DNA from: Pseudoleptotrichia goodfellowii | GTDB lineage: Bacteria > Fusobacteriota > Fusobacteriia > Fusobacteriales > Leptotrichiaceae | Assembly: GCF_007990505.1 (NCBI RefSeq) | Contig: NZ_AP019822.1 | Coordinates: forward strand, 806,001 to 870,000 | Direction: 5' to 3' | Length of the DNA: 64,000 bases | Shown: positions 1-64,000 of the stretch, piece by piece | Numbering within the stretch: the stretch's first letter is position 1 | Layout: the number at the start of each line of letters is the position of its first letter | Made by a program: the position numbers and the translations under genes | Notes under the pieces: generated by a model | The model's database searches: none | What the model was told of the DNA's origin: nothing | What the model saw: the letters and a program-made list of their open reading frames with translations, nothing else

Positions 1-2
1 TG

Positions 3-1292
3 TCAAGAGCATTTGGAATGGTATTTGGAGGGCTGTTTAAGAAAAAAGCAAATTCAAAAGAAGGTTCTATGTCTTCATTTCAAGCACTTGCTACAGCTAT
101 TGCGGCACAAGTGGGAACAGGTAACGTAGCCGGAGTTGCCACTGCCATAACTGCAGGAGGACCGGGAGCTATTTTTTGGATGTGGGTTTCAGCATTTTTA
201 GGAATGGGAACAATTTTTACAGAAGCAACTTTGGCACAAAAGTACAGAAAAAAAATTCATGGAGAACTTGTAGGAGGACCGGCTTATTATATTTCTTACG
301 GATTAAAAAAAGCAGGAATTTTAAGTAAATTTTTAGCAGGATTTTTTGCAGTGTCTATTATTTTAGCTCTCGGTTTTATGGGAAATGCCGTACAGTCAAA
401 TTCTATAGCATCGGGAATTAAAGGAATAAGTGGACTGGAAAATATAAATGCAGGAATAATCGGTGTTATAGTGGCAGTTTTGGCAGCCTTGATATTCTGG
501 GGAGGAATGCAAAGAATAGCAAAATTTGCAGAACTCGTAGTTCCTATTATGGCGGCAGTTTATATATTGGCAAGTATTATAGTTTTAATTATATTTCATA
601 AAGAAATAATACCTACAGTAATTTGGATATTTGAAAGTGCCTTTACACCTCATGCAGCAGTCGGAGGAATTGCAGGTTCAATAGTTAAAGTAGCAGTTCA
701 GAAAGGTATCGCAAGAGGATTGTTTTCGAATGAGGCAGGAATGGGATCTACTCCTCACGCTCATGCCGTAGCACATGTAAATCATCCGGCAGAACAGGGA
801 TTATCAGCTATGGTAGGAGTATTTATAGATACTATACTTGTTTGCTCAGCTACAGCTTTATCTATCTTGGTTACAGGAGCATATAACCTTAAAGATGCAG
901 GCGATAAATATTTAAGAGGAGCACAGCTTACTCAAGGTGCATTTAAAAATGCCTTTGGAGAGCCGGGAGCAATTTTACTTGCTATCTGTCTTGCATTTTT
1001 CGCATTTACAACTATAGTAGGATGGTATTATTTCGGAGAATCAAATATTAAATATCTGTTCGGTAAATCGGCTTTGCTTCCTTACAGAATAATAGTAATA
1101 GTTTGTATAATTGTAGGAGCATTACAGGAAGTTGATATAGTATGGTCATTGGCTGATATATTTAACAGTTTAATGGTTATTCCGAACTTGATAGCAATCG
1201 TATGGTTATCAGGAGAAGCAAAAGAGTTACTGGCAGATTATAATAAAAAATATGAAAAAAATGATGTCTATTATGATTATGAAGATAAGTAA
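3..1292 (+). CDS. Alanine/glycine:cation symporter (AGCS family), 5' end missing
   Basis: Inner-membrane Na+-coupled carrier for alanine or glycine. The frame is open to the left edge, so the gene begins outside the window; the visible 424+ residues are the middle and C-terminal part. The stretch ATAIAAQVGTGNVAGVATAI followed by GGPGAIFWMW is the AGCS family signature, and GIARGLFSNEAGMGSTPHAHA is the second conserved AGCS block. About eight hydrophobic segments are visible. It lies just before a glycine/sarcosine reductase operon on the same strand, which suggests glycine uptake, but a terminator-like hairpin and a new promoter separate them. Family assignment is firm; the substrate is inferred. 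Confidence 0.93.
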   Translation, partial: SRAFGMVFGGLFKKKANSKEGSMSSFQALATAIAAQVGTGNVAGVATAITAGGPGAIFWMWVSAFLGMGTIFTEATLAQKYRKKIHGELVGGPAYYISYGLKKAGILSKFLAGFFAVSIILALGFMGNAVQSNSIASGIKGISGLENINAGIIGVIVAVLAALIFWGGMQRIAKFAELVVPIMAAVYILASIIVLIIFHKEIIPTVIWIFESAFTPHAAVGGIAGSIVKVAVQKGIARGLFSNEAGMGSTPHAHAVAHVNHPAEQGLSAMVGVFIDTILVCSATALSILVTGAYNLKDAGDKYLRGAQLTQGAFKNAFGEPGAILLAICLAFFAFTTIVGWYYFGESNIKYLFGKSALLPYRIIVIVCIIVGALQEVDIVWSLADIFNSLMVIPNLIAIVWLSGEAKELLADYNKKYEKNDVYYDYEDK

Positions 1293-1346
1293 TTAGACAA
1301 AATTGAAAAGAAGCGATTTTAAAATTGAAATTGAAAGAAGTTAAAA

Positions 1347-1400
1347 ATGTACCGAAGAACGGGAATGTAAAAATTGCATGTTTGGAGGTACATATTTTTA
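1347..1400 (+). terminator. Probable terminator of the AGCS gene
   Basis: ATGTACC (1347-1353) pairs perfectly with GGTACAT (1387-1393) and is followed by ATTTTTATATTT. The loop is long (33 nt), so this is a moderate rather than strong intrinsic terminator. Confidence 0.45.
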
Positions 1401-1450
1401 TATTTGAAAAATAAAGATTCTAACAGAAAATTAAAAAATCGTAAACTGAC

Positions 1451-1478
1451 TTGACAAATCAAAAAATGAGGTTATACT
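1451..1478 (+). promoter_or_regulatory. Promoter of leader 1 / glycine-sarcosine reductase operon
   Basis: TTGACA (1451-1456) and TATACT (1473-1478) with 16 nt between them. Nearly the same core, spacer included, recurs at 6186-6213 before the betaine operon, so the two operons share a promoter type as well as a leader. Confidence 0.8.
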
Positions 1479-1569
1479 ATAAACATAAGATAGGTGAGAA
1501 ATTAATAAACAGTAATTTAATTTAAGTTATCAGCTTTTTAAATTAATGAAGATTGAAAGGAGAATTATT

Positions 1570-1731
1570 GTGAAAATAGTAGTTAATAACTTTAATACAA
1601 AAATAAAGAATGATAATTTGAATAATATGTACTTTTGAAGCTGAGAAGTATGTAATCATTGCGGTGCAATGAAATTACAGAATATGAATAACTTTTTATG
1701 CACAAGGCATTTTTATGCTCTAAATTTTTGA
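1570..1731 (+). CDS. Leader ORF 1 with two in-frame UGA (Sec) codons
   Basis: A 53-codon ORF starts at GTG with AAAGGAG 7 nt upstream. Reading UGA as Sec (U), the core is YFUSUEVCNHCGAMKLQN, with UGA at 1636-1638 and 1642-1644; translation ends at UGA 1729-1731. A SECIS hairpin lies 18 nt after the second UGA, the same distance as in the grd gamma genes. The 3' part of the ORF runs through the 5' arm of an intrinsic terminator. The U-x-x-C-x-x-C-G-A pattern matches the Sec motif of the GrdB family (UGTCTRCGAT). I infer a regulatory leader peptide sensing Sec-tRNA supply. A genuine small selenoprotein is the alternative. No known family is recognised. Confidence 0.72.
1642..1679 (+). promoter_or_regulatory. 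SECIS element of leader 1
   Basis: TGTAATCATTGC (1651-1662) pairs with GCAATG-AA-ATTACA (1666-1679), giving 12 bp, a two-A bulge and a GGT loop. There are 18 nt between the second UGA and the loop. The apical stem plus loop (ATTGC-GGT-GCAAT) is almost the same as in the two grd gamma genes of this window (CGTTGC-GGT-GCAACG). It is the expected SelB-binding shape with G residues at the start of the loop. Confidence 0.82.
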
Positions 1732-1765
1732 GTTGGAGTATAAGAATGCTTTTTGTATTTTATTA
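1704..1765 (+). terminator. Attenuator terminator of leader 1
   Basis: GCATTTTTATGCTC (1707-1720) pairs with GAGTATAAGAATGC (1736-1749): 14 bp with two G-U pairs, 15-nt loop, followed by TTTTTGTATTTT. The leader ORF reads through the 5' arm and stops in the loop (UGA 1729-1731), so a ribosome finishing the ORF would prevent the hairpin. The reductase gene begins about 115 nt downstream. Confidence 0.85.
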
Positions 1766-1877
1766 TAGTTTATAAACATTAGATATATAAATCTGGAAAT
1801 AAGGAGGTGGCGTATAAAAATATAATTTTGATAAAATTCTAAAAATGGTTATAAAATATTGAAGGAGGTAACATCTT

Positions 1878-3164
1878 ATGAAATTAGAATTAGGAAAAAT
1901 TAAAATCAACGATATACAGTTTTCCGATAAAACTTATGTCGAAAATCACATTCTTTATGTTAATAAAGAAGAAGTAGAAAAACTTGTTTTGGAAGATGAC
2001 AAATTGATAGGATGCAGTCTTGATATAGCAAGACCCGGCGAAAAAACAAGAATAACTCCTGTTAAGGACGTAATAGAACCTCGTGTTAAAGTAAGCGGAG
2101 GAGAAATGTTTCCCGGAGTTATAGGTAAAGTAAGCCCTACAGTAGGAGGCGGAAGAACTCATGCACTTGACGGTTGTTGTGTAATTACTGTAGGACGTAT
2201 AGTAGGATTTCAGGAAGGTGTAATTGATATGAGCGGACCTGCTGCTGAATATTGTCCTTTCTCGGGAACAGTAAATCTTTGTGTAGTTATTGAACCTAAA
2301 GAAGGACTTGAAACACATGTATATGAAAAAGCAGGACGTATGGCAGGACTAAAAGTAGCGGCATTTCTTGGAGAAACAGCAAGAAATCTTGAGCCTGATA
2401 CTTTAGAAGTATTTGAAACAAAACCTATATTTGAACAGGCTGCAATGTATCCTGATCTCCCTAAAATAGGATATGTTCATATGCTTCAATCACAAGGACT
2501 TTTACATGATACTTATTACTATGGAGTAGATGCTAAACAATTTGTTCCTACATTTATGTATCCGACTGAAATTATGGATGGTGCTATAGTTTCAGGAAAC
2601 TGTGTTGCTCCTTGTGATAAAGTTACTACTTATCATCACTTCCATAATCCTGTTATTGAGGATTGTTATAAACATCACGGAAAAGACATTAACTTTATGG
2701 GAGTTATCCTTACTAATGAAAATGTATTCCTTGCGGATAAAGAACGTCATTCGGATATGGTTGCAAAACTTGCTGAATGGATGCAATTGGACGGAGTTCT
2801 TATAACTGAGGAAGGATACGGAAATCCTGATACGGATCTTATGATGAACTGTCGTAAAGTAGAAAGAAAAGGCGTTAAAGTTGTTCTTATAACAGATGAA
2901 TTTCCTGGAAAAGACGGTAAATCACAATCACTTGCAGATACTTGTGAAGAAGCAACTGCACTTGCTTCATGCGGACAAGGTAATGCGACTTTACAATTCC
3001 CGGTTATGGACAAAATAATAGGAACTATGGAATATATAGAAAGTCAAATCGGAGGTTGGGCAGGTTGTGTCAACGAAGACGGTTCATTTGAAGCTGAAAT
3101 TCAAATTATAATAGCTTCTACTATAGCAAACGGATTTAATAAATTAGCTGCGAGAGGATATTAA
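1878..3164 (+). CDS. grdE/grdG: Glycine/sarcosine reductase component B, alpha/beta proprotein (GrdE/GrdG type)
   Basis: 428-residue proprotein of the substrate-specific component B of glycine or sarcosine reductase. These complexes reductively deaminate the substrate and pass the acetyl unit to acetyl-phosphate. In the family the chain is cut before Cys242 and that Cys becomes the pyruvoyl group that binds the substrate amine; here Asn241-Cys242 is present (VSGNCVAPC). Start ATG has GAAGGAGG 8 nt upstream. It is 12 nt from the selenoprotein gamma gene and preceded by the Sec leader. The presence of the Cys excludes the betaine type; glycine versus sarcosine is not settled. A stand-alone pair with its own carrier, without grdA/C/D/trx, leans to sarcosine. 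Confidence 0.9.
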   Translation: MKLELGKIKINDIQFSDKTYVENHILYVNKEEVEKLVLEDDKLIGCSLDIARPGEKTRITPVKDVIEPRVKVSGGEMFPGVIGKVSPTVGGGRTHALDGCCVITVGRIVGFQEGVIDMSGPAAEYCPFSGTVNLCVVIEPKEGLETHVYEKAGRMAGLKVAAFLGETARNLEPDTLEVFETKPIFEQAAMYPDLPKIGYVHMLQSQGLLHDTYYYGVDAKQFVPTFMYPTEIMDGAIVSGNCVAPCDKVTTYHHFHNPVIEDCYKHHGKDINFMGVILTNENVFLADKERHSDMVAKLAEWMQLDGVLITEEGYGNPDTDLMMNCRKVERKGVKVVLITDEFPGKDGKSQSLADTCEEATALASCGQGNATLQFPVMDKIIGTMEYIESQIGGWAGCVNEDGSFEAEIQIIIASTIANGFNKLAARGY

Positions 3165-3176
3165 GGAGGGATAAAA

Positions 3177-4496
3177 ATGAAAAAATATAAAGTAGTTCAT
3201 TATATAAATCAATTCTTCGCCGGTATAGGGGGAGAAGAAAAAGCGGATCATAAACCTGAATTAAGAGAAGGATCTGTGGGTCCGGGACAGGCTCTTCAAG
3301 AAGCATTGGGAGAAGAATTTGAAATAGTTGCTACAATTATATGCGGAGATAACTATTTCGGTGAAAATCTTGAAGTTGCAACAGATACAGTTCTTGAAAT
3401 GGTTAAAAAATATAATCCTGATGTATTTGTAGCAGGACCTGCTTTTAACGCAGGACGTTACGGAGTGGCATGCGGAACAGTGTGTAAAGCTGTAGAAGAA
3501 AGATTGGGAGTTCCTTCAGTTACGGCAGAATACGAAGAGAATCCGGGTGTAGATATGTTCAGAAAAGACGTTATCATAATGAAAACCGGAAATTCTGCAG
3601 CAGACATGAGAAAAGTGGTAAAAAGTATTTCAAATATAGTAAAAAAACTTGCAAAAGGCGAAGAAATACTTGGACCTGCAATAGAAGGATATCATGAAAG
3701 AGGTATAAGGGTAAACTATTTTGCTGAAGAAAGAGCATCTGAAAGAGCTATAAAAATGATGTTGAAAAAATTAAAAGGAGAAGAATTTGAAACAGATCTT
3801 CCTATGCCTAAATTTGATAGAGTAGATCCGGCAGAACCTATTAAAGATATTAAGAAGGCAAAAATTGCAGTAGTAACTTCAGGAGGAGTTGTTCCTACAG
3901 GAAACCCTGATCATATAGAGTCTTCCAATGCTACAAAATACGGTTCTTATTCAATAGAAGGAATGAGTGAACTTTCACCTAATGATTTTACAACAATTCA
4001 CGGAGGATATGACAGACAGTTTGTTATGGCAAATCCGAATCTTGTAGTACCTTTGGACGTATTAAGAGAAATGGAAAAAGACGGAGAATTCGGAGAACTT
4101 TATAATACATTCTTTGCTACTACAGGTACAGGTACAGCTACAGGTTCAGCAGCTAAATTCGGTACTGAAATAGGACAAAAACTTATAGATGAACATGTAG
4201 ATGCTGTTATCCTTGTAAGTACTTGAGGTACTTGTACACGTTGCGGTGCAACGATGGTAAAAGGTATTGAAAAATACGGCATTCCTGTAGTTCATATGGC
4301 TACAGTAGTTCCTATATCATTAACAATAGGAGCTAACAGAATTATACCGGGAGTAGGTATACCATATCCTTTAGGAGATCCTACTCAAGGTGAAGTAGAT
4401 TCCAAAAAAATACGTAAAAGAATGGTAAGAAGAGCACTTAAAGCGTTGCAAACACCTGTTACAGAACAAACAGTTTTTGAAAAAGACGATTTTTAA
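3177..4496 (+). CDS. grdB/grdF: Glycine/sarcosine reductase component B gamma subunit, selenoprotein (GrdB/GrdF type)
   Basis: A 439-residue protein read through UGA at 4224-4226 (Sec350). The flanks read LVST-U-GTCTRCGAT, the conserved Sec motif of the GrdB/F/H family, and the frame continues for 89 codons to TAA. A SECIS hairpin follows at 4239-4253. With the alpha/beta proprotein it forms component B, whose selenol takes the carboxymethyl group released from the substrate and hands it to GrdA. GrdA and GrdC/D are not in the window, so they must be elsewhere. The gene starts 12 nt after its partner with an AGGAGGG site. A conventional ORF caller would split it at the UGA. Confidence 0.93.
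4224..4253 (+). promoter_or_regulatory. Sec codon and SECIS of GrdB/F
   Basis: UGA 4224-4226, then 18 nt, then a GGT loop (4245-4247) closed by CGTTGC/GCAACG. Identical in spacing and loop to the second gamma gene and to both leader ORFs. Confidence 0.88.
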
Positions 4497-4526
4497 TTAA
4501 AACCATTAGGAGAGGAACTGATACAC

Positions 4527-5660
4527 ATGGGAGAAGACAGCAATATAATTAACTGGAAAAGAGTTTTAATACTTGCAGGAGCAATTATTGCATTTACTAT
4601 CGGTTCAGGATTTGCAACAGGACAGGAAATAGTTCAATATTATACTGCTTACGGTATGAGCGGACTTTTAGTTGTCGCAGTATTTGCAATAACATTTCTT
4701 TATTATAATTTCAGTTTTGCAAAAGCTGGAGCTGAAGAAAATTTTGACAGACCTAATGATATTTATAAATATTATTGCGGAAAATATATAGGAACATTTT
4801 TTGATTATTATTCAACAATATTCTGTTATATGTCATTTTGGGTAATGGTCGGAGGAGCTGCATCAACTTTAAATCAGGGATACGGATTGCCGCTTTGGGC
4901 AGGAGCAGTTATATTGACAGTAATAACTGTAGTTACTGTTATAGGAGGACTCAACTCTCTGGTTGATGCTATAGGAATAGTCGGACCTTTAATAGTTGTA
5001 CTGTGTATAGCAATAGGTTTAATAACATGTATTAGAGACGGAGTAAATATCCCTCAAGGCTTGGAAATTATAAAAACTTCTGCTTATGAAGGTGCAAAAG
5101 CAGGAGAAACTATCAAAAATGCAGGAGCAAACTGGCTTATATCAGGATTATCATATGCAGGATTCGTACTTTTGTGGTTTGCGAGTTTCACTACTGCACT
5201 TGCAGGAAAAAACAGTAAGAAAAATTTAAAATACGGTATAATCGGAGGAACACTTGCAGTTTGTGTAGCTATAGTTTTGGTTTCTTTCGGGCAAATTGCA
5301 AATATTAATTTAGGAAGTGAAGGACAATATGTGTGGAATGCTCCGATACCGAATCTTATACTTGCTGCAAAAATTTGGAAGCCTTTCTCTGCTATATTTG
5401 CATTAGTTGTGTTTGCAGGAATTTATACAACAGCTGTACCTTTACTTTACAATCCGGCTGTATGTTTTTCAAAAGAAGGAACATTACAATTTAAAATACT
5501 TACAATATCTTTGGCATTGATAGGATTGGTTGTAGGTCTGTTCCTTGATTTCAGAACATTGGTAAACATAATATATGTTTTGAACGGTTATGTAGGTGCG
5601 GTACTTATAGTATTTATGCTTTGGAAGGATATTAAAGTTTTAAAAGATAAGAAAAAATAG
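4527..5660 (+). CDS. YkvI-family membrane transporter
   Basis: 377-residue integral membrane protein with about ten hydrophobic segments. The N-terminal FTIGSGFATGQEIVQYYT is the YkvI-family signature (a branch of the APC-like carriers, substrate mostly undefined). It begins 30 nt after the reductase gamma gene in the same operon and ends before a strong terminator, so it probably brings in the reductase substrate (sarcosine or glycine). That role is inferred from position only. The start has AGGAGAGG about 10 nt upstream. Confidence 0.85.
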   Translation: MGEDSNIINWKRVLILAGAIIAFTIGSGFATGQEIVQYYTAYGMSGLLVVAVFAITFLYYNFSFAKAGAEENFDRPNDIYKYYCGKYIGTFFDYYSTIFCYMSFWVMVGGAASTLNQGYGLPLWAGAVILTVITVVTVIGGLNSLVDAIGIVGPLIVVLCIAIGLITCIRDGVNIPQGLEIIKTSAYEGAKAGETIKNAGANWLISGLSYAGFVLLWFASFTTALAGKNSKKNLKYGIIGGTLAVCVAIVLVSFGQIANINLGSEGQYVWNAPIPNLILAAKIWKPFSAIFALVVFAGIYTTAVPLLYNPAVCFSKEGTLQFKILTISLALIGLVVGLFLDFRTLVNIIYVLNGYVGAVLIVFMLWKDIKVLKDKKK

Positions 5661-5694
5661 GAATATAAAAGGAAGTAGGAGAAAATTCTTAAAT

Positions 5695-5724
5695 GAGGGC
5701 TTATCAAGCCCTCGTATTTTCTTT
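5695..5724 (+). terminator. Intrinsic terminator after the YkvI gene
   Basis: GAGGGCTT (5695-5702), loop ATC, AAGCCCTC (5706-5713), then GTATTTTCTTT: an eight-pair GC-rich stem with a T-rich tail. It probably ends or attenuates the first reductase operon ahead of grdX. Confidence 0.8.
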
Positions 5725-5760
5725 ATAATTTCTGATTTGAAAAATGAAAGGAAAAACCGT

Positions 5761-6150
5761 ATGTGGAATTTAGAAAAAGCTATACTTGTTACTAATAATG
5801 ATAAAGTTTATACTAAATATAAAGGTGAACTGCAATGTATTTTTGTAGAAAAATATGAAGATGTCTTAATAAAAGTAAGAGATTTGGTTTATGACAGACA
5901 TATATTATTAACTCATCCGCAGGCATCAAGTTTAAAACCTAATCAGACACCGTACAGATCTGTAATGGTTTATCCTAAAGAAAAAGAAGATAATACGAAA
6001 GATATTCTTCTTATAGAAAAATGTCTGGAAACATTCAGACAATGGCAGCAAATAGCCAAAACACCTGAAAATTATCAGCCAAAAATATCGGATGATTTTA
6101 AAATAATTGATTTATCTGTAATAGACAATATAATACCTCGTATATATTGA
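5761..6150 (+). CDS. grdX: GrdX family protein
   Basis: 129-residue protein of the GrdX family, a small protein of unknown biochemical role that accompanies glycine/betaine reductase operons. The block VLIKVRDLVYDRHILLTHP followed by SSLKPNQTPYRSVMVYP is the family hallmark. I place the start at ATG 5761 (AAGGA 8 nt upstream) rather than an upstream TTG whose extra residues overlap that site. It lies between a terminator and the second Sec leader, so it is transcribed either by read-through or from a promoter I could not define. Soluble; no membrane segments or signal peptide. Confidence 0.85.
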   Translation: MWNLEKAILVTNNDKVYTKYKGELQCIFVEKYEDVLIKVRDLVYDRHILLTHPQASSLKPNQTPYRSVMVYPKEKEDNTKDILLIEKCLETFRQWQQIAKTPENYQPKISDDFKIIDLSVIDNIIPRIY

Positions 6151-6185
6151 GAATTAGACAAGTTAAAAAAATATCAAAATAGAGA

Positions 6186-6213
6186 TTGACAAATCAAAAA
6201 ATCGGGTTATACT
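6186..6213 (+). promoter_or_regulatory. Promoter of leader 2 / betaine reductase operon
   Basis: TTGACA (6186-6191), 16 nt, TATACT (6208-6213). The spacer is nearly the same as at 1457-1472 and the extended -10 is GGTTATACTAT in both. It is followed by about 125 nt of leader before the Sec ORF. Confidence 0.8.
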
Positions 6214-6339
6214 ATAAGTAACGGAAACTTAAAAGTTTTTATTTGATCGTCTATTTTAAAAACAGAACAGAATTTAAGAAATGCAGCAACAGATTAATAA
6301 TATTCATAACAAATAAATTGCATACAAAGGAGAACAAAT

Positions 6340-6504
6340 ATGGAAATGTTAGTTAATCATAATGAAAAAGTTTTTAATATAGTAAAAAAAATGGAAAATA
6401 TATGCTTTTGAAGCTGAGAAGTATGTAATCATTGCGGTGCAATGAAATTACAGAATATGAATAATTTTTTATGCACAAGGCATTTTTATGCTCTAAATTT
6501 TTGA
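6340..6504 (+). CDS. Leader ORF 2 with two in-frame UGA (Sec) codons
   Basis: A 54-codon ORF starting at ATG with AAAGGAG 7 nt upstream, the same site and spacing as leader 1. The Sec core is CFUSUEVCNHCGAMKLQN (UGA at 6409-6411 and 6415-6417), and it ends at UGA 6502-6504 in the loop of the downstream terminator. The first 23 codons differ from leader 1 in sequence but keep the frame open and share a short M-x-x-x-V-N pattern, which argues that translation through the UGAs matters. It precedes the BCCT-grdI-grdH operon. I infer the same Sec-dependent attenuation role; a small selenoprotein is the alternative. Confidence 0.72.
6415..6452 (+). promoter_or_regulatory. SECIS element of leader 2
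   Basis: Second UGA (6415-6417), 18 nt, GGT loop (6436-6438), 12-bp bulged stem over 6424-6452. Sequence identical to the leader 1 element. Confidence 0.82.
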
Positions 6505-6536
6505 GTTGGAGTATAAGAATGCTTTTTGTATTTTAC
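6477..6536 (+). terminator. Attenuator terminator of leader 2
   Basis: Arms 6480-6493 and 6509-6522 form 14 bp with two G-U pairs, 15-nt loop, then TTTTTGTATTTTA. The stop codon of leader ORF 2 lies in the loop, as in leader 1. Confidence 0.85.
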
Positions 6537-6668
6537 TATAGTTTATAAACGTTGGATATATAAATCTGGAAATAAGGAGGTGAATTAAAGAAACAGTTTA
6601 TAAAATGAACAAAGAGATTTGTTTTTGTTAAAGTATCAGGGTACTGAAAAATAAAAGAAAGGAGAAGT

Positions 6669-6701
6669 GTGATTGATAACAATCATACAACAAAAATATG
6701 A
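6669..6701 (+). CDS. Possible 10-codon ORF coupled to the BCCT gene
   Basis: AAAGGAG (6658-6664) lies 34 nt before the BCCT start, too far to serve it directly. A GTG at 6669 opens 10 codons (VIDNNHTTKI) and ends at a UGA overlapping the BCCT ATG as ATGA. Translational coupling is therefore plausible. The spacing to GTG is short (4 nt), so the call is tentative. Confidence 0.3.
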   Translation: MIDNNHTTKI

Positions 6702-8197
6702 GCGAAAAAACAAAAGACAATTCGGTTTATTTAATTTCAGTGTCTATTATAACTCTGGTTGTTTTATGCGGTCTTATATTTCCTAAAGGATTTGAGTTAT
6801 CGGCAAATATTTTGTTAAAAGGAATTGTTCATAATTTTGGATGGTTTTATACATTTGCAATGACCTGTTTTGTAGGATTTGCTATCTGGATAGCCTATTT
6901 TAGTAAATATAAAAACATGAAATTGGGACCCGATGATTCTAAACCTGAATACAGCAATTTATCATGGTTTGCAATGCTGTTTTCTGCGGGAATGGGAATA
7001 GGACTTGTTTTTTACGGAATATATGAGCCTCTATATCATTATGTAAATCCTATAGGAGCCGAATCAATGTCCGTTGATGCCGCTAAATTTGCTATGACGA
7101 AGTCGTTTCTTCATTGGGGATTGCATCCGTGGGCTAATTACAGTATATTGGGATTGGGATTAGCTTATATGCAGTTCAGAAGAAATAAACCGGGCTTAAT
7201 AAGCAGTTTATTTATACCGTTGATAGGCGAAGAAAAAGCAAAAGGGTATATCGGAAAACTTATTGATATATTGGCAATATTTGCTACTGCTGCGGGAATG
7301 GCTACATCATTAGGATTGGGAACATATCAAATCAGCAGCGGATTGAACTTTATGTTTAAAATTCCCGAAACAACTCTTATACAAATAATAATAGTTGTTG
7401 TTATTACTATTATATATACTTGGACAGCTGTAACGGGAATTGATAAAGGAATAAAATTTATTTCAAATTTGAATATGATTTTGGTTGTGGCTTTATTAGG
7501 TTTATCAATTATATTCGGACCGACTATTGATATTCTTAATATTTTCGGTGAAAGTACAGGAAATTATTTGCAAAGTTTGTTATCCAATACATTTGAAATA
7601 GGAGCTTTCAGCAAAACCGACTGGTATGGAGCGTGGACATTATTTTACTGGGCATGGTGGATTGCGTGGGCACCTTTTACAGGAACTTTTATAGCGAGAA
7701 TTTCCAAAGGACGTACAATAAGAGAATTTATAAGCGGTGTGCTTATTGTGCCGTCGTTAGTATCGTTTTTCTGGTTTTCAATATTCGGAGCAATAGATTT
7801 TGCAGTAGCAAAAGAAGTATTGGTAGAGGCTTCCAAAAATGCTTCAACTGCATTTTTCATGGTTATTAATAATATAACATTGGGAAATGTTATATCTGTA
7901 ATAGCAATAGCTTTGCTGTTTACTTTCTTTATTACTTCGGCAAACTCGGCAACATTTGTTTTAGGTATGTTGTCTCATGAAGGAGATTTAAATCCGCCTA
8001 ACTCGAAAAAACTCGTATGGGGAATTATACAATCGGCATTGGCTTTATCGTTGATGATAGGTTCGGCAAACGGATTGAAAATGTTACAGACAGTATCTAT
8101 CGTAGCGGCATTTCCTTTTGCGTTTATAATGTTACTGACTATAGTTTCTATAATGAAAGCTCTAAAAGAAGATGATCAATACAATCAATTAAAATAA
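6698..8197 (+). CDS. BCCT-family betaine/choline/carnitine transporter
   Basis: 499-residue inner-membrane carrier with about twelve hydrophobic segments. The blocks FAMLFSAGMGIGLVFYGIYEP, FFHWGLHPWANY-like (FLHWGLHPWANY) and FYWAWWIAWAPFTGTFIARI are diagnostic of BCCT carriers; the last contains the Trp-rich betaine-binding segment of TM8. It is first in the operon with grdI and grdH, 15 nt ahead of grdI, which makes glycine betaine the likely substrate. BCCT members are Na+- or H+-driven symporters or exchangers. No long hydrophilic C-terminal tail as in osmosensing members, which fits a catabolic rather than osmotic role. Confidence 0.93.
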   Translation: MSEKTKDNSVYLISVSIITLVVLCGLIFPKGFELSANILLKGIVHNFGWFYTFAMTCFVGFAIWIAYFSKYKNMKLGPDDSKPEYSNLSWFAMLFSAGMGIGLVFYGIYEPLYHYVNPIGAESMSVDAAKFAMTKSFLHWGLHPWANYSILGLGLAYMQFRRNKPGLISSLFIPLIGEEKAKGYIGKLIDILAIFATAAGMATSLGLGTYQISSGLNFMFKIPETTLIQIIIVVVITIIYTWTAVTGIDKGIKFISNLNMILVVALLGLSIIFGPTIDILNIFGESTGNYLQSLLSNTFEIGAFSKTDWYGAWTLFYWAWWIAWAPFTGTFIARISKGRTIREFISGVLIVPSLVSFFWFSIFGAIDFAVAKEVLVEASKNASTAFFMVINNITLGNVISVIAIALLFTFFITSANSATFVLGMLSHEGDLNPPNSKKLVWGIIQSALALSLMIGSANGLKMLQTVSIVAAFPFAFIMLLTIVSIMKALKEDDQYNQLK

Positions 8198-8212
8198 AAC
8201 TGGGAGGAATAT

Positions 8213-9541
8213 ATGAAAAAGTTAAGAATTCACAATTTTCACGTAAAAGATGTTGTATTCGGTGAAAAGACAAAATATGAAAATGGAGTTTTGTATATAA
8301 ACAAAGAAGAAGCACTAAATTTTATAAAAGAAGATAAGCATATTACAAGTGCAGATATAGAAATTGCAAAACCGGGAGAAGATATACGTATCGTACCTGT
8401 TAAAGAGGCAATAGAGCCTCGTGCGAGAAAAGACGGAAGAGCTGCATTTCCGGGAGTAACAGGAGATCTTGCTCCTTGCGGAGAAGGAGATTTGTATGCT
8501 CTTAAAGGAGTTTCGGTACTCGGTGTAGGTATGCACTGGGGGTCTTTCGGAGACGGACTTATCGATATGTCGGGAGAAGGACAGAAATATACAATATACG
8601 GAGAACTTATAAATATATGTCTTGTTGCTGATACTGATGAAGAATTTGAAAGACATGAACAACAAAAGAAAAACAGAGCAATCAGATGGGCAAGTCATAA
8701 ATTTTCCGAATATTTGGCTAAAGCAGTGTTGGAACAGACTTCAAACGATATAGAAGAATACGATTTTGAATCTGTAAGAAACAGAAAAGCAGATGTAGAA
8801 AAACTTCCGAGTGTAGTATTGGTAATGCAACCTCAATCTCAAATGGAAGAAATGGGATATAACGATTTAATATACGGATGGGATTTAAACCACTATGTTC
8901 CTACATTTGTAAATCCTAATGAAATACTTGACGGAGCTATTATATCCGGTTCATTTATGCCTGCTTCATCAAAATGGTCTACATACGATATGCAAAATTT
9001 CCCTATTATAAAAGAATTGTATAAAGAACACGGTAAGACAGTTAATTTCTTGGGAGTTATCCTTTCCAATCTGAACGTTTCATTGGAACAGAAAGAAAGA
9101 TCCGCAATCTTTGTTGCAAATCTTGCAAAAGCATTGGGAGCTGACGGAGCGATAGTTACAGAAGAAGGTTACGGAAACCCTGATACTGACTATATAAGAT
9201 GTATAGTTGCATTGGAAGATGTAGGAGTTAAAGTAGTAGGAATAAGTAACGAGTGTACAGGTAGAGACGGAGCAAGTCAGCCGTTAGTTGTGCTGGATGA
9301 AAAAGCAGATGCGTTAGTGTCTACAGGAAATGTATCAGAAATGATAGAACTTCCTGCAGCTAAAAAAGTTATAGGAGAACTTCAGTCATTGGCAAGAGAC
9401 GGATTGTCGGGAGGATGGGCTCACGATGAGATATTAGGTCCGAGTGTAAGAGAAGACGGTTCAATTATAATGGAAAATAATGCGATGTTCTGCGGAGATG
9501 CTATAGCGGGATGGTCTATAAAAACAATGAAAGAATTTTAA
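8213..9541 (+). CDS. grdI: Betaine reductase component B alpha/beta-type subunit (GrdI)
   Basis: 442-residue homologue of the GrdE/GrdG proprotein, next to grdH and a BCCT betaine carrier. At the position where glycine and sarcosine types have Asn-Cys (the pyruvoyl precursor) this protein has Ser247-Phe248 (IISGSFMPAS). It should therefore remain uncut and lack a pyruvoyl group. This fits betaine, whose quaternary nitrogen cannot form a Schiff base. Other family blocks (IEPRARKDGRAAFPGVTG, EEGYGNPDTD) are kept. It is 37 nt ahead of grdH with an AGGAGG site for the latter. Confidence 0.88.
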   Translation: MKKLRIHNFHVKDVVFGEKTKYENGVLYINKEEALNFIKEDKHITSADIEIAKPGEDIRIVPVKEAIEPRARKDGRAAFPGVTGDLAPCGEGDLYALKGVSVLGVGMHWGSFGDGLIDMSGEGQKYTIYGELINICLVADTDEEFERHEQQKKNRAIRWASHKFSEYLAKAVLEQTSNDIEEYDFESVRNRKADVEKLPSVVLVMQPQSQMEEMGYNDLIYGWDLNHYVPTFVNPNEILDGAIISGSFMPASSKWSTYDMQNFPIIKELYKEHGKTVNFLGVILSNLNVSLEQKERSAIFVANLAKALGADGAIVTEEGYGNPDTDYIRCIVALEDVGVKVVGISNECTGRDGASQPLVVLDEKADALVSTGNVSEMIELPAAKKVIGELQSLARDGLSGGWAHDEILGPSVREDGSIIMENNAMFCGDAIAGWSIKTMKEF

Positions 9542-9578
9542 AATGAAAATATAAAAATTCATTATACAGGAGGAAAAT

Positions 9579-10886
9579 ATGAAAAAAGCAATTCATTATA
9601 TAAATCAATTTTTTGGAGGAATCGGGGGAGAAGACAAGGCTGACTTTAAACCTGAGTTAAAGGAAGGAGTCGTAGGTCCTGGAATGGCTCTTAATTCATT
9701 AATGAAAGAAGTGCAGATAACTCATACAATCATTTGTGGAGATAACTACATGGGATCTAATAAAGATGAAGCTATATCGGAAATCATGAATTTAATAAAA
9801 GATTTGGACTTTGATTTCTTTATAGCGGGACCTGCATTTCAGGCAGGAAGATACGGAGTAGCATGCGGTAACATATGTAAGGCTATTAAAGATAAATATC
9901 ATATTCCTGTGGTAACTTCTATGAACGTGGAAAATCCGGGAGTAGAAATGTTTAAAAAAGAAATGCCCGTTTTTGAAGGCGGACATTCGGCAGCTGCAAC
10001 GAAAAACGATGCAGAACTTATGGCTAAATATATAGATAAAATAGCTAAAAATGAAACTTTGGGCGGAGCCGAAGAAAACGGATACTTCCCGAGAGGAGTA
10101 AGACATCAGGTATGGCTTGATTCAAAAGTAAGTGCAGCAAAACGTGGTGTAGATATGCTTGTTAAAAAACTTAACGGAGAAAAATTTGAAACTGAATTAC
10201 CTATACCTAAAAAAGATTCAGTACCTGTAGCTACACCTATAAAAAACTTGAAAAATGCAAAAATTGCTATTTTAACTACAGGAGGTATCGTTCCTGTGGA
10301 TAACCCTGACAGAATACAGTCAGCATCTGCAACAAGATGGGGAAGATATGATATATCCAAAATGGACAGATTAAAAGGCGGAGAATTTAAAACAATTCAC
10401 GCAGGATTTGATCCTGCAGCTGCAGACAATGACCCTAACGTAATCGTTCCTTTGGATGCAATGAGAAACTTATTGAAAAAAGGTGTTTACGGAAAACTTC
10501 ATGATTATTTCTACAGTACAGTAGGTACAGGAACTACTCAGGCCGAAGCATCAAGAATGGGTAAAGAAATGCTGGAACATTTAAAAGCCGATAATGTAGA
10601 CGGCGTTATAATGGTTTCCACTTGAGGTACTTGTACACGTTGCGGTGCAACGATCGTTAAAGAAATAGAAAAAGCGGGAATACCTATAGTTCAAATGTGT
10701 AACTTGGTACCGGTAGCCTTAACAGTAGGAGTTAATAAAATAGTTCCTACTATATCAATACCTTATCCTTTAGGAGATCCTGCTACACCGAAAGAAGAAC
10801 AGTATGAATTGAGAGAACACAGAGTAGCTGTGGCATTGGATGCATTGACAAAAGATGTAGACGGTCAGACAGTATTCAGAGTATAA
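9579..10886 (+). CDS. grdH: Betaine reductase component B gamma subunit, selenoprotein (GrdH)
   Basis: A 435-residue selenoprotein: UGA at 10623-10625 encodes Sec349 in MVST-U-GTCTRCGATIV, then 86 more codons to TAA. A SECIS hairpin (CGTTGC-GGT-GCAACG) follows at 18 nt spacing. It pairs with GrdI as the betaine-specific component B, splitting betaine to trimethylamine and a carboxymethyl-selenoether handed to GrdA. The betaine call rests on the BCCT neighbour and the missing pyruvoyl Cys in its partner. It is closely related to the gamma subunit at 3177-4496. A perfect terminator closes the operon. Confidence 0.9.
10623..10652 (+). promoter_or_regulatory. Sec codon and SECIS of GrdH
   Basis: UGA 10623-10625, 18 nt, GGT loop 10644-10646 closed by the six-pair stem CGTTGC/GCAACG. 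Confidence 0.88.
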
Positions 10887-10907
10887 AAAATATAAATTAG
10901 AAAAATT

Positions 10908-10939
10908 TCCCGGGAGAGAATGATCCCGGGATTTTTTTT
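10908..10939 (+). terminator. Terminator of the betaine reductase operon
   Basis: TCCCGGGA (10908-10915) and TCCCGGGA (10924-10931) form an eight-pair stem with loop GAGAATGA, followed by eight T. Confidence 0.92.
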
Positions 10940-10995
10940 GAAAGTAACGGAAAATCTTTAACGGATTTTTCATAAAAAAGTAGAAAATACAGCTA

Positions 10996-11024
10996 TTGAC
11001 AAAGTAAAAAAAGTGGGGTATTCT
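10996..11024 (+). promoter_or_regulatory. Promoter of the selenium-supply operon
   Basis: TTGACA (10996-11001), 17 nt, TATTCT (11019-11024). The approximately 75-nt untranslated leader after it does not contain the Sec ORF cassette found before the two reductase operons. Confidence 0.72.
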
Positions 11025-11103
11025 ATTTATAGAAAAATTTTTAAATATATTAAGAAAATAAATAAATGTCTAAACATTAAGATAAGAAAAGGAGATGATT
11101 TGA

Positions 11104-12258
11104 TTGATATATCTTGACAGTGCTGCAACATCCTACTATAAACCTGAAGAAGTAGCAACGGCAGTTTACAATGCAATAAAAACTATGGGAAACAGTTCAA
11201 GAGGAGTAAATAAAGCATCTCTTTCTGCGACGAGGATAATTTTTGAAACGAGAGAAAAATTAGCTAAACTTTTTAATGTTAAAAATTCAAGTCAAATAGC
11301 TTTTATGCAAAATTCCACAGAAGCTTTAAATGTAGCTGTAAACGGTATATTTACAGGGAAAGAGCATATTATTACTACAGAAGCTGAACATAATTCGGTA
11401 TTAAGACCTCTTTATAATCTCAAAAAAAAGGGACTTGAATTGACAATTCTCAAATGTGATAAAAACGGTGAATGTGATTTTTCGGAAATTGAAAAAAATA
11501 TAAAAGACAATACAAAAGCATTTATATGTACACATGCTTCAAATCTCACAGGAAATATAATGGATATAAAAAAAGCGGGAGAAATATGTAAAAAAAATAA
11601 TATTATTTTTGTTGTGGACGCTTCTCAGACAGCAGGAGTTATTCCTGTAGATGTTATTGAAAATAATATCGATATTCTTTGTTTTACAGGACATAAAAGT
11701 CTTATGGGTCCTCAGGGAACGGGGGGGATATATGTAAAAGAAGGAATAGAACTTATACAGACAAAAGTCGGAGGCAGCGGAACTCATACTTATGAAAAGG
11801 ATCATCCTTCAGAAATGCCTGAAAGACTTGAAGCGGGAACGTTAAACGGACACGGTATCGCAGGCTTAAATGCCGCACTTGATTTTTTGGAAAAAACCGG
11901 AATTGACAATATACATAAAAAAGAAATGGAATTAATGTGGAAATTTTATGAAGGAATTAGGGATATAAAGGGCATCAGAATATACGGCAAATTTTATGAA
12001 GGAGAGAAAAGGGTCAACAGAGCTCCTATTGTAACAATTAACTTAAATAATATAGATTCATCTGAAATATGCGATATTCTTGATAGCGAATATAGTATTG
12101 TTACAAGATGCGGAGGACATTGTGCTCCTCTTATGCACAAAGCATTGGGAACTGATAAAACAGGGGCTGTTAGATTCAGTTTTTCATATTTTAATAGTGA
12201 AAAAGATATCGAAGAAGCGGTAAAGGCCGTAAAAGAAATATCCGAATACGATTTCTAA
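11104..12258 (+). CDS. Cysteine desulfurase / selenocysteine lyase family protein (class V aminotransferase fold)
   Basis: 384-residue PLP enzyme of the SufS/NifS group. Visible features: N-terminal YLDSAATS, aspartate of DASQ (D172), PLP lysine in FTGHKSLMGPQG (K198), and the mobile catalytic loop RCGGHCAPL (Cys340, with an extra Cys336). It releases sulfur or selenium from (seleno)cysteine as a bound per(sel)enide. Because it is followed by a YedE-type transporter, a DUF3343 carrier and a selenium-type LysR gene, I infer delivery of selenium to SelD. The start is TTG, with AAAAGGAGA 8 nt upstream; no ATG fits better. Confidence 0.85.
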   Translation: MIYLDSAATSYYKPEEVATAVYNAIKTMGNSSRGVNKASLSATRIIFETREKLAKLFNVKNSSQIAFMQNSTEALNVAVNGIFTGKEHIITTEAEHNSVLRPLYNLKKKGLELTILKCDKNGECDFSEIEKNIKDNTKAFICTHASNLTGNIMDIKKAGEICKKNNIIFVVDASQTAGVIPVDVIENNIDILCFTGHKSLMGPQGTGGIYVKEGIELIQTKVGGSGTHTYEKDHPSEMPERLEAGTLNGHGIAGLNAALDFLEKTGIDNIHKKEMELMWKFYEGIRDIKGIRIYGKFYEGEKRVNRAPIVTINLNNIDSSEICDILDSEYSIVTRCGGHCAPLMHKALGTDKTGAVRFSFSYFNSEKDIEEAVKAVKEISEYDF

Positions 12259-12300
12259 CAATTGGTAACAAAATTATAATATAAAGGAGATTGTGATACT

Positions 12301-13395
12301 ATGGAAATTACAAATTCAAAAAAAGGGTTATTAATGGGTATTTTGATGGGTTTAGTAGCAGTAATGCTTGCTATTGCAGGAAATCCTAAAAATATGGCAA
12401 TATGTTTGGCATGTTTTATACGTGATATGTCAGGATCGATGAAGTTCCATACTGCACCAGTTGTTCAATATTTTAGACCTGAAATAGTAGGAATGGTACT
12501 GGGAGCATTTATAATGTCTATCTTCAGTAAAGAATACAAGGCTACAGCAGGATCTTCGCCTGTAATAAGATTTTTCTCGGGAATGGCAATGATGATAGGA
12601 GCCTTAGTATTTTTAGGTTGTCCTACAAGAATGATACTTCGTATGGCAAGCGGAGATATGAGTTCTTATGTAGGATTAGTAGGATTTTTGGCAGGAATAG
12701 GGACAGGTTCATTCTTTATAAAAAAAGGGTATTCATTAGAAAAAAATGTGGAAGTGAAAAAAGAAAACGGATATATTTTCCCGATTGTTATGGCAATACT
12801 TTTAATTTTAAGTGCAGTAACAACAGGATTGTTTGCAGCGAGTACAAAGGGACCGGGAAGTGTTCATGCACCTCTTATTCTTTCTCTTTTGGGAGGACTT
12901 ATAGTGGGAGCAATAGCTCAAAAATTCAGAGTATGTTTTACAGGAGCTTTCAGAAATATTATATTATTGAAAAATTTTGAAGTATTCTCAGTGATTTTCG
13001 GTATGTTTATTACAGTTATGATTTATAATATCGCAACAGGACAGTTCAAATTTGTACCTTACGGTCCGGTAGCACATGCAGAAGCACTTTGGAATATTTT
13101 AGGATTGTATGTAGTAGGATTTGCAGGAATATTACTTGGAGGATGCCCTCTAAGACAGGTAATTCTTGCAGGACAAGGTTCTTCAGATTCAGTAATTACC
13201 GTAATAGGAATGTTTGTAGGAGCGGCAGCAGCACATAACTTTAAATTGGCAGCAGGACCTGCTACAAAAGCAACAGGAACAACTCCGGCAGCAATAGGAG
13301 GTCCCGGAATTAACGGAAAAATAATGGTTATAGTATGTATAATTTACTTGTTCTACGTAGCAATAACAGGACTTAAAAAGGAAAAGACTGAATGA
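12301..13395 (+). CDS. yedE: YedE-family putative selenium transporter
   Basis: 364-residue membrane protein with two repeated sulfur-transport-like halves and about ten hydrophobic segments. Conserved Cys motifs are CLACFIRDMSGS (near residue 40), LGCPTRMI and GGCPLRQVI near the C-terminus, as in the YeeE/YedE group; the YedE branch travels with selenium genes. It sits between the lyase and DUF3343 genes, 42 nt after the former. Its stop overlaps the next ATG (ATGA). Transport of selenite, selenide or another selenium species is inferred from context; direct substrate knowledge for the family is limited. Confidence 0.88.
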   Translation: MEITNSKKGLLMGILMGLVAVMLAIAGNPKNMAICLACFIRDMSGSMKFHTAPVVQYFRPEIVGMVLGAFIMSIFSKEYKATAGSSPVIRFFSGMAMMIGALVFLGCPTRMILRMASGDMSSYVGLVGFLAGIGTGSFFIKKGYSLEKNVEVKKENGYIFPIVMAILLILSAVTTGLFAASTKGPGSVHAPLILSLLGGLIVGAIAQKFRVCFTGAFRNIILLKNFEVFSVIFGMFITVMIYNIATGQFKFVPYGPVAHAEALWNILGLYVVGFAGILLGGCPLRQVILAGQGSSDSVITVIGMFVGAAAAHNFKLAAGPATKATGTTPAAIGGPGINGKIMVIVCIIYLFYVAITGLKKEKTE

Positions 13396-13628
13396 GAGAA
13401 AAAAAAGAAAAAATAATACTGACTTTTCATACAACATCTGAATCAATGAGAGTTGAAAAAATATTTAAAGAATACGGAATTGAAGGCAGACTGATACCTG
13501 TTCCGAGAAAAATTTCAGCAGGTTGCGGAATTGCATGGTGTTCGGATATAGAATTAAAAGAAAAGATTATAGAAGTTATAGAAGAAAAAAAAATAGAAAT
13601 GGAAGGAATACATGAGTTTATTATGTAA
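13392..13628 (+). CDS. DUF3343 putative Se/S carrier protein
   Basis: 78-residue DUF3343 protein with the pattern ILTFHTTSESMRVEKIF, RLIPVPRKISAGCGIAWC. The conserved Cys in AGCG is the likely carrier residue. It overlaps the yedE stop by 4 nt, which indicates coupled translation. A second DUF3343 gene is in the selD-selA operon at 38948-39247. The role proposed for the family is to hold selenium or sulfur between lyase and SelD; this is by association only. Confidence 0.85.
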   Translation: MREKKEKIILTFHTTSESMRVEKIFKEYGIEGRLIPVPRKISAGCGIAWCSDIELKEKIIEVIEEKKIEMEGIHEFIM

Positions 13629-13671
13629 GTGTTTTTCTTTTTTATAAAAAAAGTAGCAAAAAATATTTATT

Positions 13672-13766
13672 GGAGATTTGATCTCATATCTCCCGCATTA
13701 CCGTAGTCGACGTAGGAGCGAAGGTCCCGGGTAGCGGGAGTATGAGGGCGGCGATGAGCCCTCATA
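13672..13766 (+). ncRNA. Unidentified GC-rich structured RNA element
   Basis: A GC-rich island in AT-rich surroundings between the DUF3343 and LysR genes. CTCCCGC (13690-13696) pairs with GCGGGAG (13734-13740), extended outward by CTCATA/TATGAG and inward by TACC/GGTA and GGA/TCC. TATGAGGGC (13741-13749) can instead pair with GCCCTCATA (13758-13766), excluding the outer stem. No T-tract follows on either strand, so it is not a simple terminator. I match it to no riboswitch or ribozyme class I can recall. It is either the 5' leader of the LysR mRNA or the 3' end of the selenium operon. Confidence 0.55.
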
Positions 13767-13813
13767 AAAAACATTTTTATCTATGTATATTCAATATAAG
13801 AAACGGAGAAAAT

Positions 13814-14722
13814 ATGGATTTTAAACAATTGGAAGTCTTTGTTCGGCTTGCTGAAAATAAGAGTTTTTCTGCAACGGCAAATGAGCTTAAAATATCTCAA
13901 CCTACAGTAAGTCTGCATATAAAGCAGTTGGAAGAGGAGCTGGATGCTCCTTTGTTTGTGCGTTCTACAAGAGAGTTGAAAATAACATTGACAGGAGAGA
14001 AACTATACAGACAGGTAAAAGAACTGTTGGAAAAGAAAGAATCCATAGTAAAATCCTTTTCAAATAAACGAAAAAAAGAAATGATATTGGGAGTATCTAC
14101 AATATCGGCAAATTATATTATGCCTCCTTTAATAAAAAAGTTCAATGAGGAGTTTCCGGATGTTTATGTAAATATATCCGAGAAAAACAGTGCCGAAACT
14201 ATAAAAAAAGTATCCGATTATAAAGTGGACATAGGGATAGTTGGAATGAAAATTCATGATGAAAACTGTGAATTTTATCCTATTTATAAGGATGAATTTG
14301 TATTTATAGCACCGAATACCGATTATTACAGAAAGCTGAAGGAAAGTAATCCGTCTTTAAAAGAACTGGTTAAAGAGCCTTTTATTTTGAGAGAAGACGG
14401 ATCGGGAGTAAAAAGAAACACTGAACTGATTTTTCAGTCTCAAAATGTAAATCCCGCCTCGATTAATACAGTTGCATCGGTAAACGGCATAGAAGTTATG
14501 AAACAACTGGTGGCAAGGGGAGTGGGAACTTCGCTTATTTCTAAAATTGCGGTAGAAGCCTGGGTTAAAAGGGGAGAACTTTTGGAAATTGAAATAAAAG
14601 AAAATCCGCATCAATATCGGCAGTTGTATTTAGTGTGGAATAAAAAAATAACATTGCCGACACATGTGCAGGAATTTTTAAAAATAGCAAAGAGAGGAGA
14701 TATTTGGGATAAATCAAAATAG
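13814..14722 (+). CDS. LysR-family regulator, selenium-metabolism type
   Basis: 302-residue LysR-type regulator. An N-terminal winged helix (MDFKQLEVFVRLAENKSFSA, with recognition helix QPTVSLHIKQLEEEL) is followed by a periplasmic-binding-like effector domain from about residue 90. I chose ATG 13814 (ACGGAG 5 nt upstream) over an upstream ATG whose extra residues overlap the structured RNA. A subgroup of LysR regulators is regularly found next to yedE/yedF and selenium genes; position here fits that group. The target and ligand are not known from sequence. Confidence 0.85.
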   Translation: MDFKQLEVFVRLAENKSFSATANELKISQPTVSLHIKQLEEELDAPLFVRSTRELKITLTGEKLYRQVKELLEKKESIVKSFSNKRKKEMILGVSTISANYIMPPLIKKFNEEFPDVYVNISEKNSAETIKKVSDYKVDIGIVGMKIHDENCEFYPIYKDEFVFIAPNTDYYRKLKESNPSLKELVKEPFILREDGSGVKRNTELIFQSQNVNPASINTVASVNGIEVMKQLVARGVGTSLISKIAVEAWVKRGELLEIEIKENPHQYRQLYLVWNKKITLPTHVQEFLKIAKRGDIWDKSK

Positions 14723-14727
14723 AAAGT

Positions 14728-14773
14728 GTGTGTTTTGAGTGTGAAAATAGATGGCAAAACTAAAAAAACACAC
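14728..14773. terminator. Possible bidirectional terminator between convergent genes
   Basis: GTGTGTTTT (14728-14736) pairs with AAAACACAC (14765-14773) between the converging LysR and GNAT genes; T-runs are weak and the loop is long. Confidence 0.35.
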
Positions 14774-14778
14774 AAAAA

Positions 14779-15270
14779 CTATATCTTCTCATAAACAAAA
14801 CGTGGAGTTCCGTCAGTCACATAAATAATACCGCATTTATAGAAACCGTTTTTTTCTATTAAATGCTGCATTATTTTATTATCTTTGTGTGTATCAATTC
14901 TTAAATGACTGATTTTCGATTCACAAAATGTGATAATCTCATTAAAAATTCCTTTTGATTTCCCGTTACTTGCAACCCGATGAACGGTTCCGTATTTTTC
15001 ATATGAAAGCCATTCACCGTTTTTTATTATGGAATAAGTAGGATCATTTCCTATTATAAATGCAAATACTCCGCAAATAAAACCTGATTTTTCAATAATA
15101 TAAAGTTGCTTCTTTTCTATATCTTCTTTGATTAAACTTTCAGGCGGGAATTTATTTACCCATTGATTTCTGTTTCCTGTCTGTTTCATAAATTTCCTTG
15201 CATATTCATAAATATCCATTATTTCTTTCAAATCGGATAAATCTGCATTGCGAATGTTTGGGGTACTCAT
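14779..15270 (-). CDS. GNAT-family N-acetyltransferase
   Basis: 163-residue GNAT-like protein (IRNADLSDLKEIMDIYEYAR at the N-terminus; LYIIEKSGFICGVFAFIIG as beta4; VASNGKSKGIFNEIITFC in place of the usual acetyl-CoA loop; LRIDTHKDNKIMQHLIEKNGF as the C-terminal helix-strand). Such variants acylate small molecules or proteins; the substrate is not predictable. It is 41 nt downstream of the GntR gene on the same strand, so they may be co-transcribed. RBS GAGGAG lies just upstream of the ATG. Confidence 0.8.
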   Translation of the reverse strand: MSTPNIRNADLSDLKEIMDIYEYARKFMKQTGNRNQWVNKFPPESLIKEDIEKKQLYIIEKSGFICGVFAFIIGNDPTYSIIKNGEWLSYEKYGTVHRVASNGKSKGIFNEIITFCESKISHLRIDTHKDNKIMQHLIEKNGFYKCGIIYVTDGTPRFVYEKI

Positions 15271-15310
15271 AAATATTCTCCTCTGAAGATAAAATCGGTT
15301 TAAGTTGTAT

Positions 15311-15973
15311 TTATATATTCAGATTATTAAGATTTTTGAAAAAATCCATCTGTGCAGCTTCTACATGTTTTTCACAAAGTTCCCTTATAATTTTAATAGG
15401 AGGATTTTCATTTAAAATCAGATCAATTATGCTTATATGTTCTTCTATAGCTTCGAGTCTACGGTTGTTTTCTCCGTATAAGACTCTTCTTATTCGATGC
15501 AAATGGTCATAAACCAAATTCATTTGTCTTGCAAAAAATAAGTTTCCGCAGTTTCCTGCAAAAAAATATCTGTATCCGTCATATAATTTATCAAACTCTT
15601 TTCCCGAAACTTTTTCTTTTTTTCCCATTTTCTCAAATCTTTTTTTAAATTCTGAAAGAGCAGTTTTAAGTTCATCTTTATTTAGAAAAAAAATAGTCAA
15701 TTCTACTAAAAGAGGCTCAATTCTCGAACGGACCTGAAAAACATCTCTAATTAATTTTAAATCAACTTCAGTTACCGATACGGATTTTCTCGGATTAATA
15801 ATAACAAAGTTTTCATTTTCCAGTTGAGATAAAGCTTCTTTTACAGGAGTTTTACTTATAGAAAGCTCTTCTGCAATTTGTTTTTCGGATATTGTATCTT
15901 TTGCTTTGAATTCATTGTTCAATATTTTGCCTTTTATATATTCATATGCTAATGTATCTAATTTCTGTTTCAT
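15311..15973 (-). CDS. GntR-family regulator (FCD domain)
   Basis: 220-residue regulator: an N-terminal GntR winged helix (IAEELSISKTPVKEALSQLE), then an all-helical FCD ligand-binding domain with the metal-site type residues (RSRIEPLLVELT, HLHRIRR, EHISIIDLI, HVEAA). It is divergent from the ureidoglycolate/oxalurate operon with a 331-nt gap, the usual position of a local repressor. I infer control of that operon by a pathway intermediate. No strong Shine-Dalgarno is seen before the ATG. Confidence 0.9.
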   Translation of the reverse strand: MKQKLDTLAYEYIKGKILNNEFKAKDTISEKQIAEELSISKTPVKEALSQLENENFVIINPRKSVSVTEVDLKLIRDVFQVRSRIEPLLVELTIFFLNKDELKTALSEFKKRFEKMGKKEKVSGKEFDKLYDGYRYFFAGNCGNLFFARQMNLVYDHLHRIRRVLYGENNRRLEAIEEHISIIDLILNENPPIKIIRELCEKHVEAAQMDFFKNLNNLNI

Positions 15974-16170
15974 AATTTATATTTTTGATTGCCCCGATTA
16001 TGTTATCTTTGAAAATTTTGAGACAAATCTTTTCTCCTCTCTTTATACATATTTATTTTTATACTATAAGTTACCACAGGTTAAGAATAATGTCAATAAT
16101 TTTAAATTAAAAAAAATAAAGTTTAAAATGAAAATCGTGATTTATTATAAATATTGATTTTTATAATAAC

Positions 16171-16245
16171 TGAAATATCACAATGTTAAAAATATAGAAT
16201 AAATTATGATGTTAATATTGACTATTTGAAATTTCATATTATAAT
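16171..16245 (+). promoter_or_regulatory. Promoter and candidate GntR operators of the fdrA operon
   Basis: TTGACT (16218-16223), 16 nt, TATAAT (16240-16245). The perfect palindrome TGAAATTTCA lies inside the spacer (16227-16236), and a near copy TGAAATATCA is at 16171-16180. A repressor bound there would block RNA polymerase. The rest of the 15974-16304 gap is AT-rich with no gene. Confidence 0.5.
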
Positions 16246-16304
16246 TATAGCAAGAAATATAATTTACAAATGTAATATATAAAAATATCAAAGGAGGAAT
16301 TGAA

Positions 16305-19304
16305 ATGCTTTATACTGTATTAAAAGAAAACAGTTATCAGGATTCTATTAATTTGATGCTGTTGACAAATCATATCAGTACGATGAAAGGAGTAAATAAA
16401 GTACAGATTATGATGGGAACTGATGCCAATAAGGATATTTTCAATACTGCAGGATTACTTTCCAAAGAAGCTGAAGCAGCGAAAGCAAGTGATATGGTAG
16501 TGGTTGTAGACAGTAATGATGAATCGGTTGTGAAAGAAGTAATGGAAGCAATTGATAAATTTTTAGCAGATTTATCCGTAAAAAAAGATGAAGGAGTACA
16601 ACAGTTTGTTAAAAGCTGGCAACAGGCAAAAGAAGTGATGCCTGAAGCAAATATGGCACTTATTTCCGTACCGGGAATTTATGCGGCTCTTGAAATAGAA
16701 AATGCAATAGATAACGGACTGCATGCTTTTGTATTCAGTGATAATGTTCCGAAAGATGAAGAAGTAAGATTAAAGAAAAAAGCACATGAAAAAGGACTTT
16801 TAGTAATGGGACCTGATTGTGGAACAGGAATTGTAAGTAATGTACCTCTTGCTTTTACAAATGTGGTACGTTCGGGAAATATCGGAATAGTTGGAGCTTC
16901 AGGAACAGGAATACAGGAAATTTCTACAATTGTTGAAAAACTTGGCGGAGGAGTTATACACGCAATAGGAACAGGAGGACGTGACTTGTCTACCGAAGTA
17001 GGAGCAATAACTACAAAAGATGCATTGGCAGGGCTTGCACATCATGAGACTACAGATGTAATAGTAGTAGTTTCAAAACCGCCTGCAAAAGAAGTAAAAG
17101 ATGATGTAGTAAAATTATTACACAGCTTAGGAAAACCTGTTGTAGCTATTTTCCTCGGAGAGAAACCCGAATGTCATGAAGGAAATGTGTATTTTGCTCA
17201 TACATTGGAAGAATGTGCAAAAATTGCAGTAGATCTTGCAAAAGGTGAAAAAGTAAAAGCAAATTATCAAAATAAATCCGATATTCATTCAAAAGATAGT
17301 GAAATTTCAGATAAAACAGTTAAAGGATTGTATTCCGGAGGAACATTGGCTTATGAAGCAGCTATGCTTGTATCTGAAGCATTAAAATTATCTTCATCGG
17401 TAAAAGAAGAAGGATATATGTTAAAAACTGACGGATTTGAAATTATGGACTTGGGAGATGATATTTATACTCAAGGGAAACCTCATCCAATGATAGATCC
17501 GAGTGTACGTATTGAAAAACTTCGTGAATTCGGTGTAGATCCTAAAACAGGAGTTATTTTACTTGATGTAGTATTAGGATACGGTGCTCATGAAGATATG
17601 GCGGGACAATTGGCTCCTGTTATAAAAGAAATATTGAAAAAAGCGGAATCTGAAAAAAGAAAACTTTATATTATAGGTACAGTATGTGGAACTAAAGGTG
17701 ATCCGCAAAATTATGAAAAATCTCAAAAAGTTCTCGAAGAAGCGGGAATGCTTGTAAAAGAAAGTAATGCAAGTGCATTGAGAACAGCGTTGAATCTAAT
17801 GGGAACTGATGTTGATGAAACAGAGAAAGAATTTAAAGAATACAAAGGTGAAAAAACTCCTTTACCTGAAGTAAGTGAGGCAATAAAAGATTTACTTTTG
17901 ACAAAACCGAGAGTAATTAATATAGGAGTGGGAGGATTTACAGAACCTGTAAGACAGTATGGCGGAAAATGCGTTCAGTTTGAATGGAAGCCGATAGCAG
18001 GCGGAAATCAAAAGCTCATTAAGATTTTACAACAGTTAAAAAATCTTGAAACTCTTGAAAAAGAAAATAATTTAGTCGTAGAAGCTATGAAAAATGCAGC
18101 ACCTTATTTGATAGATGTAGTTCCCGCTTACACAGTTATACCTGAAATAAACGGAAAAGTATTATTACATGCGGGACCGCCTATTACATATGCTGAAATG
18201 ACAGGGCCTATGCAGGGTTCATGTATAGGAGCTGCATTGTTTGAAGGATGGGTGGAAAATGAAGAAGAAGCACGTAAGTTGCTTGAAACGGGAGAAGTGA
18301 AATTTATTCCTTGTCATCATGTAAAAGCGGTAGGTCCTATGGGAGGAATAACTTCTGCAAACATGCCTGTACTTGTAGTTGAAAACAGATTAACAGGAAA
18401 TCGTTCTTATTGTACATTAAATGAGGGTATAGGAAAAGTATTACGTTTTGGAGCATATTCCGAAGAAGTTGTAAACAGACTGCAATGGATGAAAGATGTA
18501 TTAGGTCCTGTGTTAGGTCAGGCAGCAAAACAGGTTCAGGGAGGAATCAACTTAAATGTAATTATAGCAAAAGCTATTACTATGGGAGATGAATTTCATC
18601 AACGTAATATTGCGGCAAGTCTTCTGTTCTTAAAAGAAGTAACTCCAATAATAGTTACATTGGATATAGATGATAAAAAGAAAAAAGATGTTATTCAATT
18701 TTTAGCAAATACGGATCAGTTCTTCCTTAATATTATGATGGCTACAGGAAAAGCCGTAGTAGACGGAGCCCGTGTAAATAAGGCAGGAACAATAGTTACA
18801 ACGATGACACGTAACGGTAAAGATTTCGGAATACGTATAAGCGGACTTGGCGATGAATGGTTTACGGCTCCGGTTAATACGCCGAAAGGACTGTTCTTTA
18901 CAGGATTTACTCAGGACGATGCCAATCCTGATATAGGAGACAGTGCGATTACAGAAACTGTAGGTGTAGGAGGAATGACTATGATAGCTGCTCCCGGAGT
19001 AACAAGATTTGTAGGAGCCGGAGGATTTAAAGATGCTTTAAAAGTAAGTGATGAAATGTCTGAAATATGTACAATTCATAATCCTAATTTTGCTATTCCT
19101 ACTTGGGACTTTAAAGGAGCACCTTTGGGAATAGATATAAGAAAAGTAGTAGAAACAGGAATAACACCTGTTATAAATACAGGAATAGCTCATAAAAATG
19201 CAGGCGTAGGGCAGGTAGGAGCAGGAACTGTAAGAGCACCTTTAGCATGTTTTGAAAAAGCCCTGGTAGCTTATGCAAAACATATCGGTTTGGATGTTGA
19301 ATAA
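16305..19304 (+). CDS. FdrA-YlbE (DUF1116) fusion: predicted oxamate carbamoyltransferase AllF-AllG
   Basis: 999 residues combining two proteins that are separate in E. coli. Residues 1 to about 515 are FdrA: a succinyl-CoA-ligase-like part with VGASGTGIQEISTIVEKLGG, GTGGRDLSTEVG and a second ligase-like domain ending near VKESNASALRTALNLMG. About 535-999 is the YlbE/DUF1116 domain (RVINIGVGGFTEPV, FEWKPIAGGNQ, LHAGPPITYAEMTGPM). With the following AllH-like subunit these form the oxamate carbamoyltransferase that converts oxalurate to oxamate and carbamoyl-phosphate. AllD nearby supplies oxalurate. The next gene starts within the stop codon (TAATG). No frameshift is seen, so the fusion looks genuine. 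Confidence 0.88.
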   Translation: MLYTVLKENSYQDSINLMLLTNHISTMKGVNKVQIMMGTDANKDIFNTAGLLSKEAEAAKASDMVVVVDSNDESVVKEVMEAIDKFLADLSVKKDEGVQQFVKSWQQAKEVMPEANMALISVPGIYAALEIENAIDNGLHAFVFSDNVPKDEEVRLKKKAHEKGLLVMGPDCGTGIVSNVPLAFTNVVRSGNIGIVGASGTGIQEISTIVEKLGGGVIHAIGTGGRDLSTEVGAITTKDALAGLAHHETTDVIVVVSKPPAKEVKDDVVKLLHSLGKPVVAIFLGEKPECHEGNVYFAHTLEECAKIAVDLAKGEKVKANYQNKSDIHSKDSEISDKTVKGLYSGGTLAYEAAMLVSEALKLSSSVKEEGYMLKTDGFEIMDLGDDIYTQGKPHPMIDPSVRIEKLREFGVDPKTGVILLDVVLGYGAHEDMAGQLAPVIKEILKKAESEKRKLYIIGTVCGTKGDPQNYEKSQKVLEEAGMLVKESNASALRTALNLMGTDVDETEKEFKEYKGEKTPLPEVSEAIKDLLLTKPRVINIGVGGFTEPVRQYGGKCVQFEWKPIAGGNQKLIKILQQLKNLETLEKENNLVVEAMKNAAPYLIDVVPAYTVIPEINGKVLLHAGPPITYAEMTGPMQGSCIGAALFEGWVENEEEARKLLETGEVKFIPCHHVKAVGPMGGITSANMPVLVVENRLTGNRSYCTLNEGIGKVLRFGAYSEEVVNRLQWMKDVLGPVLGQAAKQVQGGINLNVIIAKAITMGDEFHQRNIAASLLFLKEVTPIIVTLDIDDKKKKDVIQFLANTDQFFLNIMMATGKAVVDGARVNKAGTIVTTMTRNGKDFGIRISGLGDEWFTAPVNTPKGLFFTGFTQDDANPDIGDSAITETVGVGGMTMIAAPGVTRFVGAGGFKDALKVSDEMSEICTIHNPNFAIPTWDFKGAPLGIDIRKVVETGITPVINTGIAHKNAGVGQVGAGTVRAPLACFEKALVAYAKHIGLDVE

Positions 19305-20083
19305 TGAATAAATCACATGAAAAGTATGGAGAAGACGGAAGCATCAGTGAATTGATGCTCCTGTATCTCAAAAATCAAAAAATCGGTTATATTCACAGTA
19401 TATTTAAAAGTTCTTTAAATATCCGATTTGGAGAAAATTTAATTCATATTTCAGGGGATAATAAAGGGTTAACATGTTTCGGATGTTGTATAACGGGAAA
19501 AAAAATAAAGAATATAATTTTAAATGCAGATATAGACGATATTGTAATAAAAAAGGGTAATAATCTTTTATTCTATACAAATTCAGGTGTTCGGGAAATT
19601 GATATTTTAAAATTGAAAAAAGTGAATTTAAAAATCGAAAATATAAAAATATCTGAAAAAATATTGGAAGAAATATTTGGACATTTAAAAAATATAAATT
19701 TTGAGGAAAAAACAGGAATAGAAAATAAGGAAGTTATAAAATATTTACAAGAGGCAATTTCCGAAGAAAGTCAAAGATATTTAACGGGAAGAGGCAAAGG
19801 ACTTACTCCTTCAGGTGATGATATTTTAGTAGGGTTTGCATTAATACAACATTTATGTACAGGAAATGTTGAACTTAAATGCGGAGATTTGACTACTGAT
19901 ATAAGTAGACAATATTTTAAAGCATTTAATGAAGGCTATACAAATCAATATTTGATTGAATTATTTTCCGGAAATATTGAAAAATCTATTTGTAATATCA
20001 CTCAAATAGGACATACTTCGGGATATGATTTGCTATTCGGGATATTTTTAGGAATAAAAAAATTTTTAAAATGGAGGAAATAA
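19304..20083 (+). CDS. DUF2877 protein, AllH/YlbF-like subunit of oxamate carbamoyltransferase
   Basis: 259-residue DUF2877 protein. The C-terminal motif LTGRGKGLTPSGDDILVGF is the family signature (G-x-G-x-G-L-T-P-S-G-D-D). In E. coli the DUF2877 protein YlbF (AllH) works with FdrA and YlbE. Its ATG overlaps the last base of the fusion gene stop, which indicates translational coupling and 1:1 assembly. The N-terminal half is poorly conserved. Confidence 0.82.
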   Translation: MNKSHEKYGEDGSISELMLLYLKNQKIGYIHSIFKSSLNIRFGENLIHISGDNKGLTCFGCCITGKKIKNIILNADIDDIVIKKGNNLLFYTNSGVREIDILKLKKVNLKIENIKISEKILEEIFGHLKNINFEEKTGIENKEVIKYLQEAISEESQRYLTGRGKGLTPSGDDILVGFALIQHLCTGNVELKCGDLTTDISRQYFKAFNEGYTNQYLIELFSGNIEKSICNITQIGHTSGYDLLFGIFLGIKKFLKWRK

Positions 20084-20084
20084 A

Positions 20085-21344
20085 ATGAGCAGTATGTTGG
20101 AAAAGCGTTATAAAGCGATGAATGTATCAGAGCGTTACTGGTGGAAAGTAGTAGCATTATGTTTTGCAGGATGGATTTTAATGTATGCAGACAGAACTAT
20201 TTTAGGACCTGTTATGGGAAATATAGCTGAACAGTTTAATTTAAATAATACCCAATTGGGAGCTGTAAACAGTATATTTTTCCTTACATATGCAATTATG
20301 CAGATACCTTTTGGAATAGTCGGAGATAGAATAGGGAGAAGACTTGTAATTACTTTCGGATTTGTTTTGTTCGGAGTAACTACGTTTTTAAGCGGAATAG
20401 CGAGCGGATTGGGTGTATTCATGATATACAGAGCCATAACAGGAATAGGAGAAGGTGCATATTACGGACCTCAATATGCTTTGTCGGGTGAGGCAATACC
20501 CCAAAAAAGCTTGGCTTTAGGAACAGCTATTATAAACAGTGGTATGGCTTTCGGAACATCGGGAGGATATTTACTGTCAAGTTACCTTGTGTTACAGAAA
20601 GGGCATCATTGGAGTTTACCTTTCTTTATCATGTCGGTACCTACAATTATAGTAGGATTACTGTTTATGACTTTGAAAGAAAGAGTTATCAAACCTGAAG
20701 ATGCAGGAAAAGAAGTAATACAGGAAGTAAAAGAAGAAATTAAAAAAGAAAAAACTTCAGGATTGTCCGTATTCAAGAATAAAAACTTAATGTGTGCATT
20801 TTTGCTGCTATTTTGTTCAATTTATGCAAATTTTGTTATAATAACATGGCTTCCTGAATTTTTGAAACAGGAAAGAGGTTTTGCAGGAACAAGTGTAGGA
20901 TTTATAGCTTCATTAGTTCCTTGGTCTTCAATACCGGGAGCATTGTTATTTGCAAGATTATCGGATAAATTGAAAAAAACGAAAATATTTGTATATTCAT
21001 TAGTTCCTTTGGCACTTATTTCTACATTCAGTATGGCTTATGTAACAAACAGAACAGTTTTAATACTTATGCTTATATTATACGGATTAACAGGAAAATT
21101 AGCATTAGATCCCATACTGGTAGCATATGTTACTAAAAACTCTCCGAAAGAAGCATTGGGAACAGCATTAAGTGCATATAATTTTATAGGTATGTCTGCT
21201 GCTATTACGGCTCCATTTATAACGGGATGGTTAAAAGATAAATTCGGTTCTATGCAATCAGGATTTTATCTTGCTTCAGTTCTATTGCTTGTAGGGATGT
21301 TAATATTCAGTGCTGCAAGTGAAAATGGAAATAAAAAAGTGTAG
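20085..21344 (+). CDS. MFS transporter (anion:cation symporter type)
   Basis: 419-residue carrier with twelve hydrophobic segments. The N-terminal pattern RYWWKVVALCFAGWILMYADR and the motif GDRIGRRLVI after TM2, plus YYGPQYALSGEAIP in TM5, resemble the ACS family that moves organic acids (hexuronate, tartrate, phthalate). It begins 1 nt after the AllH-like gene with an AGGAGG site inside that gene. In context it likely imports ureidoglycolate, allantoate-derived acids, or exports oxamate; this is inferred. Confidence 0.88.
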   Translation: MSSMLEKRYKAMNVSERYWWKVVALCFAGWILMYADRTILGPVMGNIAEQFNLNNTQLGAVNSIFFLTYAIMQIPFGIVGDRIGRRLVITFGFVLFGVTTFLSGIASGLGVFMIYRAITGIGEGAYYGPQYALSGEAIPQKSLALGTAIINSGMAFGTSGGYLLSSYLVLQKGHHWSLPFFIMSVPTIIVGLLFMTLKERVIKPEDAGKEVIQEVKEEIKKEKTSGLSVFKNKNLMCAFLLLFCSIYANFVIITWLPEFLKQERGFAGTSVGFIASLVPWSSIPGALLFARLSDKLKKTKIFVYSLVPLALISTFSMAYVTNRTVLILMLILYGLTGKLALDPILVAYVTKNSPKEALGTALSAYNFIGMSAAITAPFITGWLKDKFGSMQSGFYLASVLLLVGMLIFSAASENGNKKV

Positions 21345-21401
21345 TATAAATTAGAAATTATATTATAAATAATTTATTAAAATTTTAGAGAGGTGAGTCA
21401 A

Positions 21402-22469
21402 ATGAATGATGTAGTCATAGTGTCTCCTGATAAATTGCATAATCTTATTAAAAATAAATTGGAAAAAGCAGGATTAAAATCCGAGCATGCCGATGAAGTG
21501 GCAAAACATTTAGTATTTGCAGATAGTTGCGGTATTCATTCTCATGGAGCGGTTCGTGTAGATTATTATGCCGAAAGAATTGCAAAAAAAGGTGTTACGA
21601 TAGATCCTAAAATGAGTTTCGAGAAAACAGGTCCTTGTACAGGGATTTTCCACGGAGATAACGGAATAGGACAATATGTGGCTGAAAAAGCATTGAAATA
21701 TGCGATTGAGATGGCTAAGGAAAATGGAGTAGCTATAGTGGGAGTCGAAAAATTAAGTCATAGCGGTACAATGGCGTACTATTTGAACGAAATAGCTGAA
21801 AATGATTTAATAGGACTTTCAATGTGTCAATCAGATCCTATGGTAGTTCCTTTCGGAGGAAGAGAGCCTTATTACGGAACAAATCCTATAGGATTCGGAG
21901 CTCCCGCTTCGGAAGGATTGCCTATTGTATTTGATATGGCAACGTCAGTTCAGGCTTGGGGTAAAATCCTTGATGCCCGTTCTAAAAATATGGAGATTCC
22001 CGATACATGGGCTGTGGACAGAAAAGGTGTACCCACAACAAATCCTCATGATGTAGGGGCATTGTTGCCTATTTCAGGGCCTAAAGGTTATGGACTTATG
22101 ATGATAGTGGATATTCTGTCAGGCTTGATGTTAGGATTGCCTTTCGGAGGACATGTTTCTTCAATGTATGATAAAATGTCTGAAGGAAGAGATTTAGGGC
22201 ACACATTTATATTAATAGATCCTTCAAGATTTATGGATATAAATAAATTTAAAGAAAATATTACTAAAACAAAAAAAGAATTGCATAGTATAAAAGCTGC
22301 TGAAGGTTTTAAACAGGTATTTTATCCGGGTGAAGTAAGTCAGATTACTTATGAAAAATATCAGAGAGAAGGAATTCCTGTAGAAAAAGGAATATACGAA
22401 TATTTAGTAAGCGATATAGTTCATTATGATAAATTCGGAGGACAAAGTGCTTTTGCAAGTAAAAAATAA
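21402..22469 (+). CDS. allD: Ureidoglycolate dehydrogenase (AllD, Ldh2 family)
   Basis: 355-residue NAD(P)-dependent oxidoreductase of the malate/L-lactate dehydrogenase (Ldh2) family. It oxidises (S)-ureidoglycolate to oxalurate. The blocks GIHSHGAVRVDYYAERI, MCQSDPMVVPFGG, SVQAWGKILDARSKNMEIPD and GPKGYGLMMIVDILSGLMLG agree closely with what I recall of E. coli AllD. ATG 21402 is preferred over the upstream GTG because GAGAGGTGA is its ribosome site. Together with FdrA-YlbE and the AllH-like protein it completes ureidoglycolate to oxamate plus carbamoyl-phosphate. Carbamate kinase is not in the window. Confidence 0.93.
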   Translation: MNDVVIVSPDKLHNLIKNKLEKAGLKSEHADEVAKHLVFADSCGIHSHGAVRVDYYAERIAKKGVTIDPKMSFEKTGPCTGIFHGDNGIGQYVAEKALKYAIEMAKENGVAIVGVEKLSHSGTMAYYLNEIAENDLIGLSMCQSDPMVVPFGGREPYYGTNPIGFGAPASEGLPIVFDMATSVQAWGKILDARSKNMEIPDTWAVDRKGVPTTNPHDVGALLPISGPKGYGLMMIVDILSGLMLGLPFGGHVSSMYDKMSEGRDLGHTFILIDPSRFMDINKFKENITKTKKELHSIKAAEGFKQVFYPGEVSQITYEKYQREGIPVEKGIYEYLVSDIVHYDKFGGQSAFASKK

Positions 22470-22524
22470 AAGCCGAAAATAATTTGTTATTTACTCCTGA
22501 ATTAGAGAATAGGAGGGATAGAAG

Positions 22525-23784
22525 ATGTCTGAAAAGAAAAAATTATTAAATTTATCATTAACAAGCCAAATATTAATAGCAACTTTCGGAGGGATTATAT
22601 TCGGCGGTGTTGTCGGTCCTTGGGCCTCAAATTTAAAAGTATTTGGAGATATTTTTCTAAGATTGATACAAATGTCGGTTATAATGCTTGTAATGTCCGC
22701 AGTTATAGTAGCAGTCGGCAGAGGGAGTACAGGTGATGCAGGAAAAATAGGATTTCATACATTTAAATGGATTATATTTTTCACACTGACTTCAGCTTTT
22801 ATGGGAGTAGTTTTATCTTATTATATCCAACCCGGAATAGGTGTTGCTCATATGACGGAAGTCGGTAAAAATGCAGTAACTGCCAATGCACTTCAGGATA
22901 CTTCACTAAAAGATACTATACTTGCTTTTTTTACCACCAATATTTTCTCATCTATGGCAAGCAGTGCAATGGTCCCTTGTATAATATTTTCTCTGTTTTT
23001 CGGAATTGCAATGTCGCAACATATAAGAGATACAGGAAAAACCATTGTTTTAGACTGGATTTTATCGGTAAATGAAATTATTGTAAATATAATAAAAAAT
23101 GTAATGAAAGTATCACCTATAGGAATCTTCTGTTTACTTGCCGATGTTACCGGAAGTAAAGGTTTTACAGTAATAATACCCATGATAAAATTTTTGATTA
23201 TATTAATTATAGGAGATATACTGCAATTAGTAATTTACGGACTTATAACAGCTTTTATATGCAAGGTGAATCCTTTAAAAATGCCGAAGAAATTTGCAAA
23301 AATGTCTATTATAGCACTTACAACAACTTCAAGTGCGATAAGTCTTCCTACAAAAATGGAAGATACAGTTATAAAATTCGGTGTCAGCAGAAAAGTATCA
23401 GATTTTACAGGTCCTATAACAATGTCTATGAATTCATCAGGTTGGGCTTTGTGTAATGTTACAGCGATATTTTTTATAGCACAGTTTTCAGGAGTGCAGC
23501 TTACGCCTTATCAAATGGTAATGGCAGTTATACTTTCCTGTTTAATGTGCATGGGAAGCGTAGTTGTGCCGGGAGGAGCTATTATTGTCTTTACATTCCT
23601 TGCGACTTCAATGGGTCTGCCTCTCGACAGTATAGTCGTACTCATAGGGATAGACTGGTTTTCAGGAATGTTCAGAACTTTAAATAATGTCGATATAGAT
23701 GTTCTTGTAGCTATGCTTGTAGCTAACAGAATAGGTGAATTTGACAGAGATGTTTATAACAATAAAAAAGTTGTTGAATATTAA
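22525..23784 (+). CDS. Dicarboxylate/amino acid:cation symporter (DAACS family)
   Basis: 419-residue carrier of the glutamate-transporter-homologue fold. Visible: eight transmembrane segments, the serine-rich re-entrant loop ALTTTSSAISLPT, the TM7 block GWALCNVTAIFFIAQ in place of the usual NMDGT motif, and the second re-entrant loop VVPGGAIIVFTFLATSMGLP. It is the last gene of the operon, 55 nt after allD, with AGGAGGG as ribosome site. A Na+- or H+-coupled uptake of a carboxylate (ureidoglycolate, oxalurate) is inferred. The altered NMDGT region suggests a non-standard substrate. Confidence 0.88.
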   Translation: MSEKKKLLNLSLTSQILIATFGGIIFGGVVGPWASNLKVFGDIFLRLIQMSVIMLVMSAVIVAVGRGSTGDAGKIGFHTFKWIIFFTLTSAFMGVVLSYYIQPGIGVAHMTEVGKNAVTANALQDTSLKDTILAFFTTNIFSSMASSAMVPCIIFSLFFGIAMSQHIRDTGKTIVLDWILSVNEIIVNIIKNVMKVSPIGIFCLLADVTGSKGFTVIIPMIKFLIILIIGDILQLVIYGLITAFICKVNPLKMPKKFAKMSIIALTTTSSAISLPTKMEDTVIKFGVSRKVSDFTGPITMSMNSSGWALCNVTAIFFIAQFSGVQLTPYQMVMAVILSCLMCMGSVVVPGGAIIVFTFLATSMGLPLDSIVVLIGIDWFSGMFRTLNNVDIDVLVAMLVANRIGEFDRDVYNNKKVVEY

Positions 23785-23785
23785 A

Positions 23786-23821
23786 GAGTCTTGGGAGAAT
23801 TTCTCCTGAGATTCTTTTTTA
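23786..23821 (+). terminator. Terminator of the ureidoglycolate operon
   Basis: GAGTCTTGGGAGAA (23786-23799) pairs with TTCTCCTGAGATTC (23801-23814) with a few G-U pairs, then six T. Confidence 0.85.
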
Positions 23822-24034
23822 GAGAAAAACAAAAGATATCTTATTAGAATTTTATTGATTTAAAATTATTACAAAAATAAAATATCTTTTTTACTTAAAC
23901 ATTTTTTGAAATATTTTATTTATATATAAGATATAAACATATTTAGATAAATATCTTTGTTTCGATTTTTTTGTTGATTTTTTAGTTCAAAAAAGGTATA
24001 CTATTGTTACAAATGAAATGAGAGGAGAGGGAAA

Positions 24035-24244
24035 ATGAAAAAAATAAATGCTATAGTTTGTGGAGTTGCAAGTATTTTTAGTAGTGCTTCAGTAGTAGAT
24101 ACATCTAATATTTTTAAAGAGTACCCGACAACTCATAGAAAAAATGTAAAAGAAGCATTACAAAATAGTTGGATTACTGTCGGAACAGCCGTAAAAGGAG
24201 CAATAGATAAATATGCCGAAGAAGTCAAAAATGACAACAAATAG
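24035..24244 (+). CDS. Small hypothetical protein
   Basis: 69 residues with an N-terminal hydrophobic stretch (INAIVCGVASIFSSASVV) and a charged helical C-terminus. I recognise no family. It has AGAGGAGAGGG about 6 nt before the ATG and TATACT as a -10 at about 23996. It overlaps the next gene by 32 nt in another frame, so the two are probably co-translated. The hydrophobic start could be a signal or membrane anchor. Confidence 0.6.
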   Translation: MKKINAIVCGVASIFSSASVVDTSNIFKEYPTTHRKNVKEALQNSWITVGTAVKGAIDKYAEEVKNDNK

Positions 24245-24659
24245 ACGAAATGATAATGGAATGAGAGAAATTTTATTACAGAAGCAGGAACAATATTCAG
24301 GGATAATTCCACATCCGAGTATAGTCGAAGGGTATGAGCGGAATTGTCCGGGGGCTACAGACAGAATATTGGCTATGACGGAAAATCAGCTTAAATGTAA
24401 TCAAGAATTGGCTAAAATGGAACAGGAAAATATAAATGAGTGTCGAAAAGAAGCTTTAAAATCTGAAGTAGAAAATATAAAAAGGGGTCAAATTTTAGGA
24501 TTTGTAATATTGTTGACAATGATTATAGGAGGATTTATTCTTATTATTTTTGGAAAAGATGCAGGAGGATACGGAACAATTGTAGCATCTATTATGTTAG
24601 GGATAAGTAGTGTTATATGGAATAATAAAAGTAAAAAAGAACAGGAAGAAAAGCAATAA
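24213..24659 (+). CDS. DUF2335 membrane protein
   Basis: 148-residue protein with the DUF2335 pattern: SGIIPHPSIVEGYERNCPGATDRILAM at about residues 28-54, then a charged helix, and two C-terminal membrane segments (GFVILLTMIIGGFILIIFG and a second hairpin) before a KSKKEQEEKQ tail. Family function is unknown; such genes are often accessory and patchily distributed. The start is uncertain: ATG 24213, 24231 and 24261 are in frame, and the conserved part begins after all three. Confidence 0.72.
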   Translation: MPKKSKMTTNRRNDNGMREILLQKQEQYSGIIPHPSIVEGYERNCPGATDRILAMTENQLKCNQELAKMEQENINECRKEALKSEVENIKRGQILGFVILLTMIIGGFILIIFGKDAGGYGTIVASIMLGISSVIWNNKSKKEQEEKQ

Positions 24660-24730
24660 TATGGAGATAAATATATCACAGTCAGTATTTGATTGTGATT
24701 TTTTGTTATTGAATTAAGACTATAAAATAA

Positions 24731-24782
24731 AAAGAGGCTGTAGAAATAGAAAACTTCTATTTTAAAACAACCTCATCTTTTT
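24731..24782. terminator. Bidirectional terminator between DUF2335 and the ABC operon
   Basis: Outer arms AGAGGCTGT and ACAACCTC with an inner ATAGAA/TTCTAT hairpin, A-run on the left and T-run on the right. The GAGG...CCTC type resembles the one at 60416-60458. Confidence 0.65.
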
Positions 24783-24794
24783 TCTGTATTATGA

Positions 24795-26069
24795 CTATTT
24801 ATTCTGTTTTGCCAATTCGTTTACTTTTTCTTCCATTTTATTTGCAGCTTCTTCAGGTGGCAATTTTCCTTGTCCTAACTGATTAATAATGTTAAATATT
24901 TCCGTACTCATTTTAGTATAGTATTTAGGAACACCGTTAGGAAAAGGAGAAGCTACTATTTTAGACTGCTCTACTATTGAACCCGGTGTTTTTATAATTC
25001 CTTCTTTTACCATTTGCTCAATAACGCTTGTTCTTGTAGGTGTATTATTGATAGCTTTATTTAATTTTAGTTGAGTTTCAGGTCTTGAGAACCATTCCAC
25101 AAATTTTTTAGCTGCTTCCTTATTTTGAGAATAAGCAGAAACTCCTACAGCTTCAGTAAATGTAATAGTCTGTTTTGCAGCACCGTCTTTTCCCGGAACA
25201 GGAATAGTAGTTATTTTTCCTACAACTTTAGATACTTTCGGATCGTTTGAACTTGTGATAAATGATGTAGGACCTATTAAAAATGCACCTTGTGCGTTAT
25301 TTATTCCTCTGAATGTATCAATTCCCGGAGTAGAAACACTGGAAGGATTAATATATCCTTTATCAATAAATTTTTTAATAAGTTGCAGTGCATCCAAGGC
25401 ACTTTCTTTATTTAAAGTATCATCATCGTTGAATATTTTTCCGTTTCTTGTATATGCTAAAGTAAGGAATGATGTAGTTGTTTTTTCTTCAGCATTAAGA
25501 GGGAAAAGCATAGGATAATCTACAACTTTACTTTTTTTCAATTTATCAAAAGTTTCTTCTATACCATCTATACCGTTCCAAGCTTCATTAACTCTCTTAA
25601 TTCCTGCTTTAGAAAGCATTTCATCGTTTATATATGCCAATCTTAGTCCGTTTGCATAAGGAACAGCATATATTTTATCTTTAACTTTAAAATAAGAAAT
25701 GGACGGAATATCTTTTTGTGTGGCATCGTCTACTTCAAGAGGCTCAAGCCAACCTGCACTTTGAAATTCTCCTACCCATGACCAGTCCACTTCGACAACA
25801 TCGGCTACTGCTTTTTTTCCTGCTGCTGCAATGGAGATTTTATTTTTAGTATCGTCCCATGCAGTAGGCAATACTTTTACGGATATTCCTGTTTCAGCTT
25901 TGAACTCGGCAAGCATTTCTTCGGTAGGAGCTCCCCAGTCAGGTATCATCAAAGTAATTTCAGTACTTTCCTTGCTTTCCTTTTTTGCTTCTTCTTTTTT
26001 AGCCTGACATCCGATTAAAATACTCATAATCAAAGTTAACAGTGCTATTAATTTCATTTTCTTTAACAT
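24795..26069 (-). CDS. Extracellular solute-binding lipoprotein, carbohydrate ABC transporter
   Basis: 424 residues with a lipoprotein signal (LIALLTLIMSILIGC, lipid-bearing Cys21), then a charged Lys/Glu linker and a group-1 solute-binding fold (ITLMIPDWGAPTEEMLAEF, DVVEVDWSWVGEF, YAVPYANGLRLAYIN, AAKKFVEWFSRPETQ). It captures a sugar or related compound outside the inner membrane and delivers it to the two permeases encoded upstream. It is the last gene of the operon, after an acyltransferase gene. No ATPase gene is in the cluster, so a shared MsmK/UgpC-type ATPase elsewhere is likely. Confidence 0.9.
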   Translation of the reverse strand: MLKKMKLIALLTLIMSILIGCQAKKEEAKKESKESTEITLMIPDWGAPTEEMLAEFKAETGISVKVLPTAWDDTKNKISIAAAGKKAVADVVEVDWSWVGEFQSAGWLEPLEVDDATQKDIPSISYFKVKDKIYAVPYANGLRLAYINDEMLSKAGIKRVNEAWNGIDGIEETFDKLKKSKVVDYPMLFPLNAEEKTTTSFLTLAYTRNGKIFNDDDTLNKESALDALQLIKKFIDKGYINPSSVSTPGIDTFRGINNAQGAFLIGPTSFITSSNDPKVSKVVGKITTIPVPGKDGAAKQTITFTEAVGVSAYSQNKEAAKKFVEWFSRPETQLKLNKAINNTPTRTSVIEQMVKEGIIKTPGSIVEQSKIVASPFPNGVPKYYTKMSTEIFNIINQLGQGKLPPEEAANKMEEKVNELAKQNK

Positions 26070-26095
26070 GATTTTTTCTCCTTTTCTATTTATTT

Positions 26096-26803
26096 TTATA
26101 TTTTATAAATAAAATATCCTTTTGCCATAGGGAATTTGTATCCTTTTTCCCAAAATTTTTTTAAATTTTTTTGCAGAATTGTATTTTGAGAGCAATTTTC
26201 AAGCTTTTCATTTCCCAAGCCGAAAACCCTTTCAATAATTTGAGATTTTTCTTCATTTTCTTTAAAAGAAAGAAATTTATATTTTTTCTGAAATTGAATA
26301 ATATTACTGTTTTCAGGTAAGAGAAGCTTCAAATCGGGATTTAATAACCATGAATAACAGGTAAAAATTATTTCTTCAAAAGAAAGTCCTTTTGATTTAT
26401 AATAATTCCAAGCTGTTTTATATGAAGCTTCACAAGCAGAAGGAGTTAATTTTCCGTCCTCTCTTATATGTACATTTACCAAGATAGAATTTTTTTTATG
26501 TTTTTCAGGTATTAAATCAAAATTTTTATCGGTTTTATCCAATAATTCAAATTGTAATCGATCAAGTTTTATAACTCTCATTTCAAGAATACTGTCTATC
26601 CAGTTAAAGTGTTCTTTATAAAGTCCTTTAGTCCCATTTATATTTTCATATTTATTTGTCCAAATATCAATATCTTTCATATTATCCGAATAAAGATCAT
26701 CTGATAAATTTTCTTTTTTATAAAGTTCTTTTGTGTAAGTTTTACTTTTATTTAAAACAAAGTCATCCATTTCTTTTTCACTCATATTTTCTGTTTTAAT
26801 CAT
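26096..26803 (-). CDS. Predicted acyltransferase (GNAT_C-like domain), function unknown
   Basis: 235-residue soluble protein. The order of motifs (KEHFNWIDSILEMRVIKLDRLQFELL, then VNVHIREDGKLTPSACEASYKTAW, then FTCYSWLLNPDLKLLLPENSNI) fits the C-terminal half of the paired acyltransferase/GNAT_C proteins that commonly neighbour carbohydrate ABC and glycosidase genes. The N-terminal acyltransferase half seems shortened. It lies between the permease and binding-protein genes, an unusual place, and is AT-rich like its neighbours. Assignment is from recalled motif order and needs a profile search. Confidence 0.55.
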   Translation of the reverse strand: MIKTENMSEKEMDDFVLNKSKTYTKELYKKENLSDDLYSDNMKDIDIWTNKYENINGTKGLYKEHFNWIDSILEMRVIKLDRLQFELLDKTDKNFDLIPEKHKKNSILVNVHIREDGKLTPSACEASYKTAWNYYKSKGLSFEEIIFTCYSWLLNPDLKLLLPENSNIIQFQKKYKFLSFKENEEKSQIIERVFGLGNEKLENCSQNTILQKNLKKFWEKGYKFPMAKGYFIYKI

Positions 26804-26820
26804 AAAATCACCGTTTTTAG

Positions 26821-27666
26821 TTATTCTTTTACGGAGCCTGCTGTCAAGCCTGAAACAAGATATTTTCTGAATACCATACTTGCAAGTAGCGGCGGGATTA
26901 TTACAATTATTCCTGACATTGCTATAACACTGTAATTTACTGCATCTCTTGTCATAAATTCGGACATTATAAGGGTTAAGACTTTATTGTTATGAGAGGA
27001 CAGTAAAAGCACAGGGATAATATATTGTTTCCATGACATCAGAAATATTATAAGAGAAGAAGTCAATACTATAGGCATTGCTAAAGGAAGAGCAATTTGA
27101 AAGAACAGTTGCCTTTCATTTGCTCCTTCGATAGCCGCAGCTTCCCATAAATCTTCGGGCAATTCTCTGAAATAATTCATTATTATCCAAATATTCAGAG
27201 GAATGAAAGCCGATATAAATATAACCGAAGTCCAAAACATACTGTCAAGCATGGAATGCTCCATAAAAAAGGAATAAATAGGTATAATTGTAGTAAATAC
27301 CGGAATTACAATAGTTAATAATATAAATCCGATAATCAGATTTTTATATTTAAACTTATAACGGGCAAGAGTATAGCCTGTAATAACTGATAACGGCATG
27401 CCGATTAAAACCGTAACAAAAGACAGATACATACTGTTGGAAAGCCCGTTCAGGAGAGTTTCGCTTTCTTTACTGCCTATACTGAACAAATTTTTGTAAT
27501 TAATAAAAGTAATTGTTTCAGGAAGAAGTCTTGTATTATTTTTAAGAAGATCCCCTTCGGGTGTTATACTTATCAAGAAACACCAGAAAATAGGTCCTAC
27601 ACTAAAAAGAATTATAAAAAAGACGGTAATATAATAAATAAATTTATCTTTTTTTGTTTCTTTCAT
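26821..27666 (-). CDS. Carbohydrate ABC transporter permease (MalG type)
   Basis: 281 residues, six transmembrane segments, with the ABC permease EAA loop EAAAIEGANERQLFFQIALPLAMP (about residues 190-213) that contacts the ATPase. The N-terminal periplasmic segment and the position after a MalF-type gene define it as the second subunit of a sugar importer. It ends with the typical C-terminal GLTAGSVKE of MalG-like proteins. Confidence 0.92.
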   Translation of the reverse strand: MKETKKDKFIYYITVFFIILFSVGPIFWCFLISITPEGDLLKNNTRLLPETITFINYKNLFSIGSKESETLLNGLSNSMYLSFVTVLIGMPLSVITGYTLARYKFKYKNLIIGFILLTIVIPVFTTIIPIYSFFMEHSMLDSMFWTSVIFISAFIPLNIWIIMNYFRELPEDLWEAAAIEGANERQLFFQIALPLAMPIVLTSSLIIFLMSWKQYIIPVLLLSSHNNKVLTLIMSEFMTRDAVNYSVIAMSGIIVIIPPLLASMVFRKYLVSGLTAGSVKE

Positions 27667-27680
27667 AAATTAATCCTTTC

Positions 27681-28541
27681 CTATTTTTCATAAGCCATAT
27701 TTTTTACATAAAAATATCCGAAAATCCCTGATATAAGCATTATAACGTAAGAAATAGCACTTCCGTATCCAAAATCCAGAAAATTAAACGTATTTGAATA
27801 ATTATAAACAAGTAAAGTCTGAATTTCAAACTGATAACCGGATATAGCAATGACTTCGTCAAATATATTGAGTGCCGTTGTTGTAAGATTTATAAGTACT
27901 ACTCCTATTGAAGGTAACAATAAAGGCAAAGTAACATAAAAGAATGACTGTAATTTAGTGCCTCCGAAAACCTGTACTGTGTCATAATAACTTTCAGGAA
28001 TATTTTGTAAATTCGCCAGTATAACAAGTGAAGAAAAAGGAATAATACGCCATGCAACGACTATAGATATTACAATTAAAAATAAATATCTGTTGTCGGT
28101 CCATGAAATCGGAGTATTTATAAGATGTAGTTTTAATAAAATTTTATTCATAAATCCGTATCCCGGAAAAAAGATGAATTTCCACATTATTCCGTTTACG
28201 ATAGGCGGCATAGCCCAAGGAATAACAACAAGAGCAGTCAGTAAAGGATTGATTTTTGATTTTCTATTTAAAACTACTCCTATTATTATACTGAATGTCA
28301 TTCCTATAATCATAACTAAAATCAGTATAATTACGCTATTATACAGAGCATTGTAAAAATGTGCATCTTTAAATATTTTTATGTAGTTGTCAAACCAAAT
28401 GAACTTTTCATTATAAGGCTCCGTTAAATTATAATTTTTCAGACTGTAACGAAAAGTCAGAATTACGGGAAATATTACCGAGATTAATAATAAAATCAAA
28501 GACGGAAATAATAAAAATATCCCTTTGGTGTCTTTTTTCAT
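27681..28541 (-). CDS. Carbohydrate ABC transporter permease (MalF type)
   Basis: 286 residues with six transmembrane segments and an EAA-like loop YYDTVQVFGGTKLQSFFYVTLPLL. Pairs with the MalG-type subunit 14 nt downstream. It is first in the operon, following a leader of nearly 500 nt. The start has TAGGAGGAAGC 7 nt upstream. Confidence 0.92.
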   Translation of the reverse strand: MKKDTKGIFLLFPSLILLLISVIFPVILTFRYSLKNYNLTEPYNEKFIWFDNYIKIFKDAHFYNALYNSVIILILVMIIGMTFSIIIGVVLNRKSKINPLLTALVVIPWAMPPIVNGIMWKFIFFPGYGFMNKILLKLHLINTPISWTDNRYLFLIVISIVVAWRIIPFSSLVILANLQNIPESYYDTVQVFGGTKLQSFFYVTLPLLLPSIGVVLINLTTTALNIFDEVIAISGYQFEIQTLLVYNYSNTFNFLDFGYGSAISYVIMLISGIFGYFYVKNMAYEK

Positions 28542-28921
28542 AAGAGTTGCTTCCTCCTATATAAATTATTCAGAGCAATAAGCTCTATTATCTGTTTTTT
28601 AAAAATTCATTTATTTTTTATAATCATAATAACACCTTTCTAAAAATTTTTTGTTTTGCACTCAGAATGAGATAAAATAAAATTTTCAGAAAGAACAATA
28701 TAAAAAATTGTGTTTTAAAATAATCTAATTTTAAATAATTAAATAAAATTTTTCAGTTTTAAAGAAATATTTGTTTTCGGATAAGAAATTTGGAGTTCTC
28801 TTTGAACAGAAATCTTTTTATTAAGGGAAAGAAGTTAAAGATTTAAAAAAGTTAAAGAGTAACAATACAGATATCTTATCTTTATATTCATAAGAACAGC
28901 CTGCTCTTTAAAATAAGATAA

Positions 28922-28990
28922 TCATGAGCAGAGCAAGTAAACAATTATATTTTTCTTAAAAGAGATTATGTTAAAATCCAAGATATTCAT
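28922..28990 (-). CDS. Possible 22-codon leader ORF of the ABC operon
   Basis: ATG at 28990 (minus strand) with a perfect AGGAGG 8 nt upstream; 22 codons (MNILDFNIISFKKNIIVYLL then CS) and a UGA stop. A hairpin (AAGAGCAG...CTGTTCTT, within an outer ATCTTAT/ATAAGAT) follows. It lies in the long leader between the minus promoter and the first permease gene. It could be a regulatory leader peptide or chance; no homologue is recognised. The rest of the 28542-28921 gap is AT-rich and shows no gene. Confidence 0.35.
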   Translation of the reverse strand: MNILDFNIISFKKNIIVYLLCS

Positions 28991-29037
28991 ATTGTTTTCC
29001 TCCTTTTTCAAATTATACTTCAAATACATTTACAATA

Positions 29038-29066
29038 ATTATACCTCATTAAATCGGATAATGCAA
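29038..29066 (-). promoter_or_regulatory. Promoter of the carbohydrate ABC operon
   Basis: On the minus strand TTGCAT (29066-29061), 17 nt, TATAAT (29043-29038). It is back-to-back with the plus-strand promoter at 29069-29097. Confidence 0.6.
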
Positions 29067-29068
29067 TA

Positions 29069-29097
29069 TTGACTTTTTAAATTTTAGAAGTTATACT
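29069..29097 (+). promoter_or_regulatory. Promoter of the DUF4091 gene
   Basis: TTGACT (29069-29074), 17 nt, TATACT (29092-29097); the ribosome site GGGAGG lies before ATG 29144. Confidence 0.65.
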
Positions 29098-29143
29098 TTT
29101 GTAAAATCGGGAAAGAAGACTATATTTTATTGGGAGGTAAAAA

Positions 29144-30847
29144 ATGAAATTTTATAACAGCACTCATAATTTTTATAGAGATGATGAAAAACATAATTTG
29201 TATAAATTTAATAGTAATACTGAATTTGAAAAAATTGAAGTAGTCAAAAACGAAGAATTCGGATTTTTTGTTACGATAGATTTACCTTGTGAATCCTGTC
29301 TTAATATAAATAAAGATTTGGATTTGCCATGGTGGGGGCTAAGTAAGAGATACAGACTTGAAGTAAATTCTCAGTTAACAAGTGTTTATCCTAGCCTTGT
29401 AGATTATGTGAAAGATGATGACGGCACTGAAATAGCTGATATAATACTGGCGGAACAAAGTAAAGTTTATCCTCAGGGAGAGGTGCCTGTATTTATTCAG
29501 GGTGTCGTTCCTGAAGATTTTAAAGGAAAAAGTGTTTCGATAAATATAAAGTTATATAAAAATAATGGTTATGAAAAAGAAAAGTTAATAGAAGAGAAAA
29601 ATGTAAATATTGATGTGATTGATTATTGCTTGAAAAATAATGATTTTTATCTTGATTTATGGCAACATCCATGTTCTTGGGCAAGGGTTTATAATCTGAA
29701 ATATTTTTCCGAAGAACATTTCACAGTAATAGAAAATTATTTAAAAGCAATGAGTAAACTGGGACAAAAAGTTATAGACCTTATAGTTTCAGATTTCCCA
29801 TGGGCAGGGCAAAAATGTTTTGATGTTGAGAAAAATGCTTCCCGTCTTTATGAATATAATATTATAAAAGTTTATAGAAAAAACAATGAATTAGAACTTG
29901 ATTTTACATATTTGGACAGATATGTGGATATTTGTTTTAAATTGGGAATAAATGAAGAAATTAATCTTTTTGGGCTTATAGGAAACTGGCATGGCTTTGA
30001 TTTCGGATCGCCTCTTACAGATTATTCGGATCCGATAAGAATAAGTGTTTATGATGAAGATAAAGGAATAAATGATTATATACGAACTAAAGAGGAATTG
30101 GCGGTTTATATAAAATTATTGTTTAGACATTTTAAAGAAAAAGGTTATTTGCCGATTACAAAGATAATAGGCGATGAGCCTAATCCGATAAAAAAATTTG
30201 AAGAATATTCGAGTTTTTTAAATTCGTGTACTGAAGAAAAATTACAATATAAATATGCTATTCTTCATCCTGAATTTTTTGAAGAATATGAGGGAGATTT
30301 TGAGAGTTTCTCAGTAATTACACTTGTTTTAAGTGATTTTTACAAAGACGGAAATATTATTCATAAAAAATATAAAGAAAACAGCTCGAAAATGACATGG
30401 TATGCTTGTTGTATGCCGGATACATTCAATACATTTATAAAAAGTCCGCTTATAGAAGCAAGATTAACAGGACTTTATACATATTTGTTCAGGATGAAAG
30501 GAATGCTACGTTGGGCTTACGGTATATACGTGGAAGATATTTATTCGGATATTTCCTATAAAACTGAAAAATGGTCGGCAGGAGATATGTTTTTTGCTTA
30601 TCCCGGAAAAAATATGAAGCCTGTTCATAGTTTGAGAGAAAAAAATATGCTTTACGGAATACAGGATTTTAATATATTCAAGCAATTGGAAGAAAAATTC
30701 GGAAATTTGGAAGGGAAATTAAAAGAAAAATTGGCTATTCATGAGGTAATAAAAAGAAACGGTGGAGATATTGATTTGGGAACTTATTCTGCAATAAATG
30801 AATATAGAAAAGTAAGAAATGAGATTGTTAAGGATAGTTTGTTATAA
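29144..30847 (+). CDS. DUF4091 glycoside-hydrolase-like protein
   Basis: 567 residues without a signal peptide, so probably cytoplasmic. It has an N-terminal beta-rich domain (PWWGLSKRYRLEV) and a (beta/alpha)8-like C-terminal domain with the DUF4091 pattern (FYLDLWQHPCSWARVYNL, IIGDEPNP, TWYACCMPDTFNTFIKSPLIEARLTG, GMLRWAYGIY). Family members are presumed glycosidases of uncertain specificity. Being divergent from the carbohydrate ABC operon, it likely acts on the imported glycan. IIGDEPN holds candidate catalytic acids. Confidence 0.82.
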   Translation: MKFYNSTHNFYRDDEKHNLYKFNSNTEFEKIEVVKNEEFGFFVTIDLPCESCLNINKDLDLPWWGLSKRYRLEVNSQLTSVYPSLVDYVKDDDGTEIADIILAEQSKVYPQGEVPVFIQGVVPEDFKGKSVSINIKLYKNNGYEKEKLIEEKNVNIDVIDYCLKNNDFYLDLWQHPCSWARVYNLKYFSEEHFTVIENYLKAMSKLGQKVIDLIVSDFPWAGQKCFDVEKNASRLYEYNIIKVYRKNNELELDFTYLDRYVDICFKLGINEEINLFGLIGNWHGFDFGSPLTDYSDPIRISVYDEDKGINDYIRTKEELAVYIKLLFRHFKEKGYLPITKIIGDEPNPIKKFEEYSSFLNSCTEEKLQYKYAILHPEFFEEYEGDFESFSVITLVLSDFYKDGNIIHKKYKENSSKMTWYACCMPDTFNTFIKSPLIEARLTGLYTYLFRMKGMLRWAYGIYVEDIYSDISYKTEKWSAGDMFFAYPGKNMKPVHSLREKNMLYGIQDFNIFKQLEEKFGNLEGKLKEKLAIHEVIKRNGGDIDLGTYSAINEYRKVRNEIVKDSLL

Positions 30848-30884
30848 TTAAATATAGCTAAGTTTAAGATTGAGGAGTGAAATT

Positions 30885-31357
30885 ATGGACTATAGGATAA
30901 GAGAAATGGAGAAAGATGAGTACCCTTTATTAAAGAACTTTCTATATGAAGCAATTTATATTCCTGAAGGAGAAAAAATTCCTGATAAGTCAATTGTAAA
31001 TTTATCTGAACTTCAAAATATTATAAAGATTTTGGCAGTTTTAAAGATGATATTGCACTTGCAGCAGATGTAAAAGATAAAGTTATAGGTGCTGCTTGGG
31101 TTCGTATAATGGACGATTACGGGCATATTGATAACGAAACACCGTCTCTTGCTATGTCGTTATTTAAAGAATACAGAAATCTGGGAATCGGAACGGTACT
31201 TTTAAATGAATTACTTTCGGAATTAAAAATAAGAGGTTATCTAAAGGTGTCCTTATCGGTACAAAAAGACAATTATGCACAAAAAATGTATAAAAAAGCA
31301 GGTTTTAAAGTTATAAAGGAAAATGAGGAAGAATATATTATGTTGGCCGAATTATAG
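30885..31357 (+). pseudogene. GNAT acetyltransferase broken by a frameshift
   Basis: Two fragments in different frames make one GNAT protein. 30885 onward encodes MDYRIREMEKDEYPLLKNFL...NLSELQ; after CTTCAA (31011-31016) the frame must shift to read YYKDFGSFKDDIALAADVKD and then VIGAAWVRIMDDYGHID...EYRNLGIGTVLLNELL (the acetyl-CoA loop) to the stop at 31357. The break falls in a run of four A (31015-31018), consistent with loss of one A. It may be a decayed gene, a phase-variable tract or a sequencing error. RBS GAGGAG lies before ATG 30885. Confidence 0.8.
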
Positions 31358-31479
31358 TGCAAAATTAGGCTTTCGGAAATAGTTTAAAAATAAAAAATGA
31401 TTAAAATTAAAAAGTAGTACCGGGAAATATTCTATTTTATTATGTTGATAGATAAGAGTGTTGAAATAAATTGTCAGGA

Positions 31480-32130
31480 TCATTTCCCAACCATAAAAAT
31501 TCTGTCTGCAACTCTTTCAGCCTGTTCGGGATTATGCGTAGTTAAGATTATCGTATATTTCCCGGACAGTTTTTTTATTAAATTTTCTATTATTAGTGAG
31601 TTTTCTTCGTCCAAAGAAGAGCAAGGCTCGTCAAAAATAAGAATATCGGGATTTGTTGTAAGCATTCTTGCTATACAAAGTCTTTGTTTCTGTCCTCCCG
31701 CCAGTTTGACAGCAGACATTTTAAGATTATCTTTAACTTCATTGTAAAGATTTACGTCTTTTAAATATTTTTCCACTCTTTCTTTTTTATCTTTTATTTT
31801 TCCCTCGTAAAACTCTATAGGATACAGAATATTACTTTCTATAGACAAAGGAAAAGGCTTTGAATCCTGAAATAAAGTAGACACTTTTCTTCTCAGATTA
31901 AGCAGTTTTATTGATTTTATATTTTGACCGTTGAGGAAGACATCTCCTGTGTATTTTCCGCCATTTTCTTCGAGAAAACCGTTAATAAGCGATAAAAGTG
32001 TAGATTTCCCGCAACCTGACTGTCCCATAATACACAGAATCTCATTCTTTTTGACATTAATATTTATATTTTTCAAAATTTCTTTATTATCGTAAGATAT
32101 ACTAATATCTTTTATTTCCAATATATTCAA
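31480..32130 (-). CDS. pstB: Phosphate ABC transporter ATP-binding protein (PstB-like)
   Basis: 216-residue ABC ATPase: Walker A GQSGCGKST, Q-loop FQDSKPFP, signature LAGGQKQRL, Walker B ILIFDEPCSSLD, H-loop TTHN. It is shorter than usual PstB (about 250) and its signature departs from LSGGQQQR, so the PstB call rests on the adjacent permeases and PstS-like protein. The start overlaps the pstA end by 29 nt. It powers phosphate (or related oxyanion) import. No phoU follows. Confidence 0.82.
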   Translation of the reverse strand: MNILEIKDISISYDNKEILKNININVKKNEILCIMGQSGCGKSTLLSLINGFLEENGGKYTGDVFLNGQNIKSIKLLNLRRKVSTLFQDSKPFPLSIESNILYPIEFYEGKIKDKKERVEKYLKDVNLYNEVKDNLKMSAVKLAGGQKQRLCIARMLTTNPDILIFDEPCSSLDEENSLIIENLIKKLSGKYTIILTTHNPEQAERVADRIFMVGK

Positions 32131-32959
32131 TTATCTTTCCTCCCAATCCGCTTATTATAATTTCAGATAAAATATGTAAAATAATAAGAATACATATTAA
32201 AACAAATGCTGTCGCATAAGCTTTGTCGTGTAAGGCAGTCTGTCCCAAAAGCATATGAAGATGAAAAGGCAGTGCCATTACAGGGCTTAGCAATTTATCA
32301 GAAGTTCCTCCTATAAATACGGCTCCTGTCAAAAGAAGAGGTGCTGTCGCTCCGATGGCGTGACTTCCTGCCAATATTCCTGTAGAAACGATTTCTTTTT
32401 TTATTACGGGAAGTATAAGTTTTCGACACATATAATCTTTTTCAATTCCTAGAGAATAACTGTCTTTTATAAATTGACGATCCATGTTTAATACAGCTTT
32501 CTCAATCCTCACTTCTACAAAAGGAAAAACCATAATCCCGAGTGCAATTCCAGCAGTCAGCATACTTCTCGGCACATTAAAAGTAACTATGAAAAATCCG
32601 TATACAAACAATCCGATAATTATCGAAGGAATGGAAGCTATACATTGGACTGTCAGATTTATGACTGTACCGATTATTTTAGATTTACAGTAAATTGTAT
32701 TGTAAATGGCACAGGCAACCCCTAATAATACAGAAAACAAGATAGCTATAAACATCAGAAAAATAGATCCGATGATTGCATTTTTAACTCCGCCCTCACT
32801 TCCCAAAGGCATTCCTTCGGGATTTTTAAAGATAAAATCCAAGTTTACTCTGCCGATACCTTTAGATATTATAAAATAAAATATACCGAAAATAACTGAA
32901 ATAACAGTAATTGTCGAAATATAAATCCATGTTTTAATAATCAGGTCATTATTTTTCAA
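32102..32959 (-). CDS. pstA: Phosphate ABC transporter permease PstA
   Basis: 285 residues, six transmembrane segments; the domain order and GNKRY end fit PstA. Motifs: GGVKNAIIGSIFLMFIAILF after the first periplasmic loop, IPSIIIGLFVYGFF, and the ATPase-contacting loop IKDSYSLGIEKDYMCRKLILP. Overlaps pstC by 11 nt and pstB by 29 nt, indicating a single coupled operon. Confidence 0.88.
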   Translation of the reverse strand: MKNNDLIIKTWIYISTITVISVIFGIFYFIISKGIGRVNLDFIFKNPEGMPLGSEGGVKNAIIGSIFLMFIAILFSVLLGVACAIYNTIYCKSKIIGTVINLTVQCIASIPSIIIGLFVYGFFIVTFNVPRSMLTAGIALGIMVFPFVEVRIEKAVLNMDRQFIKDSYSLGIEKDYMCRKLILPVIKKEIVSTGILAGSHAIGATAPLLLTGAVFIGGTSDKLLSPVMALPFHLHMLLGQTALHDKAYATAFVLICILIILHILSEIIISGLGGKIIEYIGNKRY

Positions 32960-33812
32960 TATATATTCTCCTCATTTTATTTAAAATAAAAAATATTATA
33001 TTAATTATCATTACAGTTGTAAGCAGGACAAATGCCGAAGCGAATAATGCCGAGTAATGTTTACTTCCCACCTCGCTCATTCCGATTTCCAATGCTATCA
33101 GTGCAGGAACAGTTTCCGCTTTGGTAAGCAGTTTTGGAAATTGCGGAGAGTTTCCGATAACTGTCATAACCGCCATAGTTTCCCCTGTAGCTCTTGCGAA
33201 AGCCAATATAAATGCAGTTAATACAGAAAATCTCGTTTCTCTGAAAACAATTTTTCGTATGAAATACTCCTTTGTAATACCCATTGCATCCGAATCTTTT
33301 CCGTATTTTTCTTTTATTGTTTCAATATGTTCTATACAGTTTGCCACAAAAAAAGGAATTATCATAACGGATAAAATCAAACTTCCTGCAAGCACAGATT
33401 CTCCTGTGGACATTCTGAAAGTTTTTTCCAGTATTTTTAATATAACCGTCATTCCGAAAAATCCGTATACTATGGACGGTATACCCGAAAGGATATTTAC
33501 CGCCCATATAATCATTTTTTTAAAAATACCTTTGGAATAAAAGCAAATATACATTGAAATCCCGTATGAAAAGGGAAACGATATTATACAAGCCAAAATC
33601 GAAATATAAAAACCCGCATATAAAATATTGAATATTTGAAAACTCTGATTGGGCTCGCTTGCTCTCCAAACTTTTCCGAATATAAAATCCGGGATTTTGA
33701 CTTCTTTAAAGAAAGGCAAAGCTTCCGCAAATAAATATATCAGCAACACCGCCAAAATGAACATAGACAGTGTTGTCAGAAGATATATCGAGTATTTGAA
33801 AATGTTTTTCAC
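32949..33812 (-). CDS. pstC: Phosphate ABC transporter permease PstC
   Basis: 287 residues with six transmembrane segments, GIPSIVYGFFGMTVIL (the PstC hallmark IPS-x-x-YG) and the EAA-like loop DAMGITKEYFIRKIVF; FARATGETMAVMTVIGN is another conserved PstC block. Located between the interrupted pstS (16 nt) and pstA. It forms the channel with PstA. Confidence 0.9.
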   Translation of the reverse strand: MKNIFKYSIYLLTTLSMFILAVLLIYLFAEALPFFKEVKIPDFIFGKVWRASEPNQSFQIFNILYAGFYISILACIISFPFSYGISMYICFYSKGIFKKMIIWAVNILSGIPSIVYGFFGMTVILKILEKTFRMSTGESVLAGSLILSVMIIPFFVANCIEHIETIKEKYGKDSDAMGITKEYFIRKIVFRETRFSVLTAFILAFARATGETMAVMTVIGNSPQFPKLLTKAETVPALIALEIGMSEVGSKHYSALFASAFVLLTTVMIINIIFFILNKMRRIYIEK

Positions 33813-33828
33813 TTTTTACCCCTTTATT

Positions 33829-34749
33829 TTATTCAGAAACAGGAATGAATCCCATACTTTTTATAACTTTTTTTCCTTCTTCGGATTTGAGTAAATCAAC
33901 GAAAATTTTTTCAGTTTTTGTCAATTCGCCTTTTTTCATTATTATTAAAGGTCTTGAAATATAATAAGATTTATTTAATATGTTTGCTTCTGTAGGTTCA
34001 ACACCGTCGACTTTTAACGGAGTAAGTTTTCCGGCATTTTGGTTAGTTATCCCGAAAGAAGCATATCCTATAGCGTTTTTGTTTTCAATTATTTTTTCTA
34101 CCAATGCTCCCATTGTAGGTGCCTGAATAGTATCCTGTCTGACATTGATGTCTTTCATTATATTTTTTTAGAAAACTTCGTGAGCTCCTCCGCTTAAATC
34201 ACGAGTTACAACTACAATTTCTTCGTCAGGCAGAGATTTGTCCAAATCGCTCCATTTTTTGTATTCTCCTGAAAATATTTTTATAATTTCTTCTTTTGTA
34301 ATATTTCCGCCTTTTAACTGTATGAATTTGTTTTGAGGGTTTACTGAAATTGTCAATGCGTCAAGTCCCAATGTAAATGCTTTTAAATTTTTTATTTTTT
34401 CTTTTTCTCCGTCTTTTATATCACGGGCAAGCATTCCGAAGTTTGCGACACCGTCCATAACGGCTTTTACCCCTGCTCCTGAACCTCCCGAAGACACGTA
34501 TATAGTGATGTTTTCTGCAGGTAATGAAGGATCGACTTTATTCCATGACGTATATTTTTCGATGAAATTTGTAGAAATTTTACTTATAACAGGGGCTAAT
34601 GTAGATGATCCGCTGAAACTTATCTGAGTATTTACATCAGAATTTTTCTTGGTTTCTCCTCCGTTTCCTTCTGTACTTTTGTTTCCGCAGCTTATAGCAG
34701 TTGTGAAAAATAACGCAGCTACTGCAATTAACATAAATATTTTTTTCAT
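33829..34749 (-). pseudogene. pstS: Phosphate-binding lipoprotein PstS with an in-frame stop codon
   Basis: Signal and lipobox (FFTTAISCG, Cys about 21), then ISFSGSSTLAPVI, SSGGSGAGVKAVMDGVANFGM and VTRDLSGGAHEVF. At codon 194 the frame has TAA (plus strand 34168-34170) and continues in the same frame with KNIMKDINVRQDTIQAPTMGALV to the normal end. Homologues have Gln or similar there, so a CAA to TAA change is likely. Without suppression the protein lacks its C-terminal third, which includes phosphate contacts. It may be an inactivated gene or a base error; the rest of the operon looks intact. Confidence 0.85.
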
Positions 34750-35021
34750 TTAAAAATCTTCCTCTTAAAAATTGTTTATTATTTATATTTTACTCTATAA
34801 ATCGAAAAAAGCAAGGGTTTTATTTGATTATTTTATAAAAAAATAATTATAAGAAGTATAGTTGTTATAATAATTAATCGTTATTCTTATTTATACTTTT
34901 AAAATGTAATTCTCCAAATTATTCATGAAATTTGAGTTCCGATTTTTCGGTTTTTTTAATAATTTCACAATTTTTGTAAATAGAATCTTTATATTCGCCG
35001 GAATTATCAAAATAACGGACT

Positions 35022-36194
35022 TTAAAGTCTTTTGCTCAAATTTAACAGCAACAATAAAAATACAACAGACATTATACAGACATTTACAATAAAAGGCAGA
35101 TGCGATCCGGCATTGAGCAAATGTCCCGACAATAGTGAACCGACAGCATTTCCTAAAAATCCTACAGCTGAAGCTACTCCCAATATTTTCCCCTGTTCTT
35201 CTTTATATCTGTGGGCGATAATGCTGTTTCCGAGAGAACGGACTATTTCGTAGGTCATTGTATAAACAGCCATTAATACGTAAGACACTGCTCCGAGATT
35301 CAGTCTGTATAATATAACGGACATCAGTATAATTCCTAAAAATATCATCGTTTTATGAATTGTTATTTCTTTGTATTTAGCTATAAGTCTTACGAGCAGC
35401 ACACTCGTTCCGAAAAATGCCGATAACGAAGAAAACATTACAAATGTACCGATTGTATCGGAATTTACTTTTATGTAAAATTTCAAAAAATAATTTAAAG
35501 CACTGGCATAAGAGTATATTCCTACACTTGACAAAAATATTATAAAACAGAAAAATTTGGAATAATTATCCAATTCAAATATATATTTGAATGTAGCAAA
35601 AGGATTAAGATTTTTCTTTTCTTTTGGCTCTGTTTCATCGTGTTTTGTAACTATTTCTTTCAAAATAAATAGTATTAATATGGAAACAGTCGTCCCGCAT
35701 ATAAATTGCAGTGCAAAAGGGTATCTTGTATCAATCCTTGCGACCATTCCTCCGATTTTTTGTCCTATTGCTCCGCCTATTACTGCAGCAGAACTGACTT
35801 TTGCGATATTTTTACTTTTTGTTTCTTTTGATGACAATCGGCTTACATATCCGAAAGCTACGGCATAGGTTCCGCCCGAAGCAAAGCCCGAAAAAGCTCT
35901 CGCCAGAAAGATGATCGGCAAGTAATTTACAAAACCGAAAAACAGTTGTGCAGTTCCGTACATAAGAGGCATAAATATAAAGATTTTTTTCATTCCGATA
36001 TTGTCAGCCAAGGCTCCTAAGTAAGGAGAAGAAATAAACATTGCAGTACTCATAACCGCCAGAAATTCTCCCGAAATACTTTTTTTCCAATTTCTCAACT
36101 CTATCAATCCCGGAGTTGCGGGATGTGCAAAATTATAAACTATAATGCAAAGAAACATTAGTAATACCATTCGGTTTATATTTTTTTTATCCAT
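35022..36194 (-). CDS. MFS transporter
   Basis: 390-residue twelve-segment carrier of the drug/metabolite MFS type: LGALADNIGMKKIFIFMPLMYG (the GxLaDxxGxkk loop), FSGFASGGTYAVAFGYVSR, and GFLGNAVGSLLSGHLLNAGS in TM11. The substrate cannot be predicted. It stands alone: convergent to no gene, 272 nt from pstS (a gap with only the pstS promoter region) and divergent from the DUF3841 gene. Confidence 0.85.
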   Translation of the reverse strand: MDKKNINRMVLLMFLCIIVYNFAHPATPGLIELRNWKKSISGEFLAVMSTAMFISSPYLGALADNIGMKKIFIFMPLMYGTAQLFFGFVNYLPIIFLARAFSGFASGGTYAVAFGYVSRLSSKETKSKNIAKVSSAAVIGGAIGQKIGGMVARIDTRYPFALQFICGTTVSILILFILKEIVTKHDETEPKEKKNLNPFATFKYIFELDNYSKFFCFIIFLSSVGIYSYASALNYFLKFYIKVNSDTIGTFVMFSSLSAFFGTSVLLVRLIAKYKEITIHKTMIFLGIILMSVILYRLNLGAVSYVLMAVYTMTYEIVRSLGNSIIAHRYKEEQGKILGVASAVGFLGNAVGSLLSGHLLNAGSHLPFIVNVCIMSVVFLLLLLNLSKRL

Positions 36195-36346
36195 TTTTTT
36201 CCTTTCGTTTTATTGCTTTTTATTATAATATTTTGTATACTTTATTATATAGAAATTATTTTTGAATTTGAGAATTAAATTTTAACAGATTTGAGATATT
36301 ATTTCTATATATTTAAAAAAAATTTATTTAAGGAAGGTGCAAAGCT

Positions 36347-36970
36347 ATGAAAAATCCTAATTCAAAAAACGGAAAAAGCATACTTTTTACTTGCCAGAAT
36401 GCCAAATCGCTCGACATTCTTGAGCGGGACGGAAGATTTATAAATAAAAAAGAGTATATACAGGAACATTTGGAAGATGTGGCTCCAATGATACTGAAAT
36501 CTTATGACTGGTTTGTAAGTGCTGCAAGTAAAAGGATTAAAAAGCCTGACGATGTGCAGTATCAAATTTGGTGTGCAGTAGGAGATGAAGTATGTATGAA
36601 GCCTATTGAAACTGAGTTAGTATACATTCTTGAAGTTCCCGATAAAGAAATTATATATTTTAATTCTTATAAATGGGACTATGTAATCAATCATCATTAT
36701 GTGCCTGAAAATAACGAAGATTTGAAAAAATATGAGCAGGAAATGGAAGCTAAGGGATTTGCTAATACATATGAAATTCTTACAGGGAGATATGCCGGAA
36801 AGTTTCCTATGGAAGAGAGAAAAATAAAAGACAGCTGGGAAAGAGTTTTCGATATAGATAACTGGAATGTAAGACAGGTACAGGCTAATCTTTGGGAAAT
36901 AAAAAAAGAGTGGGTAAAACGTATATTGAAGCCCGGAGAGCCTATGCCTGAAGAATATTATGTGAGATAA
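36347..36970 (+). CDS. DUF3841 protein
   Basis: 207-residue soluble protein of the DUF3841 family (YDWFVSAASKRIKKPDDVQYQIWCAV, PDKEIIYFNSYKWDYVINHHYVP, IDNWNVRQVQANLWEIKKEWV). No function is established. It lies just before the selC promoter with its own GGAAGG ribosome site. No signal peptide or membrane segment. Confidence 0.8.
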   Translation: MKNPNSKNGKSILFTCQNAKSLDILERDGRFINKKEYIQEHLEDVAPMILKSYDWFVSAASKRIKKPDDVQYQIWCAVGDEVCMKPIETELVYILEVPDKEIIYFNSYKWDYVINHHYVPENNEDLKKYEQEMEAKGFANTYEILTGRYAGKFPMEERKIKDSWERVFDIDNWNVRQVQANLWEIKKEWVKRILKPGEPMPEEYYVR

Positions 36971-36979
36971 AAAAATATA

Positions 36980-37008
36980 TTGATTTTCGTTGATTTATAG
37001 TGTATAAT
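36980..37008 (+). promoter_or_regulatory. selC promoter
   Basis: TTGATT (36980-36985), 17 nt, TATAAT (37003-37008), 16 nt before the tRNA 5' end. Confidence 0.7.
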
Positions 37009-37023
37009 AATAACATTGTAAAT

Positions 37024-37120
37024 GGGAGTGGATGAGTTCTGGTGTTCTCTCCGGTCTTCAAAACCGGCGTGAGGGGTTAGGAGCCTCTCAGGTGGGTTCG
37101 ATTCCCACACATTCCCGCCA
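37024..37120 (+). tRNA. selC: tRNA-Sec (anticodon TCA)
   Basis: A 97-nt tRNA with anticodon stem CCGGT/ACCGG, loop CTTCAAA (anticodon TCA, 37058-37060), a long variable arm (GAGGGGTTAGGAGCCTC), T arm GTGGGTTCGATTCCCAC and encoded GCCA end. The long variable arm and UGA-reading anticodon identify it as selenocysteine tRNA. Acceptor GGGAGTG pairs with CATTCCC. It heads the selD-selA cluster. Confidence 0.97.
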
Positions 37121-37152
37121 AATTACGTAAAATAGAAATGTTTAATAAATAG

Positions 37153-37196
37153 TACCGTTTTTCGGAATAATTAATGCCTGAAACGGTATTTTTTGT
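37153..37196 (+). terminator. selC terminator
   Basis: TACCGTTT (37153-37160) pairs with AAACGGTA (37181-37188), followed by six T. It separates selC from selD; TATAAT at 37243-37248 may be the selD -10. Confidence 0.85.
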
Positions 37197-37288
37197 TTAC
37201 TGAAATTTTATTTCATAACTTTAATTTTTTGATAATAAATGATATAATAATATAAATAAATTATAGTACAGTCGGGAGGAGGACATGA

Positions 37289-38314
37289 ATGGATAAAAAA
37301 GATTTAAACATGATAGTTTGCGGAGGGTGAAACTCGAAAATAGGGCCGGGTGCTCTTTCAAGTTTATTAAAGGATTTGCCCAAAAAGGAAGATAAAAATT
37401 TAATAGTGGGATATGAATCTTCGGATGATGCCGCAGTTTACAAAATATCCGAAGATAAAGCAATCATCCAGACATTGGACTTCTTTACAACGATGATTAA
37501 CGATCCTTATTTATACGGACAAATAGCTGCAACTAATGCTCTCAGTGATATTTACGCAATGGGCGGAGAAGTAATATCCGCTTTAAATATAGTTGCTTTT
37601 CCTGAAAAAATGGATATGGAAATATTGCATCAAATATTGAAAGGCGGAGCGGAAAAAGTTCATGAAGCGGGAGGAGTTCTTGCAGGAGGTCATTCTATAC
37701 ATGATTCTACACCGAAATACGGGCTGTCTGTTACGGGAATTATACATCCCGATAAAATACTCATGAATAATAACTGTAAAGAAGGAGATGCTCTTATAGT
37801 TACGAAACCTTTGGGAGTGAGTATTATAAATTCGGCTCATATGATCGGTGAATGTTCTGAAGAAACTTTCGCAAAATGTATTAAGCAAATGACGACGTTA
37901 AATAAATATGCAGCGGAAATTATGAAAAATTATCCTGTAAACAGCTGTACAGATATAACAGGATTCGGATTTTTAGGGCATTTGTATGAAATGCTGGATG
38001 GGAAATACTCTGCAGAAATTATAGGGAAAGATATTCCCATGCTTCCCGAAGCCTATCGTTGTGCAGGTGATTTTATAATCACATCAGGCGGACAGCTGAA
38101 CAGAAATTATCTTCAGGATAAAGTGGATTTTAAAATTAAGGATTTTCCTTTGGAAGAAATAATGTATGATCCGCAAACATCGGGAGGACTTTTAATAAGT
38201 TTACCTTCAGAATATGCGGAAGAATTACTTGAAAAACTTAATAAACTTGAAATTAAAAGTGCCGTTGTAGGAAAAGTAATAAAAAAACAGGAAAAAGACA
38301 TAATAATAGTATAA
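37289..38314 (+). CDS. selD: Selenide, water dikinase SelD (selenoprotein)
   Basis: 341 residues including Sec14 (UGA 37328-37330) in VCGGUNSKIGPGAL, the active-site position held by Cys or Sec in SelD. It makes selenophosphate from selenide and ATP. ATG 37289 is in frame, preceded by GGGAGGAGGAC. A downstream-only reading would miss the catalytic N-terminus. Other blocks: SSDDAAVY, DFFTTMINDPYLYGQIAATNALSDIYAMGG, TDITGFGFLGHL. As SelD itself needs Sec, the pathway has a positive-feedback start. A SECIS-like hairpin follows the UGA. First gene of the selD-yedF-DUF3343-selB-selA run. Confidence 0.95.
37328..37356 (+). promoter_or_regulatory. Sec codon and probable SECIS of selD
   Basis: UGA 37328-37330, then 16 nt, loop CGGGT (37347-37351) closed by AGGGC/GCTCT (one G-U). 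A short but plausible SelB site, weaker than those of the grd genes. Confidence 0.6.
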
Positions 38315-38352
38315 TTTTGTCGACAAAAATAACAGATAAGGAGAAAACATCA

Positions 38353-38940
38353 ATGAAAAAATATGAATTAAACGCAAAAGGATTGGCTTGTCCCATACCT
38401 GTAGTAAAAACTAAAAAACTTTTGGAAGAATATGATACAGTAGAAACGACAGTAGATAATTTTACTGCAACTCAAAATCTGACAAAATTGGCTGAACAGT
38501 TGGATTATAATATTGATGTAAAAACTGTAAGTGAAGAAGAATACGTTGTAACAATATCGGCTAAAGAAGAAAGCAAAAAAGCCGAAAAAACTTCACAAGC
38601 AGAAGACGACAGTTATATTGTTGTAATAAATAAACAGATAATGGGGTACGGAAGCGAAGAATTAGGAAAAAAACTGATGAAAGCCTTTTTATATACTTTG
38701 ACTGAACAGAAAGTTCTGCCTAAAAAAGTTATATTTTATAACGGAGGGGCTTTATTAGTGGATAAAACCCGAAGTCATGTATTGGAAGAGTTGAAAGAGC
38801 TTGAAGACAACGGCGTGGAAATAATGTGCTGCGGAGCATGTATAGATTATTATAATGTGGAACTCGCATTGGGAAATCCTTCAAATATGTATTTTATAGT
38901 TGAAGAAATGAGAAATGCAAATAAAGTAGTGCGTCCGTAG
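38353..38940 (+). CDS. yedF: Selenium metabolism protein YedF
   Basis: 195 residues: an N-terminal TusA-like domain (LNAKGLACPIPVVKTKKLLEEYD, conserved Cys in GLACP) and a C-terminal DsrE-like domain (GYGSEELGKKLMKAFLYTLTEQ, ending in CCGACIDYY). This two-domain form is the selenium-linked YedF. It probably moves selenium or sulfur between proteins near SelD. I take ATG 38353 (AAGGAGAAAAC upstream) over an earlier start. It lies 38 nt after selD. Confidence 0.9.
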   Translation: MKKYELNAKGLACPIPVVKTKKLLEEYDTVETTVDNFTATQNLTKLAEQLDYNIDVKTVSEEEYVVTISAKEESKKAEKTSQAEDDSYIVVINKQIMGYGSEELGKKLMKAFLYTLTEQKVLPKKVIFYNGGALLVDKTRSHVLEELKELEDNGVEIMCCGACIDYYNVELALGNPSNMYFIVEEMRNANKVVRP

Positions 38941-38947
38941 GTGGAAA

Positions 38948-39247
38948 ATGATAAAAACGAAAGATGAAGGAATAGTAGTATTTCATAATACACACGACGC
39001 GATAAAAGCTGATAATATATGTATGTCTAAGCAAATAAAAGCGGGATTGATACCGGTACATCCTTCTATCAGTTTGGGATGCGGTTTTATGTTGAAAACC
39101 GAATGGAAAGATTTCAGTAATTTAATAAAAACCTTAGACGATGAAAATATAAATTACAAGGCTCTTTATTATTCCCAAAAAAGGGGTATGAAAAGAGAAG
39201 TTGAATTGTTATATGAAGATAAAGAAGATATAACGACAGAAAAATAA
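38948..39247 (+). CDS. DUF3343 putative Se/S carrier protein (second copy)
   Basis: 99 residues, with [38 protein letters not shown]; Cys in LGCG is the likely carrier residue. A homologue of the protein at 13392-13628 with a longer acidic C-terminal tail. Between yedF and selB in the Sec operon, 7 nt after yedF. Family role by association only. Confidence 0.85.
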
Positions 39248-39275
39248 AAAATACTGCCTGGAGAAGAGATAAATT

Positions 39276-41153
39276 ATGAGTAATGTAATAATAGGGACTG
39301 CGGGACACATAGACCACGGTAAGACAACATTGATTAAGGCATTGAGCGGAATAGAAACGGATACTACGGCAGAAGAAAAAGAAAGGGGAATGTCCATTAA
39401 TTTGGGATTTGCTTATTTTGATTTGCCGAGTGGAAAAAGATGCGGAGTGGTAGATGTTCCTGGACATGAAAAATTTATAAAAAATATGCTTGCGGGAGTC
39501 AGCGGAATTAATCTTGTGTTGCTTTTAGTGGATTCCCGTGAGGGAATAATGCCGCAAACGAAAGAACATGCGGATATATTGTCATTATTGGGAGTGGAAA
39601 ACTATATAATAGTAATGACAAAGATTGACTTAGCTGAAAAAGAATACAGAGAAATCGTTAAAGAAGAGATAGAAAGCTATATTAAAGGAACTCCGCTTGA
39701 TGGAAGTCCTATAATCGAAGTGGACTCTGTCAGCAAAAAAGGTATAGATACACTTCTTAAAGAGATAGATCGTAAAATTGAAAATATAGCTGAAATAAAA
39801 GAAGGAAAAAATGCACGTCTTAATGTAGATAGAGCTTTTCAGGTAAAAGGATTCGGAACTGTTGTAACGGGAACTTTGACTGAAGGTATGGTTTCTGTAG
39901 GAGATGAACTTGAAATTTATCCTGAAAATCTGAAAACGAAAGTCAGAAATATACAGGTACATAAACAGGACGTAAAGACAGCTCACACAGGACAGAGAAC
40001 GGCAATAAGTCTGACAAATGTAAAAATAGATGATGTCGGGAGAGGTCGTACATTGGCGACTCCCGGTACATTAACAAAAACTTATATGCTTGATACCGAG
40101 ATAAAAATAATAGATAATTCGGATTTTACTTTGGAATTATGGGACAGAGTCCGTGTTTATACGGGAACTTCCGAAGTAATGGCTAGAATCGTGCCGTTAG
40201 GCAGTGAAGTACTTGAATCGGGAAAAGGAGGATTTGCTCAACTGCGTCTGGAAGAGGAAGTTTCGGTAAAAAATTACGACAGATTTATAATAAGGACTTA
40301 TTCGCCTATGATTACTGTGGGAGGAGGAGTCATTTTGGATGTTTCTCCGAAAAAACACAGCAGATTTAATGAAGAGATTTTGAATAAACTTAAAGTTCAG
40401 TCTAAAGGAAATAGTAAAGAACTTATTTCAAATTATATTTTGACAGGACATGCTTATCTCATTACTGCCGAAGAAATCGTAAAAACACTGGAACAGAGTC
40501 TTGAGAATGTTGAAAAAGATTTGGCAGAACTGGTTCAGGACGGAGCATTATACAAGACAAAAGCCGGATATATTCATGTTAAGAAATACGAAGATATTCT
40601 TGAGAAAGTTTCGACTTTGGTAGGAGATTACCATAAGAAATTCAGATTAAAAAGAGGTATATCTAAAGCAGAATTATTTTCAAAATTTAAAATTAATCAA
40701 AAAGAATTGGCTGTAATAATTGATTTATTTGTGAGTAATAATGTCCTTAAAATTCAAAATAATTTTATTTCTTTATATGATTTTGAAGTTAAATATGACG
40801 CGAATCAGTTGAAAGAAAAAAATAATATAGAAAAAATACTTTTGGAAAGTAAGTTTACTCCGCCGAATATAAAAGACCTGACAAAAAATAATAAAGGACT
40901 TAATGAACTGCTGAGTTCACTGGCGGGGGATACAATTATAATATTAAATGAAGATATTGCAATACATGTTAAAACTTTTGAAGAAGCTAAAAATAAGGTC
41001 TTAAAGCATTTTGAAAATAATAAAAAATTGACATTGGCTGAATTTCGTGATTTTACAGGCTCAAGCAGAAAATATTCTCTGCCTATTTTGGAATATATGG
41101 ATAAACAGGGAATTACCAAAAGAGTGGAAGATTACAGGGTTTTAGGAAAATAA
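39276..41153 (+). CDS. selB: Selenocysteine-specific elongation factor SelB
   Basis: 625 residues: EF-Tu-like GTPase ([19 protein letters not shown] as P-loop, DVPGHEKFI as G3, TKID as G4), domains II and III to about residue 360, and C-terminal winged helices from about 370 to 625 that bind the SECIS (ending [15 protein letters not shown]...). It brings Sec-tRNA to UGA codons with a SECIS. It presumably serves the four Grd/leader SECIS sites in this window, which share a GGU loop. Followed 16 nt later by selA. Confidence 0.96.
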
Positions 41154-41169
41154 CAAACGGGAGAAGATT

Positions 41170-42543
41170 ATGAACGAATTATTATCAAAAATACCGTCTA
41201 TAAATAAAATTCTTTTGACGGAAGAGCTTAAGCAATTATTGGAAGAATATCCTGAAATATTTGTAAAAGATATTGTAAAAAAAGAAGCGGAAGATATAAA
41301 AAATGACATTTTGATGTCAAGTATAAAAGAAGTTCCCTCAATGGAAGAAATCGTTGAAAGAGTGTCGTTTCAAGTGAAAAAGAAAGACAGGCTTTCTTTA
41401 AGACGGGTAATAAATGCCACAGGAACTATATTGCATACGAATTTGGGACGTAGTCTTTTAAGTGAACATGTAAAAGAAAATTTAACAGAAATAGCTTTTA
41501 ATTATTCAAATTTGGAATTTAATATTGATGAAAAAGCGAGAGGAAGCCGTTACACTCATTTAATCGACATTATAAAACGTCTGACAGGAGCGGAAGATGT
41601 ACTTGTTGTAAACAATAACGCGGCTGCTGTACTTTTAACGTTGAACACACTTACTAAAGGCAAAGAAATTGTTGTTTCCAGAGGAGAACTTGTGGAAATC
41701 GGAGGAGCTTTCCGTATTCCCGAGATCATCAAATTAAGCGGAGGAATTTCCTGCGAAATAGGGACTACAAATAAAACACATTTGAAAGACTATGAAAACG
41801 CTATTAATGAAAATACGGGAGTATTATTGAAAGTGCATACAAGCAACTACAAAATATCAGGATTTACGAAGTCTGTAACTTACGAGGAAGTTGCTGCTTT
41901 GGCTCACGAAAAAGGCCTGATAGCAATAAATGACCTGGGAAGCGGACAGTTTGTGGATTTTCGACCTTACGGATTGCCTTATGAGCCTACTGTAAAAGAA
42001 GTTTTAGACAGCGGTATGGATATAGTTACATTCAGCGGAGATAAACTTCTCGGAGGACCTCAGGCGGGAATAATTGTAGGGAAAAAGAAATATATAGAAG
42101 AAATGAAAAAAAATCAGCTTACACGGGCATTGCGTGTGGATAAAATGACTATTGCCACACTGGAAGCGACACTTAAACTTTATCTTGATGAAAAAACTGC
42201 ATTGGAAGAAATACCTACGCTGAATATGATTTCGACTTCTGTGGAAAAATTGAGAGAAAAAGCTGAAAAATTTACGGAAATTATAAAAAGATCCCGATTC
42301 GTTGTGGAAATAATAGAAGATAAGGCTGAAGTAGGCGGAGGAAGTTATCCTGGAAGTCAGCTTGAAAGTATTGCGGTAAAACTTACTCATAGGGAAAAAA
42401 CTTCCACTGAAATAGAAAGGATTCTCCTTTCTGAAGATATTCCGATAATTACCCGTATCAAAGAAAACAGCATTATTCTGGATATGAGAACATTGAGAGA
42501 AAATGAGTTTGGGTTGGTAGCGGGGAGTCTTGATAAAATATAG
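41170..42543 (+). CDS. selA: L-seryl-tRNA(Sec) selenium transferase SelA
   Basis: 457 residues, PLP-dependent. Visible: N-terminal tRNA-binding part (LLSKIPSINKILLTEEL), RRVINATGTILHTNLGRS, and PLP lysine in FSGDKLLGGPQAGII (about residue 285). It converts Ser-tRNA(Sec) to Sec-tRNA(Sec) with selenophosphate. End of the Sec gene run and 16 nt from selB. Confidence 0.96.
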   Translation: MNELLSKIPSINKILLTEELKQLLEEYPEIFVKDIVKKEAEDIKNDILMSSIKEVPSMEEIVERVSFQVKKKDRLSLRRVINATGTILHTNLGRSLLSEHVKENLTEIAFNYSNLEFNIDEKARGSRYTHLIDIIKRLTGAEDVLVVNNNAAAVLLTLNTLTKGKEIVVSRGELVEIGGAFRIPEIIKLSGGISCEIGTTNKTHLKDYENAINENTGVLLKVHTSNYKISGFTKSVTYEEVAALAHEKGLIAINDLGSGQFVDFRPYGLPYEPTVKEVLDSGMDIVTFSGDKLLGGPQAGIIVGKKKYIEEMKKNQLTRALRVDKMTIATLEATLKLYLDEKTALEEIPTLNMISTSVEKLREKAEKFTEIIKRSRFVVEIIEDKAEVGGGSYPGSQLESIAVKLTHREKTSTEIERILLSEDIPIITRIKENSIILDMRTLRENEFGLVAGSLDKI

Positions 42544-42570
42544 AAATTCATTTTCAAAAAAGGAGAAAAA

Positions 42571-43296
42571 ATGCATAAAGAATTTGCAGAAATTTATGAT
42601 GTTTTTATGAAACATGTAGATTATAAAGGTTGGTACAAATTTCTCAGGAGTTATATAAAAAATAAAGGAGAAGTTCTTGATTTGGGGTGCGGAACAGGAG
42701 AATTTATTTACAGATTTCTGAAAGACGGATTTTCTGTTAAGGGAGTAGATATATCAGAAGATATGTTGAGGATTTCCAAGAAAAAAATCGAAAGCAAAAA
42801 TCTGAAAAATAATAATTACGAGCTTATAAAAGAAGATATTGTGAATTATGAGAACAACTCAGAAGCGGATTATATTATTTGTAATTTTGATACTGTAAAT
42901 TATTTGGAAAATGAAAGAGAATTTGAAAAATTTCTTGAAAAGTCCAATAAAAACTTGAAAAAAGATGGATATTTAATATTTGATATTGTAACTGAAGAAG
43001 TATTTGAGGAAATATTTGAAAACGGAATATTTTTGGACGAAGAACCCGAATATACAAGTATATGGCGATATGAGCAGTTAAGTGAGAAAAAATATTTTGT
43101 AGAAATAGATTTATTTATAAGACAGGATAAAAATGATAATTTATTCAGAAAATATAATGAGCAGCACAATAAACACATATATGAGCCTGAATGGATAGTG
43201 GAAATTGCAAGGAAAAAAGGCTTTGAAATATTTGATACAGCGAAAAATCCTGAATTTGGAGAAAGCAGAATCTTTTTTGTATTTAAGAAATTATAG
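42571..43296 (+). CDS. Class I SAM-dependent methyltransferase
   Basis: 241 residues: FAEIYDVFMKHVDYKGWYKF start, motif I VLDLGCGTGEFIYRF (SAM binding), VKGVDISEDML, and YIICNFDTVNYL as motif II/III. Substrate unknown. It follows selA by 27 nt with AAAAGGAG, so may be co-transcribed with the Sec genes; whether it acts in selenium metabolism (for example selenide methylation) is open. Confidence 0.85.
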   Translation: MHKEFAEIYDVFMKHVDYKGWYKFLRSYIKNKGEVLDLGCGTGEFIYRFLKDGFSVKGVDISEDMLRISKKKIESKNLKNNNYELIKEDIVNYENNSEADYIICNFDTVNYLENEREFEKFLEKSNKNLKKDGYLIFDIVTEEVFEEIFENGIFLDEEPEYTSIWRYEQLSEKKYFVEIDLFIRQDKNDNLFRKYNEQHNKHIYEPEWIVEIARKKGFEIFDTAKNPEFGESRIFFVFKKL

Positions 43297-43314
43297 ACAG
43301 GAGTGTATTAAAAA

Positions 43315-44208
43315 ATGAAAGAAGAAAAAAGCTATATCGAATTGGAAAAAGAAAGAGAAAAATCCGAATGGAAAAGCGAAGAAACAGAAATTGTAAACAG
43401 TGTTGATATTTCGGATGGTAAAAAAGAAATTGTCAAATATTCTACAGTAACTTATAAAAATATGGTTAAGTGGATAGTAGGTATTGTGATAGGTCTTGTT
43501 CTGATTCCTTTTACAGATTGGGGTATGTTTATTACAGTGTTTTCGATAGTAATGTGTATTCCTATATTGCTTACGATTTTATTTAACGGTATAAAAACTG
43601 TAGAACTTAGAGATCACACTTTTATATTCAGTGATGAGAAAAAAGAAAGAGAATATAAATCTTTGGAATATTTTATTTTGACTACATATTCGGGAGATTT
43701 TTTGGCATACAGAGATTATAAAGGATATTGGCTGAAAATTCCTATGATTGCTTTTAATTCAAGTTTGATGAAAAATTTTCTTAAAAATTATTTAATGGAT
43801 AAATTGCCTGTTTCCAAAGGAAATTTAGATTCTGAAGGAGAAGAAGTCTTTTATATCAGAGATGAAGAAGATATAAAAGCCGATTATCGTAAAAGAGAGG
43901 TGTTCGGAAAACACAGGGTCAGAGTACACCGTGCAATGAGAAACGGTTCAGTTCCTCTTAAAAGACTTCAGCAAATTGCAAACAATTTATATGAAAGTGA
44001 AAACAGGATAATAATAAAAAAAGAAGCTTTAATAATAAACGGAAATTCATACAGATGGGAAAAACTGCAACCTGTAAAATTATCAAAAACGTATGGAGGA
44101 ATTTTAGAAATAAAAACGAAAGACGAAGAGACAGTTTTTTCGTCAAGAACTACGGCAATAACGAGAGTTCCGTTGTTTGAAGCATTGTATAATTCAATGG
44201 TAAAATAA
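43315..44208 (+). CDS. Uncharacterised membrane protein
   Basis: 297 residues. N-terminal charged region, two adjacent membrane helices (about 51-88: VKWIVGIVIGLVLIPF and MFITVFSIVMCIPILLTILF), then a soluble domain with strand-rich pattern (KTVELRDHTFIFSDEKKEREY) and a basic C-terminal part. Resembles PH-like/YcxB-type membrane proteins in layout, but I recognise no family. It is 18 nt after the methyltransferase and 22 nt before atpZ. Confidence 0.6.
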   Translation: MKEEKSYIELEKEREKSEWKSEETEIVNSVDISDGKKEIVKYSTVTYKNMVKWIVGIVIGLVLIPFTDWGMFITVFSIVMCIPILLTILFNGIKTVELRDHTFIFSDEKKEREYKSLEYFILTTYSGDFLAYRDYKGYWLKIPMIAFNSSLMKNFLKNYLMDKLPVSKGNLDSEGEEVFYIRDEEDIKADYRKREVFGKHRVRVHRAMRNGSVPLKRLQQIANNLYESENRIIIKKEALIINGNSYRWEKLQPVKLSKTYGGILEIKTKDEETVFSSRTTAITRVPLFEALYNSMVK

Positions 44209-44230
44209 AATTTTAAATCGGGAGTAAATT

Positions 44231-44557
44231 ATGAGTAATAAATCTAATAAGAAAAAAATGGAGGAAATGACTGAAAGAGAAAAAAAACTCTATGAGTTGG
44301 AAAAAAAGTTGGGAAGACATGACGAAGAAAAAGAGGCTAAAAAGAAAAAAGACAGATTGCTGTTAAAATATTTTCTTATAGCGACTAATATGATTTATAC
44401 TCTGGCAGGACCTATATTATTAATGTTGGGATTATACCTTTTGCTTGAAAAATTTGTTTTTAAGGATAAGCAGCCGATTGTACTGATTGTATTATTGGTA
44501 TTAGGAGCTTTTGCAGGTTATTGGACACTGATAAGACAGGTACTGGATACAAAATAA
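44231..44557 (+). CDS. AtpZ/AtpI-like protein of the ATP synthase cluster
   Basis: 108 residues: a charged N-terminal coiled coil (MTEREKKLYELEKKLGRHDEEKE), then two membrane helices (ATNMIYTLAGPILLMLGLYLLL and PIVLIVLLVLGAFAGYWTLI), the layout of AtpZ/AtpI-type small ATPase accessory proteins. It lies just upstream of atpI. Such proteins assist c-ring assembly or Mg2+ supply in other bacteria; role here inferred. Confidence 0.7.
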   Translation: MSNKSNKKKMEEMTEREKKLYELEKKLGRHDEEKEAKKKKDRLLLKYFLIATNMIYTLAGPILLMLGLYLLLEKFVFKDKQPIVLIVLLVLGAFAGYWTLIRQVLDTK

Positions 44558-44574
44558 ATATTTTAGGAGTAGTA

Positions 44575-44964
44575 ATGCTGAAAGATTTACCCGAATTAAT
44601 AAAAAAAATTTATGTTACTTCATTATTCTTAACTGCAATATCTCTAATTGCAGGAATTATATTTAGAAGGTCGGAATTGTATTTAGGTTTTTTTACAGGT
44701 TCTGTAATTTCCATGGTAAATATTTATCTGACAATCAGAGGAGCCTATAAAGCGGTGTATCACAGAAATAAAAGCCGATTAGGAAGTATGATTGAATATT
44801 TAAAAAGAATAGTTATATATTGTGCAGGAATGTATTTGGTTATATTTATAAGTAAAAGATATTTCAATAGCCGTATTACAGGAAATATAATAGCTACAGG
44901 ATTGGGCTTTTTGAATTTCAAAATTTCTATATTGTTATCTGCTTTTTTAACGAAAAAACGGTAA
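44575..44964 (+). CDS. atpI: ATP synthase subunit I
   Basis: 129 residues, four predicted helices (IYVTSLFLTAISLIAGIIF, LYLGFFTGSVISMVNIYLTI, YCAGMYLVIFI, and a C-terminal helix). AtpI helps to assemble the c ring. ATG 44575 with TTAGGAG is preferred over an earlier in-frame start inside atpZ. Located 100 nt before atpB. Confidence 0.8.
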   Translation: MLKDLPELIKKIYVTSLFLTAISLIAGIIFRRSELYLGFFTGSVISMVNIYLTIRGAYKAVYHRNKSRLGSMIEYLKRIVIYCAGMYLVIFISKRYFNSRITGNIIATGLGFLNFKISILLSAFLTKKR

Positions 44965-44982
44965 AAAACAGCCAACTAAAAT

Positions 44983-45011
44983 TTGCAAAATGATAATGAT
45001 TGGAGTATAAT
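44983..45011 (+). promoter_or_regulatory. Promoter of the atpB operon
   Basis: TTGCAA (44983-44988), 17 nt, TATAAT (45006-45011), 53 nt ahead of atpB. Confidence 0.65.
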
Positions 45012-45064
45012 AAGATTTAGAGTTATAATTTTGTTGACAAATTAAAGAGGAACAGGAGGTAAAG

Positions 45065-45937
45065 ATGTTTAAAAAAGTAACAGTTTTTGTATTGTTATTG
45101 GTAGGATTGACACTTGTCGTTAATTTGATATTATCATTAATTTCGACTTTCCTTCCTGTAAAATTTGTAATGCCGGAAAGTTTAATAGAAGCACCGACAT
45201 ATTACAATTTTGTAATAGGAAGCGTGAATATATCTATCAGTCAGACAGTATTAAATACGTGGGCGATTATGGCTTTACTTGCATTTATAGTAAAGAAAGG
45301 AACGGATAAGTTAAGCACGACAAATCCGGGTAAATTGCAAATTATTCTTGAGGAATATTATCATTTTATAGAAAATATGTTTTTGGGAACGTTCGGAAAG
45401 TATAAGAAAAAATTTATGCCTTTTTTCTCGGCATTGTTTGCATTTATACTTTTTTCCAATTTGAGTTTATTCCTATTTCCATTTATTATAACGGTAACTA
45501 AAGGAAAAAACGGAGGATTTGACGTAAAACCTTTCTTCAGAACTCCTACTGCGGATCCTAATACGACAATAGGTTTATCTCTTGTAGTAGTAGTTTTGTT
45601 TGTGTCCATAGCTATAAAAAGAGGCGGAATAACGGGATATATAAAAAGTCTGATGCACCCCGCATGGTTTATGCTTCCGATAAATATAGTCGGAGAATTG
45701 TCAAAACCGCTTAATACATCAATGAGATTGTTCGGGAATATGTTTGCCGGACTTGTAATTGCCGGACTTATGTACAGTCTTGCAAGAGGGCATTTTTCTC
45801 TCTCGGTAGGTTGGCCGGGAATATTACAATTGTATTTTGACGGTTTTGTCGGAATGATACAGGCATTCGTATTTACAGTGCTTTCCTCAGTTTATGTGGG
45901 AGAAGTTTTAGGCGAAGATGTCGAAGAAGAAAACTAA
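45065..45937 (+). CDS. atpB: F-type ATP synthase subunit a
   Basis: 290 residues with five to six membrane helices; the essential Arg is in NTSMRLFGNMFAG (helix of the ion channel) and the Gln in the last helix FVGMIQAFVFTVLSSVYVGE. It forms the ion path next to the c ring. The N-terminal hydrophobic segment precedes a periplasmic loop. AGGAGG lies before the ATG. Confidence 0.95.
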   Translation: MFKKVTVFVLLLVGLTLVVNLILSLISTFLPVKFVMPESLIEAPTYYNFVIGSVNISISQTVLNTWAIMALLAFIVKKGTDKLSTTNPGKLQIILEEYYHFIENMFLGTFGKYKKKFMPFFSALFAFILFSNLSLFLFPFIITVTKGKNGGFDVKPFFRTPTADPNTTIGLSLVVVVLFVSIAIKRGGITGYIKSLMHPAWFMLPINIVGELSKPLNTSMRLFGNMFAGLVIAGLMYSLARGHFSLSVGWPGILQLYFDGFVGMIQAFVFTVLSSVYVGEVLGEDVEEEN

Positions 45938-45977
45938 TAAAAACAAAAAATAAATATTAAAATTTAGGAGGATAAAA

Positions 45978-46214
45978 ATGGAAGGATTAGTACAGGCAGC
46001 AGCATTGTTAGGTGCAGGAATAGCAGCGATAGGGGGAATAGGAGCAGGTTTGGGACAAGGAATGGCTACAGCTTATGCGGTTGAAGCAGTTTCAAGACAG
46101 CCTGAAGCAAAACAGGATATTATGCAGACTTTGATTATAGGACTTGCGATTACAGAGTCCACAGGGATTTATGCTTTAGTAATATCGTTCTTATTGATAT
46201 TCTTGAAGGGATAG
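45978..46214 (+). CDS. atpE: F-type ATP synthase subunit c, Na+-binding type
   Basis: 78 residues, two-helix hairpin with loop SRQPEAKQD. Ion-site residues: Gln27 in GLGQG, Glu60-Ser61-Thr62 and Tyr65 in TESTGIY. This matches the Na+ ligand set (Gln, Glu, Ser, Thr/Tyr) known from Ilyobacter tartaricus and not a proton-only site. It predicts a Na+-coupled ATP synthase, in line with Na+ symporters in the window. Confidence 0.95.
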   Translation: MEGLVQAAALLGAGIAAIGGIGAGLGQGMATAYAVEAVSRQPEAKQDIMQTLIIGLAITESTGIYALVISFLLIFLKG

Positions 46215-46277
46215 TCAAGATTAAATTATTGAAAATTATAAAAATTGAAATTCCGAAAAATATTTAAGGAGAAAAAG

Positions 46278-46772
46278 ATGTCAGAAGGATCAAACTTAAT
46301 AAATATAGATTTTACAATGGCTATCCAAATAATAAATTTTCTAATATTGGTGTATATTTTTTGGAAAGTTTTTGCAAAAAAAATTGAAAAAGTAATAGAA
46401 GAAAGAAAACATTTGGCTTTATCCGAAATGGAGATTGTAGAAAAGGAAAAAGAGAAACTTGAAGAGCAAAAAACCGCTTCGGAAAAATTGAAAAAAGAAT
46501 CTAAAAGAAGAGCTAATGAAATTCTGATTAAAGCCGAAAGACAGGCTGATGAGAGAAAAGAGCAGATTATATCCACTGCAATGACAAATAGAGAAAGAAT
46601 GATGATGAAAGCTGAAGCCGATATCGAAAAAATGAGGCAGAATGCTAAATTCGAACTTCAGAAAGAAGTCGGAGAAATGGCACTTGAGCTTGCAGAAAAA
46701 ATTATAAAAGAAAATATAAAAGACAAAGAAGATGAAATAATCGATAATTTTATTGATGAAATAGGAGATTAA
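46278..46772 (+). CDS. atpF: F-type ATP synthase subunit b
   Basis: 164 residues: one N-terminal membrane helix (FTMAIQIINFLILVYIFWKVF) and a long charged coiled coil (ERKHLALSEMEIVEKEKEKL onward) forming the peripheral stalk, with the delta-binding C-terminus. Start ATG 46278 has TAAGGAG. Four nucleotides before atpH. Confidence 0.93.
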   Translation: MSEGSNLINIDFTMAIQIINFLILVYIFWKVFAKKIEKVIEERKHLALSEMEIVEKEKEKLEEQKTASEKLKKESKRRANEILIKAERQADERKEQIISTAMTNRERMMMKAEADIEKMRQNAKFELQKEVGEMALELAEKIIKENIKDKEDEIIDNFIDEIGD

Positions 46773-46776
46773 TATT

Positions 46777-47304
46777 ATGGACAAAAGCGGAATTGCTAAA
46801 AGATATGCTTCGGCTATTTATGATATAGCAAAGTCTTCCAATAAAATCAGCGAAATTCGTGAAGTTTTGAGTCTGATGATGGAAAAATACGAAGAAGAAG
46901 AAGAATTTAAAAAATATTTGTCCGATCCTGTTATAACAGTAGAGGAAAAAGAAGATTTTTTGAAAAGAGCCTTTGATTTTGTAAGTGAAGAAGCGTTGAG
47001 AATAGTTAATTACATAGTAAAAAAAGGAAGATTATCCTTAATTCCTTATATAAAAGAAGAATTTTTGAAAATATATTATACTGAAAATGATAAACTTCCG
47101 ATAACTGCAATATTTGCTAAAGAGTTGTCCGAAGAGCAGAAAGATAAATTAATAAAAAAATTGGAATCAAAATATAAAAAAAAGGTAGTTTTGAATGTTA
47201 AAGTCGATGAAAGCCTTATAGGAGGCGGGATTGTCAAAATAAGAAATGAAGTTATAGACGGTTCTATAAAACATCAGATAGAGGCTTTGAAAAAAACGAT
47301 CTAA
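46777..47304 (+). CDS. atpH: F-type ATP synthase subunit delta
   Basis: 175 residues. [20 protein letters not shown] is the usual N-terminus; the C-terminal [22 protein letters not shown] is the delta/OSCP signature. It joins the stalk to F1. Between atpF and atpA in the standard order. Confidence 0.93.
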
Positions 47305-47323
47305 AAATTGGAGGTGCTTTTTC

Positions 47324-48829
47324 TTGAGGATCAAACCAGAAGAAGTAAGTAAAATAATTCGTACAGAAATTGAAAATTATAAAAAAACTCTTGATATTTC
47401 CAATACAGGAACAGTACTGGAAGTAGGAGACGGAATAGCAAGAATATACGGACTTAATAATGCCATGTCGGGAGAGTTGCTTGAATTTGAGAACGGCACA
47501 ACAGGAATGGTATTGAACTTGGAAGAAAATAATATAGGAGCCGTGATTTTCGGGGAAACAAGGGGAATAAAGGAAGGCGGAATTGTAAAAGGAACAGGAA
47601 AAATTGCTCAGGTTCCCGCAGGAGAAGAAATACTCGGAAGAGTAGTAAACTCACTGGGAGAACCTATAGACGGAAAAGGTTCGATAACTGCCGAAAAATA
47701 TATGGATATTGAAAGTCCTGCTTACGGTATCATTGACAGAAAACCTGTAAGTGAACCTTTGCAGACAGGTATAAAAGCCATAGACGGAATGGTACCCATA
47801 GGTAGAGGACAGAGGGAGTTAATAATAGGCGACAGACAGACAGGAAAAACGGCAATAGCTATAGATGCAATAATAAATCAGAAATCAAATGACGTATATT
47901 GTATTTATGTTGCGATAGGTCAGAAGAGATCTACTGTTGCTCAGATTTATAAAAAGCTTGAAGAAGAAGGGGCTATGGAATATACTACAATAGTAGCGGC
48001 AACAGCTTCCGAAGCGGCACCTTTACAATACCTGGCACCTTATGCCGGAGTTGCAATGGCTGAATACTTTATGTTACAGGGAAAACATGTATTGATAGTA
48101 TATGATGATCTATCCAAACACGCAGTGTCTTATAGAGAAATGTCGTTATTACTTAGAAGACCTCCGGGAAGGGAAGCATATCCGGGAGACGTATTCTATC
48201 TGCATTCGAGATTATTGGAAAGAGCGGCTAAATTAAGCGATGAATTGGGAGGCGGTTCGATTACTGCATTGCCTATCGTTGAAACAAAAGCGGGAGATAT
48301 ATCCGCTTATATTCCTACAAATGTTATATCTATAACAGACGGACAGATATTCCTTGAAACGGATTTGTTTAATTCAGGATTCAGACCGGCAATAAATCCG
48401 GGAGTATCAGTGTCTAGGGTTGGAGGAAGTGCACAAATAAAAGCAATGAAACAGGTTTCTTCAAAAGTGAAAATCGAGCTTGCCCAATATAACGAACTTC
48501 TGGCTTTTGCTCAATTCGGCTCTGATCTTGATAAAGCTACAAGGGATCAGTTAAACAGAGGAGCGAAAATAATGGAAGTGTTGAAACAGAAACAGTACAA
48601 TCCATATAAAGTCGAAGAAGAAGTGGTATCGTTTTACTGTGTAACTAACGGATATTTCGATGATGTTCCTACTGAAAAAGTAAGTAATTTTGAACATGAT
48701 TTGATAGACAGTTTGAGAACAAACAGTGAAATTTTGAATAAAATAAGAGAAGAAGAAAAATTGAACGATGAAGTGAAAAAAGAGCTGGATGAATATATAG
48801 TAGGCTATAAACAGGATTATGTATGGTAA
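47324..48829 (+). CDS. atpA: F-type ATP synthase subunit alpha
   Basis: 501 residues: Walker [45 protein letters not shown], and the arginine finger region [15 protein letters not shown]. The start is TTG with TTGGAGGTGC 8 nt upstream. Non-catalytic nucleotide-binding subunit of F1. Confidence 0.96.
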
Positions 48830-48842
48830 GTAGGTGTGATGT

Positions 48843-49652
48843 ATGGCTGCAAATATGAAAGAAATAAAAGAAAGAATCGATAGTGTAAGAAATACTAGTC
48901 AAATTACCAATGCAATGAATATAGTTTCATCTACGAAATTCAAAAGATTTCAGGAATTGACTTTGAAATCGAGAAGTTATTCGGATACTCTCGATATAGC
49001 CTTTGACAATCTTGTTGCCAGTTTGACGGGGAAAAAGCATGTTATATTTGACGGAAAGCCCGAAGTTGAAAGAATAGGAATTGTAATAATGACTTCGGAC
49101 AGAGGACTTTGCGGAAGTTTTAACACAAATATGCTGAGAAGAATGGAAGAGATGATAAAAGACTTCAAAAAAGAAAATAAAGAAGTCAGTGTGATAACTA
49201 TCGGTAAAAAAGCGAGAGATTACTGTAAAAGTAAGAATATATCCGTAGACAGTGAATATGTTCAGCTTATTCCTGAAACGATGTTTGAAAAAGCTAAGAG
49301 AATCAGTGAAGATATAGTTGAATTTTATTTGAATGATTTTTACGATGAAGTGTATTTACTATATTCAAAATTTGTTTCGGCAATAGAATACAATGTTCAG
49401 CTTGAAAAAATACTTCCTATAGAGAAAAAAGAAGGGCTTCCTACACAGGAATACATCTTTGAGCCTTCTGAAGACGAAGTGTTGAGAGCATTTATTCCTA
49501 AAGTTTTGAATATAAAACTGTATCAGGCTTTGCTTGAAAGCTCGGCGAGTGAACATTCTGCCAGAATGGGAGCGATGAGACAGGCAAATGATAATGCCGA
49601 CGAAATGATAAAGAAATTGACAGTTCAATATAACAGAGAAAGACAGGGATAG
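48843..49652 (+). CDS. atpG: F-type ATP synthase subunit gamma
   Basis: 269 residues: N-terminal ANMKEIKERIDSVRNTSQIT, central TSDRGLCGSFN, and C-terminal SEHSARMGAMRQANDNADEMIK, the rotor shaft helices of gamma. Somewhat shorter than E. coli (287). Confidence 0.94.
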   Translation: MAANMKEIKERIDSVRNTSQITNAMNIVSSTKFKRFQELTLKSRSYSDTLDIAFDNLVASLTGKKHVIFDGKPEVERIGIVIMTSDRGLCGSFNTNMLRRMEEMIKDFKKENKEVSVITIGKKARDYCKSKNISVDSEYVQLIPETMFEKAKRISEDIVEFYLNDFYDEVYLLYSKFVSAIEYNVQLEKILPIEKKEGLPTQEYIFEPSEDEVLRAFIPKVLNIKLYQALLESSASEHSARMGAMRQANDNADEMIKKLTVQYNRERQG

Positions 49653-49703
49653 ATTACTCAGGAATTGTCCGAAATTGTCGGAGGCTCTGAAGCCTTAAAG
49701 TAG

Positions 49704-51119
<1,416 letters not shown>

Positions 51120-51137
51120 TTTATTAGGAGATAAAAT

Positions 51138-51527
51138 ATGGCTACGGAATTTATATTAAAAGCGGTAACCCCTGAAGGTCTTGTTTTTGAGAAACCCGTG
51201 CTTTTTGTAAAAGTGAGAACTGAAAACGGAGATATAGGAATTCTTGCAAAACATGCGAATTTTGTATCTTCGTTAGGTGCGGGAGAAATGCTTGTTCGGG
51301 AAAAAGACAATGTGGAAACTACATATTATCTCGAAGGCGGATTTTTAGAAGTGAGACAGGATAAAGTCGTAATTTTAGGTGAAGATATGATGGAGGCAAG
51401 CGGAGCCGAAGCTGTAAAACTTGCCAAGAAAGCTGCGATTGAACTTGCAAAACAGCATAAAATAAGAGAAGAACAGGATATTTTAGGAACTAAAAAACGA
51501 ATACAGGAGAATTTGAGAAGAAAATAA
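51138..51527 (+). CDS. atpC: F-type ATP synthase subunit epsilon
   Basis: 129 residues: N-terminal beta-sandwich (ILKAVTPEGLVFEKP, RTENGDIGILAKHANFVSSL) and a C-terminal helical hairpin (AVKLAKKAAIELAKQHKIREEQ). Last gene of the ATPase operon. Confidence 0.93.
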   Translation: MATEFILKAVTPEGLVFEKPVLFVKVRTENGDIGILAKHANFVSSLGAGEMLVREKDNVETTYYLEGGFLEVRQDKVVILGEDMMEASGAEAVKLAKKAAIELAKQHKIREEQDILGTKKRIQENLRRK

Positions 51528-51599
51528 TCAAATTCAGAATTTTACATAAGTACAGTCAGTTAAATTAAGTAAAATAAAAATAAAAAATGGAGGCCGTGT

Positions 51600-52766
51600 A
51601 TGAAATACTTGGATGAAATGACAAAGGAAGAATTGATAAACTGTGCTAAAAAAGAGAAAATATTTATGGGGTTGTCTTTCAATAAAGAAAAAATTATGAA
51701 AAAGCTTGAAAAAAAAGGCTATAAATATAGCCAAGCTTTTGGTGAAAATATTGAAAAAAATCATGAAACAGAAGAAAAGAAAAATATCATTGTAGAAAAA
51801 ATAGAGGAATTTGCAGAAAAAGCAGCTGAAAAATTTGAGGAAATTAAAGAAGAATTTATCGACAGAAAAAGTCAAAATGAGGAAACTGCAATTCGTGAAG
51901 TAGAAGAAATTGATTTTTCAGTTGAAGGGATTTTTAATTACAGAACAAGAAGTTATTACAGAAATTATCCTAATAAAAAATTAATGAGAACATTCAGAAA
52001 GAAATACAGAAAATATAAAAGCGATTTTCAGGAAGAGTTTGATTTTAACTACAAAGGAATAGATGACGATCAGATAAGAAAAAGAGAAAAAGAAACTGAA
52101 ATTAACAGATTGAAGTTTGCTAAAGGTGCAGAATACGACGGAGAATCCAAAGAAGATATTTATTTTGATAAAGCTCCTTTACCGGCTGCATACTTTGTAG
52201 ACGAAGTTGTTTTGATGCCTAAAAATCCTACAACTCTTTATGTTTATTGGGAAATAAGGGATGATACTTTTGAAAAATTGTCAGAAAATAAAGACATAGT
52301 TGATAATATTGTTATAAAACTGTTCAAAGGCGGAAATGAGTATAAAAAAATAATAAGACATGAAAGAATAGGATCACACTATATAGGAGATGTGGATACG
52401 AATCAGAATTATGAAGTATTTATAGGTTATGAAGATAAATACGGAAATTTCTCTGAAGTGGCACATTCTTCGGAAGCAATAGCTCCGTCGGATAAATTGT
52501 CAAATAACCTTGATTTGGTATGGGGAACAGTTAAAGAAGATAAAAATACTAATCAGATAATAAAATATGTAAATAGCCCTGTTCCTACAGAGGAAAATCG
52601 TGAGTTTATAGAACTTATGAAAAATCCTGTTGCAGATGATGACGAGTTTACAGTAGAAGTATTGGAAAGACTCTTGAAAGTAGGAGCTTCGGAAAATCTT
52701 ATAGAAAGAGAAGTAAGAAAAGCAAAGCCTGAAAAACTTATAATGACAGGGGTAAGAAGTTCTTAA
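51600..52766 (+). CDS. DUF4912 protein
   Basis: 388 residues: a long charged, Glu/Lys-rich N-terminal region, then the DUF4912 domain at about 195-320 (ALP-like VDEVVLMPKNPTTLYVYWEIRD, KLFKGGNEYKKIIRHERIGS, QNYEVFIGYEDKYGNFSEVAHS). Rho-type N-terminal helix (LDEMTKEELINCAKKE) is visible. The function is unknown; the family often has this Rho-N start. It follows the ATPase operon by 72 nt. Confidence 0.82.
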   Translation: MKYLDEMTKEELINCAKKEKIFMGLSFNKEKIMKKLEKKGYKYSQAFGENIEKNHETEEKKNIIVEKIEEFAEKAAEKFEEIKEEFIDRKSQNEETAIREVEEIDFSVEGIFNYRTRSYYRNYPNKKLMRTFRKKYRKYKSDFQEEFDFNYKGIDDDQIRKREKETEINRLKFAKGAEYDGESKEDIYFDKAPLPAAYFVDEVVLMPKNPTTLYVYWEIRDDTFEKLSENKDIVDNIVIKLFKGGNEYKKIIRHERIGSHYIGDVDTNQNYEVFIGYEDKYGNFSEVAHSSEAIAPSDKLSNNLDLVWGTVKEDKNTNQIIKYVNSPVPTEENREFIELMKNPVADDDEFTVEVLERLLKVGASENLIEREVRKAKPEKLIMTGVRSS

Positions 52767-52935
52767 TTATTTGCATTGTTTACTTTTTTAAGAAAAAAAT
52801 AGAAAAGAACATTTCATCTTCCTTTTTTCAAAATCGGAAAAATAGAAAATGAAATCATTTCATGTTGTAAAATTTGAATGTTGAATGAAATTATGGAGGC
52901 AAAAAAAGCCCTCATTTAAAATATTTAGGAGAAAA

Positions 52936-53487
52936 ATGGCAAAACATAAAGATGAAAATGTTAAATTAGGAAGATTTATAAGTTATATACTAAGGCATCA
53001 TCCTGAAGCTGTAAATCTGGAGTTGGATGAAAATGGCTGGGCAGATACCGAAGAACTTATAAATAAGATAAATCTTTCGGGTAGTGCAATAGATTTTGCT
53101 AAACTGAATGAAATTGTAAAAACCAACGATAAAAAAAGATATGAGTTCAGTGATGATTATAAAAAAATAAGGGCTTGTCAGGGACACAGTATAAATGTGA
53201 ATTTGAATTTAAAGCCTGTAAAACCGCCTCAATATCTTTATCACGGTACTGCTCTGAAAAATGTAGAAATTATTAAAAAAGAAGGATTGAGAAAAATATC
53301 GAGGCAGTATGTTCATTTATCTATTGATTATGAAACTGCTTACAATGTAGGGAAAAGACACGGAAAACCTTATATAATAAAAGTCGAGTCAGGAAAAATG
53401 TATGATAACGGGCATGTATTTTATCTTTCAAAAAATAAAGTCTGGCTTAGTGAGGACATAAATAGTGAATATTTAATATTTGAATAA
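52936..53487 (+). CDS. kptA: RNA 2'-phosphotransferase (Tpt1/KptA)
   Basis: 183 residues; GRFISYILRHHPEAVNLELDENGW, RACQGHS and YHGTALKNVEIIKKEGL with GKRHGKPYI are the KptA motifs, with the catalytic Arg/His residues in place. It removes a splice-junction 2'-phosphate using NAD+; in bacteria its natural substrate is uncertain. I took ATG 52936 (TTAGGAG) over an earlier frame start. It stands alone between DUF4912 and dapB. Confidence 0.92.
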   Translation: MAKHKDENVKLGRFISYILRHHPEAVNLELDENGWADTEELINKINLSGSAIDFAKLNEIVKTNDKKRYEFSDDYKKIRACQGHSINVNLNLKPVKPPQYLYHGTALKNVEIIKKEGLRKISRQYVHLSIDYETAYNVGKRHGKPYIIKVESGKMYDNGHVFYLSKNKVWLSEDINSEYLIFE

Positions 53488-53621
53488 TAATTTGAAATGT
53501 TAAAAAAAGTAATAAAATTAATACACACGATAGGTTATCTAAGTTTTTTATAAGAGACACAAAAGCATAAACAAAGCGGTAAACTCTATAATAATTAAGC
53601 GAATAAAAAAACGGGAGTAAT

Positions 53622-54350
53622 ATGAAAATAATTGTTTACGGTGCCGGAGTAATGGCTAATTATGTAAAAGAGGCTATTATAAATTCGGGAAATGAATTTG
53701 AGGGATTTGTTGATCCTTTGGGAAAAGGTAATTTTGAAACATTGAAAAATGAAAATAGGGATTATGATGCAATTATAGATTTTTCACATTTCAGTTTGTT
53801 GGAAGAAATACTGGAAGCGGGTATTCAAAAGGGAGTGCCTGTTTTGATAGCTACGACAGGTCACAGTAAAGAGCAAATCGAGAAAATAGAAAAAGCATCG
53901 GAGAAAATACCGATAATAAGAGCAACAAATACTTCCATAGGAGTAAATGTTCTGAACGAAATTACTGCCTATGCTACAAGGCTATTAAAAGGCTTTGACA
54001 TAGAAGTGATAGAAAAACATCATAACAGAAAACTGGATGCTCCGAGCGGTACGGCAAACACTCTTATTGAAGTTATAAATGAAAATCTTGATGAGAAGTA
54101 TGAAACTGTTTACGGAAGAGAAGGACACAAAAAAAGAACTGAAAAAGAAATCGGTGTTCATTCAATAAGAGCAGGAAATATAGTAGGAGAACATACTGTA
54201 ATATATTCAAAAAATGATGAAATAATAGAAATAAAACATGAAGCATTATCAAGAAGAATATTTGCAGAAGGTGCTGTGAGAGCCGCAGTTTATTTAAAAG
54301 ATAAAAAGCCGGGATTATACACGATGAAAGACGTGTTGAATATAAAATAA
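53622..54350 (+). CDS. dapB: 4-hydroxy-tetrahydrodipicolinate reductase DapB
   Basis: 242 residues; N-terminal Rossmann part (IIVYGAGVMANYV, altered from the usual GxxGxMG), ATTGHSKEQIEKIE, and EKHHNRKLDAPSGTA with the catalytic His and Lys. Short form as in clostridia. It precedes dapH in a lysine/diaminopimelate operon. Confidence 0.93.
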   Translation: MKIIVYGAGVMANYVKEAIINSGNEFEGFVDPLGKGNFETLKNENRDYDAIIDFSHFSLLEEILEAGIQKGVPVLIATTGHSKEQIEKIEKASEKIPIIRATNTSIGVNVLNEITAYATRLLKGFDIEVIEKHHNRKLDAPSGTANTLIEVINENLDEKYETVYGREGHKKRTEKEIGVHSIRAGNIVGEHTVIYSKNDEIIEIKHEALSRRIFAEGAVRAAVYLKDKKPGLYTMKDVLNIK

Positions 54351-54387
54351 AGAAAAATATATGAAAGAATAAATAATGGAGGATATA

Positions 54388-55083
54388 ATGACTGAGCTTG
54401 AAAAGTCGGAAGCAATAATAAAATTTATAGCAAGTGCCGAAAAAACAACACCGGTAGAACTTTATACGGACGAAGAAGTAGCAGATAAAGGTTTATGCAG
54501 AGTTATAGGAAAAGACGGACTTAAACTTATAATCGGAGATTGGAAAGATGTCGAAGAAGTTATTAAAAATAATAATTTGAAAAATTATTATTTGAAAAAT
54601 GACAGAAGAAATTCGGGAGTTCCTATGCTTGATATAAAAAATATAAATGCAAGAATAGAGCCGGGAGCTATTATAAGGGATAAAGTTACGATAGGAGATA
54701 AAGCTGTCATTATGATGGGAGCTGTAATAAATATCGGAGCTGAAATCGGTGAAGGAACAATGATAGATATGAACGTGGTACTCGGCGGAAGGGCAAAAGT
54801 CGGTAAAAACTGTCATATCGGAGCAGGTGCTGTGTTAGCCGGAGTTATAGAGCCGCCTTCGGCAGATCCTGTAATTGTGGAAGATGATGTGGTAATAGGA
54901 GCAAATGCTGTTGTACTGGAAGGTGTAAAAATCGGAAAAGGCTCGGTTGTCGCAGCGGGAGCGGTAGTTACTGAAAATGTTCCTGAAAAAGTAGTTGTAG
55001 CGGGAATGCCTGCGAAAATTATAAAAAATGTGGACGATAAGACGGCTTCCAAAACGGGAATAGTTGAGGATTTAAGAAAATAA
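54388..55083 (+). CDS. dapH: Tetrahydrodipicolinate N-acetyltransferase DapH
   Basis: 231 residues; left-handed beta-helix hexapeptide repeats from about residue 85 ([20 protein letters not shown] onward) after an N-terminal DapH domain. It acetylates tetrahydrodipicolinate for diaminopimelate synthesis by the acetyl branch. ATG 54388 chosen over 54376 because GGAGGA lies between them as ribosome site. 37 nt after dapB. Confidence 0.93.
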
Positions 55084-55117
55084 TTTATAAATAAGTAAAA
55101 AAAATTAGGAGGATAAA

Positions 55118-56269
55118 ATGAAAAAATTATTATTAGTATTAGGAATCTTGAGCATAAGTGCGTTGGGATTTGCCGATGCAAAATCGGATTTTGAAAATGC
55201 ACAGAAATTGGCAGGGCAGAAAAAAATAAATGAAGCTGTGAAAGTTCTGGAAGGAGTTGCAAATTCTTCGGATAAAGCATATTCAGCAAAAGCAAGCTTT
55301 CAATTAGGAGCATATTATTTGCAAAATAATAATAAAGCAAATGCAAAAAAATATTTGACAATGGCATGGAACGGGTATGACGTGGCAAAAGAAGAAGCAT
55401 TGGAAGCATCAAAATTATTGTATCTTGTTGCACTTCAGGAAAAAAATGTAAAAGACGCTGAAAAATATATAACTTGGGCAAATGATAAAACAGGCGGAAA
55501 AGATGTAGATGCTGTTTCAAGTTTAATAATATTCTATTTTGATAACAATATGCAATCAAAAGGTCAGGCAAAATATGCTGAAGCAAGCAGAAATACAAAT
55601 AAAGAATTTACATCGGAGTTGAATTTCAACATAGGACAATATTACTTAGGAAAAAATAATACTGCACAAGCTAAAAAATACTTACAGGATTCTTACAATC
55701 AATCACCTAATGCAGTATTGCCTGCAGGATTTTTATTGGCACAAATAGCGTTATCTGAAAAAAACAATGCACAGGCTGAAAAAATCTTATTGGAAATGAA
55801 CAGCAAAACAGGAAGTAAAGATGCTGAAGTGTTGGGAATGTTAGGTTCTTATTATTTACAGGTAAACAATTTGACTAAAGCTGAAGATTATTTGAAAAAA
55901 TCGGCTGCAGCAAATAGAGATAACACAGATGCAAGATTATTATTATTGGCATTGTATGAATCTAAAAATGATACTGCAAAAGCAAATACAATGTACAATG
56001 AAATAAAATCTACAAAAGGAATAAATCAAAAGACATTAAATAAAGAAATCGGATTCTATTTTGCTCAATTAGGAAACGGTAATGCAGCTGAAAAATATTT
56101 GAAAAAATCTATAAATGAAGATAAAGATAACGAATCAAAATTGATATTGGGACAAGTTTATTACGGAATGGGTAAAAAAGCTGAAGCTGTTTCAATATTA
56201 AAAGAAGCTGTAAATAATAAAGTAAAAGGTGCTGCCGAAGTATTAAAACAGGTAGAATCAGGAAAATAA
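55118..56269 (+). CDS. Secreted TPR-repeat protein
   Basis: 383 residues: signal peptide (LLLVLGILSISALGFADA, cleavage about residue 20), then repeated 33-35-residue TPR units (for example AKKYLQDSYNQSPNAVLPAG, AEDYLKKSAAANRDNTDARL, AEKYLKKSINEDKDNESKLI). No catalytic domain. Such periplasmic TPR proteins are abundant in Fusobacteriota; they scaffold or bind partners. Its role is unknown. Single gene closed by a terminator. Confidence 0.85.
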   Translation: MKKLLLVLGILSISALGFADAKSDFENAQKLAGQKKINEAVKVLEGVANSSDKAYSAKASFQLGAYYLQNNNKANAKKYLTMAWNGYDVAKEEALEASKLLYLVALQEKNVKDAEKYITWANDKTGGKDVDAVSSLIIFYFDNNMQSKGQAKYAEASRNTNKEFTSELNFNIGQYYLGKNNTAQAKKYLQDSYNQSPNAVLPAGFLLAQIALSEKNNAQAEKILLEMNSKTGSKDAEVLGMLGSYYLQVNNLTKAEDYLKKSAAANRDNTDARLLLLALYESKNDTAKANTMYNEIKSTKGINQKTLNKEIGFYFAQLGNGNAAEKYLKKSINEDKDNESKLILGQVYYGMGKKAEAVSILKEAVNNKVKGAAEVLKQVESGK

Positions 56270-56300
56270 AAAACAGATAAAATAACTGAATGAAAAATTA

Positions 56301-56328
56301 AAAAGGGCGGTTTTGCTCTTTTTATTTT
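56301..56328 (+). terminator. Terminator of the TPR gene
   Basis: AAAAGGGC (56301-56308) pairs with GCTCTTTT (56315-56322), then TTATTTTTT. Confidence 0.8.
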
Positions 56329-56468
56329 TTCAAAATTTTGTTATAATATACAACAGAAGGGAAGGTGAAATTAATTGAGGGGTTCGTTTTTATTAATTAA
56401 ATCGGATAATAATTAAAAAACAGAAAAGCGAATTTATAAAAGGGATATTTATAAAATAAGGAGATGAA

Positions 56469-57617
56469 ATGGCGAGAAAAAAAGCGGTAGAAGAAAAAGA
56501 TGATAATAAAGTTCAGTCTGAAAAAGAAAGAGTTCTGAATTTGGCATTGACTCAGATTCAAAAAGAATTTGGTGAAGGTTCTATAATGAAACTCGGAGAA
56601 AATCAGAAAATGAACGTGAAATCCATATCTACAGGAAGTATAAATCTGGATATGGCGTTAGGTATAGGCGGAGTGCCGAGAGGAAGAATTATAGAGATTT
56701 ACGGTGCCGAGTCATCAGGGAAAACAACATTGGCACTTCATGTAATAGCCGAAGCTCAAAAAGAAGGGGGAGTAGCTGCGTTTATAGATGCGGAACATGC
56801 TCTTGATCCTGTATATGCCAAAGCGTTGGGTGTAAATATAGACGAACTTTTGATTTCACAACCTGATACAGGAGAACAGGCCCTTGAAATAGCCGATATG
56901 CTCGTAAGAAGCGGAGCGATGGACGTTATAGTTGTGGATTCGGTTGCAGCACTTGTTCCCAAAGCCGAAATAGAAGGGGAAATGGGAGATCAGCAAATGG
57001 GACTGCAAGCAAGACTTATGTCCAAAGCACTCAGAAAATTGACTGCAAATATTTCAAAATCGAGTACGGTCATGATTTTCATAAATCAGATAAGAGAGAA
57101 AATCGGAGGATTTTCATTTACTCCGGGACCTCAAACTACTACTTCAGGGGGAAGAGCTTTGAAATTCTTCTCGACAGTAAGAATGGAGGTAAAAAGAGTA
57201 GGTTCGGTAAAACAGGGTGAAGAAGTTATAGGAAATGAAGTTCTTGTAAAAGTAACAAAAAACAAAGTAGCTCCTCCTTTTAAAGAAGCGAGATTTAACG
57301 TAATGTACGGAATGGGAATATCAAGAATAGGAGAAATACTTGATGCCGCATTGGAATTGGGAGTAGCTTCCAAAAGCGGTGCATGGTTCAGTTACGGCGA
57401 TGAAAGACTCGGTCAGGGTAGAGTAAACGTGGAAAAAATGTTGCAGGAAAATAAAGAATTATACGAAAGAATGGAAAAAGACGTTCTTGATGCTATAAGA
57501 CCTAAAACTGAAGAAGAAAAAGAGCCTGAAGTTGTAGAAACAGCAAAACCGAAAAAGGAAACCGCTAAAAAATCCGCAGCTAAAGCAGAAAAAGAAGAAG
57601 TGGAAATTGAAGAATGA
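56469..57617 (+). CDS. recA: Recombinase RecA
   Basis: 382 residues; Walker [51 protein letters not shown] (loop 2 side). The C-terminal end is a Lys/Glu/Ala-rich tail. DNA repair and homologous recombination. Leader of about 120 nt with TATAAT near 56344 as probable -10; no recognised LexA box is claimed. Its stop overlaps the recX ATG. Confidence 0.97.
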
Positions 57618-58201
57618 TAATAGAAAAGATACAAAAGAATAAATTGTATTTATCAACTGAAGAAATTATGGACGTAAGTCCGTTAATAAGACAAAAATAC
57701 TGTTTAAAAGTAAATGACAATATTGAAAGCCTCTATGATGATATTTCATATGAGGCTTCTCTTGAAAAGGGAATATTTTTATTGTCACTAAAAGACAGGA
57801 CAAAAAAAGAGCTTCAAATGAAATTAAATGAAAAATACCATAATGAAAAAATGGTCGAAAAAGCGGTATTAAAGTTAGCAGAATTGGGCTATATAGACGA
57901 TCTTAATTATGCCGTGTCTTATATAAACAGCAGAAAATACGGTAAACAGAGGATAACATACAATCTTCTTCAAAAAGGAATAAGCAAGGAAAAAATAGAA
58001 CAGGCATATATGGACATTCAGGAAGAATCGGAAAAAGATGTAGAAGATGAAAAGCTGAAAAAAGCGATTTTGAAAAATATAAAAAAAGAAGAAAAAAAAC
58101 TCGTTCAATATCTTGTAAGACAGGGATTTGAGCTTGATAAAATATTCAGGAAATTAAAAGAATATAAAGATTTCGACGGATTTGAAAACTTTGAAGAATA
58201 G
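57614..58201 (+). CDS. recX: Regulatory protein RecX
   Basis: 195 residues; three-helix RecX repeats ([67 protein letters not shown]). It modulates RecA filaments. Overlaps recA by 4 nt (ATGA), the common recA-recX coupling. Confidence 0.9.
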
Positions 58202-58214
58202 AAAGGGGAATATT

Positions 58215-58961
58215 ATGAGAACATTATTTTACCATTTTATAATTGTAGGAACGTTTATTTACGGGACTATTGTTCATTATTGGTATTTATTACTGAATAA
58301 AGGAGAAAAAAGATACCGATATGTTTGTAAAGTGGGGAAAAATTGGGGAAAAAATCTTATTTGGGCTTCGGGAAGTCAAGTAAAAACTCTTTATAAAAAC
58401 GGAAGTGAAGAAGAGATAAATAAAATAAGAGAAACAGGCGAAGCAGTGATTTTGATTTCCAATCATCAAAGTAATGTTGATATTCCTGCTCTTTTAGGTT
58501 ATCTTCCGTTGGAATTTTCTTTTATTGCGAAAAAAGAAATGAAAAAATGGCCGATGATAGGTCGTTGGATGAGATCTTTCGACTGCATATTTTTGGACAG
58601 AAAAAATGTCCGTCAGGGAATGAAAGATATGAAAGAAGCCATATCGAAAATAAAAAATGGACATTCTTATGTTATATTTCCTGAAGGGAGCAGAAGTAAA
58701 GACGGAACAATAGGAGAATTTAAAAAAGGGAGCTTTAAACTGGCAACAGATACAGGAGCAAGAATAGTGCCTATAACTTTAGTAGGAACTTATGACGTAC
58801 AAAACAGAAAAAGTTTAAAAATCACACCTAATAAAGATATAAAAATAATTGTAGATAAACCCCTTGATTTAAAGGAATTGTCAAAAGAAGAACAGAAAGA
58901 AGTTCATGAAATTGTAAATAACATAATAAAAAATAATTTTGAAGAGTATAAAAACAGATAA
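58215..58961 (+). CDS. plsC: 1-acylglycerol-3-phosphate acyltransferase (PlsC)
   Basis: 248 residues; N-terminal membrane segment, SNHQSNVDIPALL (H-x4-D catalytic motif) and VIFPEGSRSKDG (substrate-binding motif). Phospholipid synthesis at the inner membrane. ATG 58215 with GGGGAA is preferred over an in-frame start inside recX. Confidence 0.92.
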   Translation: MRTLFYHFIIVGTFIYGTIVHYWYLLLNKGEKRYRYVCKVGKNWGKNLIWASGSQVKTLYKNGSEEEINKIRETGEAVILISNHQSNVDIPALLGYLPLEFSFIAKKEMKKWPMIGRWMRSFDCIFLDRKNVRQGMKDMKEAISKIKNGHSYVIFPEGSRSKDGTIGEFKKGSFKLATDTGARIVPITLVGTYDVQNRKSLKITPNKDIKIIVDKPLDLKELSKEEQKEVHEIVNNIIKNNFEEYKNR

Positions 58962-58979
58962 ATCGGGAGAGGCAGTAAA

Positions 58980-59570
58980 ATGAAAATAATTTTGGCAACA
59001 AAAAATGAAGGAAAAATAAAGGAATTTGAAAAACTGACAGAAGGAATGAATATAGAAGTATTGTCGATTTTGGATAATATAGATTTTCCTGATGTAGTGG
59101 AAGACGGGAAAACTTTTGAAGAAAATTCGGCAAAAAAAGCGAAAGAAATAGCAGAATATACAGGGATTACAACTGTTTCGGACGATTCGGGATTGTGCGT
59201 TGACACATTAAACGGCGAGCCGGGAATATATTCGGCAAGATATTCGGGAGAAAACGCAACTGATGAATCAAATATGGAAAAACTGTTGAAAAATTTATCA
59301 AATACTGAAAAAAAGAAAAGAAAAGCATATTTTGTGTCTGTTGTAAGTATTGCTTTTCCTGACGGGAGTGTGAAATCTTTCAGAGGAGAAACTGAAGGAG
59401 AAATTTTATTTCAAAAAGAAGGAAATAACGGATTCGGCTATGATCCGATATTTTACTCTTATGATTTGAAAAAATCTTTTGGAAATGCAACACCTGAGGA
59501 GAAAAAAAGCGTGAGTCATAGAGGAAGAGCTTTTCAAAAACTGAAAAAAGAAATTTTGGAGAAATTGTAG
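58980..59570 (+). CDS. rdgB: XTP/dITP diphosphatase (RdgB/HAM1)
   Basis: 196 residues; ILATKNEGKIKEFEKL, FEENSAKKAKE, VSDDSGLCVDTLNGEPGIYSARYSG and GFGYDPIF, SHRGRA motifs. House-cleaning hydrolase of deaminated purine triphosphates. 18 nt after plsC. Confidence 0.95.
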   Translation: MKIILATKNEGKIKEFEKLTEGMNIEVLSILDNIDFPDVVEDGKTFEENSAKKAKEIAEYTGITTVSDDSGLCVDTLNGEPGIYSARYSGENATDESNMEKLLKNLSNTEKKKRKAYFVSVVSIAFPDGSVKSFRGETEGEILFQKEGNNGFGYDPIFYSYDLKKSFGNATPEEKKSVSHRGRAFQKLKKEILEKL

Positions 59571-59587
59571 AGGAAGGAAATTAAAAA

Positions 59588-60412
59588 ATGTTTTATGAAA
59601 AAGATAACCTGAAACTTCATTATAAAGTAATAGGAGAAGGTAAACCGATCATTTTACTACACGGATTAGCCTGTCATATGAAACTTATGGAAAATTGTAT
59701 GGAACCTGTATTTAAAAATAAAAATTATAAAAGAATATATGTAGATTTACCAGAAATGGGAAAATCTGAAGTAAAGATGGATTTTCCAAGTTCGGACTTC
59801 ATTCTGGAAAGTTTAATATCGTTTATTAAATTTATAACGGATGAGAATTTTTTATTGGTAGGAGAATCATATGGAGGATATATAGCCAGAGGAATTCTTG
59901 CTAAAATGCATGAAAGAGTAGATGGAATGCTGTTAGTTTGTCCTGTAGCAGTTCCCGAATACGGGAAAAGAGATTTACCTGTTAAAAATATTGAGATTTT
60001 TGACGAAAATTTTTTAGAAAAACTGGATAAAGAAGAAAGACGAAAATTTTCTGAACTTGCAGTAATTGCTGATGAAAGAACATACAAGAGATATGTCGAA
60101 GATATAAAAGAGGGAAATCAAGTTGCAAATATGGAATTTATAAAAAAATTGCTTGAAAAATATAAATTTTCTTTTGAGCCTGATGAACTTTTGAGGAAAA
60201 TCAGATTTGAAAATCCTGTTTTATTTATTGCAGGACGACAGGATAATATTGTAGGTTACAGAGATTTAGGAAAATTGTCCGAAGATTATCCGAGAGGTTC
60301 TTATTCGGTAATTGATACAGCAGGTCATAATCTGCAGATAGAACAGCCTGAAATATTTGAGTGTCTTGTTAAGGACTGGATTAAAAGAGTGGAAATAAAC
60401 TTAAAAAATTAA
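59588..60412 (+). CDS. Alpha/beta hydrolase
   Basis: 274 residues; LLHGLACHMK (oxyanion hole HG), nucleophile elbow VGESYGGYIARG (Ser in GESYG), FIAGRQDNIVG (Asp) and DTAGHNLQIEQP (His). No signal peptide. Substrate unknown; esterase or lactonase type. 17 nt after rdgB. Confidence 0.85.
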   Translation: MFYEKDNLKLHYKVIGEGKPIILLHGLACHMKLMENCMEPVFKNKNYKRIYVDLPEMGKSEVKMDFPSSDFILESLISFIKFITDENFLLVGESYGGYIARGILAKMHERVDGMLLVCPVAVPEYGKRDLPVKNIEIFDENFLEKLDKEERRKFSELAVIADERTYKRYVEDIKEGNQVANMEFIKKLLEKYKFSFEPDELLRKIRFENPVLFIAGRQDNIVGYRDLGKLSEDYPRGSYSVIDTAGHNLQIEQPEIFECLVKDWIKRVEINLKN

Positions 60413-60415
60413 AAT

Positions 60416-60458
60416 AAAAAAGAGGTTGCGAAAATAAAATTTCAAACAACCTCTTTTT
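60416..60458. terminator. Bidirectional terminator
   Basis: AGAGGTTG (60421-60428) pairs with CAACCTCT (60447-60454), flanked by an A-run on the left and T-run on the right; serves the convergent hydrolase and YciI genes. Confidence 0.88.
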
Positions 60459-60465
60459 GTATTCG

Positions 60466-60762
60466 TTATTTTACAAAATTTTCAAATTTTTCTGCATATT
60501 TAGCCGGAGTAAATTCAACTATTTCAAAGTCTGCCAATTCATTTTTATAAAAAGGATCTTCTTTTAAAATAGATTCCAATTCGTCTTTTGTAACATTGTG
60601 AGCTACTATTACTCCACCGACAGGAGGAGTTTGACGACCTGAAACAATGAACTTTCCTGCGTTGTAGTATTCATCTAAAAAATCAAGGTGTGCCGGACGA
60701 AATTTGACAACTTCATCCAACGGTTTTTTATAAGTCAATATTGCTACAAATATATTTTTCAT
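60466..60762 (-). CDS. YciI-family protein
   Basis: 98 residues; IFVAILTYKKPLDEVVKFRPAHLDFLDEYYNAG and FIVSGRQTPPVGGVI, with the His/Asp pair (RPAHLDFL) of the ferredoxin-like YciI fold. Possible small-molecule enzyme of unknown substrate. 35 nt after gdhA on the minus strand. Confidence 0.88.
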   Translation of the reverse strand: MKNIFVAILTYKKPLDEVVKFRPAHLDFLDEYYNAGKFIVSGRQTPPVGGVIVAHNVTKDELESILKEDPFYKNELADFEIVEFTPAKYAEKFENFVK

Positions 60763-60797
60763 GATTTTGAATTTTTCCTTTCAAAATAATATTTTTA

Positions 60798-62048
60798 TTA
60801 GTACCAACCTCTTAATTTCATTGCTTTTGCAATTCTTTCAATACTTTTCATGTAAGAAGCGTTTCTTAAATCAGTTTTATACTTTTCCGATAAAGCCCAT
60901 ACTTCTTCAAAAGCTTTGGAAAGTAAAGCGTCTTCTTTTTGTTGTACTTCATCAAATTCCCAATAATAATTTTGAAGATTTTGTACCCATTCAAAATAGG
61001 AAACTGCAACTCCTCCGGAATTTGCAAGAATATCAGGAACTACAATAATTCCTTTTTTGAATAAAACTTCATCAGCCTCAGGTGTAGTAGGTCCGTTAGC
61101 TCCTTCAACAACAATTTTCGCTTTAATTCTGTCGGCATTTTCAGATGTAATCTGATTTTCCAATGCACAAGGAGCAAGTACGTCAACTTCAAGCTCAAGA
61201 AGTTCGCTATGAGGGATTTTTTTCCCGTATCCGTTATTTGTAACAAATTCTTTTTCTTCAACTTCTTTTATTATTTTTTCCATGTCTATTCCGTTTTCAT
61301 TATAAAATGCAGTATCAACATTTGATATAGCGACTATTTTGGCACCGCTTTTATGAGCATAATAAGCTGTGTAAAAACCTACGTTTCCAAATCCCTGTAC
61401 TGCAAAAGTTGCCCCTTTAATACTTTTTCCGATTTTTTCAAGTGCTTTTTTTGCTGAAAGATTTACTCCGTAACCTGTAGCTTCGGTTCTTGCAAGGGAG
61501 CCTCCGAATCCCAGAGGTTTACCTGTGAAAACTCCCGGAGTGGATTTTCCTGCGATTTTTTCATAAGAATCAATCATCCATGACATTATTTGTCCGTTAG
61601 TGTTTACGTCCGGAGCAGGAATGTCGACTTTTTCCCCGATTAAAGGAGAAATAGCTGCTGCATATGCTTTGGAGATTCTTTCCAATTCGGCTTGGGAATA
61701 TTCTTTAGGATCGATAGTTATTCCGCCTTTCCCTCCTCCGTAAGGAATCCCGACTACAGAACATTTAAAAGTCATCCATGTGGATAATGCTTTTACTTCA
61801 TCTCTTGTTACATTTTGGTGAAATCTGATTCCGCCTTTATAAGGCCCTACGGCATTGTTGTGCTGAGAACGGTATCCTGTAAAAGATTTTATTGTTCCGT
61901 CATCCATTTTTACAGAAAAAGATACTTCCAATACTCTCATAGGATTTTTTAAAATTTCATATACTGCAGGATCGGCATTCAATCTGTCACAAGCAGTTTT
62001 GATTTGTTTTTGTGCAATTTCAAAAGGGTTTAAAGTTTCTTTCGGCAT
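60798..62048 (-). CDS. gdhA: Glutamate dehydrogenase
   Basis: 416 residues; KGGIRFHQNVTRDEVKALSTWMT, PYGGGKGGI (catalytic Lys), AVQGFGNVGFYTA (dinucleotide site) and GPTTPEADEVLF. Interconverts glutamate and 2-oxoglutarate plus ammonia; in fusobacteria this is typically a catabolic enzyme for amino-acid fermentation. ATG 62048 with AAAGGAG is chosen over a TTG 18 nt upstream that overlaps the ribosome site. Divergent from kdsA across a 223-nt AT-rich gap. Confidence 0.95.
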   Translation of the reverse strand: MPKETLNPFEIAQKQIKTACDRLNADPAVYEILKNPMRVLEVSFSVKMDDGTIKSFTGYRSQHNNAVGPYKGGIRFHQNVTRDEVKALSTWMTFKCSVVGIPYGGGKGGITIDPKEYSQAELERISKAYAAAISPLIGEKVDIPAPDVNTNGQIMSWMIDSYEKIAGKSTPGVFTGKPLGFGGSLARTEATGYGVNLSAKKALEKIGKSIKGATFAVQGFGNVGFYTAYYAHKSGAKIVAISNVDTAFYNENGIDMEKIIKEVEEKEFVTNNGYGKKIPHSELLELEVDVLAPCALENQITSENADRIKAKIVVEGANGPTTPEADEVLFKKGIIVVPDILANSGGVAVSYFEWVQNLQNYYWEFDEVQQKEDALLSKAFEEVWALSEKYKTDLRNASYMKSIERIAKAMKLRGWY

Positions 62049-62271
62049 AATTGTTTCTCCTTTCAAGTTTTTAAAATTTTTACCATAGTTATTTTATACT
62101 ACAAAACAGCTATAAAATCAATGTTTTTTTGTGAAGTATATTCTATAAAGTGCTTTTTAAGTGAACTTTTCCCTACCCGTCAACTTTAAAATTTATCTTT
62201 TTTTTCGATCGATATTATGATAAAATTATTTTATAAAATTACAATATTTTTTTAAAGAAAGGGTGTTTTAT

Positions 62272-63108
62272 ATGATTATAAATAAAGTTAATGAAGTGAA
62301 AATTACAGAGAACATTAAAGTAGGTAACGGAAAGATGTTTCTTATAGCAGGACCATGCGTTATAGAATCGGAGGATCTTGTAAATGAAGTAGCGGCAAAA
62401 ATGAAGGAAATAACCGATAAATTAGGGATACAGTATGTGTTTAAAGCATCTTTCGATAAGGCAAACAGATCTTCCATTTCGTCGTTTAGAGGACCGGGAA
62501 TAGAAAAAGGCTTGGAAATATTGTCGAGAGTAAAAGAAAAATACGGAGTGGCATTGGCTACCGATATTCATGAACCTTGGCATTGTAAAGTGGCTGCGGA
62601 AGTGATAGATTTGCTTCAAATTCCGGCATTTTTATCAAGACAGACGGATCTACTTATAGCTGCGGGAGAAACAGGGAAAGCGGTCAATATAAAAAAGGGT
62701 CAGTTTTTGGCACCTTGGGATATGAAAAATGTTGTGAAAAAGTTTGAGGAAATAGGAAATAAAAATATAATGTTATGTGAAAGAGGAGCTTCGTTCGGAT
62801 ACAATAATCTTGTTGTGGATATGAGAGGATTGCTTGAAATGAGAAAATTCGGTTATCCCGTAGTTTTCGATGCGACACATTCGGTACAGATACCGGGAGG
62901 TCAAGGGGAAACGTCCGGAGGAAACAGCGTTTATGTTTATCCTTTGGCAAGAGCGGCACTGGCAGTAGGAGTAGACGGAATATTTGCTGAAGTCCATCCC
63001 GACCCTTCGGTTGCCAAATCTGACGGACCGAATATGCTGAAACTGGAAGATGTTGAAAATATCTTGAAACATTTGTTGAAATACGATGAATTAACTAAAG
63101 GATATTAA
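62272..63108 (+). CDS. kdsA: 3-deoxy-8-phosphooctulonate synthase KdsA
   Basis: 278 residues; LIAGPCVIESEDLV, FKASFDKANRSSISSFRGPG, LATDIHEPWHCKVA, FLSRQTDLLIAAGETGKAVNIKKGQF, and FDATHSVQIPGGQ. It makes KDO-8-phosphate for LPS, which implies an outer membrane. I took ATG 62272 over the in-frame GTG at 62263. Confidence 0.95.
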   Translation: MIINKVNEVKITENIKVGNGKMFLIAGPCVIESEDLVNEVAAKMKEITDKLGIQYVFKASFDKANRSSISSFRGPGIEKGLEILSRVKEKYGVALATDIHEPWHCKVAAEVIDLLQIPAFLSRQTDLLIAAGETGKAVNIKKGQFLAPWDMKNVVKKFEEIGNKNIMLCERGASFGYNNLVVDMRGLLEMRKFGYPVVFDATHSVQIPGGQGETSGGNSVYVYPLARAALAVGVDGIFAEVHPDPSVAKSDGPNMLKLEDVENILKHLLKYDELTKGY

Positions 63109-63140
63109 AAAATTATACAATAAATAAAGAAGGAGAAAGA

Positions 63141-64000
63141 ATGAAATACAAAAATTTACTGAATGGGGAATGGAAAGAATCTGAAAAAGAGATAACTATA
63201 TATTCGCCTATAAATGATGAGAAATTGGGAACAGTTCCCGCAATGACAAGGGAAGAAGTGGATTATGCAATGGAAACTGCGAAAATCGCTTTGGACAAAT
63301 GGAAAAGCATGGCAGTAGTGGAAAGAGCAAATTATTTGTACAAAGCTGCGGAAATTTTGGAAAGAGATAAAGAAATAATCGGAGAAATATTGGCAAAAGA
63401 AGTTTCCAAAGGAATAAAAGCTGCAATAGGAGAAGTTACAAGAACGGCAGATTTAATAAGATATTCTGCAGAAGAAGGAATGAGAACTGTTGGAGAAATA
63501 GTTGAAGGAGGCAGTTTTGAGGCTGCGAGCAAAAATAAGATAGCTCTTGTAAGAAAAGAGCCGATGGGACTTGTACTTGCCATAGCTCCGTTTAACTACC
63601 CTGTAAATCTTTCGGCATCGAAAATAGCTCCGGCACTGATAGGAGGAAATGTAGTAATATTCAAGCCGCCTACACAAGGATCTATAAGCGGACTTCTTCT
63701 TGTGAAAGCATTTTATGAGGCAGGAATACCTGAAGGTGTTATAAATACTGTAACAGGAAAAGGTTCTGAAATAGGAGATTATCTGATAGGACATCCTTTA
63801 GTGGACTTTATAAACTTTACGGGAAGTACCCCTGTAGGAAAAAGAATAGGAGAACTGGCGGGAATGCGTCCGATTATGCTTGAACTGGGAGGAAAAGACG
63901 GTGCTATTGTACTGGATGATGCGGATTTGGAAAAAGCGGCAAAAGATATAGTGAGCGGAGCATTCAGCTATTCAGGACAAAGATGTACTGCGATAAAAAG
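63141..64000 (+). CDS. gapN: NADP-dependent glyceraldehyde-3-phosphate dehydrogenase (GapN), 3' end missing
   Basis: 286 residues visible, running off the right edge. YKNLLNGEWKESEKEITIYSP, IAPFNYPVNLSASKIAPALIGG, FTGSTPVGKRIGELAG, LELGGKDGAIVLDDADLEK and the catalytic Cys in QRCTAIK. The N-terminal form is that of the GapN branch of aldehyde dehydrogenases, making 3-phosphoglycerate with NADPH. Start ATG with AAGGAG. Confidence 0.88.
   Translation, partial: MKYKNLLNGEWKESEKEITIYSPINDEKLGTVPAMTREEVDYAMETAKIALDKWKSMAVVERANYLYKAAEILERDKEIIGEILAKEVSKGIKAAIGEVTRTADLIRYSAEEGMRTVGEIVEGGSFEAASKNKIALVRKEPMGLVLAIAPFNYPVNLSASKIAPALIGGNVVIFKPPTQGSISGLLLVKAFYEAGIPEGVINTVTGKGSEIGDYLIGHPLVDFINFTGSTPVGKRIGELAGMRPIMLELGGKDGAIVLDDADLEKAAKDIVSGAFSYSGQRCTAIK

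Follow-up and report, generated by a model that had tools for sequence, protein, structure and literature searches.

In the trp, his and leu attenuators, an intrinsic terminator and the operon follow a short leader ORF that contains codons for the aminoacyl-tRNA being sensed, while in pyrBI of E. coli the leader ORF (pyrL) enters the terminator itself, where a ribosome close behind the polymerase prevents the hairpin and no antiterminator is needed. E. coli selAB carries a SECIS-like element in its 5′ leader, described as acting on translation through SelB. How bacteria match the expression of selenoprotein genes to selenium supply is poorly known.

We analysed a window of 64,000 nucleotides from the genome of Pseudoleptotrichia goodfellowii (2.29 Mb, a single contig), in which the selenocysteine (Sec)-dependent sarcosine and betaine reductase operons are each preceded by a leader (leader 1, 1570–1763; leader 2, 6340–6536). 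Both are built of a putative promoter, a Shine-Dalgarno sequence (SD), an ORF interrupted by UGA-AGC-UGA, a SECIS-like hairpin, a predicted terminator, and 45 nt beyond it (Table 1). The original prediction had described a second copy before BCCT-grdI-grdH with the same parts in the same order, the same AAAGGAG and 7-nt spacing, and a frame open in both copies, and every one of these elements is found there. The features of an attenuator, namely an SD-equipped ORF, candidate Sec codons and a terminator before the first structural gene, are present in both, and we believe that each leader is probably a selenocysteine-dependent transcription attenuator, switched on by Sec through occlusion of the terminator by the ribosome.

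Table 1. Features of the two leaders and their genomic surroundings (window coordinates unless another sequence is named).
Feature	Position	Strand	Details
Promoter of leader 1 (putative)	1451–1478	+	
Shine-Dalgarno AAAGGAG, leader 1	1556–1562	+	7 nt before GTG 1570
Leader 1 ORF	1570–1731	+	GTG start; UGA 1636 and 1642; stop UGA 1729
UGA-AGC-UGA, leader 1	1636–1644	+	
SECIS-like stem-loop, leader 1	1657–1671	+	identical to leader 2 copy
Terminator of leader 1 (predicted)	1707–1763	+	stem identical to leader 2 stem
Sarcosine reductase grdG and grdF	1878–4496	+	downstream of leader 1; GrdF Sec at 4224
Promoter of leader 2, sigma-70 type (putative)	6186–6213	+	TTGACA-16-TATACT
Shine-Dalgarno AAAGGAG, leader 2	6326–6332	+	7-nt spacer to ATG 6340; from sequence
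Leader 2 ORF	6340–6504	+	23 codons, UGA-AGC-UGA, 28 more codons, stop UGA 6502
Hairpin P1, leader 2	6400–6426	+	8 bp; both UGAs in or at the loop
Tandem UGA-AGC-UGA, leader 2 (putative regulatory codons)	6409–6417	+	UGA1 6409, UGA2 6415
SECIS-like stem-loop, leader 2	6430–6444	+	CAUUGC-GGU-GCAAUG
Intrinsic terminator, leader 2 (predicted)	6480–6536	+	17-bp stem 6480–6522, then U-rich tail
Conserved stretch 3′ of terminator, leader 2	6537–6582	+	ends in SD-like AAGGAGGTG
Betaine operon: BCCT transporter, grdI-type subunit, grdH	6698–10886	+	downstream of leader 2; Sec at 10623
Sec machinery	37024–42543	+	tRNA-Sec 37024–37120, SelD with Sec, YedF-like, SelB 39276, SelA 41170
Glycine riboswitch RF00504, same genome	L043:7177–7284 (G000:C1 about 795177–795284)		Rfam

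Like the trp, his and leu systems, the leaders place a short ORF with candidate codons for the sensed tRNA ahead of an intrinsic terminator and operon; the proposed polarity is the opposite, however, with Sec abundance turning the operon on, the codons are stops that would need recoding, and no competing antiterminator is seen. An ORF running into the terminator and the absence of an antiterminator hairpin are features held in common with pyrBI, which senses UTP via polymerase pausing, whereas in the leaders UGA recoding by Sec-tRNA/SelB would act as the gate. With the selAB element they share a SECIS-type RNA in a 5′ leader for the control of Sec-related genes, but they couple a putatively translated ORF, a tandem UGA and a terminator. 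We lean towards regarding the pair as the first attenuator to sense Sec-insertion capacity, in which two stops would have to be recoded before the terminator is disarmed, a threshold-like gate made from a duplicated GrdB-type Sec site; no earlier account of a selenocysteine attenuator was found in open-access papers, and the novelty is provisional. If true, a leader responding directly to Sec insertion would give, for one organism, a direct answer to the question of selenium matching, and would mean that a transcription switch can take stop-codon recoding as its input. Such a leader might also be used to sense selenium supply or Sec incorporation, and is compact enough for reporter testing.

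The zero frame through both UGAs is the only one that reaches the terminator, in leader 2 as in leader 1 (stop at 1729). The other frames of leader 2 end early, +1 at 6443 and −1 at 6426, and therefore only recoding of both UGAs would bring a ribosome to the terminator, whose loop contains the leader stop codon (6502–6504). Programmed frameshifting at UUU-UGA was rejected, since both other frames stop ahead of the terminator. The count of 23 first codons given in the original prediction holds for leader 2, where 23 precede UGA1; leader 1 has 22.

The SECIS-like hairpin resembles SECIS_4 (RF01990), the GrdB SECIS, in its GGU loop, its GC-closed stem and the 18 nt that separate loop and UGA (here UGA2); the GrdB genes at 4224 and 10623 have exactly this distance too. 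From UGA1 the GGU loop is 24 nt away, 6 nt more than the GrdB spacing, and the decoding of UGA1 as Sec is for this reason uncertain. Unlike SECIS_4, the leader elements lie outside a selenoprotein gene, with an extra UGA upstream and a terminator downstream, and Rfam SECIS_4 does not report them even at an E of 1 (thus below the gathering threshold), while the GrdB Sec sites of the window score 58–63 bits. In a search with a covariance model of the leader core, the next matches after the leaders themselves were mostly GrdB Sec sites; the leader SECIS thus resembles that of GrdB, and a GrdB-type site is its probable origin.

If the putative promoters are used and the ORFs translated, ribosomes would begin translation of the leader ORF shortly after the start of transcription. 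With charged Sec-tRNA and SelB in short supply, translation would be ended by release factor 2 at UGA1 (or UGA2), 71 nt before the terminator, leaving the hairpin free, and RNA polymerase would be stopped ahead of the Grd genes. When Sec insertion is possible, directed by the SECIS-like hairpin, the ribosome would stay in the zero frame, pass over the terminator's 5′ arm and reach the stop codon in the loop, so that the hairpin is blocked and polymerase proceeds. The Sec-ON polarity would thus come from ribosome occlusion, as in pyrBI, and not from an alternative antiterminator. The tandem UGA may make recoding necessary twice, giving a sharper response.

Fold predictions are consistent with this scheme. 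The terminator (a 17-bp stem followed by a U tract) has a predicted energy of −27 kcal/mol, with z = −6.6 and −8.2 in the two copies, and the SECIS-like hairpin folds with z = −2.8. The predicted pairing probability of the terminator is 0.97 without a ribosome or with one at UGA1 or UGA2, and 0.25–0.27 when the ribosome sits at the leader stop, figures that follow partly from the footprint imposed and are a consistency check rather than a proof. No mutually exclusive antiterminator hairpin of the trp type, using a terminator arm, appears in the folds of the leaders.

The ORF could alternatively be a genuine gene for a tiny selenoprotein with its own terminator, the downstream genes being expressed by leaky termination. 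Its product would have 53–54 aa and the motif CFUSUEVCNHC or YFUSUEVCNHC, in which UxU plus CxxC looks redox-active, and SD, ORF and SECIS are all intact; from UGA1 onward the peptide is identical in both copies. The CxxCGA is, however, largely dictated by a GrdB-type SECIS, the 22–23 N-terminal residues are not conserved, and the residue beside the UGA differs (Y/C). A Pfam search with the leader peptide gave no match, neither 97 other Fusobacteriota genomes nor a double-UGA pattern scan of 85k species contigs yielded a homologous leader, and the end of the ORF falls exactly within the terminator loop, something a protein gene would have no need of. We therefore consider such a gene unlikely.

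A further alternative would dispense with a role for translation: SelB-GTP-Sec-tRNA might bind the SECIS-like hairpin and so change folding or initiation. The hairpin is identical in both copies and placed in the 5′ leader, and a SelB-binding regulatory element is known in principle from the selAB case. This would nevertheless leave unexplained why an SD precedes an open frame, why the UGAs stand at decoding distance and why the frame extends to the terminator loop, and the folds contain no alternative hairpin between the SECIS and terminator arms. Regulation of this kind seems to us less probable again.

Comparison of the two copies bears on their origin. The 5′UTRs are identical at 36/72 positions plus gaps (50%), the SD regions at 13/18 and the first codons at 28/50 (56%), in agreement with the strong divergence originally described for the 5′ leader and first codons, and identity after the core is 39/67. 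The core itself is identical at 180/186 positions (97%), with six differences in this full conserved block, and exactly four from CTTTTGAAGC to AAGGAGGTG (177–178 nt), the number first reported for a 178-nt core. The promoters match at 30/32 nt (94%), and by alignment TTGACA-16-TATACT is also part of the conserved unit. Differences fall mainly in the 5′UTR and first codons, sparing the SECIS and the terminator. P1 has two differences, both G-U/A-U exchanges that keep it paired, which is weak evidence, since any transition opposite U preserves pairing. With cores 97% identical, the leaders are paralogous duplicates and not independent inventions, so the earlier argument from two independent leaders falls away; part of the identity in the core could be due to gene conversion or to a recent duplication.

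The leaders could also be left over from duplication of a GrdB/GrdH Sec site, their terminators constitutive and nothing regulated. The core does resemble a GrdB Sec site, and such duplicates arise: a small GrdH-derived Sec ORF occupies the same grdX-BCCT slot as leader 2 in another Leptotrichiaceae genome (L046, below). A remnant would not be expected to have its core conserved at 97% between copies against 50–58% in the adjacent parts, nor to have retained promoter, SD and frame, and a strong constitutive terminator would do harm immediately ahead of two catabolic operons. We give this reading little credence, slightly less than the binding of SelB alone.

The leaders are confined to two sites. 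Pattern and DNA searches found only two copies in the organism's own genome, both before Sec-dependent Grd operons. A rule-based scan with relaxed criteria (SD and start, UGA, GGU stem-loop, terminator) found only these two in 765 kb of DNA, comprising the window and the grd regions of 20 Clostridia and 20 Fusobacteriota, and no single-UGA leader in these 40 grd regions. The same scan on one strand of 342 Mb of first-order surrogate sequence gave 51 matches, a chance rate of ≈ 0.01 per 64-kb window even with relaxed rules. Insertion of a mobile repeat before both operons by chance is very improbable, even though a relative from the same genus has nothing corresponding to the leader DNA at either site: as few as two copies exist genome-wide, both before Grd selenoprotein operons in functional orientation, as opposed to dispersed sites, and none matches phages, plasmids or viral contigs.

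Besides the distance of UGA1 from the GGU loop, the missing SECIS_4 match, the possible gene conversion or recent duplication and the imposed footprint, further points stand against the attenuator reading. Firstly, the leaders are known from one genome only; the suggested search of Leptotrichiaceae and other Fusobacteriota with the core, by DNA or covariance model, produced no relatives in 97 other Fusobacteriota genomes (own genus and phylum included). The double-UGA SECIS pattern gave 62 matches in the 85k species contigs, none of them with stem, frame and context, and a partial covariance-model match in one genome (G044) was rejected as an ordinary terminator. Secondly, relatives within the genus manage the same operons with no leader. 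In two genomes of the genus and in one from elsewhere in the family the gene order is kept while these sites are leaderless, and the leaders would therefore have been gained in this lineage or lost in others. Finally, the model does not account for the conserved 45 nt beyond the terminator; the SD-like AAGGAGGTG at their end has no visible ORF to serve.

The selenium regulon of the original prediction shrinks to two operons, as no such leader precedes the third GrdB operon, the YedE/SclA-like supply genes or selD-selB-selA. In the glycine reductase region, which lies upstream of the window, Rfam identifies a glycine riboswitch (RF00504), and there is no Sec leader. The Sec machinery in the window is complete (tRNA-Sec, selD with Sec, selB and selA), YedF, SelB and SelA being named from their sequence and not by family search. 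Positions 11107–13628 encode a cysteine desulfurase family protein resembling the Sec lyase SclA (below its cut-off), a seleno-YedE transporter (TIGR04112) and a short ORF downstream; these are likely selenium-supply genes.

In the Leptotrichiaceae genome mentioned above (G084), the GrdH-derived ORF (L046:10394–10738) has 114 codons, an SD and an in-frame UGA. Seventy-five of its residues are 71% identical to the Sec region of the same genome's GrdH, with a C-G to A-U change in the SECIS stem that keeps the pairing. It was rejected as a homologous leader, since its stop precedes its terminator and BCCT in that genome is served by a promoter of its own behind a reverse-strand gene; it is possibly an intermediate in the origin of such leaders. 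Adjoining it is a DUF3841-like gene (L046, about 10850–11470, minus strand), and in the window a DUF3841 gene (36347–36970) adjoins tRNA-Sec. Additionally, a short inverted repeat (GTGTGATTG...CAATCATAC, 6658–6700) lies between the SD and ATG of the window's BCCT gene, with similar repeats at the same place in four other loci (L044, L045, L046 and L048), and is possibly a structured initiation region.

What the first reader, a model, noticed from the sequence alone, without database searches (positions are those of the whole stretch)
16305..20083. Fused FdrA-YlbE with AllH-like subunit: oxalurate phosphorolysis
E. coli keeps FdrA, YlbE and YlbF separate; here the first two form one 999-residue chain and the third is coupled by a TAATG overlap. 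With AllD adjacent, the route ureidoglycolate to oxalurate to oxamate and carbamoyl-phosphate is complete, an ATP-yielding end of purine or allantoin breakdown. No allantoinase, allantoate amidohydrolase or carbamate kinase is nearby, so the cell may take up ureidoglycolate from other organisms.
Basis: partly seen in the sequence, partly recalled or inferred. Interest (0 to 1): 0.6.

Follow-up and report, generated by a model that had tools for sequence, protein, structure and literature searches.

The report
Fused oxalurate-splitting enzyme with uptake genes
A fermenting bacterium carries a compact gene set, including a fused version of a known enzyme, that probably imports a leftover of purine breakdown and splits it to make ATP; the enzyme is known, but the fused form and its life apart from the rest of the allantoin pathway are not well described.

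Summary
Window 16305-19304 is one 999-codon frame joining AllF (39% identical to E. coli AllF) and AllG (63%). AllH follows with a one-base TAATG overlap. Then come an MFS carrier, a ureidoglycolate dehydrogenase (AllD) that passes its curated cut-off and keeps all nine active-site residues mutated in the E. coli enzyme, and an SDF-family carrier. AllFGH was shown in 2024 to be oxamic transcarbamylase, so oxalurate phosphorolysis is the best reading.

The complete 2.29-Mb genome has no AllC or AllE match and no allantoinase above cut-off, which fits uptake from outside. The missing carbamate kinase exists about 427 kb away, in the arginine deiminase operon.

The fusion is not unique. 74 of 87 loci examined are fused (a biased sample), the label changes at least three times on the tree, and the window's copy sits inside a Bacillota clade, suggesting lateral transfer. 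In 23 of 34 genomes with the same allFG-allH-MFS cassette, neither AllD nor AllC passes cut-off anywhere. The cassette is therefore probably a portable scavenging unit, and in many bacteria the imported compound may be oxalurate itself.

Known enzyme, new architecture and context. No activity was tested.

The parts
15311..15973 (-). GntR/FCD-family regulator, divergent from the cassette; likely its local regulator (inferred)
   Evidence: PF00392 48.9 bits and PF07729 38.5 bits; kept at the same place in L017, L101, L102, L106
16218..16245 (+). promoter-like site TTGACT-16-TATAAT (11 of 12)
   Evidence: best of 41 sites against 43 expected by chance, so weak on its own, but it lies in the divergent intergenic region
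16292..16297 (+). ribosome-binding site AGGAGG before the fused gene
   Evidence: read from the sequence
16305..19304 (+). fused allF-allG, 999 aa: AllF part residues 1-579, AllG part residues 583-996
   Evidence: model with 38 sequences pLDDT 83, pTM 0.78; matches 3dmy (E. coli FdrA) and 3clq (E. faecalis)
19304..20083 (+). allH, 259 aa, TAATG overlap with the fused gene
   Evidence: PF11392 60.6 bits; overlap seen; invariant residues within the GRGxGLTPSGDD and GHTSGxD stretches among 41 sequences
20085..21344 (+). MFS carrier, candidate importer of oxalurate/ureidoglycolate (inferred)
   Evidence: PF07690; nearest NCBIfam TIGR00893 167.8 bits, below its cut-off of 395; median 523 bits to 35 MFS proteins of the other cassette loci, 244 to 12 in loci with AllB/C/E
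21393..22469 (+). allD, ureidoglycolate dehydrogenase, 358 aa (GTG start; an in-frame ATG lies three codons on)
   Evidence: TIGR03175 583 bits, cut-off 496; 54% identical to E. coli AllD; active-site residues kept
22525..23784 (+). SDF-family carrier (PF00375), perhaps oxamate export or substrate entry (inferred)
   Evidence: an SDF gene is present in 33 of 36 cassette loci

Best explanation
The cassette encodes the oxamate branch of anaerobic ureide fermentation, fed from outside the cell. A carrier (most likely the MFS protein) imports ureidoglycolate or oxalurate; AllD oxidises ureidoglycolate to oxalurate, giving NADH; the complex of fused AllF-AllG with AllH splits oxalurate with phosphate into oxamate and carbamoyl phosphate; the carbamate kinase of the arginine deiminase operon turns carbamoyl phosphate and ADP into ATP, ammonia and CO2; oxamate is a waste product that must leave the cell, perhaps through the SDF carrier. 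Shown by sequence: gene identities, fusion, order, absence of upstream enzymes, presence of the kinase. Inferred: substrates, carriers, direction, regulation.
For: All three OXTCase parts pass family cut-offs. The E. coli enzyme with these three proteins is proven (PMC11326118). AllD is above its equivalog cut-off with all nine tested active-site residues conserved. AllG occurs once in the genome. AllC 0 matches, AllE 0 matches, allantoinase below cut-off (274.6 vs 357.9 bits; that gene is a hydantoinase, 569 bits to TIGR02033, in a ygeW-X-Y operon). Carbamate kinase 405 bits, over cut-off, beside arginine deiminase- and ornithine carbamoyltransferase-like frames (those two neighbours named by eye). 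Same cassette in three other Leptotrichiaceae genomes and, with variations, in Bacillota. The model's AllF and AllG halves match solved AllF (3dmy) and AllG (3clq).
Against: No activity was tested. AllH is only 24% identical to E. coli AllH. Carbamate kinase is not in the operon, unlike E. coli allFGHK. In 23 of 34 genomes with the same cassette neither AllD nor AllC passes cut-off, so oxalurate formation from ureidoglycolate is not the general use. The MFS and SDF proteins match no NCBIfam carrier above cut-off. E. coli AllFGH has a Km of 36.9 mM for oxamate in the synthetic direction (PMC11326118 abstract), so the physiological flux is not well established even there.
Confidence: 0.75

Rival explanations
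1. The natural imported substrate is oxalurate itself (or parabanate, which hydrolyses to it), formed outside the cell, for example when urate is oxidised; AllD is an add-on in this lineage.
For: 23 of 34 tested cassette genomes have neither AllD nor AllC over cut-off, 20 of those 23 with carbamate kinase in the locus (genome searches). Singlet oxygen turns uric acid into parabanic acid, which hydrolyses to oxaluric acid at neutral pH (PMC5703782, abstract and passages). The title of a 1965 paper reports induction of the enzyme by parabanic acid in a streptococcus (seen in reference lists only).
Against: The window and its close relatives keep AllD in the cassette. Amounts of free oxalurate in the habitat are unknown. 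A different, unrecognised enzyme could make oxalurate in AllD-less genomes.
Confidence: 0.35
2. The fused enzyme acts on another carbamoyl compound in the cassette lineage (a different transcarbamylase).
For: AllD, AllC and AllE are dispensable for the cassette; an alpha/beta hydrolase of unknown role is linked in 60 of 81 loci.
Against: In this window AllD sits in the same run of genes with its ureidoglycolate-binding residues intact. AllG is 63% identical to the E. coli protein. Fused proteins also stand in loci with AllB, AllC, AllE and AllD.
Confidence: 0.12
3. AllF keeps an acyl-CoA synthetase role (oxamate:CoA ligase), as older annotation has it.
For: NCBIfam and Pfam names; succinyl-CoA synthetase fold; proposed in PMC3364942 (passages).
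Against: E. coli OXTCase needs AllF, AllG and AllH together (PMC11326118). The AllF profile aligns to E. coli SucD only up to residue 236, before its GHAGA histidine 246.
Confidence: 0.05

Closest known systems
Oxamic transcarbamylase AllFGH of Escherichia coli (fdrA, ylbE, ylbF)
   Same: Same three components, same order, AllD near by
   Different: AllF and AllG are one chain here; AllK is not in the operon; AllB, AllC and AllE are missing from the genome; MFS and SDF carriers are in the cassette; a divergent GntR/FCD gene is the nearest regulator
Oxamic transcarbamylase activity of Streptococcus allantoicus and other streptococci (1960s biochemistry; cited in PMC11326118, original papers not read)
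   Same: Probably the same enzyme; related Enterococcus and Streptococcus loci found here encode the fused form
   Different: The gene of S. allantoicus itself was not examined here
allFGHK clusters of ammonia-oxidising archaea and comammox (PMC12625717, passages)
   Same: AllFGH without upstream allantoin genes, proposed to use oxalurate made by others
   Different: Those are linked to biuret genes; nitrifiers, not fermenters; no fusion is mentioned in the passages seen
YgeW-type carbamoyltransferase of reductive urate breakdown (PMC12507026, passages)
   Same: Phosphorolysis of a ureido group to carbamoyl phosphate; also present in this genome
   Different: Unrelated family (OTCase-like); acts on ureidopropionates

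Membership tests
AllFGH oxamic transcarbamylase | AllF (FdrA) component | tested here: met
   NF004760 705 bits, cut-off 433; 39% identity to E. coli AllF; model matches 3dmy
AllFGH oxamic transcarbamylase | AllG component | tested here: met
   PF06545 324 bits, cut-off 27; 63% identity; model matches 3clq with TMt 0.88
AllFGH oxamic transcarbamylase | AllH component | tested here: met
   PF11392 60.6 bits, cut-off 25; 24% identity
AllFGH oxamic transcarbamylase | carbamate kinase available to use carbamoyl phosphate | tested here: met
   TIGR00746 405 bits at C1:1297090-1298010, in the arginine deiminase operon, not in this cassette
AllFGH oxamic transcarbamylase | oxalurate + phosphate <-> oxamate + carbamoyl phosphate activity | not testable with these tools
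   needs enzyme assay
Ureidoglycolate dehydrogenase AllD | equivalog score and active-site residues S43, H44, R48, Y52, H116, S140, D141, M251, R259 (E. coli numbering; PMC3527362) | tested here: met
   583 bits, cut-off 496; all nine kept in the window protein
Classical transcarbamylases (ATCase/OTCase/YgeW) | aspartate/ornithine carbamoyltransferase domains | tested here: not met
   no such Pfam domain in the fused protein or in AllH
NDP-forming acyl-CoA synthetase | phospho-histidine of the succinyl-CoA synthetase alpha chain (GHAGA, E. coli SucD H246; its role is recalled) | tested here: inconclusive
   profile alignment stops at SucD 236; the window has H291 near by but E. coli AllF has no His in that column
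Complete allantoin pathway (AllB, AllC, AllE, AllD, AllFGH, AllK) | AllB, AllC and AllE in the genome | tested here: not met
   AllC 0 matches, AllE 0 matches, allantoinase below cut-off in a complete one-contig genome

The most novel reading that the evidence does not exclude
The fused AllF-AllG, AllH and MFS unit (often with carbamate kinase and an SDF carrier) is a portable, stand-alone cassette for scavenging free oxalurate, spread laterally through Bacillota and into Leptotrichiaceae. In most carriers it works without any allantoin catabolism, possibly living on urate that has been oxidised by reactive oxygen (parabanate to oxalurate), with AllD a later add-on. The linked alpha/beta hydrolase, or in another variant a CodA-like amidohydrolase, would then be unknown feeder enzymes.
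Probability: 0.3. Interest if true: 0.6.

Novelty: new variant of a known kind. Interest (0 to 1): 0.42.

Why it matters
OXTCase got its genes only in 2024 and its subunit arrangement is unknown. A natural AllF-AllG fusion that appears in separate lineages suggests that the two subunits touch at 1:1, and gives a two-chain enzyme that should be easier to solve. The cassette also suggests that oxalurate, usually treated as an internal step of allantoin use, is a compound shared or scavenged between cells, which bears on how gut and animal-associated bacteria use purine waste.

Tried and rejected
Rejected: the fusion as a sequencing error (intact at 88% identity in other genomes). The fusion as unique (74 of 87 loci). 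Missing carbamate kinase (found). The hydantoinase at C1:557074-558435 as allantoinase (274.6 bits, below cut-off; 569 bits to D-hydantoinase). AllF as CoA ligase (third rival).

Led nowhere: one search used a wrong family accession (an unrelated regulator). The invariant-residue list was spoiled by antisense frames and is replaced. No PDB fold match of note for AllH: best Foldseek E 0.11, best VIA Z 4.9 over 71 residues; the helical half was barely tested. Promoter scan: total count not above chance. CodA-like amidohydrolase as parabanate hydrolase: all 14 sequences keep the histidines at E. coli CodA 62, 64, 215 and 247 and Gln157 but have Phe for Glu218 and Asn for Asp314, so it is not an ordinary cytosine deaminase and may not be an ordinary hydrolase (the roles of these CodA residues are recalled). 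The idea is left open, without support from the residues.

Rows dropped: three loci (L058, L081, L093) lost their fused frame to antisense frames in the gene-calling, so FG counts 78 of 81 there. Two of 36 cassette loci (L076, L077) were not searched genome-wide. L012 and L017 carry identical AllG rows and lie on contigs of the same length (16012), so they are taken as the same genome.

Full report
What is there. The window lies at C1:806001-870000 of a complete 2,290,729-base genome. The nearest named relative is a Leptotrichiaceae bacterium whose fused protein is 88% identical. At 16305-19304 a single frame of 999 codons joins AllF and AllG. AllH follows with a TAATG overlap. Then come an MFS carrier, AllD and an SDF-family carrier, all on the + strand. 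A GntR/FCD regulator stands divergently upstream. AGGAGG precedes the fused start. The gaps between genes are 1 base (allH-MFS), 48 (MFS-AllD) and 55 (AllD-SDF) by the coordinates, so an operon is likely but not shown.

Identity of the parts. AllG is 63% identical to E. coli AllG, AllF 39%, AllH 24% over 192 residues, AllD 54%. AllD scores 583 bits to the AllD equivalog model, cut-off 496. It keeps all nine residues that were mutated in E. coli AllD, including the essential R48 and H116 (residues from PMC3527362 passages). The AlphaFold model of the fusion (38 sequences, pLDDT 83, pTM 0.78) matches 3dmy, E. coli FdrA, and 3clq, an Enterococcus faecalis protein deposited as of unknown function. 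By sequence 3clq is an AllG (E 5e-112). The match of the AllF half to 3dmy has a good E-value but a poor overall rmsd (20 A over 482 columns), so the placing of its domains in the model is not reliable. AllH folds confidently (pLDDT 93.7) and has no clear PDB match.

Function. Kim and Kim (PMC11326118; abstract, discussion and passages read) showed that AllF, AllG and AllH together are oxamic transcarbamylase. A term search of that paper found no 'fused' and one 'fusion', a lacZ reporter. I found no description of the natural fusion in the library under these searches: 'oxamate carbamoyltransferase'+'FdrA', oxalurate/carbamoyltransferase/AllFGH, fdrA+ylbE+fusion, 'oxamic transcarbamylase', and oxalurate/transporter/AllD/Enterococcus; most hits were seen as listings only. 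This says nothing about subscription papers.

Genome context. AllG occurs once. AllC and AllE have no match; the best allantoinase match (274.6 bits, cut-off 357.9) is a hydantoinase. That hydantoinase belongs to a run of genes ygeW-ygeX-ygeY-NCS1 permease-hyuA at about C1:551436-558468. YgeW, YgeX, YgeY and HyuA are enzymes of the late steps of reductive urate breakdown, where YgeW also yields carbamoyl phosphate (PMC12507026 passages). One carbamate kinase passes cut-off, in an arginine deiminase operon (the neighbours arginine deiminase and ornithine carbamoyltransferase are named by eye). So three sources of carbamoyl phosphate (arginine, YgeW substrates, oxalurate) may feed one kinase. 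This is inference.

Relatives. Of 301 stretches matched in the genome collection 271 encode relatives and the best 80 were kept. With the window and six loci from same-family genomes, 74 of 87 carry AllF and AllG in one frame. The sample was drawn with a fused query and is biased to fused forms; L012 and L017 appear to be one genome. In the phylum, 7 of 98 genomes have AllG, window included, all in the same family: four with a long open frame (996-1013 codons) and three with a short one (423-430). On an AllG tree of 88 rows (quick method, SH-aLRT) the fused label needs three changes, and starred branches force three. Independent fusions are the simple reading, but the tree cannot tell gain from loss. 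The window and its family's other fused copies sit inside a 62-row fused clade (99*) whose other members are Bacillota and Actinomycetota. The three split copies of the same family branch elsewhere. This suggests lateral transfer.

Neighbourhoods. Over 81 loci (window and L017-L096): AllH in 64, carbamate kinase 66, MFS 50, SDF 41, AllD 32, AllC 26, AllE 18, AllB 16, an alpha/beta hydrolase 60, a PucR-type regulator 55. Thirty-six loci have allFG, AllH and MFS with none of AllB/C/E in the fetched flank; 27 of these have the kinase, 33 SDF, 10 AllD. Genome-wide, 34 of the 36 were searched for AllD and AllC. In 23 neither passes cut-off; 6 have AllD alone (L017, L045-L047, L073 and the window); 5 have both. 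Some of the 23 have weaker matches to AllC (for example 286, 261, 250 and 295 bits against a cut-off of 598) or AllD (203 and 167 bits), which could be other amidohydrolases or dehydrogenases. Allantoinase and AllE were searched only in the first set of 27 genomes. Several are draft genomes, so absences there are weaker than in the window's own genome.

What it means. For the window, AllD plus the fused OXTCase plus a distant carbamate kinase make a short ATP-yielding route from ureidoglycolate, with uptake required. For the cassette at large, oxalurate itself is the likelier imported compound. Oxalurate can form without enzymes: urate plus singlet oxygen gives parabanate, which hydrolyses to oxaluric acid (PMC5703782, abstract and passages). 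The alpha/beta hydrolase is present in 22 of the 23 cassette loci whose genomes lack AllD and AllC, and absent from the window, L017 and L045-L047, which have AllD without AllC; but L073 has both, and loci with the full pathway carry it too. Its role is unknown.

Scores. The enzyme is known, the fusion widespread. What is new is the architecture and the evidence that the unit travels apart from allantoin catabolism. Interest 0.42.

Noticed in passing
Own genome C1:551436-558468 (locus L097:3437-10469): Run of genes ygeW-ygeX-ygeY-NCS1 permease-hyuA, late steps of reductive urate/ureide breakdown; E. coli XdhA, YgfK and SsnA found no match in the fetched stretch.
   Followed up: partly
L018:3246-4100 (-) and 60 of 81 loci: Alpha/beta hydrolase (PF07859/PF20434) beside a PucR regulator, usually divergent from allFG; in 22 of 23 cassette loci whose genomes lack AllD and AllC. 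Unknown role.
   Followed up: partly
L063:11379-12608, L103:13004-14230 and others: CodA-like amidohydrolase plus a permease next to allF/G-allH-allK; 14 of 14 lack the Glu and Asp found at E. coli CodA 218 and 314 (Phe and Asn instead).
   Followed up: partly
L103, L104, L105 (same family as the window, larger genomes): Split allF and allG with allH, carbamate kinase, a permease and the CodA-like gene, from another branch of the AllG tree: probably two separate acquisitions in one family.
   Followed up: partly
window 6698-10625 and 37376-42543: By eye: a BCCT-type carrier, GrdE/GrdB-like frames (the second ending where a selenocysteine TGA may lie) and selD/selB/selA-like genes; a selenium-linked LysR regulator at 13742-14722 passes its NCBIfam cut-off. 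Only the regulator was tested.
   Followed up: no
PDB 3clq (Enterococcus faecalis V583): Deposited as of unknown function; by sequence and fold it is an AllG, so a solved OXTCase subunit is already public.
   Followed up: yes
L081-L094 (Lachnospiraceae type): Fused allFG with AllK and a lactate-permease-like gene but no AllH recognised near by in most; AllH may be very divergent or lacking.
   Followed up: no
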